From assembly GCA_006384855.1 (NCBI GenBank), contig VCJN01000865.1, forward strand, positions 62,001 through 126,000: a stretch of DNA of 64,000 bases. Reading direction: 5' to 3'. Origin of the DNA: Tetraselmis striata. Its lineage: Eukaryota; Chlorophyta; Chlorodendrophyceae; Chlorodendrales; Chlorodendraceae. The first letter of the stretch is position 1; every line of letters begins with the position of its first letter. The notes below the pieces were generated by a model that ran no database searches, was not told the DNA's origin, and saw only the letters and a program-made list of their open reading frames with translations. Below are positions 1 to 64,000 of the stretch, one piece after another. The position numbers were made by a program, and so were the translations under genes.

Positions 1-208
1 GTTATGGTACGTTTGATGTAACTTTTCTAGTACTTTATGCTTTGTCGGTGTGGACATGAATGGTCAACAGTCAATTGAGCCTGTTGCCCATCTGAGCGCA
101 ATCCTAAATGTACCCAGGTGCAGTACCACTGTGGCAGCCTGTTAGAGCAGCAAGAGCAGCTACGAGTCACAGCAGTTCAGCGCTCTCATCAGCATATTAG
201 TATCAACA
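1..208 (-). repeat. 3' LTR, partial
   Basis: Matches 6958-7165 base for base except four substitutions. On the minus strand it begins TGTTGATACT, the normal TG start of an LTR. The rest of the roughly 445-bp LTR lies left of the window. The stop codon of the RT/RNase H frame falls inside its first six bases. Confidence 0.95.
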
Positions 209-1783
209 CCCCTCCTCGATGAACTGCATGACCTTTGATGCAAACTTGGCGAAGAGAGGGTTGCGTAGAGGCTTGGTGAACATGTCGGCGGCCATCTCCT
301 TGGTTTCCACGTAGTGGATATTGATGTCGCCATTCTTGCATGCCTCGCGCACGAAGTGGTAGCGGATGTCCATGTGCTTGGTACGACTGGATGTCACGTC
401 ATTGGTGGCGATAGCGATGCATGCTTGATTGTCCTCTCCGATAGGGGTAGGGCCGTCAAGTGCGAGTCCCAGCCCCTGCAGCATCTGCCTGATGAACATC
501 ACCTCCTGAGTGGCGATTGCCATGGCGACGTATTCCGCCTCCGCAGTGGATAGGGTGACGATAGACTGCAACAGCGACTTGTAGCTCACTGCTCCTCCGC
601 AGATGGTGAAGTAGAATCCGCAGGTGGCCTTGCCTTGGCTGGTCATCGTGGCGTGGTTTGAGTCAGACCATCCAGCTAGCTGCAGCACGTCGCTCCCGCC
701 GAAGGTGATGCCTCGATCAGGGTACTTCTTGAGGTAGCGCAAAACATGTTTTGCATCTTCCATGTGTGCGCGAGTTGGGGCTGACATAGCTCTGCAAAGG
801 CGGTTGACGGCCTCAGTGATGTCAGGCCTGGTGGCAGTGGAGGCGTACAGCAGTCCGCCGATGAGACTCCTGAAAATGCTTGGATCGTCTAGCGCAGGTG
901 AGCCGCGAGCATCGTTGCCGACGCTGGGAATATCAGCAGGGTTGCAGTCTGTCATGTTGAAACGCTCCAGCAGGTCGGTCACATGCTTCCCTTGATGTAC
1001 CTTGATGGTGCCCGCGTCTCGGTCGCGCTCCACCTTCATGCCTAGAATCCAGGTGCAGGCTCCCAGGTCCTTGATGTCGAACTCGTCAGCGAGGTTGCGC
1101 TTGAACTGAACCACCCAGGTGGTGCAGTTGCTGCAGATCAGGATGTCGTCCACGTAGATCGCCACAATGCTGAAGGTGTTGCCGGATCGGTAGATGTAGG
1201 CGCCGGGGTCGGTCTTGAGCTGAGCAAATCCCTGCCCCAGCATGTGCTCGCGCAGCTTGAGGTACCAATCGTGCGGCGCCTGCTTGAGGCCATAGACGCT
1301 CTTCTTCATGTGGTAGACCAGCTCCTCGCCGTTGGGTCCTTGCTGTTCAAACTCAGGGGCTTGTGTCATGTAGATATCCTCCTCCAGGTCTCCGTAGAGG
1401 AACGCACAGTCGATGTCGGTCTGCTCGAGCTCCATGCCGTAATGGGCTGCCAGGGAAAATATGATGCGTAGCGTGGTGAACTTCACGGTAGGTGCGAAGG
1501 TGTCGTTGTAGTCGATGCCATGCACTTGGCTGAAGCCCTTGGCCACCAGTCGCGCCTTGTAGCGTGCTAGGCTGCCGTCGGCGTTGCGCTTGGTCTTGAA
1601 TACCCACTTGCACCTGACTGCCTTCCTGCCGGATGGTAGGGTCACCATTACCCACGTCTTCCTGGCTATGAGGGATCGGTATTCTACCCACATCGCCTCC
1701 AGCAAGTGTGGTGCATCTGGACCGGTCAGAGCTTTCCGTGTGCGTCTGCGGATCGCCGGGTGCCTCGCCTGCCAGATGGGCAT
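203..1783 (-). CDS. copia reverse transcriptase and RNase H portion of the polyprotein
   Basis: A 526-residue open frame. The N-terminal half is Ty1/copia reverse transcriptase: a KARLVAKGFSQ block near residue 80, an FAPT..TTLR block near residue 95, and the catalytic YVDDILI motif near residue 215. The C-terminal 150 residues are RNase H of the copia type, with acidic residues in SDSNHA, TAEAEY and EDNQA, followed by a KHMDIRYHFVRE block and the usual ADMFTKPL ending. It makes and processes the cDNA in the virus-like particle. It begins without its own natural start because a frame change near 1790 separates it from the integrase frame. The stop lies in the 3' LTR. Confidence 0.93.
   Translation of the reverse strand: MPIWQARHPAIRRRTRKALTGPDAPHLLEAMWVEYRSLIARKTWVMVTLPSGRKAVRCKWVFKTKRNADGSLARYKARLVAKGFSQVHGIDYNDTFAPTVKFTTLRIIFSLAAHYGMELEQTDIDCAFLYGDLEEDIYMTQAPEFEQQGPNGEELVYHMKKSVYGLKQAPHDWYLKLREHMLGQGFAQLKTDPGAYIYRSGNTFSIVAIYVDDILICSNCTTWVVQFKRNLADEFDIKDLGACTWILGMKVERDRDAGTIKVHQGKHVTDLLERFNMTDCNPADIPSVGNDARGSPALDDPSIFRSLIGGLLYASTATRPDITEAVNRLCRAMSAPTRAHMEDAKHVLRYLKKYPDRGITFGGSDVLQLAGWSDSNHATMTSQGKATCGFYFTICGGAVSYKSLLQSIVTLSTAEAEYVAMAIATQEVMFIRQMLQGLGLALDGPTPIGEDNQACIAIATNDVTSSRTKHMDIRYHFVREACKNGDINIHYVETKEMAADMFTKPLRNPLFAKFASKVMQFIEEGC
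209..218 (-). other. polypurine tract of the copia element
   Basis: The minus strand reads CGAGGAGGGG immediately before the LTR's TGTTGA. This purine run is the expected primer for plus-strand DNA synthesis. It overlaps the end of the RNase H coding frame. Confidence 0.85.
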
Positions 1784-4241
1784 GATCTCGATTGCTCCAT
1801 GCCAGGTGGCGGGCGCTGACGGGGTTGCGGTAGTCGATGCGCGGGCGGCTTGATCGGGACAAGCCGGCAGGCTGTGGCGGTCCGCTGGACGTCGGGGCGG
1901 TTGGCACTGTAGGGCGTGCTGGACCAGGGACGGCAGGAGTAGGAGGCTGGGGAGTCACTGCTGGTGGCTGCGGGGCACCGGCTCCGGCTGGTTCGGGCGT
2001 CTCATCTCGCTTAGGCTGGGCGTTTGGGAAGAAATCTTCGTCGCTGTCGCTGGCATCACTGTCACTGTCGGGACGGCGCAGTGGACGGGATGCCCCTCCT
2101 GAGGTCGATGCCCCTCCTGAGGTAGATGCCCCTCCTGAAGTTGATGCATGCCCTTCCTGCCACATCATCCCCTCCTGTGTGGCATGCCGCCACACATCAG
2201 TGGCAGGTGAAGGGGTAGCCGGCAGGACCCAATGCTCGTTGAACGTGACGTTGCGCGTTGCCACGGTGGTGTTGGTATCAGGAAAATAGACGAGGCAGCA
2301 GTCGTCCGCATGCAAAGCGTCGTAGCCCACGAAGATGCCGAGTCGAGCAGAGGGGTCCGACTTGATGCGTTGAGCGCGCTGTTGATGAACGTACGATGGA
2401 CAGCCGAACACGCGCAAATGGGAGAGATCAGGGGCGGCTGCGGCGACGATGGACATGGGTGCAGCGCCGGTGCTCCTGGGGGTGCGGTTGTGCAGGTAGG
2501 CAGCGGTAGCCATGGCAAACTGCCAGTACGGGGTAGGAAGGCCAGCATAGGCCAGCATGCAACGGCCCCAGGTCCACAAGGTGCGCCAGGTACGCTCCAC
2601 TAGCCCATTCTGAAACTGGCTGTAGGGAGCAGAATACTCACGTCGCAGTGCATGAGCGTCACACTCAGCGATGAAGGCGCGACTGTGGAACACGCTGTCG
2701 TTGTCGAGACGTAGGGCACGGACGGTGTGCCCCATGCTGCGGGCGATCGCCAGGACGCGGCGCAGGCAGTCGACAGCGGCGGCGCGGGAGCGGACAAATA
2801 GAATGCAGCACCAGCTGCTGGCGTAGTCAACAGCTCCAAACACGTATGTAGGAGTTGCCTTGCAGCGATCTGTGGGGTTCTCCCATAAGTCGCAGCCCAG
2901 CATGTGGCATGGTGCATCTGGTCGAGGATGACAGGTGCGCGGTCGCGGGGCTGCAGTAGCCTTGATCATGGCGCAGGCGTGGCAGAACGGTAGACGCGTT
3001 TGCGTGGAGTACTCAACCTGCGTGCCTGCGGTGCCGCGCAGAGCGTCCATGGCGCGCTCATGGATGTGACCGAGCCTGGCATGCCACAGATACTTGGAGT
3101 CTTGCTTCACTGCAGAGACGAGGGAGATGCCCGCTGGGGGTCCAGACCGCTCAATGCGGCTGTGCAGCACGTACAGGCGGTCGACGCTCTCCACCGGGAA
3201 GACGGTATCGCCCACTTCGAGGCGGCTGCCGCGGGAGTTGATGATGATCTGGAGATGGGCATTCTGCTCCTCAGCTTGCCGGCTACTGAAGAGACGATAG
3301 ATCTGGTTGTCAGAGCGGAACGCGAGATCTGGCACGTGTAACACATTGCGAAGAACGACGGTCTGAGCAGTGCCGTTGTCGTCGGGAATGGTGGTTCGCA
3401 CAGTGCCGATGCCGACGGCTCGTGCACACAGTCCGTGAATCCAGCGCGGGGAAATGGGCTTGTAGTCCGCGAAGTCAGAGATGTTGGCCACCATGTGAGA
3501 GGTGGCGCCGGTGTCAAGCACCCACGACTGCGGGAACGACTTGATGCTGGGTAGCGCAACTTCTGACACACTGGCCTTAACGATGGCAAGTGCCAGCCAC
3601 TTGCCGATGTTGGCATCGATGCAGGCGCCCGGCATCATGCGGCGCTGATCAAGCGAGAGACCAGGGATGTCCAATGTGTCAGCCGGGAAGCCCATGCTCA
3701 AAGCCACGATGTCCAAACAGGGGGTTTCAGGCTCGCCGTCGAGTAGAAGCATGCTTTTGCCGGGCACGGCAGGTGCGTCTGTCGTGGCGGTGGTCATGCG
3801 GTAGGCGTAACTGCCCCGGCGGGAGACGAACTTCGAGAAGAGGCCATGCTGCAGATGAGAAGGAGCGGTCCACCGTGGAGAGAAGCCATGTGTGGTAAGG
3901 AGCTCCCCAACAGACAGCGGTGCCCGCTGGGCCTGCTGATAGTGAGTGCGAAAGAAATCGATGTCACGGATGTTGCTCCATACCACTGTATCGCGTCTGG
4001 CTGTTGACCCAAGCTCGTGCGCTCGGACCAGAATTGGCGTGCCCATAGCCTCAACGATCTCATGGCAGCGCGCAGCACCGGGGACGTTCTCGAGAATGAA
4101 GTTGACGCCACCAGACTGCATCGACGCCAGACGCTTGCTTGACGACATCAATAGAACCGTACAGCCCACCAGCACGCGGGTCGGCGAGCATGAGGCGATG
4201 AGGGTTGGCGGCTGAGAACGGGGCGCAGGGCGGTGAGGCAA
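1784..4241 (-). CDS. copia polyprotein middle: methyltransferase C-terminal half, protease, integrase
   Basis: One uninterrupted frame starting upstream of 4100. Residues about 45-222 match the C-terminal half of a C5-cytosine methyltransferase (LENV at 50-53, ARRD at 81-84, MGFP at 183-186, a motif X-like GACIDANIGKW). Only about 18 residues later comes the retroviral-type protease motif LDTGATSH (242-249, bases about 3495-3518). Then follow the GAG-pre-integrase zinc region (LWHARLGH, later CHAC) and the integrase core with D of GCDLW, D of RLDNDSVF and E of NGLVERTW. A run of three 21-bp repeats at about 2094-2150 encodes Gly/Ala/Ser/Thr-rich linker. Past about 1790 the frame stays open to 1353 but no longer encodes homologous protein. 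Confidence 0.9.
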
Positions 4242-4505
4242 TCACTAGGTCGACATGCCCAAGGGACGCCAGTTCGTCGTCAGTGATGGACTGGACATCA
4301 GGGTTGATGCGGCCGTAGGAGTCGTGGATGGCGCTGGCAGGGATCTGATGAGGATGGCGGGCTTGCATGCGCTCCTGCTCCACCCGGCCGGCCTTGCGCA
4401 CGTGCTTGTCAGTCTCGCAGCAGATCATGTCGCCAATGGAACACCAGCTTCGGCCAGACCCTCCGCGATGGAGTGAAGGGCGCCAACACACAGTGACAAA
4501 ATCCG
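3575..4505 (-). other. composite DNMT3-like C5-cytosine DNA methyltransferase domain inside the retrotransposon
   Basis: Family knowledge: C5 methyltransferases transfer a methyl group from S-adenosylmethionine to cytosine through a Cys in motif IV. Seen here in order: motif I-like RILSLCVGALHSIAEGLAE at the end of the Gag frame, motif IV SPPCAPFS, motif VI ILENV, motif VIII-like TARRDTVVWSN, then MGFP and RRMMPG with motif X. The spacing and the DLVIASPPC and NPHR stretches are closest to the DNMT3 pattern. Motif I is unusual: the canonical F-x-G-x-G is replaced by C-V-G-A-L. The domain is in frame with Gag at its N-terminus and with protease at its C-terminus, so it belongs to the element and is not a nested insertion. 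Two frame changes break it in this copy. Confidence 0.82.
4060..4491 (-). pseudogene. methyltransferase middle segment with catalytic Pro-Cys, in a third frame
   Basis: A 143-residue frame overlapping the ends of the Gag and protease/integrase frames. It contains GDMICCETDKH (like the motif II acidic segment), DVQSITDDELASLGHVDLV and ASPPCAPFSAANPHR; the Pro-Cys at 4225-4233 is the motif IV nucleophile pair of C5-cytosine methyltransferases. Homology runs on from motif I in the upstream frame and into motif VI in the downstream frame, so it is the central third of one domain. The breaks near 4440 and 4110-4140 are not at long homopolymers. They may be mutations, assembly indels or, less likely, programmed frameshifts. 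Confidence 0.8.
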
Positions 4506-6584
4506 AATCGGCTTGCCCTTGGTAAAAGCAGCAGGGTCGGCCTTGACATCAGTAACAGACGGAAGAGGCTGGAACGGCGTCGGCGAGCGGGCAAGGGCGG
4601 CGTGAGGCAATGGCGGTGTGGAGGCGATGTCCGGCAGCGTCTGGGCGGCAAACGCAACAGTATATCCACATGGATGGAAGAAGGGAACGGTCTTGGTAGG
4701 AGTGAGGTAGGCCGGGTAGCACACACCCGGGCGATGAGACGCAGTGAGGCGCCAGTGGAACGCGCGCTCCAGAGCGTCATGCTCGCACTCGCTGTCACTG
4801 TCGCCATTGCCGTCATCACCATGGACATCCACATCGCTGGCGGTATCGCAGAGGTTGTCGACAGCAGTCATCATGATCAGTTGATCAATGGCATCCGGTG
4901 TAGACGGAGGGACGGCGTCCGGGTAGTCAGCGGCATCATGTGTGGGAGGTCGCTCCTGTGGCGGGCTCCAGTCACACGGTGTGCAGCTGCCGCCAGACGA
5001 GCTGTCAGTCACCGCGCCTGGCATGCTGTTGTCGCTCGAGGCATCGTAATCACCTTCGCTGATGCGTAGGAAGGCGCATGCAGCCTGGCGCGCCGCATGG
5101 TTGCGGCGGCGCACAGCATGGTTGCGGCGGCGGCGCAGATGGCGGTTGCGGCGATGAGGTGACTTGGGCTCGGCGTCAGGATCCTCAGCGGACGCCTCCA
5201 GCGCGTCAGGCTCCGCGGCAGGCTCGCCTGACTCCTCGGGCTCCTTAGACTCATGACACGCCGCAGCAGACTCCACTGGCTCCGCGGGCGCCTTAGACTC
5301 ATCAGTCTCCTGCTCAGCACCCATGGCAGGCTCCGCAAGTGGCATGATGGATGTAACCACCACATCAGCCTCGGGGAGCATGGGACGCTTGCCATCCGCA
5401 ATATCCGCCCGGAGCTTGTAGCACTCCTCGCGCAGGTGAGAGCGGCTCCAACAGAAGGTGCAATGGGTGATCACGTTGAAGTCGGTGGTGACGGGCGCCA
5501 GACGTTCTGCTGATGTGGGGCAGCTGGGCAGGTTGAGGTGAGAGGTCGCCACAAAAGCAAATTCCTTGGCCACGTGGGCATGCTCCTTGTCGCCAGCGGC
5601 GTCAGGGCGGCCGCGGCCGTCTCCTGCAGGTGGGTTGCGATCAGGGTGAACACGGCCCGCGGCCTTGTCCCGGGCGTAGCTTCGGCAGTCACGCTTCGGG
5701 TGGCCAGGGATGCCACAGTAATAGCAGCGGCGCTTGTTGACGCCGGGACGGTCTGACGGCTGCGTAGACGAGTGGCCAGCGCCGCCGGACGCCAAGGAAG
5801 ACAGCATGGCGGCGAGCTTGGACATGGTTGCATCTTCAGCGCCGGGCTGAGGAGGAGAGAGCTCCTCTTTGAGTCTTGCGACCAGGGCAGTGAGATCAGC
5901 CTCACTCAATTTGCCATCCTTCACGGCGCTCGGCTGCGACGGGGGCGGCGCGGCCAGGAATGCTGCAGCAGTTGACTCGGCGGCAGGCGCACGGGAGGTG
6001 AGACGGACAGCCTTCGCTGCCTCAAGGAAGGTGTCAGGCCTGCTGCGAAGGAGGTGGTCGTACTCAGACTTGAAGTCAGGTTGACGCAGACCATCACGGA
6101 AGTGGTTGATCAGCTTGGCGTCAGTGACAATCGTGCCGGCTCTGTCAAGCATCAGGCGGGCAAGCATCAGGCGGGCGATGAACGATTCGAGGTCCTCGTG
6201 AGGAGATTGCTTGGTAGACAGGGAGCCCTCAAGGGTGGAGATGTAGGTCTCAGGTGGCGGAGCAAAAGCGGCCTTGAGGGCTTGCAGGGCGTGGTAGCCC
6301 TTACGGGTGTTGTAACGGTAGCTGACGTCCAGGAGGTGAGTCGCCGCGGTCCTGCCAGGAAGCAGGTTGAGCAGCAGGCGGAAGACTTGGGCGTGGCAGT
6401 CCTCAGAGGTTGTGGTGTCATCAGCGACAAAGATATTAGAATACCCCTCCTCGCTGGTGAGACGACTCTCAAGCTGAAACTGCCAAAGCAGCCATGAGGC
6501 AGCATCAAAATCACCAGGACGAGCAAAGGACTCATAGTCCTTGGTCTTCAAGCGCGCATGGGACATGGTAGCAAGGATTCCCAC
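4425..6584 (-). CDS. copia Gag with two CCHC zinc knuckles, running into methyltransferase motif I
   Basis: 719 residues. The N-terminal 200 residues match copia Gag (UBN2-type capsid). Two CX2CX4HX4C knuckles follow: CYYCGIPGHPKRDC near residue 290 (bases about 5690-5732) and CTFCWSRSHLREEC near residue 375 (about 5418-5460). An acidic Glu/Pro/Ala region and then an arginine-rich block (RRNRHLRRRRNHAVRRRNH) around 5100-5150 precede the C-terminus, which becomes methyltransferase motif I. A 15-bp direct duplication at about 6148-6178 repeats ARLML. The first Met is 123 bases downstream of the primer-binding site; a second Met six residues on (MSHARL) is an equally good start. Confidence 0.88.
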   Translation of the reverse strand: MGILATMSHARLKTKDYESFARPGDFDAASWLLWQFQLESRLTSEEGYSNIFVADDTTTSEDCHAQVFRLLLNLLPGRTAATHLLDVSYRYNTRKGYHALQALKAAFAPPPETYISTLEGSLSTKQSPHEDLESFIARLMLARLMLDRAGTIVTDAKLINHFRDGLRQPDFKSEYDHLLRSRPDTFLEAAKAVRLTSRAPAAESTAAAFLAAPPPSQPSAVKDGKLSEADLTALVARLKEELSPPQPGAEDATMSKLAAMLSSLASGGAGHSSTQPSDRPGVNKRRCYYCGIPGHPKRDCRSYARDKAAGRVHPDRNPPAGDGRGRPDAAGDKEHAHVAKEFAFVATSHLNLPSCPTSAERLAPVTTDFNVITHCTFCWSRSHLREECYKLRADIADGKRPMLPEADVVVTSIMPLAEPAMGAEQETDESKAPAEPVESAAACHESKEPEESGEPAAEPDALEASAEDPDAEPKSPHRRNRHLRRRRNHAVRRRNHAARQAACAFLRISEGDYDASSDNSMPGAVTDSSSGGSCTPCDWSPPQERPPTHDAADYPDAVPPSTPDAIDQLIMMTAVDNLCDTASDVDVHGDDGNGDSDSECEHDALERAFHWRLTASHRPGVCYPAYLTPTKTVPFFHPCGYTVAFAAQTLPDIASTPPLPHAALARSPTPFQPLPSVTDVKADPAAFTKGKPIRILSLCVGALHSIAEGLAEAGVPLAT

Positions 6585-6707
6585 GAGGGGTGACGGAGGA
6601 CGCCAGAGGACGACGAGGATGAGACGAGCGGAGAAACCCAGAGGTTGAGAAACCTAGGTGGAAGCGAAGACGAAAACAACGATGAGTGGCGCAGGGACAT
6701 GCGCGAT

Positions 6708-6720
6708 CAGGCCCATAACC
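6708..6720 (-). other. primer-binding site, complementary to the anticodon region of initiator tRNA-Met
   Basis: The plus strand reads GGCCCATAACC (6710-6720), identical to the anticodon loop region of plant-type initiator tRNA-Met; the minus strand GGTTATGGGCC abuts the 5' LTR. Priming by an internal half-tRNA is known in the copia group, including algal Osser. Confidence 0.8.
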
Positions 6721-7165
6721 TGTTAATGTTGACACAAGGCGGCTGCAGCTGACAGACAAGCAGCAGCAGGTGAGTGTGAGTGCACAGGACGGCAACACGA
6801 CCTTGCAGGTCGAGTGAGGAGCTAGTGGGAAGAACGAAGTTAATTTACAAAGGCTAGGTTTCTCCAACTTGGCTGGTGGGCATGTTTGCAACATGCCTAG
6901 CCGGTCTGTGGCATCCTGGCCACTGAAATGGCCTCTAGTAGTTACCGTTGTACCTTGGTTATGGTACGTTTGATGTAACTTTTCTAGTACTTTATGCTTT
7001 GTTGGTGTGGACATGAATGGTCAACAGTCACTTGAGCCTGTTGCCCATCTGAGCGCAATCCTAAATGTACCCAGGTGCAGTACCACTGTGGCAACCTGTT
7101 AGAGCAGCAAGAGCAGCTACGAGTCACCGCAGTTCAGCGCTCTCATCAGCATATTAGTATCAACA
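6721..7165 (-). repeat. 5' LTR, complete
   Basis: 445 bp. On the minus strand it runs from TGTTGATACT to CATTAACA, giving TG...CA ends and a short imperfect inverted repeat. Boundaries are fixed by the primer-binding site on one side and by the end of identity with the left LTR on the other. It should hold the element's promoter and RNA start, which I did not locate. Confidence 0.93.
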
Positions 7166-8374
7166 GCAGCTGGGCGACTTCCTGGTTCCCTTGGTTCTTC
7201 CTTGGTTCTTGGCTCCCTGGCCTCCTGCTTGACTCTTGGTTTCAGGTTTATGTGTCTCTTTCGCTTGCAAGCTTTCACAGTTGCTTTTAGTTGTGTTTGT
7301 AGTGCGCACATGTTAAAAGCAATGATGCGTGTTTTTTATGTCTACTCGTGGTGCACACGAACGGGTGCAGCGACGGGTCAACTGGTAACCCGTACCACTT
7401 AGTTGCACATGTAGCAAGAAAAACGGTTATACCAGGAAAGGAGTAAACCCCATAATATACTAGCTTAGGTCATAATGAATCTCATGTGATAGCGATGAGC
7501 TACGTAGATATATATACTAATCGCCCTACCGTTATGTGCTGCGTTATTTGTTCTCGTTTGGGATAGACTGAGGGAAGTACTACAGCTTCTGCAGTTCTGC
7601 ACCAGAGAGTAGTATATACAGGTATCGGTACAGGGTATCCGATCATCACTGACCAGCATGCGGGCCGCCAAGCCAGCAGCATGTCCATCCCTTCAGTAAC
7701 ACCGCCTGCATAGACCATCTGTTGGATATCCCCCTGTGCATCAAGGAGCATGTGGTTAGACTGCTTGGTGTTAAGAAACTCTCCCTTGTTTCCGCAGGGC
7801 ATCGAGAGCTGAATGGTATCACCGGGAGCAAACGTACGCCCGTTGATTGGTGGAAGGTTATGCCGGCATTTCATGTGGCGCTTTCTGCGCGCGGCTTGGC
7901 TGCGTACACGAAAGAGTCAGAAAGTCCGCTCATGTTTTTAATTCAAGACCACAATTTTTTTTCGGCGTCCTTTTCGAGCGGAGACCCCGCCCTCGTATGG
8001 ATTTGTAGGCATCCTTTACAGCGCCCGCACCGGGTACCAAATATTAACAGGCACCGACAGACACAGCATGCGGGCTGGCGGGGTGGAAGAAAGCTGCGAA
8101 CGCTGCTGCGAACGCGAACGCTGCTGCCGCGAAGACGATTATTGCACCAGCCAATTTACGATGGCGCGAACAATAAGTCGCCACTGCCGGGAATATATGT
8201 ATGTGGCGCCAAATGTGTTGTCCGCTACAACTTGACTCATAAGCAAGTACCAATATATTCCCCTTCCGATGTCACAATCTTTCCGCAGTTGACAGCTCAA
8301 TACACCCTCACACAGTTCCTCGCTGGTCTGTGTTCTCGACTCCCCAGACTTGCGCTATCGTGTTCTCCGACTGA
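7166..8374. other. intergenic stretch between the retrotransposon and the HSP20 gene
   Basis: No gene recognised. 7190-7215 has imperfect CTTGGTTCTT repeats. 8090-8140 has a GCTGCGAACG-type simple repeat. 8250-8260 has an ATATAT stretch that could serve as a TATA-like element for the downstream gene. No convincing heat-shock element array was found by eye. Confidence 0.4.
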
Positions 8375-8749
8375 ATGGCTTCCTCCACTACTCCGCCCGT
8401 CTTCAACTTGGACGTAATCCCTCGCGTGGCGGCGCCCGAATTCAATATCGAGGAGACGAGCACCTCTGACGAGATCTCGGGCAACCTGAAGAACGAGAAG
8501 GAGGAGAATCTGAAGCTCGGTCTGACGGAGGACCGCGTGCTCACCATCGTGGGAGAGCAGAGCATCGCCGTCGAGAAGAAGGATGGGACAAAAGAAGAGA
8601 AGGTTCTGTACCAGCGAGCTGTGCCTCTGCCGCCCCACGCAGACGAGCACGGCATTTCTGAGGAGTTGACACATTTCATGCAGCTGAAGGTCGTAATGCC
8701 GAAGCGGCAAATGCAATCTGCTCCCAGCCGGGCGGTTGGTGCATACTGA
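8375..8749 (+). CDS. small heat-shock protein (HSP20 / alpha-crystallin) family
   Basis: A single-exon frame of 124 residues. From about residue 15 it follows the alpha-crystallin fold: PEFNIEET, then LKLGLTEDRVLTIVGEQ (beta strands with the VLTI-GE signature), a charged loop EKKDGTKEEK, and LYQRAVPLPPHADEHGIS ahead of a final KVVMPK strand. Family proteins are ATP-independent holdases that form oligomers and keep unfolding proteins soluble. The usual C-terminal A-x-x-x-n-G-V-L signature is changed to HFMQL, and no I-x-I tail motif is visible, so oligomerisation may differ. No organelle targeting peptide is obvious, which suggests the cytosol. A TGTAA signal follows about 130 bases after the stop. 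Confidence 0.72.
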   Translation: MASSTTPPVFNLDVIPRVAAPEFNIEETSTSDEISGNLKNEKEENLKLGLTEDRVLTIVGEQSIAVEKKDGTKEEKVLYQRAVPLPPHADEHGISEELTHFMQLKVVMPKRQMQSAPSRAVGAY

Positions 8750-8875
8750 GCTTATTATATCAAACTTGGGGATATAACAAAGTTACGATTAAACACCGCG
8801 ACTGATCGCAGCTGAGCATGTCTAAATTAAAAACACGTAGAGGTGCTTCTTCTGATAAGCTGTGAGTTACCGACC

Positions 8876-8880
8876 TGTAA
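8876..8880 (+). terminator. TGTAA polyadenylation-type signal for the HSP20 gene
   Basis: TGTAA is the usual polyadenylation signal of chlorophyte algae. It lies 127 bases past the stop codon. Confidence 0.5.
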
Positions 8881-9336
8881 CTTTCACACAATTCTTTCCT
8901 ACAAGTCAGGGTACCAACATTCCAACAGCGGCAACGAGCATGCATTCTTGTCATACATCTGGTAACAACAGTGAAATGCCAATGTGTTCGATTATGTGGA
9001 TGATATCCCAGTCTGCGCTCTTGCTGCAAGTGCTAAATCTTTTGAGAGCCTATAGTTATGATCCCATCATGCATCCATTATAGTTTCACAGCAGATACGT
9101 GATATGACGCAGTAAAAGTCCGCGCCGCTAGCGTTGGATTTGCCCCGCGTCATTGGTCAACGTCCTGTGGTCTGAGTGCTGTATGGGTTGAGGCAGCTAG
9201 CGCGACACGGAAACAATACCGGTAGCCGAGGAGTGAGGGGCTCGCAATAATAACAAGGGAGAGCACTCGTGAGGAAAAGTCGAGATTTGATATGTGGCAT
9301 ATGGAGCAGGAGCCAGCACCGGTACAGGCATCTGTA

Positions 9337-9341
9337 TTACA
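9337..9341 (-). terminator. TGTAA polyadenylation-type signal for the PAF-acetylhydrolase gene
   Basis: The minus strand reads TGTAA 133 bases after the stop at 9474, a normal distance in green algae. Confidence 0.5.
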
Positions 9342-9473
9342 CATCTGACATTGAGCCATTGCAGTTGAGCACTTGCAAAGGCAATAATTTCGTTGCGAAT
9401 CCACAGAGTACCCATCATGTCATGGCTATGAAATTGCACTCACAGCACTGCTTGCCACCGTTCCAAAGTTAAA

Positions 9474-12251
9474 TCAAGCTACAGCCCCTGCTACAACTCT
9501 AATCTCTGCTATTTCAGGGGGTAATTCGCAATCGCTGCCAGCAAGCCATTGGAACTCAAGTGGTTGTTCATCACACGCCACTCCTGGAATATGACGAGAT
9601 AGAAATGCGTGACCAAGGCGACGATTCAGATCATGCAAGAGGGCTGGCTGTGGGCCTTTCGCCATGCCCACCGCGGCGAGCAGCCGAGACAGCAGCAGTG
9701 GGAAGTCACTCTGCGACATGTGGCCTGCAGCGGCAAGCGTCACCATGGCAGAGCGCGGAAAGGCTTCCATCTTCTCGATATTTGACTTCCATTGGAACTT
9801 CTACAAGGGGAGGGGACGAAGTGTCTGATGAGTCAGGCATGTGCTTTGGCAGGCTGCTGCCCTCCTGCGGAAAGCTATCTCTCCCTGATTAAGTGTCCAG
9901 GGCCTCATGACTCACCTCATTGTTGACAAAGAGAATCGGGGGGCACGCGCCGTTGCGGGCTGCGTCAAGCTCCGCAGTTGAGAAGGCATACAGCCAGGCG
10001 TCCAGCGCAATCACAGCAGCATACTGCCCTGGCGACGCCTGGTCAACAATGGAGAATAAGCGCAGTATAGTTATTGTCCAACCCAACAAGCAGCTCAACT
10101 CTCTTAAGTATTATGTGATTGGCGCAGGTGTAGAACTATATGTTATGTAGGTACGCATTATAATATCATTTATATACATTGAATACATACATATATACAT
10201 ATATACATACATACATATATATAGAGATATAAATATATATGTACAGATATGCATTTATAACATATATGTAAAACATATATGTAGGTATATGCATGTGCGT
10301 ATGAGTATGTGTGTGCAGCCATCAATCAAACACCCACAGATAGTGCCATCTTGCAGGTGATTGGTCACGCAAACACGCTGCGCATGCGGATGACAGCCTT
10401 ACCCGCAGCGTTGTTGCCAGAGCGGTGGCGGCCCCGAAGGAGTGGCCCATCAGTGCCGTGCGCTTGAGATCAAGGCGTCCTGCAAAGGTGGTTGCATGAG
10501 CAAACCGCGTGCCACCTGCGCCAAGCCAGGAACGTGCATGTCACTGCCATTTGCAACATTTTTCGCCCTAGCACTGAATCACGACACTGTACACCTTCAT
10601 CAAAGGCTTGAAATAAACCGGGGTGTTATCATGCAAATGGGTAAGAAAGACCTGGGTGGGCACCTATGGCGCCATGATGCACCGGTAGCTGCCCGATGTA
10701 ATAGGGTTTGCATGTCCAAAGAAATCAATTATTATTTTGCAACATTGAGTTGGAATTTTCTCGCAGATTTCGATATGTCTTTTGATAGATATAAATACTT
10801 GCCTTATCACGAAAGATACAAACAATAGTAATTAGCTGACTCACAGCGGCAGTATGTCTGGAAACAAGGACTCACCCTTCGTGCTGTTCAGTGGGGAGCA
10901 ACACTTGACGCTCTTGCCTGCAGCTAGCGCACTAAGCACATTTCGCGCTGCCTCCACCTCCGCCACACGCTGCGCAAGTTGAGCGCGGCGGAAGGCCATG
11001 CTGCCATCTGCAGCCTCGCTCTCCTTGGTAATGGGTGTATGTGGCACCTCATCGCCGCGGTCGAAGGTTACACACGCGCTGCCGTCGCGATGCTCCACCG
11101 CCGCGACAACAAATCCCCGGCTCGCGTAGTCGGTGCACAGGCTGGAGTAGGTGGTGCGCATGCCAGCTAGCCCATGGCTGAAGATCATGACGGGGAATAG
11201 TGCGGCAGCCTCGCGTGTGGTGGCAGCGCCCCCGTCTGCTAGCGGGTTGCTAGCAGCTGCATAGCCAGCCAGCGGACGGTTAACAGCACACGGCTTGCGC
11301 GCCCAGCCTGCGCTCAGCATAATCAAGGGCACAGACAGAACGGAGGGAAGCTTCGCGTAGTCGCCATAGCCCTTGGCGTAGCGCCATGATGGCAGCCATG
11401 CTGCCTCTGTTGGTAGTGATGACCCGCTAGGATCGCAGGGGTAGTAAAGGCGGATGATGGTGCCATTTTCCACCTCTGGCTCTAGATCTGCAATCGCCAC
11501 CTGCACATGCGAAATCCCGGTGATCAGAAGTGATCTTCAGGTCAACATCGCCCGTCCCAACAAGCAAGGCACTCGGGGTCTCATGTTGCAACACGAGCGA
11601 CGTGTAGTCCAGCGCATGTTGAAAACCTTTCCATTGACAGGACCATACCTTATGCGGACCGCTGGGCTTCAAGAACTTCGTGCCAGGCACGAAATCAAGT
11701 TCCTTCGAAGCATGTGCCGGCTTCCCCGGCGACCCAGCAGTCGCAACGCTGCTATCACTGCGGGTTTGAGAGCTGTCTTGCTGCACGGGTGCAGACGCCT
11801 CAGCTCGCATCTTCGCCGCCGTCGACAACGATTGTTGACGATGTGATCGCCGCCGATACCTGCAGTCAGAACCTCCGACGCCCTGCGGTGCTCCGTGGTG
11901 GGGTATTGCAAATCGCGTGCTTTCTACTTGCAGGGGTGATAGTCCAAACGGCGAGGGTGCCGCCGCCACTGCGCTGGCTGCCGTTGCTGCGATGGCACCG
12001 GACGTAATCCCACTAGAACGCCGATAATTCCAAACACTTGCGGAGATCGGGGCTGCTCCACGGATGATTCTTGCACAAGATTGCAGGGTGGTATTATTAT
12101 GGGTTGGCAATCGCGAGCGTTCTGCCCCCGGAAGAGTGCCACTGACGACGAAAGCTGGCACTGCTGCTGCGCACACAGGAAGCTGCTGCCGCCCGCCTTG
12201 GATCGCCGTCAGCATATGGCGGATAGAGTCGCAAACCGGCAGGCTTATCAC
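9474..12251 (-). CDS. platelet-activating factor acetylhydrolase family phospholipase (5 exons)
   Basis: Group VII/VIII phospholipase A2 fold; members hydrolyse short or oxidised acyl chains from phospholipids. Exons read on the minus strand: upstream of 11649 (5' end uncertain), 11500-10876, 10479-10403, 10038-9916, 9800-9474. Every junction has GT-AG ends and consistent phase. Visible blocks: IRLYYPCDPSG, VMIFSHGLAGMRTTYSSLC and FVVAAVEHRDGSA in exon 2; nucleophile elbow MGHSFGAATAL in exon 3; VIALDAWLYAF and ILFVNNE in exon 4; and AAAGHMSQSDFPLLL with the likely catalytic His in exon 5. The frame is open from 12251, but a Met at 11810 is also plausible, and further 5' exons are possible. 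The intron at 10039-10402 carries an AT-rich microsatellite. Confidence 0.88.
10165..10320. repeat. AT-rich TA/TACATA microsatellite in a PAF-acetylhydrolase intron
   Basis: A run of TACATA, ATATAT and TGTATG-type units grading into a TGTGTG stretch, inside the intron between exons 3 and 4. Confidence 0.85.
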
Positions 12252-13162
12252 AGAACCCCTGCAGAGCAGCAGATTGCATGGTAAGCAGCTGCGTCGCTTG
12301 CACTAGAGCCTCAGGAGGAAATGGAAGGCTCGCGCCCAGAGGCGGGTGAGATGACAAAGAAGTGAAATGGATGAATTGCTGCTGGGTCAGACCAGTGGAC
12401 TGTCACTGTCGCGACACGGCGCTCGAGCCGCAAGCAGCTATAGCACCTAGTATGACGTGTTGGTCTGTCAATCTTTGTTGCAGCTCGAACAGCGCGCGTT
12501 GCGGTCGAGTGCGTAAGAGCGTGTACCCTTAGTTTTGCTAGAGGGCGTGGCAGTATCGCGGTGGGTTGATTTTTCGTCGGCATCAATTCGAGCGGTGGAC
12601 AACGACTGCCGCAAAGCCTGAGCAGCAAACAGGAAGGTCATCCTGATGTATCGCGTCATCATCAGCAGCAGCATATCATGCGCAGTGGCGCTGCAGGGGC
12701 CGCCGCCGCCTATATTATATGGGTTCCAGTACCGTACCAGTACCAGTACCAGTATCATCAAGTGTATTATATTGCTTTTTTTGCTTTTTTTTTAAAGTAG
12801 TAGTAGGTGGATTTGCTAGTGATCATTTTGTATTTCACACCAGCATGTATTAGGGATTAGCGACAATTGCTGGCGATATCTGTACTGTGAGAAAGCTGCT
12901 GGCGGCGCGCGAGCTGCGGCCGACCTGTCCGGCCCTCGCATATTGTTCGCCATTGTCACGGGGACCATATACGAGTACGTGAGATACCCGTGCTTGTTTA
13001 CTACCCAGTGCAGGTCGCGTCGTACGGGTTGACATATATATGTACATGTGTATGTGGGTACCAGGTACCCTGTATGCATTTATGTGTATGTCTATGGACC
13101 CATACATTATGTAGCGGATACGCTACCTATCGACCATATACCGGTAGTTACTGCTTCCACCC

Positions 13163-13250
13163 CGCAGTCGCTGTAGAGGACCTTTCTGATTGCCCTTTTA
13201 TTTTAGTGATTTCCGATATCGCCTTCTGCTGCTAGCTCATGTAAATAATA
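13163..13250 (-). repeat. dispersed repeat family (CATGAGCTAGC-type), inverted copy
   Basis: The reverse complement matches 21058-21150 over about 90 bases. Shorter relatives occur at 21548-21610 and 57563-57622. The core is ACATGAGCTAGC followed by an AAAGGCGAT...GGAAATCACC...AAAAGGCAAT pattern. No coding capacity seen. Confidence 0.7.
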
Positions 13251-13479
13251 TACCGGTTGAACCTGTACCGCGGCGCCGCCGAATCGCTATCCTGCATTAT
13301 GAGCTGCTTGCTTGCTGCTTGCTGCTGTACCGGTAACTACTGCACTTGATGCCCGCATTATTTATTTATTGATGCTGGGCTGCTGCCAGTATGCGTAATG
13401 TTTCCGGCTTCTTATCACTATTTTATCGTTTCCATGCTGGGTGAACTACACACAAAACAGCACCAGTTGCTGTGGATGC

Positions 13480-13757
13480 TTTTTAGCAACAGTGGTGCAA
13501 CCCTTGCAGCGTCTCTAAGATGGCCGTTTAAGCAGCGATCCAATAACAGAAAGTCCCGGGTAGGTGACGTTCCGTGATAGTCATCAAGCAGATTGCCGAA
13601 ACATTCCACAAGACGAATTGACGGAATTTCCGACACTGATGGATCACCGTCTACAACACTACCATCAAAATACCCGGCACTGACCACGAAAGGTCTGCCC
13701 TATCCGTCTGGGCGTCGGCCCATTCGGGTAATGCGAGTTGGGGCATACCCCATCCTG
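13480..13757 (-). mobile_element. diverged 5'-truncated LINE fragment
   Basis: Same orientation as, and clearly alignable to, 34130-34390 at the 3' end of the full LINE (shared blocks such as CCTTGCAGCGTCTCTA, TACCCGGCACTGACCACG and GCGTCGGCCCATTCG). Its A-tail side is eroded. Confidence 0.75.
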
Positions 13758-14372
13758 CGCAGACTGTTCCCGTATACATGCGATGACGCGGATACCGAAT
13801 TCCCGATTGATTAGCTCATACGCCACTTAGCAACGTCAGATATACTGGTGGGAGGCATAATGGCCAAATGCTGCCAAAATCCATAAATTAATGCAAGCGG
13901 GCCATTTTGCAATCCAGTGCGCGGTGCGTGTTGTGTCTTGTGGACGTTGGCCAAATGGAGCGACAGAAAAAAGGATCTTCAAAACCATCGTCACAAGATT
14001 GGCTTTGCTGGCCTGGATTGGAGGTGTAGCAAGCAGCGTGGCGCCGAGTTTTTGTTGTTTCCACGCCAAGGATTATGCACCTGTACATCCGTACACAATG
14101 TCGGGAGAAAATACCACAACATTTCACCGAGACGCCAATCCTGTAGGTCTATCTAGCTTCAATCTATGACATGCCGTAGAAGTGAATATGGAAAGAGATG
14201 GGCAGAGGGGGGGGGGGGGGGGGGGGGGGCATTCAGCCCCTACTGATTTCAATTGCAATTTTTGTGTACATGTAGTCGCTGTTGTGTGGAGAGCGCCTGG
14301 GTGTGATTAGATGGCGATGCCGCAGTGTGTGGCTGCACATGCTGGGTGCGCTGGACTGTGGTCAATCTCCAC

Positions 14373-14717
14373 TTAGCGGCTGCGGGAGGTGTACGGGTTC
14401 TTCTGGCGCGAGAACTGCGGCAACTTGGAAGTGGTCGGGAGCAGCGCCATGCAGCGCGCCAGCTTGATGGCGCGCATCAGCTTGCGGTGCGTCGACTTCT
14501 TCAGCCTCGTGCGGCGCCTCGGCAGCAGCTGCCCCATGTCCGTCACGTGCGCGCTCAAGAACTCCTGGTTCTTGAAGTCGATCATCTCGCGCACCTCCGC
14601 GTCCACCGGCCGCTGGTGCTGAGCCCGCCACTCGACGCGCTGCCCATCGCTGTCGAGCTTGCGGAAAGGGTTGAGGTCCTCCGGCTCATACAGCTGGCCT
14701 GGAAGCGGAGGGGCATG

Positions 14718-14748
<31 letters not shown>

Positions 14749-16094
14749 AGGCAGTAAGGAGACCCGTTTCGTCTTCATATGCCAGTATCAGTGATATCCA
14801 GGCACAGCCATAATGGCCAACAAGTAGTGGCTGCGGTTGGAAGTTCCCGCCAGGCATCTGGCAGATGGGGAACATTGAGAACATTGAGGAGAACATGGGG
14901 GTCCAGGGTTTGGGGGGAGGGGGAGTGAGGAGCTGCTGGGTGCCACCCGAATTCCCACAGTATTTCAGATCGTATTTAGGATACATGAACACTGGGAAAG
15001 GGCGAGACGATGCTGCAGAATCGTGTCAGCAGGTCAGGCATGCGGTACGCTCATGCAGGTCGGCCGACCTCGCGATAGCCACGGCATAGGTTTTGCTGTG
15101 TCCTCCACCCTATGTGTCATGCGTGGCCGTTGCCGCTGCCACAGTGCCGATACTGCGCGCACCGCCCTCTATGCGCTGGCTACCATTCTTGACCCGTCCT
15201 TGGTGCAGGCCCACCCGGATTTAGTAGTAACTACGTTTGTGGTTGCCCCCCGGAACAGCGACCCCCATACTCCCAACCACTATTTCAAGGGAGACGGCCC
15301 GCCGCAGCAGAGTGTCCAGGCATTGCTGTGGATGGATTTGCCAGCTGCGAAGGGAAGCTAGTGCATTGTGTGTGTAACTGCGCCGAGCCCCCCCCCCACC
15401 CCCCCCCCCCCCGCCCGGCATGCGCTCCGTGCACATTCACATCTCATCATGGGGTGCCAAGGCTTGGGGGGCATGACTCACCGGGGTAGAACACACGGAA
15501 TGGGCTGATCCGTGGCGGTGAGGGTGGCATGGGCGTGGGCACCTCGCTGCCCTCTGGAACCTCCGCCTCGCCGCCCACCTCTAGCGGCGCCACTATGCCG
15601 CTGCGGCTGATCTTGCCCAGCTGGGCATAGCCCCGAACCAAGTCAGCAAAGCCATCCTCTGTGCCCACCACCGCCGGGCCGGCATCCGCAGGCTTTGGCA
15701 TCTGGCGAACCGCAGACTGGACCTCGGGCGCCTCCGCTGCTGCATTTCCGCCACCTGACGCGGCGGTGTCCTTCTCCATCTCCCCCAGCCGCGTCTCCAC
15801 CCAGTTGCGCCATCGGCTGGGGGCTCCGGCCCCCGGGGCCGCCTTGTCTGCCTCCCCTTCGCCCGCCGGTGGCTTGTCCTCGCCTGGAGACGGTTTGGCC
15901 TCGTCCGAAAAGGCGGCCCGGTTCGCAGTCAGACCACCCCGGGTGCACCCTAGGCGGAACAGCGCTCCAGGCAGCGCGGAGGGGGAGGAGACGTTGGATG
16001 CCTCCAGCGCGAGCAGGTGGCGGCTGGCCATGCCCAACCGGGCGGTCGCCAGCCCGCGGGCTGTCATCAGACTGGCGGCGACCCAAGACGCCAT
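14373..16094 (-). CDS. organellar (probably mitochondrial) ribosomal protein bS18, 2 exons
   Basis: Exons 16094-15482 and 14698-14373, GT-AG intron of 783 bp, phase 1, total 312 residues. The C-terminal 75 residues are bS18: MIDFKNQEFLSAHVTDMGQ, then LLPRRRTRLKKSTHRKL and MRAIKLARCMALLPT, which bind 16S-type rRNA in the small-subunit platform next to bS6. The start MASWVAASLMTARGLATAR is rich in Arg/Ala/Ser and lacks acidic residues, typical of a mitochondrial presequence, although a plastid transit peptide cannot be excluded. About 200 residues of low-similarity Pro/Ala/Glu-rich extension precede the bS18 domain, so the protein is much longer than bacterial S18 (about 75). The intron contains a poly(G) run at about 14718-14746. 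Confidence 0.9.
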
Positions 16095-17092
16095 AACGCG
16101 GGGTGGGGATATACGAGGGTAGCGCCCGTAGTGACACCCGGTTTTGGCCCCGCGCTCCAGAGGAGGATGGGGCAGGCGGTAAAAGGAGGCGGACAGCAGT
16201 AGGTTGGGACCATCCCTAGTCCTCAGGTAGGACCGTCTTGATCCAGTGTATCGTTGGCGGCCGACTGCTGGTAACGAATTTAAATAACAGCTGCGCGCAG
16301 GCGCGCGCAGCGGCCGGCGGAGCAGCGCCCCCCCCCCCCCCCCCCCTAGTCCCCATACGGTACCCGTAAGATGAATAATAGTAGTGTGCAAAAAATACAA
16401 AAAATTATCCCCTATGTTTAGAGTAATATAAACTAAGATATTGCTGGAGCTCATGTTTTGGCAATTTTGACTCGCTAACACATCGGCGATGGCAGCCAAA
16501 GGGCTTTGTTATTATAGTGCATGTTGCACCCCATATCGACGTCTACTCGCTACATGCGTACATCAGTCAAGAATAATCATATAAATATAGCATCATCAGC
16601 AGGGGGTGCTAGGGGTTCTTGGGGTGTTGCTTGAACCTGCTCTGCTAGCATGTCGTTAGCCTCTACATCAATCAGCGCATCCTCAACCATGTTCAACACA
16701 CCATTTTCGTAGTTCTACAGCAAGCGCACGTGCACATAGCAATACTACAACTTCACCACATTCTGATGTTTGAGAGAAGCGCGGGTCTTGGTGGCCACAC
16801 ATATGTGGCTGGGCGATATTCGTGCGCTCCACATTGGCAGTCATAGGGGTAGTGATTGTCAGATTGTTACACAATGCTAGAACTACAACACTTCTGCGTG
16901 CTGCTACTTGCTACTTTACTGACTATGGGCAACTATGCCTCATCTTTACCTTTAAGCACTTTGGCCGATGGCCCAAATATGCCTCATTTGTCCGCAGTCT
17001 ACTCTCCTAAGGGGGTGGAGAATCTCCTCAGCTGGCCTCACAGCAAAATTGCGTGACTCGACGAGTATAGAACAAGATATGGCTGCCGGTAT
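16095..17092. other. intergenic stretch upstream of bS18
   Basis: Contains a poly(C) run at about 16327-16346 just upstream of the bS18 start (likely its 5' region). Otherwise no gene or repeat recognised. Confidence 0.35.
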
Positions 17093-17701
17093 CTATTTGT
17101 CCATTGCATGATGGGAGTCATTACGGAGGCCGGTGGCCCGGTGGCCTCGTCCACGCCCGCGGCATGTTGAGGTACGGCAGGAAGGCCGCCACAAGTGCTG
17201 CAGTTGTACTTGCCGGGTGCGGGTAATCGGGAACGATGCCACCCGCCAGGTGGGCTTCCCAATTCTTGCAGCCTCCCTCAGTCTGCGCATATTGGTCGCC
17301 GTGTCATGGGGGTGGTTCATGTACAAGTAGCGGGACAGCATGGCCGTAGTTGAGAGCGCCATTGCCGTGAACATCTTGAACCGGTCGACGAAGGCTTCTC
17401 GCTTGGGGTTCCCTAGTGTTGGGTCCTTCGCGATGCACACTTCCGAGGTGCGGTACAGCTGAGCCCACGCCGCGGCGAGCCATGTCCCGTCGACTTCGCT
17501 AAACAAGTCTCCATCAGAAACCGGGGTATCCTCCGGCGCGTCTAAGATGAAGAACTTCCAGCCCCGGAGAGCCCCTGCCCCAACGGTGAGGATGCTCGGC
17601 CATGTTTGTTCCTTGTCGAGTGAGGTATACATGTTGGTGCCCCTCCTGCGGGTTGGAACCCAGCCCGGCACGAGATGATGGATGCACCCCCTCCCGACCA
17701 C
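17093..17701 (-). CDS. unrecognised open reading frame
   Basis: A 202-residue frame. The central part (from SLDKEQTWPSIL through PTLGNPKREAFVDRFKMF to AMLSRYLYMNHPHDT) has balanced composition and looks like protein; the last 50 residues become Arg/Cys-rich and probably run past a splice site or true end. No family recognised, no membrane segment or signal peptide clear. There is no good start context. It could be an exon of a host gene or a remnant of a transposon reading frame. Confidence 0.35.
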   Translation of the reverse strand: MVGRGCIHHLVPGWVPTRRRGTNMYTSLDKEQTWPSILTVGAGALRGWKFFILDAPEDTPVSDGDLFSEVDGTWLAAAWAQLYRTSEVCIAKDPTLGNPKREAFVDRFKMFTAMALSTTAMLSRYLYMNHPHDTATNMRRLREAARIGKPTWRVASFPITRTRQVQLQHLWRPSCRTSTCRGRGRGHRATGLRNDSHHAMDK

Positions 17702-18059
17702 AACTTACACTTCTCGCGGTAACATGTACGACATGTCGCGATCCGAATACGGTACGACTAATATATCCGCGCCGGGATCCGCGGGATCCGCGTCGCGCCG
17801 CCCGAAGTACCCGCCCGGCACTGCTGGCGGCGAATCATGCATCCACTAGCACGCCCCCGTACAGCCCACCAAATCCCGCCCACCGCCCCGTAGTCCCACT
17901 TCCTGCCCCCTTCGAGGACACAAGGCGATCACGGCTGGCTCGGGGCGCGTGTATGTCCCGGGACGGTGGCCGCGAGGTCCATCCACACTCGCGACTGCGG
18001 CCCGATTGACCACCTTCATCAGGGATTCGCGGTTTGCTGACACCATACGCCCTTAGGGC
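17702..18059. other. intergenic, nothing recognised
   Basis: GC-rich sequence with GGATCCGCGGGATCCGCG near 17775. No gene or repeat family assigned. Confidence 0.3.
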
Positions 18060-19420
18060 CAACACCGCTCGGATAGAAAGGCAGTTTAGTTAGAATAGAA
18101 GGCATAAATAATGTACGTTTTCCCCTAGCTGGCCCGACGGATCCAATCATCATGAATAAGGATGACGAGGACGTAACATCGGAAACTCAACTGTCCACAT
18201 CAATAATGAAAGCTCACATGTCCATAATAGATTCCGGTTTCCAAATAGGCATCAACGGCTCGAAGGCTCAGATAACAATGTAAGGATCAAAAACAAAATC
18301 CGGATAAATATTAGACTCGCCACGGATCACGCAGAAGAAGCGTCATCACAGATCACACAAAAGATCCCCCATCCCCCGACCAAATTATCTAGAGGGTGTG
18401 GCAGATGGCATCGAATGTCACATCGGCAATAATATAATGTATGTCGGGCAAGAACATATTCATATACACATGCGACATCGGTTTGAATGCACTCACATGT
18501 CTCAAAGATCACACAACACCATATCACTGGACAGAGGTCACCGACGCAAATACACGGCACACAAATCAACATGTTGCGTGAAATGTCCCCAACTGAGATC
18601 ACAGGACAGGTTCAATGGAAAATCTTTCAATACAAAAAGCAGACGGGCAGTCACATTTAATGATCCATAAGGGGACAGATTCACAAGGTACCCCTATCAT
18701 GCATACATATATGTATATATATCAATGCAACGATCACGATACCCATCTGTGAGGTTCAAAGGTTTAAAAGACCCGATTTGAAGAGGCCCAAGGTTTCACA
18801 CAAAACTCAACAAAACTCAACTATCCAGCCCGATAATAAAGATCCATACCATAAAGATCCAGCTCGCAAAAGATTCCGAATAGGCATCAACGGATCACAT
18901 GCTCAAATAAAAACTCGCGTAAATCCAGACCCTCCCAAACATGAAAGATTCAGATGAGTATTAAAGACTCATCGCGGATCACACAAAAACATTCCAAGAT
19001 CTCAGAGATCATGATCAATGATAGATACTAAAGACTCACACATCGCGCAAAAGATCCACAAAAGACTGTAGAACTAGCCGGATCTGACTGCTTACCCGCC
19101 CTATCAATAATTGCCGATCTAGATCAACGATAATCGATAAAGCCTCATATTTAGATCCGAATAACTTCCTTAGTTGGAATAACTCAAAAACCCCCCAAAA
19201 ACCCCGAAACATTGCAATATCAGTGTGCTACTCATTTTTCACTGCTAAATACGAATATGCACTAATTACGCCATTGGACTCGCCGCATTTAAAACCGGCA
19301 ACAAAAATGGGCAAATAATAAGATTACAAGGATCAAAAGATGAAATAAACTAAAAAGTTCAACAGATTAATATCAATAATAAAGACTCACAGATCCAAAA
19401 TAAAGACTGGGGTGTTCGGG
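18060..19420. repeat. AT-rich island with degenerate internal duplication
   Basis: Base composition drops sharply relative to both flanks. The segment is full of short related words such as AAAGATCC, GATCACAC and AAAGACTCAC. Two stretches about 640-650 bases apart align: AATAGGCATCAACGG at about 18245 and 18880, then ACGGATCACGCAG at about 18320 against GCGGATCACACAA at about 18973. This indicates an old tandem duplication or satellite-like array. No coding frame is present. Confidence 0.55.
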
Positions 19421-20069
19421 TCGCGAGCCGGGCCGCCGTAGCCGCTGCCGGCACCCGCAAGCAGCATGCCGGCTGCCGCGTGCGTGGCGGTTCCGGCCGA
19501 AGCCGGATGTAAATAATTTATTCCGCCCGCCCACTGCCGCGCGCCTCGCTGCACACTGCCGCGCGCCCGCTCACTAGCACTGCCGTGCGTGCGCTATCGC
19601 GGATTAGGCTGGAGCGCAGCGAGCAGAGATTGTCAGGCTTCTAGAGGCAGATGCAAAAATAGTCCTACGCGGATATAGCATTGTGATGATGAGTGATATA
19701 TATGCGCCTGATGCAGTTTATTACGAGTATATCACGGAATGATACAAACGAAGTGAGTGTCATACTACTACTAAGATTACATGGTATTACATGGTATTAC
19801 AATATAATTACGAAGTGGTGCGGGGGCCTAGTGGCTCCGGCGGACAACACAACACAACGGGGCGACACTGCAACATGCATGGATGAGTGCAGTGCACGCA
19901 CGCGGGAGCGTGTCGTCCGGAAGCTATCAAGGATGTATAGGGTAGTTGCTATTGAATATTGCTACTATTCGGTATTCTATTCGCGCCAGATTCCGACCAT
20001 TGTTCCAATTTTTGCACATATTGCACACATCGGTCAGACGAAGATGACCCCCGTGTACAATTGAGGGGG
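19421..20069. other. intergenic, nothing firmly recognised
   Basis: GC-rich edge of the AT-rich island followed by an open frame (19693-20064, +) without recognisable homology. It ends just before a purine-rich tract, so it may be the 3' end of a degenerate LTR element. Confidence 0.3.
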
Positions 20070-20560
20070 GCTGTTGGAATCTGCCCGATACCCTAGCATC
20101 GGCCGATACCTTAGCACCGGCCGGACACATGTCCCGCGCGCCTTGGCGCGCGCGTGCCTGTCTCCCGGCCCGCCGGGCGCTCTGCTTTCACTCTCGTCCT
20201 GTCCACAGTCCCCGTAGTTCGAGCCCGGCTCGTTGCTCCCACGTACTGTATGATGCTCCGAGTACTTCCAGCACTCACCATCACCTCCGCGATTGAGCCG
20301 TTTAAGTTGCACGCATATGATTGCGTTGGTGCAGACTGAAAAAGTGATGCATGTGCAAGTTCTCGAGTGCCCATTTCCTAGCATTGTTATGTACTGGACA
20401 TGACCGACAAAAAAAGTGCAGGGGTGGGACAAATTTGGGAGGGTCATTCCCTTATAGAAAACAACATTAAATCGGACCGGGAGTTATAGAAGACTTGAAT
20501 GTTTATCCTTTCATATACGTCTGCTAAGGTGAATACTTATCCTTGTACTCATCTACACAA
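20063..20560 (+). mobile_element. possible 3' LTR with polypurine tract of a second LTR element
   Basis: A purine run GAGGGGGG (20063-20070) stands directly before TGTTGGAATCTGCCC, the configuration of a polypurine tract followed by an LTR start. The right end is tentative. No partner LTR or coding domain was found in the window, so this is only suggestive. Confidence 0.3.
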
Positions 20561-21057
20561 CGACACTAGCTATCTACTCCGACCAGAAACGCGCCGGGGG
20601 CCAGGGGGAGTGTGCAGCGCTGCTGGTACCAATGTACCAACTTTCGGACCTAGGTGCATCCGGATAACCGGTAAGGATTACTTATGCTGTTTGTACGGGT
20701 TACGTGTTCCCATCTGCGGATGATGGATGCCTGCTGTATATGACATGGGCATGCAGACGTGGCACCAGTAGCGGCATGTCGTCACGTACTCACGTACTGG
20801 CATGGCTTACGGAAGCATAGCGACTACCTATAAGTACAAGGATTACTTACTCTCCCGGGAAAACACATAATAAATTTAAAGCATCGGCTACAGGGTACAG
20901 GTGCAATCGGCGATCAGGAATATACCCTACCGCGTGCGGTACTACGAGTACCGGTAGCAGGACGGGTGGTTATTGTGTGCGCGCGGCATCGAATTATTTG
21001 ACGCCGCATGTACTATCATGTAGTATTACCTGTAACCCAGTATTGATAATAATAATA

Positions 21058-21150
21058 ATTACATGAGCTAGCAGCAGAAGGCGATATCGGAAATCACCAA
21101 AATAAAAGGCAATCAGAAAGGTCCTCTAGAAAGCTACAGCGACTGCGGGG
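21058..21150 (+). repeat. dispersed repeat family (CATGAGCTAGC-type)
   Basis: Near-complete copy, the inverse of 13163-13250. It lies 40 bases left of a LINE 3' tail, but the association is not constant between copies. Confidence 0.7.
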
Positions 21151-21193
21151 TACCCAGTATTCGAACGAGTACTCACAGACCGTACCTGGGCGG

Positions 21194-21497
21194 TTTTTTC
21201 CCCGCCCCCGGGACAGGACTGGCACCAGTGAAACCCTTGCAGCGTCTCTACGACGGCCGTTATAGTCATTAAGCAATTTGCCGAAGCATTCTGGACGACT
21301 AATTGACGGCCAGTGACGGAATTTCCAACACTGTAGTTGGATCACCGTCTAAAACACTGCCATCAAAATACCCGGCACTGACCACGAAAGGTCCGCCTTA
21401 CCCGTTTGGGCGTCGGCCCATTCGAGTAATATGCGCGAGTTGGGGCAAGCCCCAACCCGCGGAGCAAAGCATTTCGGGAGTGCGATACATGTGCAAC
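21194..21497 (-). mobile_element. 5'-truncated LINE copy with A-tail
   Basis: Begins with a T run (A-tail on the minus strand) followed by CCCCGCCCCCGGGACAGG, exactly as at the 3' end of the full LINE at 34093. Alignable to 34099-34439 with an internal deletion of roughly 50 bases. It ends abruptly at GTGCAAC, the same place where strong similarity between copies fades. Confidence 0.85.
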
Positions 21498-21547
21498 AAC
21501 TGGGCGGCTTATCTGATTTATTGCTAAATTATTCATCAATGAATAAT

Positions 21548-21610
21548 GATAAGTACATGAGCTAGCCGCAAAAGGCGATAAGGAAATCACCCGAAAAGGC
21601 AATAGGAAAG
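21548..21610 (+). repeat. dispersed repeat family (CATGAGCTAGC-type), short copy
   Basis: ACATGAGCTAGCCGCAAAAG start and CACCCGAAAAGGCAATAGGA end match 57563-57622 closely. Confidence 0.65.
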
Positions 21611-23633
21611 AGCGTCAATTACGTACAGCAACTACTACGAGGTTGAAGCAGTAGCAAGAGACGAGGATGCGGAATTTATGAACAATATCAATCCTTATAT
21701 AACAATCTATTCATATTAATGAGAAAATACACTAGGATACGTCGGGCTGGTGAACGAGTATTAGTCATGGTACGAGTACTTCACACGAGCACTTGTACGA
21801 GGTACGGCGGGCATCATACGGCGCGGCGGTATCCGGGATGCTGCCCATGTACGTGAGTCGCTATAGTGCCCTGGGAGCGCACTAAACTGTGCCCGTCCTA
21901 TAGTCGCTAGTCAGTTGCTATTCTGTATAAATGGAAAGTTCCCAGTGCAGTCCCAGGCAAGGGCGGGGAAACGTTTCGAGATATCGTTAATCATCCGCAA
22001 GCTGATAGCAAATAAGAATCGAATAGAAAACGAACACATCACAGAAACCAGTTTCTGACTAAATCCCGCGGGAAGCGAAATATTACCGTTTTAAAATTTA
22101 AAACAGCTTTTTTTACATCAATTCTTTAACATATACGCACTAGAAACAGAACTAAAACCAACTATGACGAAAGGTTGCCAGCAAAAGACGACACATGTTT
22201 TCCCCCTTTTACATCAGTACTTGTACATATGCGCACTACAAACAGCAGTGCACTACAGGCAGCGGTTTTTTGGGGCTTACATCAGTGCCTTCTCTTTACC
22301 CGAAATAAGTGGTACCTTCTCTTTATGAATTGACGGTACAGAAAGGAGACACTATTTATCTTAATTAAAGCACTGATTTAAAAAAAGAATGATACTGCAC
22401 ACTTCTTTACCCTTTTTTGCGCCGAGTCAAGCAGTACCCGGGTAGCGCAGCTCTACGAGGTACTGCAGCAGCAGCGAGGTTTTATACCAGTATAATCGTA
22501 CAGTATCATCTGGTTCATATATCGCCGCCGGATTCGCCGGCGCTTCTGCCGCTTCGCGTACTAATCGCTGTATGTACACGCACTCCTTGTGGTAGTTGCC
22601 TAGTCAGCACGGAGTCTGGGCGAGCCCCCCCCACAGTAGGGGATGAACATATTAGTAGGGGCAGACTACTGCAGCCTACCGCATGGCAGCATACCATTGA
22701 GGCGCTCACACAACGCAGCCGACCTCATCACACTGGCGCCTCAGCTTCGCGTGTCCTGCTACCTGTTTCTCAACCCCTCAAGTGCGCCCTCTTTTGAACC
22801 TCGCGGTCCTCCTCAACGAATACACGGACAGCTAAAGCGGCGTAGTGCACTATCCAATAGCGCATATCTGCTTCGAGGCACGCCGGAAACTACTATTTGT
22901 TCCGCCCCTGGCCCTCGGACTGTCCTTCCCTCCACCTCGCATACCCCTTCCCCGTATCACCGTGTCCCGGATAGCCTTTCCTCCACCTACCTACACCTTA
23001 TTCCTAATTGCCCGAGTGCGGGCGCTCGGGTTTGTGCACTTCCCGAAAAACGGGGAGCCAAGCTGTGAACCTGCTGGCCGCCGCATAATAAATTCCGGAA
23101 TGACGTCACATCAGAAATTCGTGAGTGATTTTACCATAATAAATCAATAACTAATGTTCTCTAGCTCATCGTTTATTGCATCCAGCTAATGCTTTAATGC
23201 AGCACACGAGCCAGCAACACCTGGCCACAGCAAGGGGGGTAGGAGGGGCGCTGTGGACGATGGGCTCGTGCGTGCCTGGTTGTTTGCAGCGATTACCGCG
23301 CGCCGCCACCCCTAACGACAGCGCGGCGATAGCCCGCCTCATGCCACCGCAGGGACAGTGTATGGTCAGCATGGCTAAGGGTTACCGACCGTGGCTAGCC
23401 CGGCAACGCTCGCGGTGACGCAGGGTCCGAGCGTGGCCGCTGTCCGCGAGTCGACGGACGCGCCTTGCGGGCTTTCGCACCTCGACACCGCTGCGACCGC
23501 CCGGCGCGGTGTTGAGCCCGGCCGATGGTTGTTGGCGAGAGGCCGGAGGTCGAGCACGTGCACTGACGTGCTGCTTGCACCGCGAACAGGGAGGTACGCA
23601 TTTCTCGACCCGTCGCCGGAGCGCCTCGTCGCA
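21611..23633. other. intergenic stretch, nothing recognised except promoter-side of the F-box gene
   Basis: AT-rich between 21650 and 22430, GC-rich after. Open frames here show no protein-like family signal. An alternative upstream in-frame ATG for the F-box gene lies close to 23391. Confidence 0.35.
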
Positions 23634-25988
23634 ATGGATCGCGCCGTCGCCGAGCAGCCGCAGGAGCTGAACTACCAGCGAGAGCAGGAACAAATGCAGC
23701 ACGAGCAGGAACCTCCGGCAAGCAGCGCTGCCATGCACGACGCCATGCACGGGCCGCTGCTTGCCGCCACGCTGGCTTTCCTCGACCTCGATGCCCTCGC
23801 GAGCGCGGCGCTGTGTTGCCGGGACTGGTACAGGTACGGCGGCGCACCTCTCGCCACGCACCGCCCCGCCGTACCGAACCCTGTCCCGCTGCGACCCTAT
23901 CTTAAATTTGTTGGGTTGCTACAGCCGGCCAATGCGCGCTATCGCTGATAATCCGTGTTGGGTGCTGACCTGCAGGGCGATTCATCGAGACGACACAATG
24001 TGGAAGATGTTGGCCGAGGTCACCTGGCCGCCAGAGCTGCTACACGTGGCACCTCCGGGGCTGGACTCTAGCATCGACGCGATGTCGATCGACGAGGCGC
24101 AGGCGGATGACATGGAGGAGATGGATGGTGAGGAGGACAAGCCATACGCCAGCTACCGGCAGCTGGTGCTTGATCGGAACGCGCGCTTTGCCGTGCCCTG
24201 CATCCCGCTGGATGTCAAGCTGGCGCACGCGCGGCGCAGCATGGCCAGCCCGCGCCGGCGGCAGTACTGGTGCCACCTGCAGCAGCTCATCTGGGACCGC
24301 CGTGCGGGGGAGCTTCGGATGGCCTTTGAGGTGGAAGGGGACGCGGGCAAGGTGCGCATGCCGGTCACGACCTTCCTGTTTCGGCGCATCCTCGACGAGA
24401 GCGGCAACAAGTATGATGACATCAACGTGGCGCCGCTCTCGCGGACGGACTATGTCGGAGAGTCTGGCAAGTACAGGTAGGGACGCTGCTCACCCGCATT
24501 GTGGCTTGCCATAGCCACGTTTTGGGTTGGCTCTGTATTAACGTTCCCTTTCGTGAGGAAGGAAAGCACTACTCTTATGCTGAAACACATCATAATATAG
24601 CATGTCTTCCACCACGAATATAGCAATGACTTCCCCGCTCTTCGATGCGACGTAATAAATTGCTTTATTATATTTTGGTGACCCGCAAACCAAATGAAGT
24701 CCTGCTGGTAGCTGCAATGCCACCGACTTTGAAAATTGAAGGATGGTTGGCATGTTGTGTCAGCACATTGCGGATGTCCTCGGTATATCTCTTTGTTGGT
24801 GACACCCCTATGGCAGAATGGGTGGACATGCTCATGGCTACCGGGTCTCATTTGCTGAGCATGCGGCGTGCGCTGCGGCTGCGTGCAGGGGCGTGATTGC
24901 CTGGAAGGCAGAGGACATCTTCGCCGCCAACGCGTCGCTGAACGAGCGCTGTGAGCACTCCCAACTGATTGCCAAGGTGCCCTCGGAGCGCGTGAGCGGC
25001 GTGCGGCTGTCGCTGTGCTTCGGGCTGCCGTGCCAGGGGCCCGTGGCGGTGGTGGGCACCATGATGGACCAGGGCGACCCCAGCAGGTGCGCCCGCAGTG
25101 AGACACTCTCCATCCATATGACGGCGCCCATTGTGGCACATTGCCGCAACCATGCTGTGCATTTGCGATATGCCTGTTTAGTTTCGAAGCCCTCTCAAGG
25201 AAGGGGGAGCAATGGTCATCTGCTGAAAACTATACGCGCCAACGCGGTTATCAAAACACTTGTGCATAAGGACCCATCCTGCCTGCCTGAGGTCAAATGT
25301 AGACCAATGTTTTAGCGTACCTATGACGAATGCTGTGACAGGTTGTATGCAGGCACAGCTTACATAATCGGCACTTGGGCGCACTTTTTATGCTTACATG
25401 CGCAAGTGTCCGAAATCGATACGAACTGCCCCTACACAAAACGGGAAGACTAAACCTGGAAAATTGAAACCGCGAACGATGTCGTAAACGGCGTATTTGG
25501 ACTGAACGTGGTAATATCTGTAATCCCGCAAGTCGGTACAACTCATTTCTATTTTCCCAACATGCGCGCATGTTTCACGGACATAGATTTGAAATGTACG
25601 CCCATCTGCCCGGCACGCACGCTGTGGGCCCAGTTTGAGGCGTGTAGTAAGGGCCCTTGTACGTGTGCCAGCACCCGTATCATGATACACCAGGATTATA
25701 GCGCAGAATCCCAGGGTCGGGGTTGAAGATGGGTCACTGTAGGTCACTATTTTCCGACCCGCAAGAAGCCGATTCATTGTGTGTTACATGTATGGGTGGC
25801 TCATTGATGAAGACGCCTGTGAGCTCCGCGCCGTCCCTGACCGCCCGCCTCTGTCTGCCCTGGCCCCACTCCCCAGGCCGCTGGACATCGTGACGGGCGC
25901 GCAAGACGTGAAGACCCTCGACGCCGTGTTCCTCAGCCGCTTTGACGACGCCATCTCGTACCGCGCGCACGGCGCCTCGGACCTCTGA
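23634..25988 (+). CDS. F-box domain protein (4 exons)
   Basis: Exons 23634-23833, 23976-24476, 24889-25086 and 25769-25988, all with GT-AG introns in phase 2 and no stop across joins; 372 residues. Exon 1 carries the F-box (LLAATLAFLDLDALASAALC then CRDWYR), the helix bundle that docks on Skp1 in SCF ubiquitin ligases. Exon 2 opens with AIHRDDTMWKMLAEV, the usual continuation after an F-box. The remainder (YASYRQLVLDRNARFAVPC, VIAWKAEDIFAANASL, FIVCYMYGWLIDEDACELR) lacks WD40, LRR or kelch motifs; it is presumably the substrate-binding part but is unassigned. A longer start is possible because the frame is open upstream. The last intron is filled with repeat elements. The exon 4 acceptor (AAG) is the least certain junction. 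Confidence 0.8.
25229..25385 (+). repeat. diverged copy of the short inverted-repeat (MITE-like) family
   Basis: Contains CCTGCCTGAGGTCAAATGTAGAC and TTTTAGCG words shared with the copies at 60.6-61.4 kb. Lies in F-box intron 3. The ends are eroded. Confidence 0.5.
25395..25690 (+). repeat. dispersed repeat, inverted partner at 26880-27125
   Basis: About 250 bases align with the reverse complement of 26880-27125 (shared TGCCCCTACACAAAACGG, GCGAACGATGT, TTCCCAACATGC and ATCTGCCCGG). It sits in F-box intron 3. It may be a non-autonomous transposon; no terminal repeats were fixed. Confidence 0.65.
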
Positions 25989-26879
25989 GGCGCCAGCCAA
26001 GTCGACTTTGCTCCTCCCTTTGTTCTTCCCCTTGCCGTACTATCTCCGTTTATATGCGCTTCTCCCCTTCTTCCCGGTATCCGTCCCCCTCCTCACCTTT
26101 CACCACAGTTGGTGCCCACTATCCGCCCCCGCTAGCTGCCTCTTCGGCGCTCTCACTGCCAGCCGCCACAGCTGCCGGAGGCAGAGTCGCCCCAGGGAAG
26201 GGTACGCTCGTGCCGAGCAGCTACATCCTACGATCAACGCGTTGAGACAAGGCCAACAGGGCCCAGCCGCCCCTGCTCCACCGCCTCCCAGGGGGCGACC
26301 GGGCGATAGCAGCCTCACAATGGTTTTAACAATAAAACTGCCACGTACCACCACTCACAGCTGAGGGTGGACAGCTGGCAGCAGACAGGGTGGCAGCTGG
26401 TGGCTGCCATGTGGAGGGGCGTACTGACCTCCCTCGCCAAGGAGGCAGCGCATCGATGTCACGGCCCCCATGACACGAGTGCACATAAAGCTTTGACTCT
26501 TTCAGGGGCGTTTTGGCTCGCCCAAAAGTGGACGCCCTCGCACTTGTCAAACCCTGCTACGTCATGGCCCCCCTCTCCCTCTCCCGCTTGCCTGCCCTTT
26601 TCCCTGAACTACGCGCCCCCTTAGTAAACACGACGGGGAGCGTCCCCAAATAGGCAAACAGCAGCGTCGGGAGAGTACGCCCCCCCCCCCCCCGACGTAA
26701 GGTTCCTGCTGCCCGGAACACCATAGGGCTGCGGGTGGTTTCTTAACCACGCGAGACATGCGCATGTAGCGGGCAGCCGCCAGCCTGGCATCCAGTAGGC
26801 CGCATCTCAGGGCTGCATGCAAATGAGCGGTACCCCCGCCACGAGCTGATACAGGACGGGTAATACTCGCCAGGGCAAA

Positions 26880-27125
26880 CGAGTCACAATGCGCACATAC
26901 CGGGCAGATAGACGTTCTTTTCAAATCCACGTCCGTGATACACCCATGATACATCCATATAGTATTCGTGCATGTTAGGGAAATAGAATTCATTCTGCAA
27001 ACACGTAGAACTATAGGTATTAAGTTGACATCCGACGGTAACAACATCGTTCGCCCATTCAATTTCCAGGTTCATCGGGCCCTTTCCGTTTTGCGTAGGG
27101 GCAGTGCGTATTCGGTTACTTGTGT
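26880..27125 (-). repeat. dispersed repeat, inverted partner of 25395-25690
   Basis: Aligns in reverse complement with 25400-25640. The minus-strand open frame at 26884-27195 comes from this repeat and is not taken as a gene. Confidence 0.65.
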
Positions 27126-27889
27126 CTGTAAGCATGGAAAGTGATATAACGTACCCTGTGCAGGGTCCCGGACTGATCTCAAAATGGTGACCCAACGGAT
27201 ATTGTCAGCCTCGCGTGCTTACCATAGCTGGTACAACCGGGCTGCGGGTGAAACATTACACATTAGTATGCAGCCAGATAGGCCAAATCCGCCCTACACA
27301 TGGACTGGATCCGCCTGCAAAGCTATGATGGCCAGATATGTCGATACTTGCCAGCAGTTTGCGTGCCTTCTGGGATTACTCCACGCGGGGGTTCTGCATT
27401 TGATTTGGCGCTGGGGGTAGATGGATCAATATGTAGCAACTAGGTAACCCTTATGTACTACATTTCTCAATCCTTGGCAGCCCGTACTCTTGTCAAGGGC
27501 ACCCCTAACCGTGCCCATCAGCATAAATCAGCATTAGCACAGTAACCGATTGATAATCGCAACAATACTGGTGCCGTATACATTAGCATGTTCGATGTCA
27601 TGCAAAGGCTGCTACGGAGTGAACACACGGATCCTCACCCAAGCCAACGTTGACATTACGGCCGTTAAGATGTTTCTATCTCTCGTCACAGGTGACAGCC
27701 CCCCCTGAGGCTGATGAAAATACAGTAAAGCACTGAAGCCGCCCGCAATATATGTTTCCAGGTCGCTTCCAAAACCCCGAAAATCTACAGTATAATTGAT
27801 GAGTCTCTGGTCCCTTGGGGGCAAAACGGATGCCAGCAGAAGGCATCACGCAATGGGGACTAATAAACGGGGGAGGTAATGACAGTATG

Positions 27890-28084
27890 ACCCAATACTG
27901 TTGGAAATTCCGTCACTGGCCTGTAATTAGTCTTGCGGAATTCTTCGGCAATTTGCTTGATGACTATTACGGAGCATCGCCTACCCATCAGGGCTTTCCG
28001 TAACTGGATCGGTGCCCAAACGGCCGTCGTAGAGACGCTGCCAGGGTTTCACTGTTGCCAGTCCTGTCCCGGGGCGAAAAAAAA
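27890..28084 (+). mobile_element. 5'-truncated LINE copy with A-tail
   Basis: Plus-strand copy of the LINE 3' end: CTGTTGGAAATTCCGTCACT to CCGGGGCGAAAAAAAA. The A-tail at the end fixes the orientation and mode of insertion (target-primed reverse transcription). Confidence 0.85.
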
Positions 28085-28684
28085 GTACGCATATCCGCCC
28101 GTTAGGCACTAACTAAGTGTGGCTTTTATGAAGTGGCGGCTTCATGGAGTTTTATCTATAGGGGACTTGATGACTTGGTAACTTCAAGGTGGTCATAAGG
28201 TGTTTTGAGCACCAAGCAGGCCGCTGCTTTACCCCAGCTCCCAGACAGTCGCGGTTTGATGCCCAGATTGCCACATTTCGGGCAATTTGGGGGGTACAGT
28301 TACCGACCGCCGTCCAATTAAACCGGCGACTTGGGATACTATCTATATCCGGCTGCTGATACACGGACAGGGCGCCAACAGCCCTTCAGCCCCCTGCGCG
28401 GTACCATGTTTCTCAAAGAGACCTAGCTTGCTGAACCAAGTGGCCCATCGCGCCTCGTGAACCTGTTGCAGGAAACATGTTGCGGGCATATTACGACTAT
28501 GAACACATACAACGGCGGCACGTGACGCCACATCGGCGTTTCACCACCTGCCCATCGCTGAGGAGGACCGGCCCACGGCTGCTTCCCGGGACACCGGGCG
28601 ACGTCGATTCACGGCCACATGGCGCCATACACGCCCCAAAGCGGCCGGCTCCCCGGTGGTGGTCGCCTGTATGTACACGGGCCG

Positions 28685-29647
28685 CTACGCCTCCGAGATC
28701 TTAAGCTCCACCAGGCCCTCCTGGTGCTGTATCAGCGAGCTGCTGGAGGCGATCTCCTTGGAGTCGCTGTCCGGGTCCAGCTCCTCCACTACCGCCCCCG
28801 TGCGGCCGCCGGCCGAGTCGGGCACGGTGTCCATCGGCTCCGCCTCCTCGCCGCAGCGCAGCACCGCCATGTCGGCCAAGTCCTGCGAGGGGTTGACGCC
28901 CCCAAAGACCACCATCTCCTGCGTGCCCGGGCCCCAATGAATCTCAGAGCTTGCCACATGACAACGCTTGGCAAAGAAGATGGATTCGGAGGGGTGAGAC
29001 AAGGGGGGGAGGAGGGGAAAAAGGGGGGGGGGGGGGGGGGGTACCACGGAGGGCGCTGCGCCTGGCACAGGCACGCAAGTAGCGGAGTGCGCGAACCGAG
29101 GGACGGGCACGCGGCTGGTGGGCGGGTCGGACGGCCGGGGCCCGCGCCGCACAATCTCCACCTCGGAGGTGTCTGCCATGCGCAACACGTTGGAAAGGTA
29201 AGGAAAGGGGGGGGGGGGGGGGGGGGGGGGGTTAACGCCGGGTTCATTGTCAGCTCGTATCAATCCACGGCTGCCATCATCGCACGGTCGCTCAAATGTG
29301 AAAAAGACGTCACAGTGGCGTGTTGTATATCAAGGAAGAAACAACAGTAAAAGGAAAATAGTAAATCAACATTGAATCATTCTTGTACAATGAACAGTCA
29401 ATTAATTAATCAGTAAATTGTTTGTTATTAAGTATGAGCGTAGCAATCATTATTAAGCACAGTTTAACTCCGGGTTGTGCGTCAGTCCATTCGGAGCCGA
29501 CTTAGCTTAATTGTGCCCACTTTAGCTAGGTTCCGGTCAACGTGATGGCAGTACCTTTCCGTTTTACCTTAGGCCGGGGTTAACTTACGTGTACTCAGGG
29601 CAACTCACATCAACTTTTGCAGGTTCCCTGATATTCATGACATATAA

Positions 29648-29702
<55 letters not shown>

Positions 29703-32700
29703 TATAGTAAATATACACAAATTAATACCACTACGTTTCTATGCCGGACTTGACTTCAATTGGCATGCTTCCAGTGCAGTGTTCAGTCAGGGGGTGGGGG
29801 AATCTCGCTGAATTTGGTATAGAAAAGTGACCTAGACGTCCCCCTCTCGTGGATTCTGAGGGTCACCTCGCGTTGCTTTACTGAACGGAGTCGGCACAAT
29901 TTAGTCAAACAACTTACGATTACTTTTGCGCACCCCTAGGTATATTCGCATGCTGCAGGCGCCGCGCGTACCCGGGTCAATGTAAAAGACGTCGCCCTGC
30001 ACGGCCTCGCCGCTGAAGCCGCCGTAGATGACGACCAGCGGCGTGGGCGACCCGCCCGCGTCTGCGCCCAGCACGTCGGCGCGCGGCATCGCGGCCGCCG
30101 AGTGCGCGCAGCGCGAGAAGGGCGTTGGCTCCACGGAGCGCCAGCTGCAGGCGGCCATGTCCAGGATGGCGGCGTCGTCCAGCACCCTGGCGGCGGCCGG
30201 CAGGTCGCGGTGTGAGTGGTTGCGAGGGACCCAGGGTGTCCACAAGCCATGCGGGACATATGTGTACGCAGGCAGCCATATCCATACTCAATCAATTACG
30301 GCGATTTCGACGATATATTACGTATATGTACACATGAAAGCCTACCATACATGGTTGTACCTACTAGCAAATTAAAAAATCTCTAAAAACAAAAGGGGGC
30401 CATGGTGAGACTCCAAGCAGCGAGTTAAAAAAGTTAGGATACTCCAGTTTATGGATTTCGATTTTTAACGAATCGAAGTCTGATAAGATATCAACACCCC
30501 TATTGCCCCTCCAAAAGTTGCGTTTTTCCGTTTTTTTTTCCATCCAAGTCGAAGCCCTCCTGAGCAAATACATTACCTAGTCATCCCTTCTTGCATTCTC
30601 TGCCTAGCTAAGGAATTCCACGATTTTGCTTGGTTTGTAAGGATAGTTTGTACATGTGTATTTATTTCTTCATATCAATCAACCCAATAGGGAAATCACT
30701 CTCCATTCCATCCCACACTCTGACACCATACCTCTTGCCAAACTGCCGTCAGCGAGGACCGCCCCAGTGATCCATTGCATACCATTGAACCCAACACCGC
30801 ATGCGGAGATCAGCCACGTAATCAAGCCACACAGACTGTATCATTTGATCGGGTTTGCGGGTCAGAAGAATAATGAATCCTCCCGCGTCATTGCGGCGAA
30901 AGATCCGTGTGATATTCGTGTTGTATTCTGATACACTTCAAGATAAATATGGCAGCTCTCTCCGTAAGAGCGTCAAAACCGCTATTTTGCCGTGACCCAA
31001 AGCGTGGTTGCGTCGATGCACAGACGAAACATCCATTTCTGTGTACGGGCGCAGACGCGCCGCTGAGAGCCCCTCACATAAGCCTCAGATCGGGGTTGCA
31101 TGCAGCCAATAGGAAGATTTGCTGGATTCAGCACACGTTCCGTCTGCATCTGGCCTCTGACGGGCAGGGTAGATACTCCCCCGCGGTGTTATCATAACCG
31201 GTTCGGCACCAAAAAGGCGCTACTATGATCGATACATAAAGTGTGGATTAAAAGATATATGAATCAGACGGATCAAGATTGCATTATGATACGTGATCTT
31301 TAGGCATCCCATCAAATGCGGCGTGATGCATCACGAATCGGATGTCAGAACCAACAGCGCGATGTTCGGCGGCCATCTTGCCAGCATGAATCGACGGCCC
31401 CGACCCACATAAAAAGTGCATATCCGATGGTGAAAAGGTTGGCACATCGGAATCAAGCCCCCCCCCCACCCCCCCCCCCTCTCTTCCACCTGCTCGCGCC
31501 ATCACTAGTGCGCAGAACCAAGAACCAGACTTGCCCTAAACAACAGTATGCATCAATCCATGCATCCGATTGATCGTGAAGCGTGATGTTTAGTCCGCCA
31601 GCCTGGATGCGGACCCTCATTTGGCACCCGAGTTAACACTGCCATGCCACGCAACATCCCGGCCCTCCCAGGCCGATGTCATTGGGAGTGATATATGGGC
31701 CTGACCCCCCCCCCCCCCCCCCACCGTTTGGCGGCCTCACGGGCGTTCACCATCGGGAACGTAATAAGATGCCATGGGAAGCGAGGCAGCGCCACCCGCA
31801 CCTGCCCGCAGCGTCGCGGCCGCCGTAGACAAGCATGGTGGTGGCGTCCAGCATGGTCCCGGAGTGCATCTCCCGCGCGCGCGGCTTGGCGGCGCCCACG
31901 CTGGGCGCAGTCCACCCCGCCTGCGCGGTGTTGAACACCCACACGTCGTCCAGGTGCCCGCCCTCGCCCACGCCGCCAAACACCAGCTGCGCGCGCAAAC
32001 CCGCCAACCACCTCAGAGGGATCCCAGCCCGCCGCTGCTGCATGCCCCGCCCTCCCCGGTATGGTGGGACTCGCCGCATGCTGCGGTTGGTGGCCACATT
32101 CCATCAATCAATGCGAGCCCATTGATGCGACGCACGGGGGCAGAGAGGCGGCGGGAGCCCCCACGATGGAGTTGTCCGCCAGCTTGCCCGCGCAGTGGGA
32201 ATGGCGCGGCGGCGGCTGCTTGCCTCCCGCCAGCTGCAGAGTCGCCCCAGGGCGGAGAAGGGGGGGGGGGGGGGGGGGGGGGGGGGGGTCGGAGGGGGTT
32301 CAGACTCGAGGTGGAGTGGAATGTCTGCCTGGCGCCGGTAAGGCAATGCGGTGGGGCGCGCGCACCTCCACGCGCGACCAGCGCCAGCTGAGCGTGTCCA
32401 GCACCAGCATCTCCTTGTGGCACATCCCCGTAGCGATGTCCTGCCGGTCATGTGTGTGTGAGGGGAAGGGGGTTGTGGGCACATAGTTGTTTTAGCCTGG
32501 GGCATGGCGTGGCGGATGCTGAGGTAGTCGGCGAGAAGGGGAGGAGGGAGAGGGGGAGGGGGACGAGGCACTGCCCCTCACCTGACCGCCGTATAGGTAC
32601 AGCTTGTCGCCGATGGTGGTGAGGGTGGCGCCGCTACGAGGGTGTACGATGAGCCTGGTGGAAAAAGCAATCAAATGGGGGGATGAAAAGGGGGGTGGAT

Positions 32701-33618
32701 ACTTGACTGCAGTCGCTTTTTGGAAGGTAGGCGAGTGTTCTGTGGAGCCAGCCTCCAACCCCCCCCCCCCCGCCCCTTCATCCCACCTCCCACCGGCTGA
32801 TGGGGTTTTGACAACACGCTCTGCGTCAGTGACTAAACTCACAGGGTAGGTATCTCGGATCAGTACCCTGGGAGCGGGCCGCCCTGTAGCTGGATGCGCG
32901 TGTGCGCCCCGCCCCTTCCACTCCCATTAGAATACCCGCGCGCAGGTGGGGTAATCTGGCAGGTTTGGGCACAAGTTGGCCCATTGACGGCGCTCGAGAC
33001 ACTCATGAAGCCTCCCAACCCGGGCGGATAGGCTGGGGGAGTATCGGGTCAACGGTGTGTTGCTGACTGCGGGAAGATTGTCCGTAGTTTACTCCCCCCC
33101 CCCCCCCCCCCACACACACACACTTAGGTCGCTCACCCCTCCTCAGTCTCGGCTGTGATTCGCATCCACTCGTGCGCGCCCCCGCCTGCAGGCGACAACC
33201 CAATCGGCGCCCCCTCAGGCCAGTCACGCAGCAGCATGGCCGGCACGCAGCGTCTGTTTGCCCTTCCAACTTTCGTGTGTGCCACCCGCCAGCTGATCCC
33301 GCTGGCCCGCCCACCTGTCTCCAGCGCCCAGATGTCGCTGTACGCCTGCGTGGCGCGGTCCGCCCCGCCAAAAAACACCACCTTGCTGCCCACAGCCGCG
33401 CAGGCGCAGCCGCCCCTCGCCGGCGGCGCGGCGCCCTTGGCCTGCACGGCCAGGGAGGAAGGAGATCAGGGAGGCGCGTTGTAGCGCGCTGCGGGGCAAG
33501 TTCGCTGCCGGGCTGCGTGGCGGCGCGGCGCGCGGCGGGGGAGGGGGGGGGGGGGGGGGGGGGGGGTTACTGGACGACGGGCACCGCGCCGCACCTCCGG
33601 GAACAGCCAGTACACCAT
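28685..33618 (-). CDS. kelch-repeat beta-propeller protein (10 exons)
   Basis: Exons on the minus strand: 33618-33595, 33441-33315, 33185-33137, 32654-32582, 32440-32366, 32233-32165, 31986-31802, 30186-29972, 29172-29045, 28918-28685. All have GT-AG ends and matching phases, giving 392 residues. Kelch blades are marked by double glycines: VVFFGGADRA, LYLYGGQ, LVFGGVGEGG, MLVYGGRDAA, VVIYGGFSG and MVVFGGVNPS, each followed by a Trp/Leu-bearing strand such as DDVWVFNT or DIWALET. Such propellers are protein-interaction scaffolds. No F-box, BTB or catalytic domain is attached, so the partner is unknown. The acidic tail (EELDPDSDSKE) is unusual. The 24-base first coding exon (MVYWLFPE) is very short. 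The donor of exon 9 could be 29045 or 29048. Introns hold poly(G/C) runs and a CA microsatellite. Confidence 0.87.
29651..29699. repeat. (CA)n microsatellite
   Basis: About 24 uninterrupted CA units in the large intron region of the kelch gene. Confidence 0.95.
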
Positions 33619-34079
33619 CGTGCAGCTGCGTGTTGTGCGCCCGTCGTTGCTACTTCCCCACCTGCACCCGGCACACCAGGACGATTAGCGACAGGGACCA
33701 CGGATAATCGTGAACACTGGCGATCGTGCAGCCAGCCCGGACGCAGCGGGGCTGGGCCGCCCGAGCGCGGGCGCGTGATGGGTCGCTGATGAGGTTGTGG
33801 GCGCAGCCAACAGATGCGGCATGCAGCGCAATACCGCGTAACACGTCGCGGAGGAGTGTGCTGTGGCGCTGTCTGCTGGCACGAAGACGGCCGCGGGCTG
33901 TCGCTGGCTCAGACACACTGCGACGTCAGGAGGTGTGCCGCCCGGACTGGCTGTTTCCTATTTGATACGTACGTGATCGGCAGAGGCCTCCCACTCGTCC
34001 TCGTGTGCGTGATGACGACAGAGAATGCCGCCGGCATGCTTGCCGCGAGCGAGCGAGCGCGCGTGCCGGCGGGCTGCTT
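33619..34079. other. upstream region of the kelch gene, nothing else recognised
   Basis: GC-rich. Open frames on both strands are not protein-like. Probably contains the kelch promoter. Confidence 0.35.
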
Positions 34080-34092
34080 GCGACAATATGTT
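34080..34092. repeat. left target-site duplication of the LINE
   Basis: GCGACAATATGTT, repeated exactly at 38298-38310. The last Ts merge with the A-tail (T run on plus strand to 34098). Confidence 0.88.
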
Positions 34093-34309
34093 TTTTTTCC
34101 CCGCCCCCGGGACAGGACTGGCACCAGTGAAACCCTTGCAGCGTCTCTACGACGGCCGTTTAGGCAGCAGCAATCCAGTTACGGAAAGCCCTGGGTAGGC
34201 GACACTCTGTTATAGTCATCAAGCAAATTGCCGGAGCATTCTGCAAGGCTAATTGTTGGCCAGTGACGGAATTTCCAACACTGTTGGATCACCGTCTAAA
34301 ACACTGCCA

Positions 34310-36847
34310 TCAAAATACCCGGCACTGACCACGAAAGGTCCGCCCTACCCGTTTGGGCGTCGGCCCATTCGAGTAATGCGAGTTGGGGCAAGCCCCAACC
34401 CGCGGAGCAAAGCATTTCGGGAGTGCAATACATGTGCAACAAAAAAGGCAATGTGAGGGAGGGCCCGACGCCATAGCTGGAAAAATTTCCCATTCCCAGT
34501 AAAATCCAGGGCGCCGTGAAGGGAGGGGGGGGGGGGGGGGGGGCAAAATAAAGGCAATTAAGTCCTCAGGTGTTGACGCAATAACCTGACTACTAATAAA
34601 ATCCATGAACTCCGGAACTAACAACCCAAACGTATGACGGTGATACCCCCACCGCGGGCACTCCACCAACATATGTTCGATAGTCTCAGATTCACCTGCG
34701 CCACATGCATGGCAGTGTTCCAGGAACCGCTCAGGCATGGCATGAATCCGAGCCAATCGGCGGGCAGTGGGAAATACTCGGGTGCGTAATTGTATCACAA
34801 TGTGCAACCCGGCCACAACGCCCGCGGGGACACCCACACCGTACTGTGGCAACGGGTTTGACGCAGAAGATGCCTGGACATATATACCCCAGGTTTTATT
34901 GCGTGCTAACGATGCCGACTAACGCGCCCACACCGATGCGCCACACCGACTTGGCCGATCTACTAAATGGGTTATACATGTATTCAAGTCGGATGCTTTA
35001 AGGCACGCCCGAGCCCGTGCCGGAGCGGCCGTAGCCTCTATGGGCGCAATATCCAATTCCCGCATCATCGGTGCAGTGGCCACCCCAGGGGAGTTTTTAC
35101 CCACCCCAATGAGGCACCGCAAGCACTGATTGAGTACGGTCTGTAATTTATTTGCGCCGCTAGTTCTATCCATGCCCCATACTTCACACCCATAAGTTAA
35201 AACCGGCAGTACACAGGTTTTAAAGACCGAGACACGCACATTAATAGGTATTATGTCCCGTCCACCGACTAATACCGAATCGAGCGCCTCAATGGCGCGT
35301 TTACCCTTCTTAACCCGGTCGTCTACTATGTGTTGCATACCTAAATCCGACTTAATGACCGTACCCAAGTACCTATATTCATTTACAACCGGTGCCCGTC
35401 CCCCCCCAAGCTGCCATCGGGCAGCTTGTTTGCGTAACACGGTCTTCTCGGAATATCGGCCGAATGCCATCACCCCACACGTAAGTACCCCAAACCCCAT
35501 AAAATGGTCCTCCGCCCACTGTGAGAAGTGGACGAACATGGCATGCAGGTTATCGAACGAGCATATGATACCAACAGCGTCGTCCGCGTATAACTGACCT
35601 GGCACCCGTAGTTAGTGGTTGCCTTGCCGCTAATGTGTCGGTGCACCCTGGTACATCACACCCTAGATGTTCTACCCCATCGAATATATCGTTAATAAAC
35701 ATGTCAAATAGGATGGGGGAAGCGGGGCATGCCTGTCGGAGGCCACGCTCTATGCGTATGGGGTCTGATATTGTTCCCGGGGCCACCCCTGTCTTGACCC
35801 GTGCCATACTATCCATGTATAAGGTTTTAATGAAGGTAAGCATATGACCCGTAACTCCTCTAGCTTGTAATTTTAGGAATAAAAGCTCATGAGGTACGGT
35901 GTCATATGCCTTCCTAAAGTCAATAAAACCCGCGTACGTGGGTAGACCTGCCGCTTGGCGACAAGCCGCGATATCGAACAAGCTGGCGACTTGCATGGGG
36001 CCTCCTCATTCCGCATAAAACCCGCTTGCCAACGGCGGATTATCCCTTTGGCTTGGCAGACGTCTTGCAAGCGTTGGGTAATGACGGTCATAAGGAGTTT
36101 CATAGCGGCACCCATAATCGAAATACCCCTATAATTGTCCATAACGGCCGCGTCGCCTTTCTTGGGCACCGATACTATGGCCGAGCTACGCCACTGCTGG
36201 GGGATGTAGTTCTTAGTCCATATCCCGTTAATGAAGGCCAGCAATGCCTTGCCAAAATGGCTATTTGGGGCGTTTATCGCCAATTTTAAAGCCTCCGCAG
36301 TGATCCCATTCTGCCCCTGGGCCTTATTATTTTTTAAACGCCTAAGAGCCTTGACTAGTTCTTCCCAGGTTATTATTATTATATGCCCATTAATCCCGTT
36401 TAGTGCGGGGGCAATGGGTGGCGATGTACCGTGGCGGTGTTCCCACGCCGCACGGTATATCGCAGCCCGTTGTGCTAGGGGGTGGGGGTCACGTAGCAGC
36501 CCCCGATAGTGCCGCGCCCAGCACACATTGATTTCGCCCGGCTCGGTATGAAGTACCCCCGATACCGGATCGCGTACTGGCTGGTCGTTCGCGCCCTCGA
36601 ATGAACCCTGCCCCCTACGGAGAGAGCGCGCCCACTTCCAGAACTCCCGTCTCCCACCACCCTTCTTAAAATCCTGAACCGCTTTTAGCACGGCCCGCTC
36701 CCTCTGGCGGCGGCGGTTATAACGTACTAGTATCCGGACCCTATGCCGTGCAGCAGCATAATGTGCCGACGCTAGAGCGGCATCCCGAGCGAGGGCCGCT
36801 AGTCCCCCGGCACGCCATAAAGGCCATGCGCCGGCGATTAATCGCAC
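34310..36847 (-). pseudogene. LINE reverse transcriptase with C-terminal zinc knuckle, frame-broken
   Basis: Pieces in two frames: 36847-35873 (frame with LKNNKAQGQNGITAEALK and DNYRGISIM, fingers and RT motif 1-2), 35996-35550 (GFIDFRKAYDTVPHELL with a catalytic Asp, and GLRQACPASPILFDMFIND), 35605-34919 (LYADDAVG with the catalytic Asp pair, later YLGTVIKSDLG and LTYGCEVWG thumb region) and 34852-34310 (CHACGAGESETIEHMLVECP knuckle). Two frame changes and an in-frame stop at 34919 separate them. Target-primed reverse transcription is the family role. Confidence 0.9.
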
Positions 36848-37938
36848 CTAGGATAGACCGTTGCAGCGGCGGCCCTAGGCCACGACGCCTGGGCTTGGTA
36901 ACAGCCCCTACCCCACGCGCCGCCGACCATATTGCCTGGATAAAGTGGCCGGCGCCGGTGTCTAGGGATTCCCCACCCTCCCGAGGGCCCGCCGTCTACA
37001 TGTGGGTCATCTAGAGGGGTGAGCACCGCGAACGGATTAGCGGTGACAAAATCGTGGAACGGCTTGGGCCATTCATAGGGAGAGTCACCGTGGGCCGGTT
37101 TGGGAATGGACCTTGCAGAGAGGCGTCCATGCAGGGGAGGTGGACAGGTATCCTCACGGATGGCTCCCACGGGGAAAGAAGACAGGACATGGAGGTGTCC
37201 CAAGAGTAGTCCACCCATGCCGAGGGCGAGAGAGGGGGGGGGGGGGAGGCCTATGATGGGAGGCCATGCGATGAAGTGGTCGAGAACGCGGCAGCTGCCC
37301 CTCCGGCAAGTACCCCGTTCGCGCGCCGATGCATCCCGCGGCCACATGGGCTTACCGCCAGGAAGGCACCGCCAACGCCTGAGTAGAGCCGTCAACTCCC
37401 TTTCATCCATGTTCCAATCCCCCCCCACCACGATCATATCCCTCGGATAACTCGTACGAAGCCGCGCCAACTCCTCGCGCAAGCGGTGCCGATACATTTC
37501 CCCCTGTGAGCCGGTGGGCAAATAGGCCGAGATAAATATAGTGGCCGCGGAGTCACTGCAACCTCCCCCCACCCGGACACAGGTCCAACATGGGTGGGGC
37601 GCGCCGACTGCCCGCGCCTGGTACGGCGACCGGACTAACACACAACACCCACGTTCCGATGCAACGCGGTCCCCGAACGAATAGTAGTCAGAGTACCCAT
37701 TAAAACGCACTCGCATATCGGTCGCCCTAACCGTGGTCTCCTGAACGAGCAGAACATCTACAAATCGCTCGATCAGCAGCGCGCCAACATTCTCCACCTT
37801 AGAAGACAAACCATTCACATTAAACGTCGCAACGCACAGGTGGGTGGGCATGGGAGGGAAGGGAAAAGGCAAGGGGTGGGAGGGCGGGCGGCGTGGCGAT
37901 CCCAGTACGAGCGGTGTTCCCGTATGTACCACCCCCAC
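36838..37938 (-). pseudogene. LINE AP-endonuclease domain
   Basis: N-terminal 230 residues match exonuclease-endonuclease-phosphatase enzymes: LCVATFNVNGLSSK, DVLLVQETTV, GDWNMDERE and a C-terminal DHF block (VLDHFIAWPP). It nicks the target DNA. It is out of frame with the reverse transcriptase that follows, consistent with decay or sequence error. Confidence 0.85.
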
Positions 37939-38234
37939 CGGCCCGCAAAACGTTGTAAACGCTCGCGGACATACGCACCCTGCCCTTGGGTATAATACAC
38001 ATCAAAGCGCACTAGCCCATCCCGCTGCAACACACGATCGATCTTCGGGATGGTCGAGGGCCGGCCATTAAACGCCCGACCGACGCGGCTCCAAAAGGCA
38101 GGTAGTGGCGACGGATCCCCCCAACAACACACACGACGCAGGGACGCCCCAGTGCCCTCATCCAGATGCCCAACCGTCCAAGGGCGAACCCCTGTCACTA
38201 TGACGGCTGCACCCGGTGGCGTGCGGTTGCCCAT
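37815..38234 (-). pseudogene. C-terminal part of a LINE upstream frame (ORF1-like)
   Basis: A 139-residue frame ending just past the endonuclease start. RPSTIPKIDRVLQRDGLVRF and QGAYVRERLQRFAGRWGWYI look like a basic nucleic-acid-binding tail. The N-terminus would lie beyond the element's 5' end at 38297. Confidence 0.5.
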
Positions 38235-38297
38235 ATCGGGGCCAACCCTACCGGAGCTACGGTTATGTTATACGAGGCGGGAAAACTCGGTAATGCG

Positions 38298-38310
38298 GCG
38301 ACAATATGTT
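38298..38310. repeat. right target-site duplication of the LINE
   Basis: GCGACAATATGTT, identical to 34080-34092. Sets the 5' end of the LINE at 38297. Confidence 0.88.
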
Positions 38311-39714
38311 GTGATCATCAGCAGCGGGCAGCGCAGCAGCAGCGCGCCGTGTGGTCCGAAAAGCCCACGTCCCTATCCTGCCACGTCTGACGTATACTGC
38401 GATGCTGCGAAAAATAAGAGGTCATAAAGTGCGTACTGTATTCGCTGACAAAGAATAGCACTGGCACCTGAACGAACGATGGACTACGTGTACGTCCTCG
38501 CGCGATGCGACGAGGGTTCGCGGTTCCCTTCAATGTACAATACCACTGCTCCTGTACACAACGGAAGTATAGATACAGATAAATAGTCAGTCTATCCGCG
38601 GCGCACGTCGCACCGCGCTCGGTTAATATATGAAATTATTAAAGGTATAATTTTAAATCTCGCGACGCGTCGTCGCGCCAGCCGAGCAGAGGATTTGTCG
38701 CTCAAGGGTTCGTGAAAGTAGAAGTCACTAGAGTAGGGTTCGTCCTACCCGTATGGGTGAGTGATCCTTACGTGATAATAGCGCGCGCGACGACGCAGAA
38801 GAGGAGAACATCGCTACTGCTGACCGACCCATATGATGCCGATGACGCACCAGACGCCGGACAAGGAGGAGGAGGACTCTACCCCGTGTAATCAAACCCC
38901 TCATAAGGAGAAGGACGCTCGTTGCGCCGCGGACAGCGTTCCGAACGAGCACGACCGCGAAGAGCGCCGCACGCGCAGGCCTTGCCGGCAGAGGACACAT
39001 CACGTCTCTACGGTGACACATCATCACCGCCAGGCGCTTCAGGTGGAGCTTTCATCTCTCTCACCTCCAACACCACCGCCATCACCGCGCTGCCAGTAGA
39101 AACTTCATCCCCCGCTTCCCGCAGGTGGGGTCGTTGCTGAGCCTGTCGGAAGCGGATTTGCTATATGTGCAGGTGCTACGCTGACCTGAGCTGCTGTTGG
39201 AAGTTTACGGAGGGTGAGAGGGGGCTGCTAGGGAGGGGGTTCTAAGCCTCCAAGGGAGCGCACGATATCGCGTCAAATGCAGCACGCGCATGCTCTAGAC
39301 AGCATACGCAGGTGGTGCGCATCCGGAAAATGCAGCACGCGCATGCTCTAGACAGCATATGCAGGGGGTGCGCATCCGGGGTCAGATTGTTGCTCGACAA
39401 CTAGATGGTTTCGGAGCTTCTGGGCATTACACGTGCGTGCTAAGGGGTGTGTGTGGGGGGGGGGGGGGGGGGAGGGGGGGGGGGTCATAGGAGCAGCCAT
39501 TCAGCGACCGAGTGGTTGTGCGTGAGCGGCGCGCGTTGGTGGGCGCATTCGTGCGTGGGCTGGTACAATGGCGCCGAGGACGTGGATTCGGCGGGCGAGC
39601 AGGGGGACTGGCTAGGTTGCTGGATGTCAGCGGCCTTATTGTACCTTATTGTATCGCTCTGCCATGCGCACTGAGCAGGACGTACCAAGGTCACCGCCTT
39701 GGCAACCCCTGCAG
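38311..39714. other. region upstream of the FANCE-like gene; possible 5' exons
   Basis: The FANCE-like gene must have at least one exon here because exon A begins in phase 2. A candidate splice-bounded segment is 39128-39175 (reads VGSLLSLSEADLLYVQ), but its phase does not fit exon A directly. A 53-bp tandem repeat (39275-39379) and a poly(G) run (about 39456-39484) follow. Confidence 0.35.
39275..39379. repeat. two-copy 53-bp tandem repeat
   Basis: Two 52-base units starting AAATGCAGCACGCGCATGCT and ending GCGCATCCGG differ at only two or three bases. Contains the palindrome GCGCATGC. Confidence 0.9.
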
Positions 39715-41405
39715 GCGCCAGTCGCTGCCGTTCCGCATGCCCTGGGCGCTGCCCGCCGCTTCCCGTCCACGGCAACCCCCACCTGGCGCCGGCCCGCACC
39801 TGGCGGCCGAGCGTGCCGCCTTCTCAGGCCTGCTGCTGGCGCTCCTGCGGCCTGACCGCCCGCTGGCCGCGGGCGCGGCATGGCTGCGCGACTGGCGGCC
39901 GCCGCCGCCGCGTGTGGCCCTGTTCGAGGTCCTGCTCCAGCGGGAGGTGCCGGCCCTCGCAGGCTTACGCGGCGTCGGCAGCGCCGACGAGTCGGACGAC
40001 GGTCGCGCCCCCCACGGCGCGCCCATCTACCTGGCCACGCTGCCTTTCCGGCTGCAGGTCAACCTGCTGCTGCTGTTGCTGGAGCAGGCGCGCTACTTCC
40101 CGCGCTCGGCGCTCGTCGGGTTTGCGCGCAACGCACTCGCCGCAGTGCTGCCCTCCAGCTGGACCGCGGCGCTGCTGGCGGACCTGCTGCGGGAGCTGGG
40201 GGTGCGGCCGAGCCCGCCCGCGTATCTGGCACCCGCTCCCCAGCCACAGGGGCGCCAACCTCTCCATTGCGACCAGCAGATTTTTCCGGCTATATATACA
40301 TGTGAATACTACAAATGCCGACGCACCAATGAATACCCCTATTATAAACCTCAAACCTATGTTAACTGATAGTATGAGATTGCTGGGGGTGCCTGGCGGC
40401 ACTTTCTTAGATTCGCACCATGTTTGCTGCACATTCGTTTGGTTATAGGATGGCAAAGGGCGGGTGCTTTCTTCGAAATGCTGTTTAATATGTGCGTCAC
40501 CATTCGTACATTGTGATCACCACACTGATGCATAACAGCTATCACAGCCCCCCCCCCCCCCCCCCCTCCCCTTGTGAAAGTGGCCAATGACACCACAGGT
40601 ATACTGCCTGCTGAGTATACTGTGGTATGGGTGGCGGCCGGCAGGAGGCTGTTCCACCAGCGCAGCAAAGCGGCGGCAGCACACAGCCCGCCGAAGCGCC
40701 GTCGCCGGCCCTGAGCTTGCGGCAGGAGCACGACAACCTGTCGCAGCCGCACCCGCCCGCAGAGGCACCAGCGGCGGGGGGCGAGGGGCAGCTCGCGGGC
40801 GCGGGGGCAGTGCCGGCCGCCAAACGGCAGCGCTCTGCGGGTGGCGAAGAGCGTGGCGGCATGGGGCCGCACGCTGAGCTGCTGGCCAGCGTTCAGCGGG
40901 GGCTGCGGCAGCTGGAGGTGTGCCTGCAGGGGGCTCCTCATTTCGCCAATCCTCGGAGCATGCACACACCAACGCGCGTTCCATGTTGGCGCAGCATGAC
41001 ACTGAGCACGCAATGCCAATCCGGCGGACTTGACAATCTCTCCCCCCCCCCCCCCCCTCTCTCTCTATGTATTTATATGTGTATATGTACATATATATTA
41101 TACATATATTACATAAAATACGGATGGCGACTCACCTATAAGAATCCTTATGATAAGTCTCTCATTAGGCTTGCATGCAGTCTATAAGAAAATCCGATGT
41201 ACTTTCGGCAACATTTGACCTCGGGCAGGCAGGGCAGGTTCTCATTCAACGCGTCTGTATTACAGTATCGGCACTCGTACATGCCTCCCTAGGGTTATAG
41301 CCACGTATCCATTTGGGACCGAATAATGTCCTGTATCCACCCCTGGGCCCCAATGACGGGCGGGTTACACCATACCACACCACACAATACCATGCATTTC
41401 ACTGC

Positions 41406-41445
<40 letters not shown>

Positions 41446-43013
41446 ACTGTATATATGTATATACACGTACATATACACATTCTAACATACAGGCATGGGG
41501 TGAGAAAGATTATCTGGCTTATTTAATGAGGCCCCTCCTCACTCTCTCCCTCTCTCTCTGGCACATAGAAAATGTTAGCGCTGCAAAACATCCCGGCATC
41601 CGGTAAGCAGGCATGGGGCAACAGGCATGCGTCAGCTGCCACCAAGTGCCGCCCTGCCTGACCCGGACGCTGTCCACCGCGCAGCAGCAGCGGGACGGCG
41701 GCGCGGAGGGCGTCGCGCTACCGTCGGATCTACGGGAGCAGCTGGACGGCGTGATGGCGGCGGTGGCGGCAGGGGAGCCGGGCCTGGTGGCGAGGCTGGG
41801 CGCTGCGGAGGCGTCTGACGACGTCTTCTACCAGCTGTGCCAACACGTGCGTGCCGATCCTTTTTCCCCGCCACCGCCACCATCTCCCCCACCACACAAT
41901 ACCCACTCGCGTGATGGCTTTCATGGTAACCGCTGCGCATTTCTGCTATGATCCTGCCAATACCGGTCCCGGGGCGGTAATAGGAACGCTGTGAAGACGA
42001 TCCTGCACCGCTTGCGAGAGGTGAAATGTGAAACAAAACTATACCGTAATTGCGGCGAATGTCCGTACAGGCTGCTAGCAAAGCCAACTTGAGGCGTGTA
42101 AGCAGGGCTCGTGTAGCTGCGTCGGCACCTGCAGCAAGAATAAGGATGTCCATTGGCGCCCTGCCTTTCGAATCACCATATGCAGACCCCTGTCTCACAT
42201 GTGGGTTTTATCACGATGTTCCGCGCTGCCCGGAGGTCCAACTCCGGTCGTAAATCTGGCATAGCCATGAGACCATTGCCTCATTCGAACCCCGAAGGGC
42301 CAATGCATCAATAAAGTAAGCCCGGGACCATCGAACCGGGAACCTGCCGTACCAGAGACCTCCGCTCTACCGAGCAGACAGACAACAAAGCCGGTGCATA
42401 CCCAAATTAGTATCGCGCCGGCACCTACCTCTTTGCATACCAGCATGCGGATGTTTGTGAGAGTAGCGCTCATTGATGTGATAAGTGTAGGTCTGCTTGA
42501 AAGTCCCCTATGCCAACAAACGATTCGCAAATTTAAAACGCTTATCAAAGATCTGCCGCACCCAGATGTAGTGCCGCTCATGTATGGGCAGCATCAAGAC
42601 TGTGTAGAACCACCCCAGCGTCATGCAGATATCAATTATATACCACAGGCACAATACCAGTACATGACAAGGGTGGTTCTTTCCTAAAATTGGGGTTTTA
42701 CTCCTCGAAAATGTGGGCAGGTCCCGTTGTGTTGACGGGCGGACAGAGTTTGATTATGGCCCCAGTCTCCCCGGCAAGGCTGCGCTCCTCTGAGCAGCTG
42801 GCGGGCACCACGCCCATGCAGGTGCTCCGCCGCGACGGGAGCACCATTGGTGCGGCCGCGTGGGTGGCGGGCGCCATCGCTCCCAGGCTCCAGGCCCTGC
42901 AGGCCGCGGCGTCCGCGCCGCTGTTGGACGCCCTCTTGGACGCCGGTGCGCGATAGACACTCCTGCGATGATGACCCCCCCCCCCCCCCCACTGGCGACT
43001 TATGACTTTCTCC

Positions 43014-43054
<41 letters not shown>

Positions 43055-45549
43055 ACACACACACACACACACACACACCGCACTATTCAATCGCGTTGGC
43101 GGGTCAAAACAACGTTGAATTGTTATGCACCATCGAGTCTGGGTATGCGCGCATTGCATGTGGTGTTTCCATAGTTTTCAGGTCAAAACAGTTTTGCCTC
43201 AACTCCCGCCGGGGGGGGGGGGGGGGGGGGGGGGTCGAGAAGAATCATAAACGTTACATATCAACTTAACCCGAAGTGTGGTTATGGGCCGGTCGTTATG
43301 TCGCCTGAAACGACGATGTATATGCCATGAATGAATATCTCCGGGGCGGGCGGTGCGCAGGGGGTGACTATGTACCTGTAGTGCTGCATGTTTACTGCGA
43401 TGCGGGACATTGTGGGCGCGCTCTGGACGCATTCATCATGCTTGATCACATACCGAATAAACTGATGCGACTCCTCTCCCGCTTCCCGTGGCGACCCGCA
43501 CGGCCCACCGCCAGGCCGCAACCACCCGCAGCCGCTGGTGCAGGAGGGGCTGGTGGGCGTGGCCGCGTGCCCCAGCCTGAACGCGCCGCAGTGCGAGGCG
43601 CTGCTCCGGTGAGGACCCCCCCCCTCCTCCTTTCCCCCTCCCCCCCCCCGGGCCCCCTTGGCCTCCCCCTCCCCCACAACCGACCCACCTCCAAGACAAT
43701 CGCGCTCACAGCCCCAGCAACGCACATGCTTACAGCCTGCTCGACACCATCGACACCCACACACCTCAGGCTCCGATGCCGTCTCCAGGCACCTGCCTCC
43801 CCTTGCCGCTTGGCCGCCGCCCTCTGCCCCCCTCTCTTCCGGGATCCGTCCTGCTGTGCTGGGAAGGATGCCGCGATTGTCGTATTTTTTTCCGGTGACG
43901 GCAAGCGCAGAGGGGCTCAGTGTGCGGATGATGGCCGGCAGGGTGGCGCGGGGGGCGCTGCCGCCGGCGCACCGCGGCGCGCTGCTGGCGGGGGCGCTGC
44001 TCGCGATGGAAACCTGGGCCGAGCCGCGCGCCGGCGAGCACAGCGTGGTGCTGCTGCAGGTAGCCGCCAGCCACTGCCCTTCTTTGGCGCACATTGCAGC
44101 GCTTGGCGGTGACCAATTCGCCCGTACTCAGGCGCATCAGCAAGCTGGGCGCCGGCACAGTAGGCTGCGATAGGTGCAGGGTGAAAGTGCCACGGGCCTG
44201 CCAGGCAAGGGGGGTGATAGACCCCAGAAAGTGCTGCAAGATGTGGGGTGATGCGCGCCTTACACGGACTCATTGTAGCCAGCGAGTAGGGGACAAGGAT
44301 GGCGAGATCCGCGCGCAGCTGGGTGGTGCTTACAGGGACCGAGGAGCCACATCCAGTGGATCCTGGCGCTATGGTGGCGTCCTGTGGTGTGAACGCTTCA
44401 GGACGCGTCATCACTGTCGTTTTGGACTCCCTTTTGTTCCGAAATGGGACGTTTGGTTTGCTTTCTTTGATGGCGGTGAGTGAGACAGACTCCACCTTGG
44501 AGACACAAAGACGAACGCGGTTTGCAGTGGTGGTGAAGAGGCGATGTGCTTCAGTGGTTTCAGAATTTTAAAATGTTATGACAGATGGCCACCACCCGAT
44601 TCTGTAAATATTATTGCTATCGTCGGCACTGGCCATCAGGCCGGGTCGACCTCTAGCAGCACGCCGATTGCCAAGGGCGTCGCCGTGGAGAGTCAGACAG
44701 AAGCCAAAACGTCAGCCTCGTCATTGTAAGGCAATACATAATATATGCCGCATACTGTCAATTACGAACAACGATAAGTATCGAGCACACATATTTATAT
44801 AATAGTAACTACGGTCCCTAACGGCGCTAGGATATAGTAATTAATATCCGAGCAGGCACCCGTACGCGTACTAGTACCGCACTGAGGTACGCCTGTACCT
44901 ACGAGTACTACTATCTCATTCGCGCGGCGTTCGCGCGCCTTCGCCGTACCCGGTGTATGCCCGTATATAATAGGACAGAATTCTTCGGTCCCGCGATACC
45001 CGTACAATATCATGCCATCCTTCACACTAGTATAACTGTCACAGAGAGGGCCACGTGTGTTCTCTCATGCTTAAGAAGCAAAAGGCATGTGTCACCTTCA
45101 CGCTCCGATATAACAAATATCGACGTCTACTCGAGCAGGCCGGGCGTGCCAAAGTCAGTCAACGATGCGCCCATGCGGACCCAATTTTGTAGGGCAGGTT
45201 ATATTTGCGCATGGTGCGAGACGGCGAGTATATTTGTATGTCCACTCAGTGCGGCTGACCGCGCTGCAGTTGCTGAGCGCGGCGGCTGTGTCGGGCCATG
45301 CAGGGCCTGCTGGGCGACAAGCCCCCGCCGGTGTTGGGCGAGGAGGGCGCCGCGGCGCTGGCGCACTTCTTCTTGCGCGAGGCAGCCGGTGGCCTGGGGC
45401 GGTCGCCCAAGTTCGTCAAGTGCCTGTCCACGGCGGTGGTGGCGCTGGGCGGGGCGCTGCGGCCACACAAGGCGGCGCTGCGCCGCGCGGCGGAGTCCAC
45501 CGCCACCTTCCTCACCAAGGGAGCGCTTCAGAAGATAGACAAGCTTTGA
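39715..45549 (+). CDS. FANCE-like helical-repeat protein (5' end not resolved; 7 exons mapped)
   Basis: Mapped exons: 39715-40201, 40645-40917, 41685-41846, 42798-42945 (or from 42822), 43515-43608, 43906-44059 and 45304-45549, all GT-AG with matching phases, about 520 residues plus missing 5' exon(s). The protein is Ala/Leu-rich with paired helices. The last two exons resemble the C-terminal domain of FANCE: LSVRMMAGRVARGALPPAHR, then KFVKCLSTAVVALGG...RPHKAALRRAAE...ATFLTKGALQKI, matching the family's F-x-K-L, AALE and TFL-KSL pattern. FANCE links the Fanconi core ubiquitin ligase to FANCD2 in cross-link repair. The middle exon (40645-40917) is disordered and has a KRQR basic patch. The identification is by pattern only; another helical-repeat family is possible. 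Confidence 0.5.
41125..41282 (-). repeat. copy of the short inverted-repeat (MITE-like) family
   Basis: GCTTGCATGCAGTCTATAAGA, TTTGACCTCGGGCAGGCAGG and GTATCGGCACTCGTA are the reverse complements of the conserved words in the 60.6-61.4 kb copies. It lies 50 bases left of the tandem-duplication start. Confidence 0.75.
41409..41442. repeat. (CT)n microsatellite, copy 1
   Basis: About 17 CT units; the equivalent tract in copy 2 starts at about 47588. Confidence 0.95.
42318..42382 (-). repeat. tRNA-derived (SINE-like) sequence with Pol III box motifs
   Basis: The minus strand reads GCTCGGTAGAGCGG (A-box-like) and, about 35 bases on, GGTTCGATGGTCC (B-box-like). The T-arm loop is too long for a functional tRNA and no closed acceptor stem forms, so it is a tRNA-derived relic. 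It occurs again in copy 2 at about 48497-48561. Confidence 0.4.
43014..43078. repeat. (CA)n microsatellite, copy 1
   Basis: CA tract interrupted once by CAGACA; the same interruption is kept in copy 2 at about 49194-49258. Confidence 0.95.
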
Positions 45550-46879
45550 CCTGCTGGGTGCCTCGTGCCTCTGTGCATGCACTGCACTCAAGGGAAGCGC
45601 GCACCGCACCGCACCTGCTTGGATTGGCGGTGGCCGGGCGCAATGAGCTGTACACGCAGTCCTCCGCACGAGTCTTTGCGTGCACGTGGGGTTCCGCACG
45701 CTGATCGATGACGAACTTTCGAACATTCGAAATGCAACTCATTGAAATATAGCGCAATGGTGGCCTAAGGGTGTGCGGGAGATTGAAGGAGGAGGGGTGC
45801 TTCATTTGCCACTATACCTGCCGTACACTCGCCCTAATGTGACTCGCCTGATAAAATGCAGTATTGGTTTAGGTCACAGTTTCACCGAGAATTGGATGGG
45901 GGTCTTTATTTACGTCAAATACTCGATGTAGTGCTTAACGCTCTGTACATGCCATTGGCCACTATATGGTGCCGATTGTTTCTGTCGGAATCCCTACCCA
46001 CGAAGTTGTCACGGGAAACCAATCAGCGGTGCACCTCTTGCCTCTCAATTAGCGCGCGTCAGGAAGTTCCACCTGCGTCATCGCCGTTGGACGGGAGCAT
46101 CAGCCCCTCAGAAAGCGCTGGAGAGGTGGAATCGGTGCACTCAATCGCATCGGTAAGTCTCAATTTCAATGCTGCGCAACCTGCTCCACGGCGCCCTTAC
46201 GTAAATATGCAAGGCACTCCCACATTCATTGATTGGCGCATGCGTGTGAGCGCGAGCGCATTCACAACGGATAAGGAGACTGCGAGCTGGGAGCGAAGGA
46301 ATAGATGAGAAGCGCATTGGTATCCCAATTGCAAAATTCAAATGGACATACTTACATCGGGGAGCCAACAGCCGCAACATTGGGGATACCTACTGATGGC
46401 AATAACTCGGCAGGGCGTATATGTGTGGCGATAATATCCACTGTGCTAGGTTCTAATTGTCGCGACCGGCTTTTATAATGTCTTATGAGCCTCTCACTCA
46501 ACTACGCCCAGCTCCTCCAGCAGCGCCACATGCTCCTCGCGCAGATATTATTGCCCTCTGTGGCCGCCCGTTGCGTGCCGACCCAATCCCACACCCAGCT
46601 CGCAAGGTTTTCCGCATATCGCATGGGCACCCGGCACTTGCCCTGCTCATGTCGATGGTATGCCACCACCGGCGCGTACTTGTCATGTCAGGCTGCCTCA
46701 TGCATGCTGGGCCTGCAAGTATTGCAGTTATTAAGAGTGCCCAGAAGGACCCGCGTTGGACCTTGTATACAGAGCTGCTATTTGCCACAGTAGCGGTGCG
46801 GTATATACGTCGATGCGCTATCAGAGCCGGACCTTGTTTACATAGTTGCTACTTGCCACAGTAGCGGTGCGGTATATAC
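45550..46879. other. 3' flank of FANCE-like gene, copy 1
   Basis: No firm gene. A splice-donor-bounded stretch ending near 46152 (GTAAGT) reads RKFHLRHRRWTGASAPQKAL in one frame and is kept in copy 2, where small differences alter the surrounding frame. A roughly 70-base internal duplication lies at 46785-46905 (GCCACAGTAGCGGTGCGG twice), differing from copy 2. Confidence 0.35.
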
Positions 46880-47230
46880 GTCGATGCGCTATCAGAGCCG
46901 GAGCGAGGCGAGGGCTGGCGCTTCCTGGCTATCCGTCTGTTGGGGGTAATAGTACAGCTTGCGCACCCGGCGGGTGTGATGACGGGTGATCCGTTTGTGA
47001 ACAAGTTCGTCCTGTTTGTGGCGTGGCTGCGATTCCAGGGGGCTTAAAGCCACTGCCGCAACGTCGGGCTACAGGTCCTGCAGAGCCTGCGCCACAAAGC
47101 TGACCGGGTGAACTCCCGCCTGGATGTGTCAGACAGCTTGCTCTTCAGTCGGCCAGAATTCCGGGTGGCGTTTGAGTGCTGGGGAGAAATCGGACGGTGG
47201 ACCGGATCCCCAGCACGTTGGGAGTGGTGA
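46880..47230 (+). pseudogene. unrecognised pseudogene fragment, copy 1
   Basis: A 117-codon stretch reads as a well-composed protein (ERGEGWRFLAIRLLGVIVQL, DPFVNKFVLFVAWLRFQ, HKADRVNSRLDVSDSLLFSR, PEFRVAFECWGEIGRW) with one in-frame TAA at 47045. Copy 2 (53115-53465) has the same stop, so the lesion predates the duplication unless an intron covers it. Family not recognised. Confidence 0.5.
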
Positions 47231-47497
47231 TCACGGTGAGAGCCACAGCGGTTCTGCGGACGCGATAATAATTGGCGCTACGTGTCACGAGTATTTTGGA
47301 CCATTTGGCCCAATATATCAGGTGAACTTGTGCGAATATTGCATCTACGACCATTGCTGTGGTCGTCCTCCTGCATGAAGGCGGCATTTGCCCACCGCTA
47401 TGCCAGGGCTCGAGGCGGCGAGTATAGCCACATGGTTGGAGTTGGGCTGAAACTGTGTGTGTGTGTGTGTGTGTGTGTGGGTGCGTGCGTGCTTGTG

Positions 47498-47514
47498 AAA
47501 CCCTAAACCCTAAA
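47498..47514. repeat. interstitial telomeric repeat at the duplication junction
   Basis: AAACCCTAAACCCTAAA, about 2.4 units of the plant-type telomere repeat (CCCTAAA). It lies exactly between the last base of copy 1 (GCTTGTG) and the first of copy 2 (ATCCACCCC). Neither the left edge of copy 1 nor the right edge of copy 2 has it, so it was added when the duplication formed. Confidence 0.9.
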
Positions 47515-47584
47515 TCCACCCCTGGGCCCCAATGACGGGCGGGTTACACCATACCACACCACACAATACCATGCATTTCACTGC

Positions 47585-47624
<40 letters not shown>

Positions 47625-47863
47625 ACTGTATATATGTATATACACGTACATATACACATTCTAACATACAGGCATGGGGTGAGAAAGATTATCTGGCTTA
47701 TTTAATGAGGCCCCTCCTCACTCTCTCCCTCTCTCTCTGGCACATAGAAAATGTTAGCGCTGCAAAACATCCCGGCATCCGGTAAGCAGGCATGGGGCAA
47801 CAGGCATGCGTCAGCTGCCACCAAGTGCCGCCCTGCCTGACCCGGACGCTGTCCACCACGCAG

Positions 47864-49193
47864 CAGCAGCGGGACGGCGGCGCGGAGGGCGTCGCGCTGC
47901 CGGTGGATCTACGGGAGCAGCTGGACGGCGTGATGGCGGCGGTGGCGGCAGGGGAGCCGGGCCTGGTGACGAGGCTGGGCGCTGCGGAGGCGTCTGACGA
48001 CGTCTTCTACCAGCTGTGCCAACACGTGCGTGCCGATCCTTTTTCCCCGCCACCGCCACCCTCTCCCCCACCACACAATACCCACTCGCGTGATGGCTTT
48101 CATGGTAACCGCTGCGCATTTCTGCTATGATCCTGCCAATACCGGTCCCGGGGCGGTAATAGGAACGCTGTGAAGACGATCCTGCACCGCTTGCGAGAGG
48201 TGAAATGTGAAACAAAACTATACCGTAATTGCGGCGAATGTCCGTACAGGCTGCTAGCAAAGCCAACTTGAGGCGTGTAAGCAGGGCCCGTTTAGGTGCG
48301 TCGGCACCTGCAGCAAGAATAAGGATGTCCATTGGCGCCCTGCCTTTCGAATCACCATATGCAGACCCCTGTCTCACATGTGGGTTTTATCACGATGTTC
48401 CGCGCTGCCCGGAGGTCCAACTCCGGTCGTAAATCTGGCATAGCCATGAGACCATTGCCTCATTCGAACCCCGAAGGGCCAATGCATCAATAAAGTAAGC
48501 CCGGGACCATCGAACCGGGAACCTGCCGTACCAGAGACCTCCGCTCTACCGAGCAGACAGACAACAAAGCCGGTGCATACCCAAATTAGTATCGCGCCGG
48601 CACCTACCTCTTTGCATACCAGCATGCGGATGTTTGTGAGAGTAGCGCTCATTGATGTGATAAGTGTAGGTCTGCTTGAAAGTCCCCTATGCCAACAAAC
48701 GATTCGCAAATTTAAAACGCTTATCAAAGATCTGCCGCACCCAGATGTAGTGCCGCTCATGTATGGGCAGCATCAAGACTGTGTAGAACCACCCCAGCGT
48801 CATGCAGATATCAATTATATACCACAGGCACAATACCAGTACATGACAAGGGTGGTTCTTTCCTAAAATTGGGGTTTTACTCCTCGAAAATGTGGGCAGG
48901 TCCCGTTGTGTTGACGGGCGGACAGAGTTTGATTATGGCCCCAGTCTCCCCGGCAAGGCTGCGCTCCTCTGAGCAGCTGGCGGGCACCACGCCCATGCAG
49001 GTGCTCCGCCGCGACGGGAGCACCATTGGTGCGGCCGCGTGGGTGGCGGGCGCCATCGCTCCCAGGCTCCAGGCCCTGCAGGCCGCGGCGTCCGCGCCGC
49101 TGTTGGACGCCCTCTTGGACGCCGGTGCGCGATAGACACTCCTGCGATGATGACCCCCCCCCCCCCCCCCACTGGCGACTTATGACTTTCTCC

Positions 49194-49234
<41 letters not shown>

Positions 49235-51766
49235 ACACACACACACACACACACACACCGCACTATTCAATCGCGTTGGCGGGTCAAAACAACGTTGAAT
49301 TGTTATGCACCATCGAGTCTGGGTATGCGCGCATTGCATGTGGTGTTTCCATAGTTTTCAGGTCAAAACAGTTTTGCCTCAACTCCCGCCGGGGGGGGGG
49401 GGGGGGGGGGGGTCGAGAAGAATCATAAACGTTACATATCAACTTAACCCGAAGTGTGGTTATGGGCCGGTCGTTATGTCGCCTGAAACGACGATGTATA
49501 TGCCATGAATGAATATCTCCGGGGCGGGCGGTGCGCAGGGGGTGACTATGTACCTGTAGTGCTGCATGTTTACTGCGATGCGGGACATTGTGGGCGCGCT
49601 CTGGACGCATTCATCATGCTTGATCACATACCGAATAAACTGATGCGACTCCTCTCCCGCTTCCCGTGGCGACCCGCACGGCCCACCGCCAGGCCGCAAC
49701 CACCCGCAGCCGCTGGTGCAGGAGGGGCTGGTGGGCGTGGCCGCGTGCCCCAGCCTGAACGCGCCGCAGTGCGAGGCGCTGCTCCGGTGAGGAGCCCCCC
49801 CCCTCCTTTCCCCCTCCCCCCCCCCCCCCCCCCCCGGCCCCCTTGGTCTCCCCCTCCCCCACAACCGACCCACCTCCGAGACAATCGCGCAAACAGCCCC
49901 AGCAACGCACATGCTTACCGCCTGCTCGACACCATCGACACCCACACACCTCAGGCTCCGTCTTGCCGCTTGATGCGCGCTGCCGACGCCGTCTCCAGGC
50001 ACCTGCCTCCCCCCTTTCCGCTTGGCCGCCGCCCTCTGCCCCCCTCTCTTCCGGGATCCGTCCTGCTGTGCTGGGAAGGATGCCGCGATTGTCGTATTTT
50101 TTTCCGGTGACGGCAAGCGCAGAGGGGCTCAGTGTGCGGATGATGGCCGGCAGGGTGGCGCGGGGGGCGCTGCCGCCGGCGCACCGCGGCGCGCTGCTGG
50201 CGGGGGCGCTGCTCGCGATGGAAAGCTGGGCCGAGCCGCGCGCCGGCGAGCACACCGTGGTGCTGCTGCAGGTAGCCGCCAGCCACTGCCCTTCTTAGGC
50301 GTTTACATCGCCGCGCTTGGCGGCAACCAATTCGCCCGTACTCATGCGCATCAGCAAGCTGGGCGCCGGCACAGTAGGCTGCGATAGCTGGGTGCAGGGC
50401 GAAAGTGCCACGGGTCTGCCAGGCAAGGGGGGTGATAGGCCCCAGAAAGTGCTGCAGGATGTGGGGTGATGCGCGCCTTACACGGACTCATTGTAGCCAG
50501 CGAGTAGGGGACGAGGATGGCGAGAGCCGCGCGCAACTGGGTGGTGGTGTTTACAGGGACCGAGGAGCCACATCTAGTGGATCCTGGCGCTATGGTGGCA
50601 TCCTGTGGTGTGAACGCTTCAGGACGCGTCATCACTGTCGTTTTTGACTCCGTTTTTTTCCGAAATGGGACGTTTGGTTTACTTTCTTTGATGGCGGAGA
50701 GTGAGACAGTCTACACCTTGTAGACACAAAGACGAACGCGGTGTGCAGTGGTGGTGAAGAGGCGATGTGCTTCAGTGTTTTCAGAATTTAAAAATGTTAT
50801 GACAGATTGCCACCACCCGATTCCGTAAATATTAATGCTATCGTCGGCACTGGCCATCAGGCCGGGTCGTCCTCTAGCAGCACGCCGATTGCCAAGGGCG
50901 TCGCCGTGGAGAGTCAGACAGAAGCCAAAACGTCAGCCTCGTCATTGTAAGGCAATACATAATATATGCCGCATACTGTCAATTACGAACAACGATAACT
51001 ATCGAGGACACATATTTATATAATAATAACAGTCCCTAACGGCGCTAGGATATAGTAATCAATATCCGAGCAGGCACCCGTACGCGTACTAGTACCGCAC
51101 TGAGGTACGCCTGTACCTACGAGTACTGCTACTCATTCGCGCGGCGTTCGCGCGCCTTCGCCGTACCCGGTGTATGCCCGTATAGAATAGGACAACATTC
51201 TTCGGTCCCGCGATACCCGTACAATATCATGCCATCCTTCACACTAGTAGAACTGTCACAGAGAGGGCCACGTGTGTTCTCTCATGCTTAAGAAGCACAA
51301 GGCATGTGTCACCTCCACGCTCCGATATAACAAAGATCGACGTCTGCTTCAGCAGGCCGGGCATGCCAAAACCAGTCAACGATGCGCCCATGCGGACCCA
51401 ATTTTGTAGGGCAGGTTATATTTGCGCATCGTGCGAGACGGCGAGTATATTTGCATGTCCACTCAGTGCGGCTGACCGCGTTGCAGTTGCTGAGCACGGC
51501 GACTGTGTCGGGCCATGTAGGGCCTGCTGGGCGACAAGCCCCCGCCGGTGTTGGGCGAGGAGGGCGCCGCGGCGCTGGCGCACTTCTTCCTGCACGAGGC
51601 AGCCGGTGGCCTGGGGCGGTCGCCGAAGTTCGTCAAGTGCCTGTCCACGGCGGTGGTGGCGCTGGGCGGGGCGCTGCGGCCACACAAGGCGGCGCTGCGC
51701 CGCGCGGCAGAGGCCACCGCCACCTTCCTCACCAAGGGAGCGCTTCAGAAGATAGACAAGCTTTGA
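47864..51766 (+). pseudogene. partial FANCE-like gene copy lacking the first exons
   Basis: Equivalent exons: 47864-48025, 48977-49124, 49693-49786, 50118-50271 and 51521-51766. All splice sites and phases are kept; the last acceptor changes from CAG to TAG and still works as AG. Differences from copy 1 are few and mostly conservative (Ser to Val, Trp-Ala context Thr to Ser, Arg to His, Ser to Ala). Exons A and B lie outside the duplicated unit, so the copy has no start of its own and should not give the full protein. Read-through transcription from copy 1 could in principle splice exon F to either last exon. Confidence 0.55.
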
Positions 51767-53114
51767 CCTGCTGGGTGCCTCATGCCTCCGTGCGTGCACT
51801 GCACTCAAGGGAACTGCGCACCGCACCGTACCTGCTTGGATTGGCGATGGCCGGGCGCAATGAGCTGTACACACAGTCCTCCACGCGAGTCTTTGCGTCC
51901 ACGTGGGGTTCCGCACGCTGATCGATGACGAACTTTCGAACATTCGAAATGCAACTCATTGAAATATAGCGCAATGGTGGCCTAAGGGTGTGCGGGAGAT
52001 TGAAGGAGGAGGGGTGCTTCATTTGCCACTATACCTGCCGCCCACCCGCCATAACGTGACTTGCCTGATATAATGTAGTATAATGTGGTTTAGGTCACAG
52101 TTTCACCGAGAATTGGATGGGGGTCTTTATGTACGTCAAATACTCGATGTAGTGCTTAACGCTCTGTACATGCCATTGGCCACTATATGGTGCCAATTGT
52201 CACTGTCGGAATCCCTACCCACAAAGTCACCAAAGAAACCAATCAGCGGTGCACCTCTTGCCTCTCAATTAGCGCGCGTCAGGAAGTTCCACCTGCGTCA
52301 TCGCCGTTGGACGGGAGCATCAGCCCCTCAGAAAGCGCTGGAGAGGTGGAATCGGTGCACTCAATCGCATCGGTAAGTCTCAATTTCAATGCTGCGCAGC
52401 CTGCTCCACGGCGCCCTTACGTAAATATGCAAGGCACTCCCACATTCATTGATTGGCGCATGCGTGTGAGCGCGAGCGCATTCACAACGGATAAGGAGAC
52501 TGCGAGCTGGGAGCGAGTGAATCGATGAGAAGCGCATTGGTATCCCAATTGCAAAATTCAAATGGACATACTTACATCGGGGAGCCAACAGCCGCAACAT
52601 TGGGGATACCTACTGATGGCAACAACTCGGCAGGGCGTATACGTGTGGCGACAATATCCACTGTGCCTGTTTATAATTGTCGCGACTGGCTTTCATACTG
52701 TCTTATGAGCCTCTCACTCAACTACGCCCAGCTCCTCCAGCAGCGCCACATGCTCCTCGATCGCTCAGATATTATTGCCCTCTGTGGCTGCCCGTTGCAT
52801 GCCGGCCCAATCCCACCCCCAGCTCGCAAGGTTTTCCGCATATCGCATGGGCACCCGGCACTTGCCCTGCTCATGTCGATGGTATGCCACCACCGGCGCG
52901 TACTTGTCATGTCAGCTGGCTTATGCATGCTGGGCGCTGCAAGTATTGCAGTTATTAAGAGTGTCCAGAAGGACCCGCGTTGGACCTTGTATACAGAGCT
53001 GCTACTTGCCACAGTGATGCCTCAATACGTCGATGCGCTATCAGAGCCGGACCTTGTTTACATAGACCTTGTTTACATAGTTGCTACTTGCCACAGTAGC
53101 GGTGCGGTATATAC

Positions 53115-53465
53115 GTCGGTGCGCTATCAGAGCCGGAGCGAGGCGAGGGCTGGCGCTTCCTGGCTATCCGTCTGTTGGGGGTAATAGTACAGCTTGCGCA
53201 CCCGGCGGGTGTGACGACGGGTGATCCGTTTGTGAACAAGTTCGTCCTGTTTGTGGCGTGGCTGCGGTTCCAGGGGGCTTAAAGCCACTGCCGCAACGTC
53301 GGGCTACAGGTCCTGCAGAGCCTGCGCCACAAAGCTGACCGGGTGAACTCCCGCCTGGATGTGTCAGACAGCTTGCTCTTCAGTCGGCCAGAATTCCGGG
53401 TGGCATTTGAGTGCTGGGGAGAAATCGGACGGTGGACCGGATCCCCAGCACGTTGGGAGTGGTGA
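53115..53465 (+). pseudogene. unrecognised pseudogene fragment, copy 2
   Basis: Same stretch as 46880-47230 with the shared in-frame TAA. Confidence 0.5.
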
Positions 53466-53744
53466 TCACGGTGAGAGCCACAGCGGTTCTGCGGACGCGA
53501 GAATGATTGGCGCTACGTGTCACGAGTATTTTGGACCATTTGAATCGGTGCACTTGTGCGGATATTGCATCCATGACCATTGCTGTGGAAATCCTCCTGC
53601 ATGAAGGAGGCATTTGCCCACCTCTATGCCAGGGCTCGAGGCGGCGAGTATAGCCACGTGGTTGGAGTTGGGCTGAAACTGTGCGCGTGTGTGGTGCGTA
53701 TGTGTGCGTGTGCGTGCATGCGTGTGTGTGCGTGTGGGAGTGGG

Positions 53745-53815
53745 TGTGGGTGTGGCTGTGGCTGTGGCTGTGGCTGTGGCTGTGGCTGTGGCTGTGGCTG
53801 GGGCTGTGGCTGTGT
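53745..53815. repeat. (GTGGCT)n hexanucleotide array
   Basis: About ten units between GT-rich flanks at the right end of copy 2; copy 1 has only a plain GT tract here. Confidence 0.9.
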
Positions 53816-53844
53816 GTGTGTGTATGTGTGTGTGCGTGCTTGTG

Positions 53845-55904
53845 TAACTCCTCGGCAGTTTGCCATGGTTGTGAAGATGGCGCGGCGGATGGAGATCTGC
53901 CCATGGGAGATGCGGCTGTTTCAGATGATATTTCAGGCCTGCGCATGCCGATAACACGCTGCCGCCTGTCAGCCACTCGCCGTGCATGGCTCGACATTGA
54001 GCTCTTGCAGGCTGGCCTTTGGCGCTCCGTGGTGCAGCTGCTCCACGGGAACAAATGCTTGCATTGCTTCCTTCCATACATTCACCAGCACTTCGCTGGC
54101 TGGCATACTGACCGTGCTGAGTTCGCATTCCGCGTTTACATACATTGCTCATCCGGTGAAGATAGCGCTTGCCGAACTGCATCACAGCCTCGCCACATTT
54201 GGCTTTGTGGCATTGACGAGTATGGCACGTCTACATCAGACCGGCATGACAGTGATCGAGTCCGAGCACTCGCTGCGCGAGGTTGCGATATGCATGCTGT
54301 GTGCGGCTGTGGTCATGCATCTGGGATGCACCGGGAGGCATGTTGCTGCAAAGTACGACATGACGCGCTTCCTAAAATCCATGAGCTACCAGGCATGAGG
54401 GTATCTGCCGTCATGGACCATGGCTGGCACGATGTGGCAGACTCTGCTATATCCGTGGCCGCTCTGCGGACCGCAATACATCGCGTCACACACAGTCGGG
54501 CATGGACGTGTCAGATGGCCGTGGCCATGGACCGTTTTTTTTTTTTTTATATCCTACATATACTTATCTTGATTAGCCTCAAGATGACGACAAGCTACTG
54601 GCCCAGCGGGCCCTGCCCGGTGTCATCAGGTGGGGGAGTAAACCAGCTAGCTTACGGCATTGCTCACAAGGAACAAGTTGAAAAACGTGTTGGTTCGGAT
54701 ACATTCCCTCGCACCTCATGCAACCATTACACCAGTCGGGCGGCATCGAGTGGCGATGAGGCCGACGCCAATGCCTATGTGACCGGGCGTCCTTGCAGGC
54801 ATATTCGTTTCCAACAAGGAGATCATCGCTCTCACGGAATAAACCCCTGTCCGGCCAAGGCCGCGCCGCCCTCTGCCTGTGAAATCGCGCTGCCCACTTT
54901 GCCCTTGGATAGCGTGGATGGCACGGTTAATGTGACCCCGGCTCAGACGGTCAGCGCGCCTGCCTCTCAGTGCATGTACTTCATCGAGTTTGGCGCGGTG
55001 TCCATGCCGCTTGGAGTTAGGCCGCTGGGAATTCGATCCAATGCAACTTTTGTGTATAAATATATGGAGATGTCTGAATCGCATCTCTCCCGTATATTTT
55101 GTTGTCTCCCGCCGCAAACGTTTCATGCCAAGGCCATGTGATTCTACCTCCGCACTAACAAACCCAGAAACGCAGCGATGGGTTACAATAGAAATGATGG
55201 TAGCAAGCCAGCAAAATCTTTGCAAGTGTGGGTGCGCTGCCGCAGCCGGAGGTGCTGCACCCATGGCGAGCTGGGCGACATTGAGCAAGTACACCTTATA
55301 TTGTAGGCGATGTACTTCTTGAAATGCATCGTAGTGCAAACCAATGTAATGGGCAGGGGGTCGCAAAGGTACCAGTGGTACACGGTGATCAAGTAAGCTC
55401 GGTCGTACGTTGATGGTAACGGCGCTGCCAGGGCGGTGATTGTGACCCGATAAGGTGTGCCTCGACGATGACTGGAGGGCAGCCTGCTGTGAGTAGGATC
55501 AAGCAGGTGAGAGGCGGAGAGTGGGATTTAAGAGTGGGATTGCAGACGGCGCATGTCGGGGCTGATGTCCCCATCAAGTAATATGGATGGGCTGATGGCG
55601 CAATCGGGGCACGCTGCTGTATCGATACACACTATCGGGGCCTGATTGTAATTCCCGGACGCCGGGTGAAATAAAATATTACCAACATGCACGCCTTTTT
55701 TTAATCTTTGATTCATCAGGAAACAATGGCAAGCTTCTCTGTGCTGAGCGCAAATGTGAAACGAACAGCTTCATGCAATGCAGCAAAACAATATATCAAT
55801 ATCAAACAAAAAACCACGAGCAGTTTGGCAAATTATTATTTGTGGTCTTTTCACATGGCACGTGACGCGTCGCCGAGGCATTGTAATGCACATGACTTTG
55901 CTGA
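53845..55904. other. region right of the duplication, no recognised gene
   Basis: A long open frame (53681-55141, +) is driven by the GT/GTGGCT array and changes composition along its length; I do not accept it as a gene. A short protein-like stretch at 53850-53954 (AMVVKMARRMEICPWEM) could be an exon of the pseudogene to its left. A 12-base T run lies near 54540. Confidence 0.35.
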
Positions 55905-56290
55905 CACAGGGCACCGCGGCGCTGCTGTGTTGCGCCATGCAGGGCATGTTGAGGGACAAGATCCCATCGGTGCCGGTGAGGACGGCGCCGCTGCACTGGC
56001 GCACTTCTTCCTGAGGAGGCCAGTGACCTGGGCAGTCGTCCAAGTTTGTCAAATGCTTGTCCTCGGCGGTGGTGTTGCAGGGCGGGGCGGCGCTACGCCC
56101 ACACAAGGTGCAGCGCCACCGCGCCGCGGAGGCCACCGCCATCTTCCTGACCAAGATCGTGCCCGCTCCAGAGGGTAGACACGATGTGACTTCCAGGATG
56201 CTTCCAACAGCAAAATGGGGCGGCGTGCGTTCCTCGGGGTTGCCCCTGTGCATGCATCATACTCAAGGGAAGCGCTCATGGGACCGAGCT
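55905..56290 (+). pseudogene. third, decayed copy of the FANCE-like last exon
   Basis: From GCGGCGCTGCTGTG through ATGCAGGGC, GCACTGGCGCACTTCTTCCT, AAGTTTGTCAAATGCTTGTC and GCCACCGCCATCTTCCTGAC it tracks 45290-45610, including the downstream ACTCAAGGGAAGCGC. Frame changes and a TGA inside the exon disable it. It is far more diverged than copies 1 and 2 and so is an older duplicate. Confidence 0.82.
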
Positions 56291-57974
56291 TTGCGAAGGG
56301 CATGCGCCGCGAGCCATGAGATGGATGCACACTGTTAACATTCCGTGAGCAATCTGAAAGAGCGAGCGGTGTTTTCACTAGGATCGGTAAGTGTGAACGG
56401 TTGCTTGTAGACTAGGTTTGCATTCGGGATGGCGATCCTTGAAAATTAACTAGCATATAGTTGGATATATAGAGTAGCAGTTGGCGTTGCTAGCGCGGTC
56501 TTATAATGAGGGTGGCGGCGTCGAGAATATTCATTAGGCGGCGCATGTAAAAACAGACGTACAGTTCTCGCCCCCCGCCCCCCCCCCCCTCTCACACAGC
56601 CCAAAGGTACCTGCTTGCCTAGCCAATGGTGTATGTGCTTGAGTTGATATGAGTTTAGTTGATATGCGTCAATATGTAGTCGCTGACTATTTCGCTATCT
56701 TCCCTGACACTTTCTCGCTGACAATTTAGCTGACTACTGATGATGGTAGTATTGTAATCCTTTCTGGCAAATTCCGGTCGCAAGTATTATTACCGCGACG
56801 ACCCGTGGTGAGAGTTGCGTCTAGTTTGTTCACTGATTGGTTTACAGCGTGGAGGGTTGTCGTAGACATGGTTCGGAAGAAATGGTACCCGTATAGGAGT
56901 AGGCGAAGCCGTATTTAATAATCCGATACAGTCGCTGTGGTTGCGTCATCAAGCCAGTTGCCGAAGCATTTTGTATTTTATATTTTATATTTTATTATTT
57001 CATCTGGATTCCACGTCCAATTCAATTGTACCTGTGGTAGTGTTTCTTTTTTGTTGGGTTTTAATCAATTCCATCTGATAGTAGCTACCGGGCAGTCCGA
57101 AATGACCGGTAAATATTGGCCGCCTTTTACGGCTAGCTTTATATTGCAGGCACTGCTGCTACCCGTGCGGCCTATAGCGACCATACGGCCAAGACCCTAC
57201 AGACGGGCAGTATGTAGTCACTAGCCAGTCACGGTCCGGGCGGGGCGGAAAAATCGAAATGATCTGCCCGTATCGTATCCGCACCGGGGCGGATAGTGAC
57301 TACAGTCTTTGCACGTGCTCCCCGCGAAGTACCTCCGACAGTACACCGCCGGCCTGTCGTCTGCCGGCGGACGCCACGCACGCTCCGCTGGCCTGGTACT
57401 TAGCGTCTGTGGTGCCTTACCCCCGCCCGCGCCCCCCTGCGGCCCTGCGGCCATGCCTGCCGCCCGTCCGGGAAGTACGGGTACCTGTACTGGGCCTTCG
57501 CCCGACCCAACTCTTAACTACCCCGTAAAATAACCCGTGTAACCACACCTATCAATAATATAGTTACATGAGCAAGCTGCAAAAGGCGATCAGGAAACCA
57601 CCCGAAAAGGCAATAGAAAACGGCCACTGCAGCAATTGCGCGGTGGAAGACCTGTACACCTATCAATACATCAGTCGCGGTGTCGCCTCCGGCTCATTGA
57701 TGGGGGGCTGCGCCGCGCAGCATCCTGCCGCCCTGGTTATTGCGGCGGGGCCGGCCTGGGGCTGAAGAAGACGCGCATCCAGGCCCCTCACCTGGTTGAC
57801 GACGGAGACTTCTCATCGATACCATCATTATTCCTCCCCTGCTACCTTCGAGCTTTGTACTCTTTGCAAAGATACGGGCACACCAGCGCATAGTCTGCGC
57901 GGCATCCTTGCATCCGACCCCGTCGCCACTTCCCCCCCTTCCAGGCCGACGGAGCGAAGACCCACCAGGAAGTG
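56291..57974. other. intergenic stretch before the FTO-like gene
   Basis: Contains a short LINE fragment resemblance at 56942-56973, a dispersed repeat at 57563-57622 and a poly(C) run at about 56575-56590. No gene recognised. Confidence 0.4.
57563..57622 (+). repeat. dispersed repeat family (CATGAGCTAGC-type), short copy
   Basis: ACATGAGCAAGCTGCAAAAG and CACCCGAAAAGGCAATAG match 21548-21610. Confidence 0.65.
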
Positions 57975-60900
57975 ATGCCGCCGGCGCCGAGCTCCAACTG
58001 GGCAGCGCTGCGGCAACGGCTCAGAGGCGGTGGGCCAGCTGTGTCGGGCGCTGGTGGCGAGACAGTGGCTGATGGCGCCGGCGGCAGGAAGAAAAAGGTG
58101 AAGTCGAAGCCAACGCGGGGCAAGGCCGATGCGGGCAGGGCAGGGCGCAATTCGCAGCCGAAAGGGCACACCGGCCGCGAGGCGCACCCGGGCGCGGTGG
58201 GCGGCAGCCGGCCTGCCGGTGGAAGCTTGGCGCAGCGTCCGGCCCTGAAGAAGCCATTCACTGTTGGTAGGAAGGTAAGGGGCGCCGTGCCTCGTCGTGT
58301 TGCTTGTGGGGCGTCGAGTCGGCATCTCGGCAACTCATCCGCGAAGTGGAGCACGCGTGAGCCGATGCCTCGGGAAACAAAGAAACACGTGCCTGGTTGC
58401 TACTTGAGTCGCCACCGCTGCAGCAACCAAGTGGCGGCGCTCCTCTCCCTGGGGGAAGGGGGGGGGGGGGGGGGGGGGCACCCACTGAGCTGCCCGTGCT
58501 GAATCGACGCAGACGGGAGACGGCGGCAGCGCAGGGACGGTGGAGGGCGACCGGCCAGGCTTTCGGCCAGGGGGAGCCGGCCGGAAGCGCCGTCAGGCGG
58601 CGGATGGCGAGAATGTGGGTCGCTTTGCTCGTTGCCCCCGTTATTTTTAGGGACTCCTCCCTCCCCCACGCCATTCCACTTCCCTGCCCCAACACCAACG
58701 CAGACGAGGCTGCTGGCACATAGCGCACCACACCCATCTCCCAGACAAGTGCCGAGGCACATAGAGGCATGCCAGTGCGGCCGTTCGCACCTGCTTCCAC
58801 ACCTCCCCCTCCAGTCGTCACTGCCCTGGCCGCGCCTCTTCCTCGCCGCCTGACCCCATGCACCATTTCACCTTTCCATTCTTAGGAGGCCGGCAGCAGG
58901 TCGGTGCCAGCCGTGGCAGGAGAGGGCAAGCGCAGCAAGAAGAAGCGGAAGCTGCGGGTGCTGGAGGGGGGCAGAGGCGGGGTTGGGGAGGGGCGCAGGC
59001 CGCCGGCTGAAGGCGCAGGCGGTACAGGGGGGCAGGGGCAGGGGCAGGGCAAGACTGACCCGCCGCAGGGCTTCCCAGCGGGGCCGCCAGGGCGGTCCGC
59101 CTCGGGTCCACCGGCGCCCTTCCCGCACCCGACCCGCATGGCGGTGCTCACGCCCGCCTCGCCGGCCTTTGCCGCCGCGCGCGCTGCCTGCTACGCCGGC
59201 TTTGAGCACGACGGGGCGGACGCTTTCCCGGAGGCGCTGCATGCGGAGACAGAGCGCGCGCTGGCATCGATGTCTGCGGCCGGGCTGTTCCACTACGACA
59301 TTGTGTCCGCCGGCAAGGCCGTGTCCTCCACCTTTTGCGAGCGCACACTGCTTGGCAACGCCGGCATGACGTACCACTACCAGCGGCTCCGCATCTTCGC
59401 CTACCCCTGGGGTGCGGGACAGCCCCCCTCTCCCCACCTATCCTTATCACCACCCCCATCCTCTCCCACTTTCAGCGGAGGGGAGGCGTGGAAGGATCAA
59501 CGAGGCTTGCCAATGCCAACCCCGATGCTAATGCTTCTGGTAATCCCAATAACCTCCCCGACTCCATGCAGAGGACAAGCACACTGAGCCCGGAAGCCCC
59601 TTCCGCGCGCTGCGCCGTCTGAACGAGGCGATGGTGGCGCGCACCAACACGCTGCTCGACCAGCAGAGCGGGCTCATCCACCGGTGCGCTGACGCCGAGC
59701 ACAAACATGTACGGCACAGGCAGCGAGAGGAAGAGAGAAGGGGGGGGGGGGGGGGGATATGTGTGTGTGTGTGTGAGTGTAGGCTTTCAAAGTCTGGAGA
59801 GTTAAGGGCGCCACCGCACCTCTAGCCACTCGTTAGAGTGGTGTAAGCCTCGAATGTGGCTTGCACGCAGCCTATAAGAGCATCCGCTATACTTTCGCGT
59901 TGGTGTTGCCTTCGCATGACCTCTGGCAGCGTGGGCAGGTTCTCATCTGTAGCGTTCTTATTACCGCATCAGCACCCGGATCGAGAGATACCTTGCTGCT
60001 CTTTGTTCCTCGGGAACCTTACCAAGAGCATTGCTGACTTTGCTGTTATTACGAGATGCATTGCGATATGATGCTGGAGCAGTCATTTTTCTCAGTGAAT
60101 GCGCTCCATTTGGCCACTGTAGTGAGTGAGAGGGGGCTAGCTCTCATTGTATACAGCCATTACCCCAGTTTTGGGACTGTCTGTGCATAATGCGAGGTAC
60201 ATTCGCCGGCTTTGAAGTATCCCTCTGCAATTCTGTATTTCCTTGGACATGTGTATCAGGGACAGACTGTGCTTCAATTCTTTTCTTTGAGTGCTTCATT
60301 GTGCAATTATGTTGTGCCCACTGACACCCTCCTGGCGGATGGGGCGCGACAGGGGGCGCGCAGACTACAACATCACGCTCATCAACAAGATGGCCGCCCC
60401 CGCAGACTGCGCCGTGCCGCTAAAGGATGAGGCGCTGTACGGCATGGGCCCCACCAGCGTGTCGTGGCATGCCGACTCGAGCCTGGAGGACTGGAGTAGC
60501 ATTGCTGTGTGGCAGACCACGGATAATGCCCCCGACGCCACAGACTGGTACGGGGAATGCCAATGCCCCATGGCCTTCCCCCTTTGGACAGTCCTCACCT
60601 CCCTCCGTCTGGGGTCTGGACATGTGCGTGTACATCAATACGGGTACCGACACGGGAATAAGAACACTGCGAATAGGAACCTGCCCTAATTGCCGGAGAT
60701 CAAATGCAGAAAACACTGAAAACAGAGGGCTGAAAACACGACTGAAACGAGTGTTGTTAATTGGTTGCATGCAAGCCCAGTTTGAAGCTTATAGTAAATA
60801 AGGGTTCTTATTGTTGGGGTGGCACCCGTAAATACAAATCAATACGGGTGCCGACGCGGAACTCGGAACACTGCGAATAAGAACCTGCCCCACCTGTCAG

Positions 60901-62824
60901 AGAACAAATGTAGACTAAACCATGGAGGAATTGCAGCAAATGTTCTTATTGGTTGCATGCAAGCCAAATTCGAGGCTTATAATGAGGCCTCTTCTAGGTG
61001 AGTCGGCACCTGTACTTAGACTCGCAGTGCTATTATGCCATGATCTATTTGAGTGCGGGCAGTCAACACGATATCAATGAGGAGTGCGTCACTGTTGTCC
61101 ACGAAGCTCCGGTGTGATATCAAGCCCCGATTCTGGTATTTGCTTGTAGTCATCTGCAAACCAGCAGTGTCGCACATCTGCCGGTGCATATGTTGCTCAT
61201 CTTTTGCATACTGTGTGTGTGTGTGTGTGTGTTTTGGGGGGAGGGGGCATTTATCATCAAGGCAAGAATGCATTCTGAGGCTAAGGGGGCCGACATCTTA
61301 TTAACAACACTGCAAATAAGAACCCTCCCTGTCTGCCAGAGGTCAAAGTGGACGAAATTTTAGCGGAACTGCAGCGAATGTTCTTGTCGGTCCGAATTCG
61401 AGGTTTATAAGAAGGGTACCTATGGCTGTGTCGGCGCCGGTGTGCGGCATCTTCACAACACAACTGAGTGCATTATTATCGCAGGTGCGTCCAGAGATGC
61501 ATGTAAGCCTCCCGTGCTGCGCCACGCGAGGTTGAGCTGATACTGCTGTATACACGTGTGGGCACGATCGGCTACCGCATGCCCACCGTTGCTCACCTTA
61601 TATGGCATACCACTGGCATAAGTAAGTGTTATTTCACGACACAAAACTCCGGTGGATGCGCCCTCTGACTTGGCGCCCACTATATGTTCGTGTGCCCCGC
61701 ACCATATTGATTTTGGCCTGCGGGCCCAAACAGTAATGACATGAACCGCGGCATCGGATTTCCGTTTCTCGGCTTTTGTGGCACATTCTGATACATATCC
61801 ATACGATATATATCTTTCCTCTTTTCCCTATGGGGTCGAAAACATTACTCCCCAAACCCAAAGCTTGGTGACAGTAGCCTGGTGTGCATCGCCAGCGTTG
61901 ACATTGAGATATTTGGCAGATAGGGGGGGGGGGGGGGGGATTATTGGCAACATAGACAAAGGGTATATGACCGAATCCCATGGCGCATGCTGTGTGCCGG
62001 CATCAGCGCTGCATGTTTCACGTCTGACTTGCATCGACTGTTCGCTCCTTGTGCATGCCCTCCGTCTGCCCTACCCAGGCACGTGGCGGTGCGGGTGGCA
62101 CATGACGAGGCAACCCCCGCGCTGCGCGTGCCGCTGCGAACGCGCGAGACGTACTACATGCTGGGCGACTTCAACCACCACCACCACCACGCGGTGCTGG
62201 CGGGCGCGTCAGACCGCTACAGCAGCACGCACCGCGTGGCCGTGACGGGCCGGGACACGTGGGGCTACATCAAGGCGCGCTGCCAGGCCGCGCTGGGCGT
62301 GGTGGCGGCTGCGGGCGGGCCGGTGGTGGCCGCGGACGGGTTGCGGGCGGTGGGGGAGGCGCTGCTGGAGGTGGAGCTGCAGTGGCTGCGCATGTTCTGG
62401 ATGCAGGGCGCGCGCCACGCGGACTCGCACGACGCCTTCTGGCTGCCGCGCATGCACAAGCTGCGGCGGTGGTGGGGCCAGCTGGAGGACAGCCGCCAGC
62501 GCTCTCTGCAGGCACCCGCCCCCGCCCCCCCCCCCCTCCCCCCTATTTTGTTTTCCCGGTGCCCACCTACCTACTGGCACACCATGTGCATGCCTACTCA
62601 ATTTGGATTCTTGATATTTTTGTTGAATATTGGTTTTCATGATATAGTGGGTTCGTGAATGATCGTAATTTTAAACATTGCTAGCACATTGCTACAAGGG
62701 ACATACCGTCACTACCCAGAAACGCTACCCGAAGCGCTGGAAGAAGCTGGATAGCCGAAGCTGTGAGAGTTGACAAATGTAGGGCAAATATACATCAGCC
62801 GACTGTATATACCGGGGGGGTGGG

Positions 62825-62858
<34 letters not shown>

Positions 62859-63241
62859 CGCGCATGACGGACTCAGCCTGTGCTACCGATGCCTTTGACA
62901 ACAGTGCATACATACGCATGGTTGCGGCCTGAGCGCGCCGCTGCTATCGCGCCGTCCGACGGCAGGCGCTGGAGGCAGCCAGCGGCAGGCGCGTCCAAGT
63001 CACGGGGGTGGAGGCGCGCTCGTACGGCATGGCGGCGTACGTGCTGGAGGAGCTGGCGCGCGGGCGGAGCGAGCTGCGCAAGCGCTGCAGGAGCCCACCG
63101 TACCGCGCGCTGCCGCGCGACTGCCAGCCTGTCACGGACGTGCCGGTGCCGCTGGGAAGCGAGGCGCTGTGGGAGGCCTTTCGGGCTGTGCGCGCGTGGC
63201 GGGCCGCCTTTGAGGCGCCGGCGCAGGGTGGAGGAGCCTGA
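57975..63241 (+). CDS. FTO-type 2-oxoglutarate/Fe(II)-dependent nucleic-acid demethylase (6 exons)
   Basis: Exons 57975-58274, 58886-59411, 59572-59683, 60353-60547, 62079-62511 and 62966-63241; phases agree throughout; 613 residues. FTO removes N6-methyl groups from adenine in RNA using Fe(II) and 2-oxoglutarate. FTO landmarks in order: TYHYQRLRIFAYPW (after a VLTP start of the fold), YNITLINKM, LYGMGPTSVSWHAD (iron ligands His and Asp), WHVAVRV, YYMLGDFNHHHHHAVLAGAS, YSSTHRVAVTG (second iron His and 2-oxoglutarate Arg), VELQWLRMFWMQGARH, and an all-helical C-terminal domain (VEARSYGMAAYVLEELARGR). The first 170 residues are a Lys/Gly/Pro-rich extension with KRSKKKRK, a likely nuclear signal. 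Intron 5 appears to start GC rather than GT (CAG/GCACCC at 62511). Introns 3 and 4 hold MITE-like copies. Confidence 0.92.
58458..58478. repeat. poly(G) tract in FTO intron 1
   Basis: About 21 G. One of roughly two dozen G or C runs of 15-30 in the window; others are near 14208, 14718, 16328, 29025, 29207, 31704, 32260, 33092, 33545, 34526, 39456, 40549, 41042, 42975, 43211, 49154, 49391, 49817, 59740, 61922, 62829 and 63614. Confidence 0.9.
59808..59985 (-). repeat. MITE-like copy in FTO intron 3
   Basis: Reverse-oriented relative of the 60.6-61.4 kb copies: GGCTTGCACGCAGCCTATAAG, GACCTCTGGCAGCGTGGGCA and the terminal ATCAGCACCCG. Confidence 0.75.
60639..60830 (+). repeat. MITE-like element with terminal inverted repeats
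   Basis: Starts TACGGGTACCGACAC and ends GGTGGCACCCGTA, imperfect inverted ends. Interior has ACTGCGAATAGGAACCTGCC and GGTTGCATGCAAGCCCAG. About 190 bases, non-coding, in FTO intron 4. Confidence 0.82.
60843..61014 (+). repeat. MITE-like element with terminal inverted repeats
   Basis: Starts TACGGGTGCCGACGC and ends GAGTCGGCACCTGTA. Interior matches the neighbouring copy (AATAAGAACCTGCCC, GGTTGCATGCAAGCC). It follows the previous copy after only 12 bases. Confidence 0.85.
61285..61442 (+). repeat. MITE-like element, more diverged copy
   Basis: GGGGGCCGACA start, GTGTCGGCGCCGG end, with AATAAGAACCCTCCCTGTCT and GAGGTCAAAGTGGACGAAAT inside. Confidence 0.78.
62829..62858. repeat. long poly(G) tract in FTO intron 5
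   Basis: About 30 uninterrupted G, the longest homopolymer in the window. Confidence 0.9.
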
Positions 63242-63333
63242 GGGTCAAGCGGACACGTGCTGCGAGCGCGCGTAGCACGTGTCCGTCCTGGAGTATGTAC
63301 CCGAAAATTGGAAATAGTAGCAATAATAGCGTA

Positions 63334-63400
63334 TGGCCGTCGTATCGACGCTGCAAGGGTTTCACTGGTGCCAGTCCCAGCCCGGGGGCGAAAAATAAAA
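63334..63400 (+). mobile_element. short 5'-truncated LINE tail
   Basis: TGGCCGTCGTATCGACGCTG through CCCGGGGGCGAAAAATAAAA matches the last 65 bases of the LINE, including the A-tail, 90 bases past the FTO stop. Confidence 0.82.
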
Positions 63401-64000
63401 CGTATGGGCGCGGCTTATAGCGACTATCAGCGCAGTATTGAGAAGAATTCTCGCAGCACCCTCCGTCCGCCGATAAGCCTTCTAGGAGTACCCAGGTACT
63501 CGTGGAAATCCGCCCTACTCGCACGAGTAGGGTGATGGTCACAATGCCGCTGTTCGAGGGCATCGAGAACACAGCACGTCGTCGCGTATGATGACTGTTA
63601 CTGTATTATTAATCCCCCCCCCCCCCCCCCCCCCCCGTGCGCGCGCGGCACTGGCAAGTGTAGAATAGTTAGAATAGTAGTCGCGAAATAATACATAAGA
63701 CCACAACAGATAATCATTCATGCGATATAGGCAGAGCAATTGCTTACTTTTCATCCGTGGACCAAAATCAATGGCCTCGGCGCAGCCCCCTTTTTGCGCC
63801 ATGTGTGTATGTTTGTACGTTTGTATGTATGTGTGTATGTATACATACATACATATGTGTAGCTTTTTGCGCCATGTATGTGTACGAGCGTCAGCATGGC
63901 GCAGTACACGAAAGCCACATTACATCGCATTGATGGTGCCGGGGCCATGCTTCCCCGCATCCATGCTATGCCTTGGTTTTATATTCTTGGATGCTTTCAT
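63401..64000. other. intergenic stretch at the window end
   Basis: Poly(C) at about 63614-63636 and a TATG/TACA-rich microsatellite at about 63808-63858. No gene recognised. Confidence 0.4.

Follow-up and report, generated by a model that had tools for sequence, protein, structure and literature searches.

Only a few lineages are known to have retrotransposons that captured a cytosine methyltransferase, and the use that the elements make of it is unexplained. LINE, DIRS and Gypsy elements bearing DNMT domains have been described (de Mendoza 2018, PMC5890265), and according to the accessible part of that paper the DNMT lies within the element's own frame in many copies. KnitGypsy-Dnmt3, from the charophyte Klebsormidium nitens, carries a Dnmt3-type domain without rearrangement, intronless and within the polyprotein, in several copies; it has a Gypsy domain composition and DIRS-like repeats, and its methylation test in yeast was inconclusive (PMC5890265). 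In Symbiodinium, SymbioDIRS-Dnmt3 and SymbioLINE-Dnmt are likewise retrotransposon-carried, in DIRS and LINE rather than LTR/copia elements. Two SymbioDIRS domains conferred de novo CG methylation in yeast, and methylation of the cDNA upon reverse transcription was put forward as an idea for these elements. Laboratory S. cerevisiae lacks cytosine methylation of its own (PMC5890265). The Copia superfamily of Symbiodinium is presented there as free of any DNMT domain (PMC5890265, accessible text).

Three further reports were the nearest among the matches listed in a search of mostly open-access literature, none of which, as far as their accessible text goes, holds a chlorophyte copia element with a DNMT. 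A single clause in a 2025 paper (Mol Biol Evol, PMC12344493) mentions DNMT3 embedded in LTR Copia and DIRS elements of streptophytes and dinoflagellates; it cites the 2018 paper, which says Gypsy, and the available text gives no chlorophyte element and no anatomy and does not contain the word Tetraselmis. DAM/DCM-encoding retrotransposons count green algae among their hosts and belong to Gypsy and DIRS clades, with Copia absent from the text at hand (PMC6338049). Algal DNA transposons carry a DNA methyltransferase domain as well, in the ParB-methyltransferase accessory proteins of an Ectocarpus paper (PMC12477816); there the enzyme is a separate gene of the transposon and is predicted to be an N4-C or N6-A methyltransferase. 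Apart from the Copia clause of PMC12344493, no listed match described, in its accessible portion, a copia element of a chlorophyte that has ordinary LTRs, placement of a DNMT between Gag and protease, or spread over several families. A DNMT inside a retrotransposon is a known kind of arrangement; a multi-family Copia lineage of this kind in a chlorophyte is, on this search, a new form of it.

The locus studied here lies at the left end of the window, the whole stretch of 64,000 nucleotides that was analysed, and is a Ty1/copia LTR element on the minus strand. Its 5' LTR (6721..7165, minus; 445 bp, TGTTGATA...TTAACA) is 98% identical to window positions 1-208, which hold the first 208 of the 445 bases of the 3' LTR (1..208, minus), the remainder lying left of the window edge. 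The two terminal repeats are separated by 6957 bases, and the pair is flanked by a 5-bp target duplication, GCTGC (copy L009). The bases that follow the LTR look complementary to the anticodon arm of an initiator tRNA and are a candidate primer binding site. Within the first 14,000 bases of the window the LTR is the only repeat that reaches 60 bases.

Four successive minus-strand frames, of 742, 162, 962 and 583 codons, make up the coding part of the window copy. The first (4425..6653) encodes Gag with its CCHC zinc knuckle (5682..5729, minus; PF00098 19.5 bits, just under the cut-off of 20.8), a linker and, at its end, methyltransferase (MTase) motif I (RILSLCVGALHSIAEG); in intact copies it continues unbroken. 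The second (4060..4548) holds motif IV, IASPPCAPFS. The third (1353..4241) carries motifs VI (ENVPG), VIII (RRDTVVW) and IX/X (RRMMPGACIDANIGKWL) upstream of the protease (DTGATSHM), followed by the GAG-pre-integrase, integrase and SH3-like regions. In this frame PF22936 and PF25597 exceed their Pfam cut-offs, and PF13976 (26.8 bits against 28.4) and PF00665 (30.0 against 32.6) fall just under theirs. The reverse transcriptase/RNase H frame (203..1954; PF07727 RVT_2, 227 bits) ends at a stop codon just inside the 3' LTR. The motifs were numbered I to X according to the usual scheme for this domain. The original prediction had placed a cytosine methyltransferase at 3575-4505, with motif I in the Gag frame, motif IV in the middle and motifs VI, VIII and X in the protease/integrase frame; every motif was located accordingly, and the domain, split across the three frames, extends from about 3575 to 4520 on the minus strand.

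Taken alone, the window copy, with its domain spread over three frames, could suggest the chance landing of a DNMT gene in one element, as a nested insert or a one-off capture. A DNA search of the same genome (224 Mb, 2903 contigs) with the MTase stretch returned 33 matches. Counting the window copy, 31 of them are nearly complete, covering at least 891 of the 901 bases; one is partial, and one is a piece 72% identical, which proved to be the degraded remnant of a related MTase (L041). All 32 alignable copies (L009-L040) have at least part of the domain at this position, and nine of them have a single frame of 2113-2147 codons that runs through to RNase H in the order Gag-MTase-PR-INT-RT, including L012, in which the frame starts a few codons inside Gag. 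Pfam likewise finds Pol_BBD, gag_pre-integrs (26.2 bits, cut-off 28.4), rve, SH3 and RVT_2 in this order within one intact frame. Relative to the reference copy L027, eight of the 32 have neither an indel nor a stop across codons 30-2147; by part, the MTase is unbroken in 22 copies, Gag in 21, and PR-INT and RT-RH in 19 each.

Two complete LTRs (TG...CA) bound 27 of the 32 copies. The 5-bp target duplication is exact in 24 of these and matches at four of five bases in another; the remaining two, neighbours in a single contig, have by our reading no target duplication of their own. The LTRs are identical within 8 of the 27 copies. From the intact single-frame copies, the target duplications and the identical LTRs it follows that the MTase domain is part of the element, which has moved recently. 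There is hardly any doubt about the anatomy: this is a Ty1/copia element with an MTase domain between Gag and protease in its polyprotein. Predicted proteins under the EukProt label jgi/Tetstr1 match the family as well, two (P0003 and P0004) with 97 and 96% identity where aligned and a third (P0005) with 67% over half of the query; compared with P0001, the gene models of P0003 and P0005 are without motif I and motif IV, respectively. The label is read as Tetraselmis striata (Chlorodendrophyceae); the host is a chlorophyte of the genus Tetraselmis, most likely T. striata.

The same arrangement recurs in other families. In the same genome L042, L043 and L044 have the MTase, then protease, then integrase in one frame (PF00145 46.2, 38.3 and 35.8 bits), and in L042 a Gag with a zinc knuckle (PF00098 27.6 bits) precedes the MTase and RT follows. 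A 2514-residue protein from ENA (P0006) shows the order of the window element, with a zinc-finger Gag, PF00145 (32.3 bits), protease, integrase and RVT_2; its domain is 45% identical to that of the window family. The ENA fragments P0007 (which includes part of the protease), P0008 (PF00145 33.1 bits) and P0009 (40.0 bits) are nearer to P0006 than to the window. Over the full domain, identity between families is 30-53%. Together with the nine single-frame copies, the three other families and the ENA relative, all with the domain at the same place, and a window end lacking repeats other than the LTR, rule out chance, frame-shift noise and a nested insert, and the probability left to a chance landing is vanishingly small. 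The matches throughout the genome likewise dispose of a single-copy event, and the original assignment, to a green-algal copia element with an integral rather than nested MTase between Gag and protease, is borne out by the intact copies, the other families and the chlorophyte host.

The domain is widespread in this genome. A PF00145 search gave at least 123 matches (scored among 337 candidates), all 123 over the cut-off of 22 bits. By eye, 92 of the 123 listed are of retroelement type, most of them around model positions 35-117, and many of the listed matches sit in frames of more than 1000 codons. The window family is absent among these listed matches. With the MTase of L044 as query, at least 122 matches were obtained (121 of them scored among 548 candidates); their identities span 32 to 100% and cluster near 51-54, 45-46 (the window family) and 34%. 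Merged within 1.5 kb, the two lists give at least 167 MTase places in the genome, fragments included. For the five longer members, identities in the MTase and in PR-INT are similar for most pairs, and the two unrooted trees have the same shape. When P0007 is included, the correlation over all 15 pairs is only 0.61; pairs with P0007 have a much lower PR-INT identity, 24-43%, which may come from its broken end. These comparisons fit, weakly, a domain inherited together with the element. An IMG/VR scan with a two-sequence alignment of the domain returned 36 stretches with the pattern and no relative among them, and a protein search with the ENA relative as query recovered only that protein itself.

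Copia elements that lack the MTase probably coexist with these families. A search for RVT_2 yielded at least 150 matches (scored among 897 candidates), 45 of the 150 with a frame of 1561 codons. None of the 45 had a same-strand MTase match 1-5.5 kb upstream, among the matches listed. With so many copies free of a listed upstream match, copia transposition in this genome can probably proceed without the domain.

The sequence comparisons and the structural model support the identification of the domain as a cytosine-C5 methyltransferase, probably of DNMT3-like type. The catalytic domains of DNMT3A and DNMT3B are the best matches in both the profile and the fold comparison, as the original prediction of a DNMT3-like enzyme had anticipated, with a small margin in the former (DNMT3A E 6e-9, DNMT2 near-equal at E 1.1e-8) and a weak AlphaFold2 model in the latter. 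The model was made from P0006 and not from the window family, and has a mean pLDDT of 49, with residues 181-330 below 50. The spacing from ENV to motif VIII is alike in the element and the DNMT3 enzymes; the element domain differs in being part of Gag-Pol and is only about 20% identical to them. No PWWP or ADD domain was found by Pfam in the intact frame. The PF00145 check had a divided outcome: the window family falls under the cut-off (17.6 bits for the motif IV frame of the window copy, 18.5 bits for the intact frame), and relatives with the same domain score 32-46 bits.

The domain may have little or no catalytic activity, its C5-MTase fold having been retained for a structural or nucleic-acid-binding role in Gag-Pol, for instance that of a linker or an RNA chaperone. 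The canonical motif I of C5-MTases is glycine-rich; that of the element is degenerate (LCAGA), and in L043 it is unrecognisable. In motif VIII (RxR) the first Arg is kept, whereas the second, a residue with a known role that is present in the DNMT3A counterpart, is Thr in all seven rows that reach it, among eight aligned family members. In the families read, moreover, the PF00145 match is limited to the motif IV-VI part. A dead fold is harder to reconcile with the conservation of the remaining residues. The family alignment rows that reach motifs IV and VI have PPC or PDC, and ENV, so that the motif IV Cys and ENV persist across families only 30-53% identical; SPPC and ENV are kept in all 31 copies that cover them, and 29 of 32 copies retain the motif II Glu. 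On balance a weak or dead fold is rather unlikely, and the domain is probably catalytically active on nucleic acid.

Differences among the copies were classed by the number of copies that carry them relative to L027. For differences found in 2-5 copies, pN/pS is 0.24 in the MTase, 0.16 in RT-RH, 0.20 in PR-INT, 0.37 in Gag and 0.63 in the linker between Gag and the MTase; for those in more than five copies the values are 0.22, 0.06, 0.00, 0.08 and 0.32, and for single-copy differences 0.45, 0.47, 0.56, 0.42 and 0.73, in the same order. The contrast between single and shared differences is significant for RT-RH (p 0.003). For the MTase, where the low pN/pS of shared differences might point to purifying selection, the single-copy excess of replacement changes over shared ones is not significant (p 0.14), nor is the contrast in replacements between MTase and linker (p 0.12).

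In copia elements Gag-Pol enters the particle, where the protease cuts it. An MTase made as part of Gag-Pol would be packed into the particle and could be released or exposed by the protease, in the company of the new cDNA and the RNA, either of which it could methylate before integration. The reading favoured here, to which we give fair though far from complete credence, is a copia lineage of Tetraselmis in which a DNMT3-like enzyme, made with Gag-Pol, would methylate the element's cDNA or new insertion. Such methylation might let the new DNA pass as host DNA already marked, protect it, or act as a brake on copy number. That the element's own DNA is the main target is a more tentative proposal, judged somewhat short of an even chance from the sequences. 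Alternatively, the enzyme may act within the particle on RNA, either the element transcript or the primer tRNA, and not on DNA. The near-equal profile match of DNMT2, a tRNA methyltransferase, would accord with an RNA substrate, as would the position adjoining the Gag zinc knuckle, and RNA methylation was raised for SymbioLINE by de Mendoza et al. (PMC5890265, accessible part); we nevertheless regard an RNA target as improbable.

If cDNA or new insertions are methylated, as favoured here, the element may itself write the chemical mark that hosts normally use for silencing elements. The Tetraselmis element differs in class (copia order, with integrase before RT, and RVT_2) from the KnitGypsy, SymbioDIRS and SymbioLINE elements, and from KnitGypsy-Dnmt3 also in its ordinary LTRs, its chlorophyte host and an MTase that adjoins Gag and precedes the protease; it shares with the 2018 elements a DNMT within the frame of many copies. 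A survey of MMETSP transcriptomes reported DNMT3 in no green alga, in the part of the report that is accessible (PMC9998398), and the element enzyme may for this reason be the only DNMT3-like enzyme of its host. The case combines a chlorophyte host, the copia class, at least 167 places in 224 Mb, several families, recent insertions and MTase-free copia elements alongside. It lets one ask whether DNA or RNA is methylated, in which context, and whether the host methylome follows. Tetraselmis can be grown in culture.

The copies carry a pattern at CWG (CAG/CTG) that bears on methylation. Among single-copy ORF differences at cytosines, 138 of 549 CWG sites are affected (0.25) against 149 of 1695 CHH sites (0.088), with 15 of 229 at CCG, and the CWG excess is present on both strands and at every codon position. 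It also appears between the two LTRs of the same copy (34/1548 at CWG versus 25/3791 at other non-CG cytosines, p 4e-6), where differences should postdate insertion. A control treated in the same manner, a single tandem repeat of 6.2 kb in another part of the window and without the element, gave 3.75% at CWG versus 3.44% (p 0.69). Counts from the LTR pairs and from the tandem repeat are unpolarised, and a site was taken as CWG if either copy is CWG, which inflates CWG equally in both. Because the excess is found in the ORF and in LTR pairs and is missing from the tandem repeat, the inserted copies look marked at CWG, and the counts suggest methylation there, whichever enzyme is responsible.

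Whether the element's own enzyme is the source is a separate matter. A self-marking lineage, in which the Gag-linked DNMT3-like enzyme of the element, and not the host, would write the non-CG mark at CWG on element copies and so leave the CWG footprint, is an unlikely reading of these sequences. We lean slightly towards an origin unrelated to the element's enzyme, either a CHG-type methyltransferase by which the host silences old copies, or base-calling at modified cytosines, each of which would give the same counts. In plants CWG is methylated by chromomethylases. When the 27 LTR-paired copies are split by age, the other five of the 32 being excluded, the rate ratio of CWG to other cytosines is 3.09 (p 2e-19) in the 15 copies with at least two LTR differences and 1.37, not significant (p 0.36), in the 12 with none or one, and the CWG share differs between the classes (p 0.016), as expected of such an origin. 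This trend does not settle the question of base-calling, since older copies may be more methylated. C-to-A changes are raised beside C-to-T (47/549 at CWG versus 35/1695 at CHH), so that the excess is not deamination alone, and this too is in keeping with a host or base-calling effect. The absence of a CWG excess from the tandem repeat is not decisive against such an origin, since a host enzyme directed at elements would leave the same picture.

CpG depletion was considered as a sign of methylation and set aside as uninformative, with an observed/expected ratio of 0.88 in the ORF and 0.93 in window positions 7200-64000. At CG sites, single-copy ORF differences (87/952, 0.091) are not raised over CHH. 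In the tandem repeat CG differences amount to 5.3%, and within LTR pairs differences at CG are raised, at 10/568 versus 25/3791.

Annotation bears on how readily the methyltransferase (MTase) domain of these copia elements is seen. Parts of the domain are missing from the EukProt gene models P0003, P0004 and P0005, predicted proteins labelled jgi/Tetstr1 that are related to the window element, and in P0004 a GidB-type rRNA methyltransferase is fused to the model. The MTase domain is therefore hidden by annotation.

The most diverged of the MTase-copia families read is L043, a locus of the same genome (G000:C1014:20900-23400). Its MTase retains motif IV as GPPCQPWS and its protease motif is DSGASSH; motif I of the MTase is not recognisable in the L043 sequence.

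Among the matches listed for PF00145, the Pfam family of the domain, are several near-equal copies of two further kinds in G000, each match lying in a single open frame. Frames of 325 codons, in which the match covers the model almost entirely, occur on C1993, C776, C1647, C2337, C355 and C1455, and three frames of 341 codons, in which the match starts at model position 40, occur on C1230. Both kinds are perhaps other mobile or viral DNMTs. The longest frame among the matches listed, of 3505 codons, contains a match of the retroelement kind (G000:C2687:20282-20512). On C1430, a window-family MTase (150206-151210) and a second, different MTase match (156439-156666) lie on the same strand with approximately 5 kb between them; these are neighbouring or nested elements.

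Copia copies whose frame spans 1561 codons are numerous in G000 and cluster on shared contigs, including C440, C776, C805, C1230, C1303, C1435 and C1776, and no MTase match was found upstream of them among the matches listed.

Elsewhere in the window, the tRNA called by ARAGORN at 39976-40044 has a two-base anticodon and is probably spurious. A tandem direct repeat of two 6.2-kb units (41335-53726), 95.8% identical to each other, served as the mutation control; its open frames are short or of repetitive appearance.
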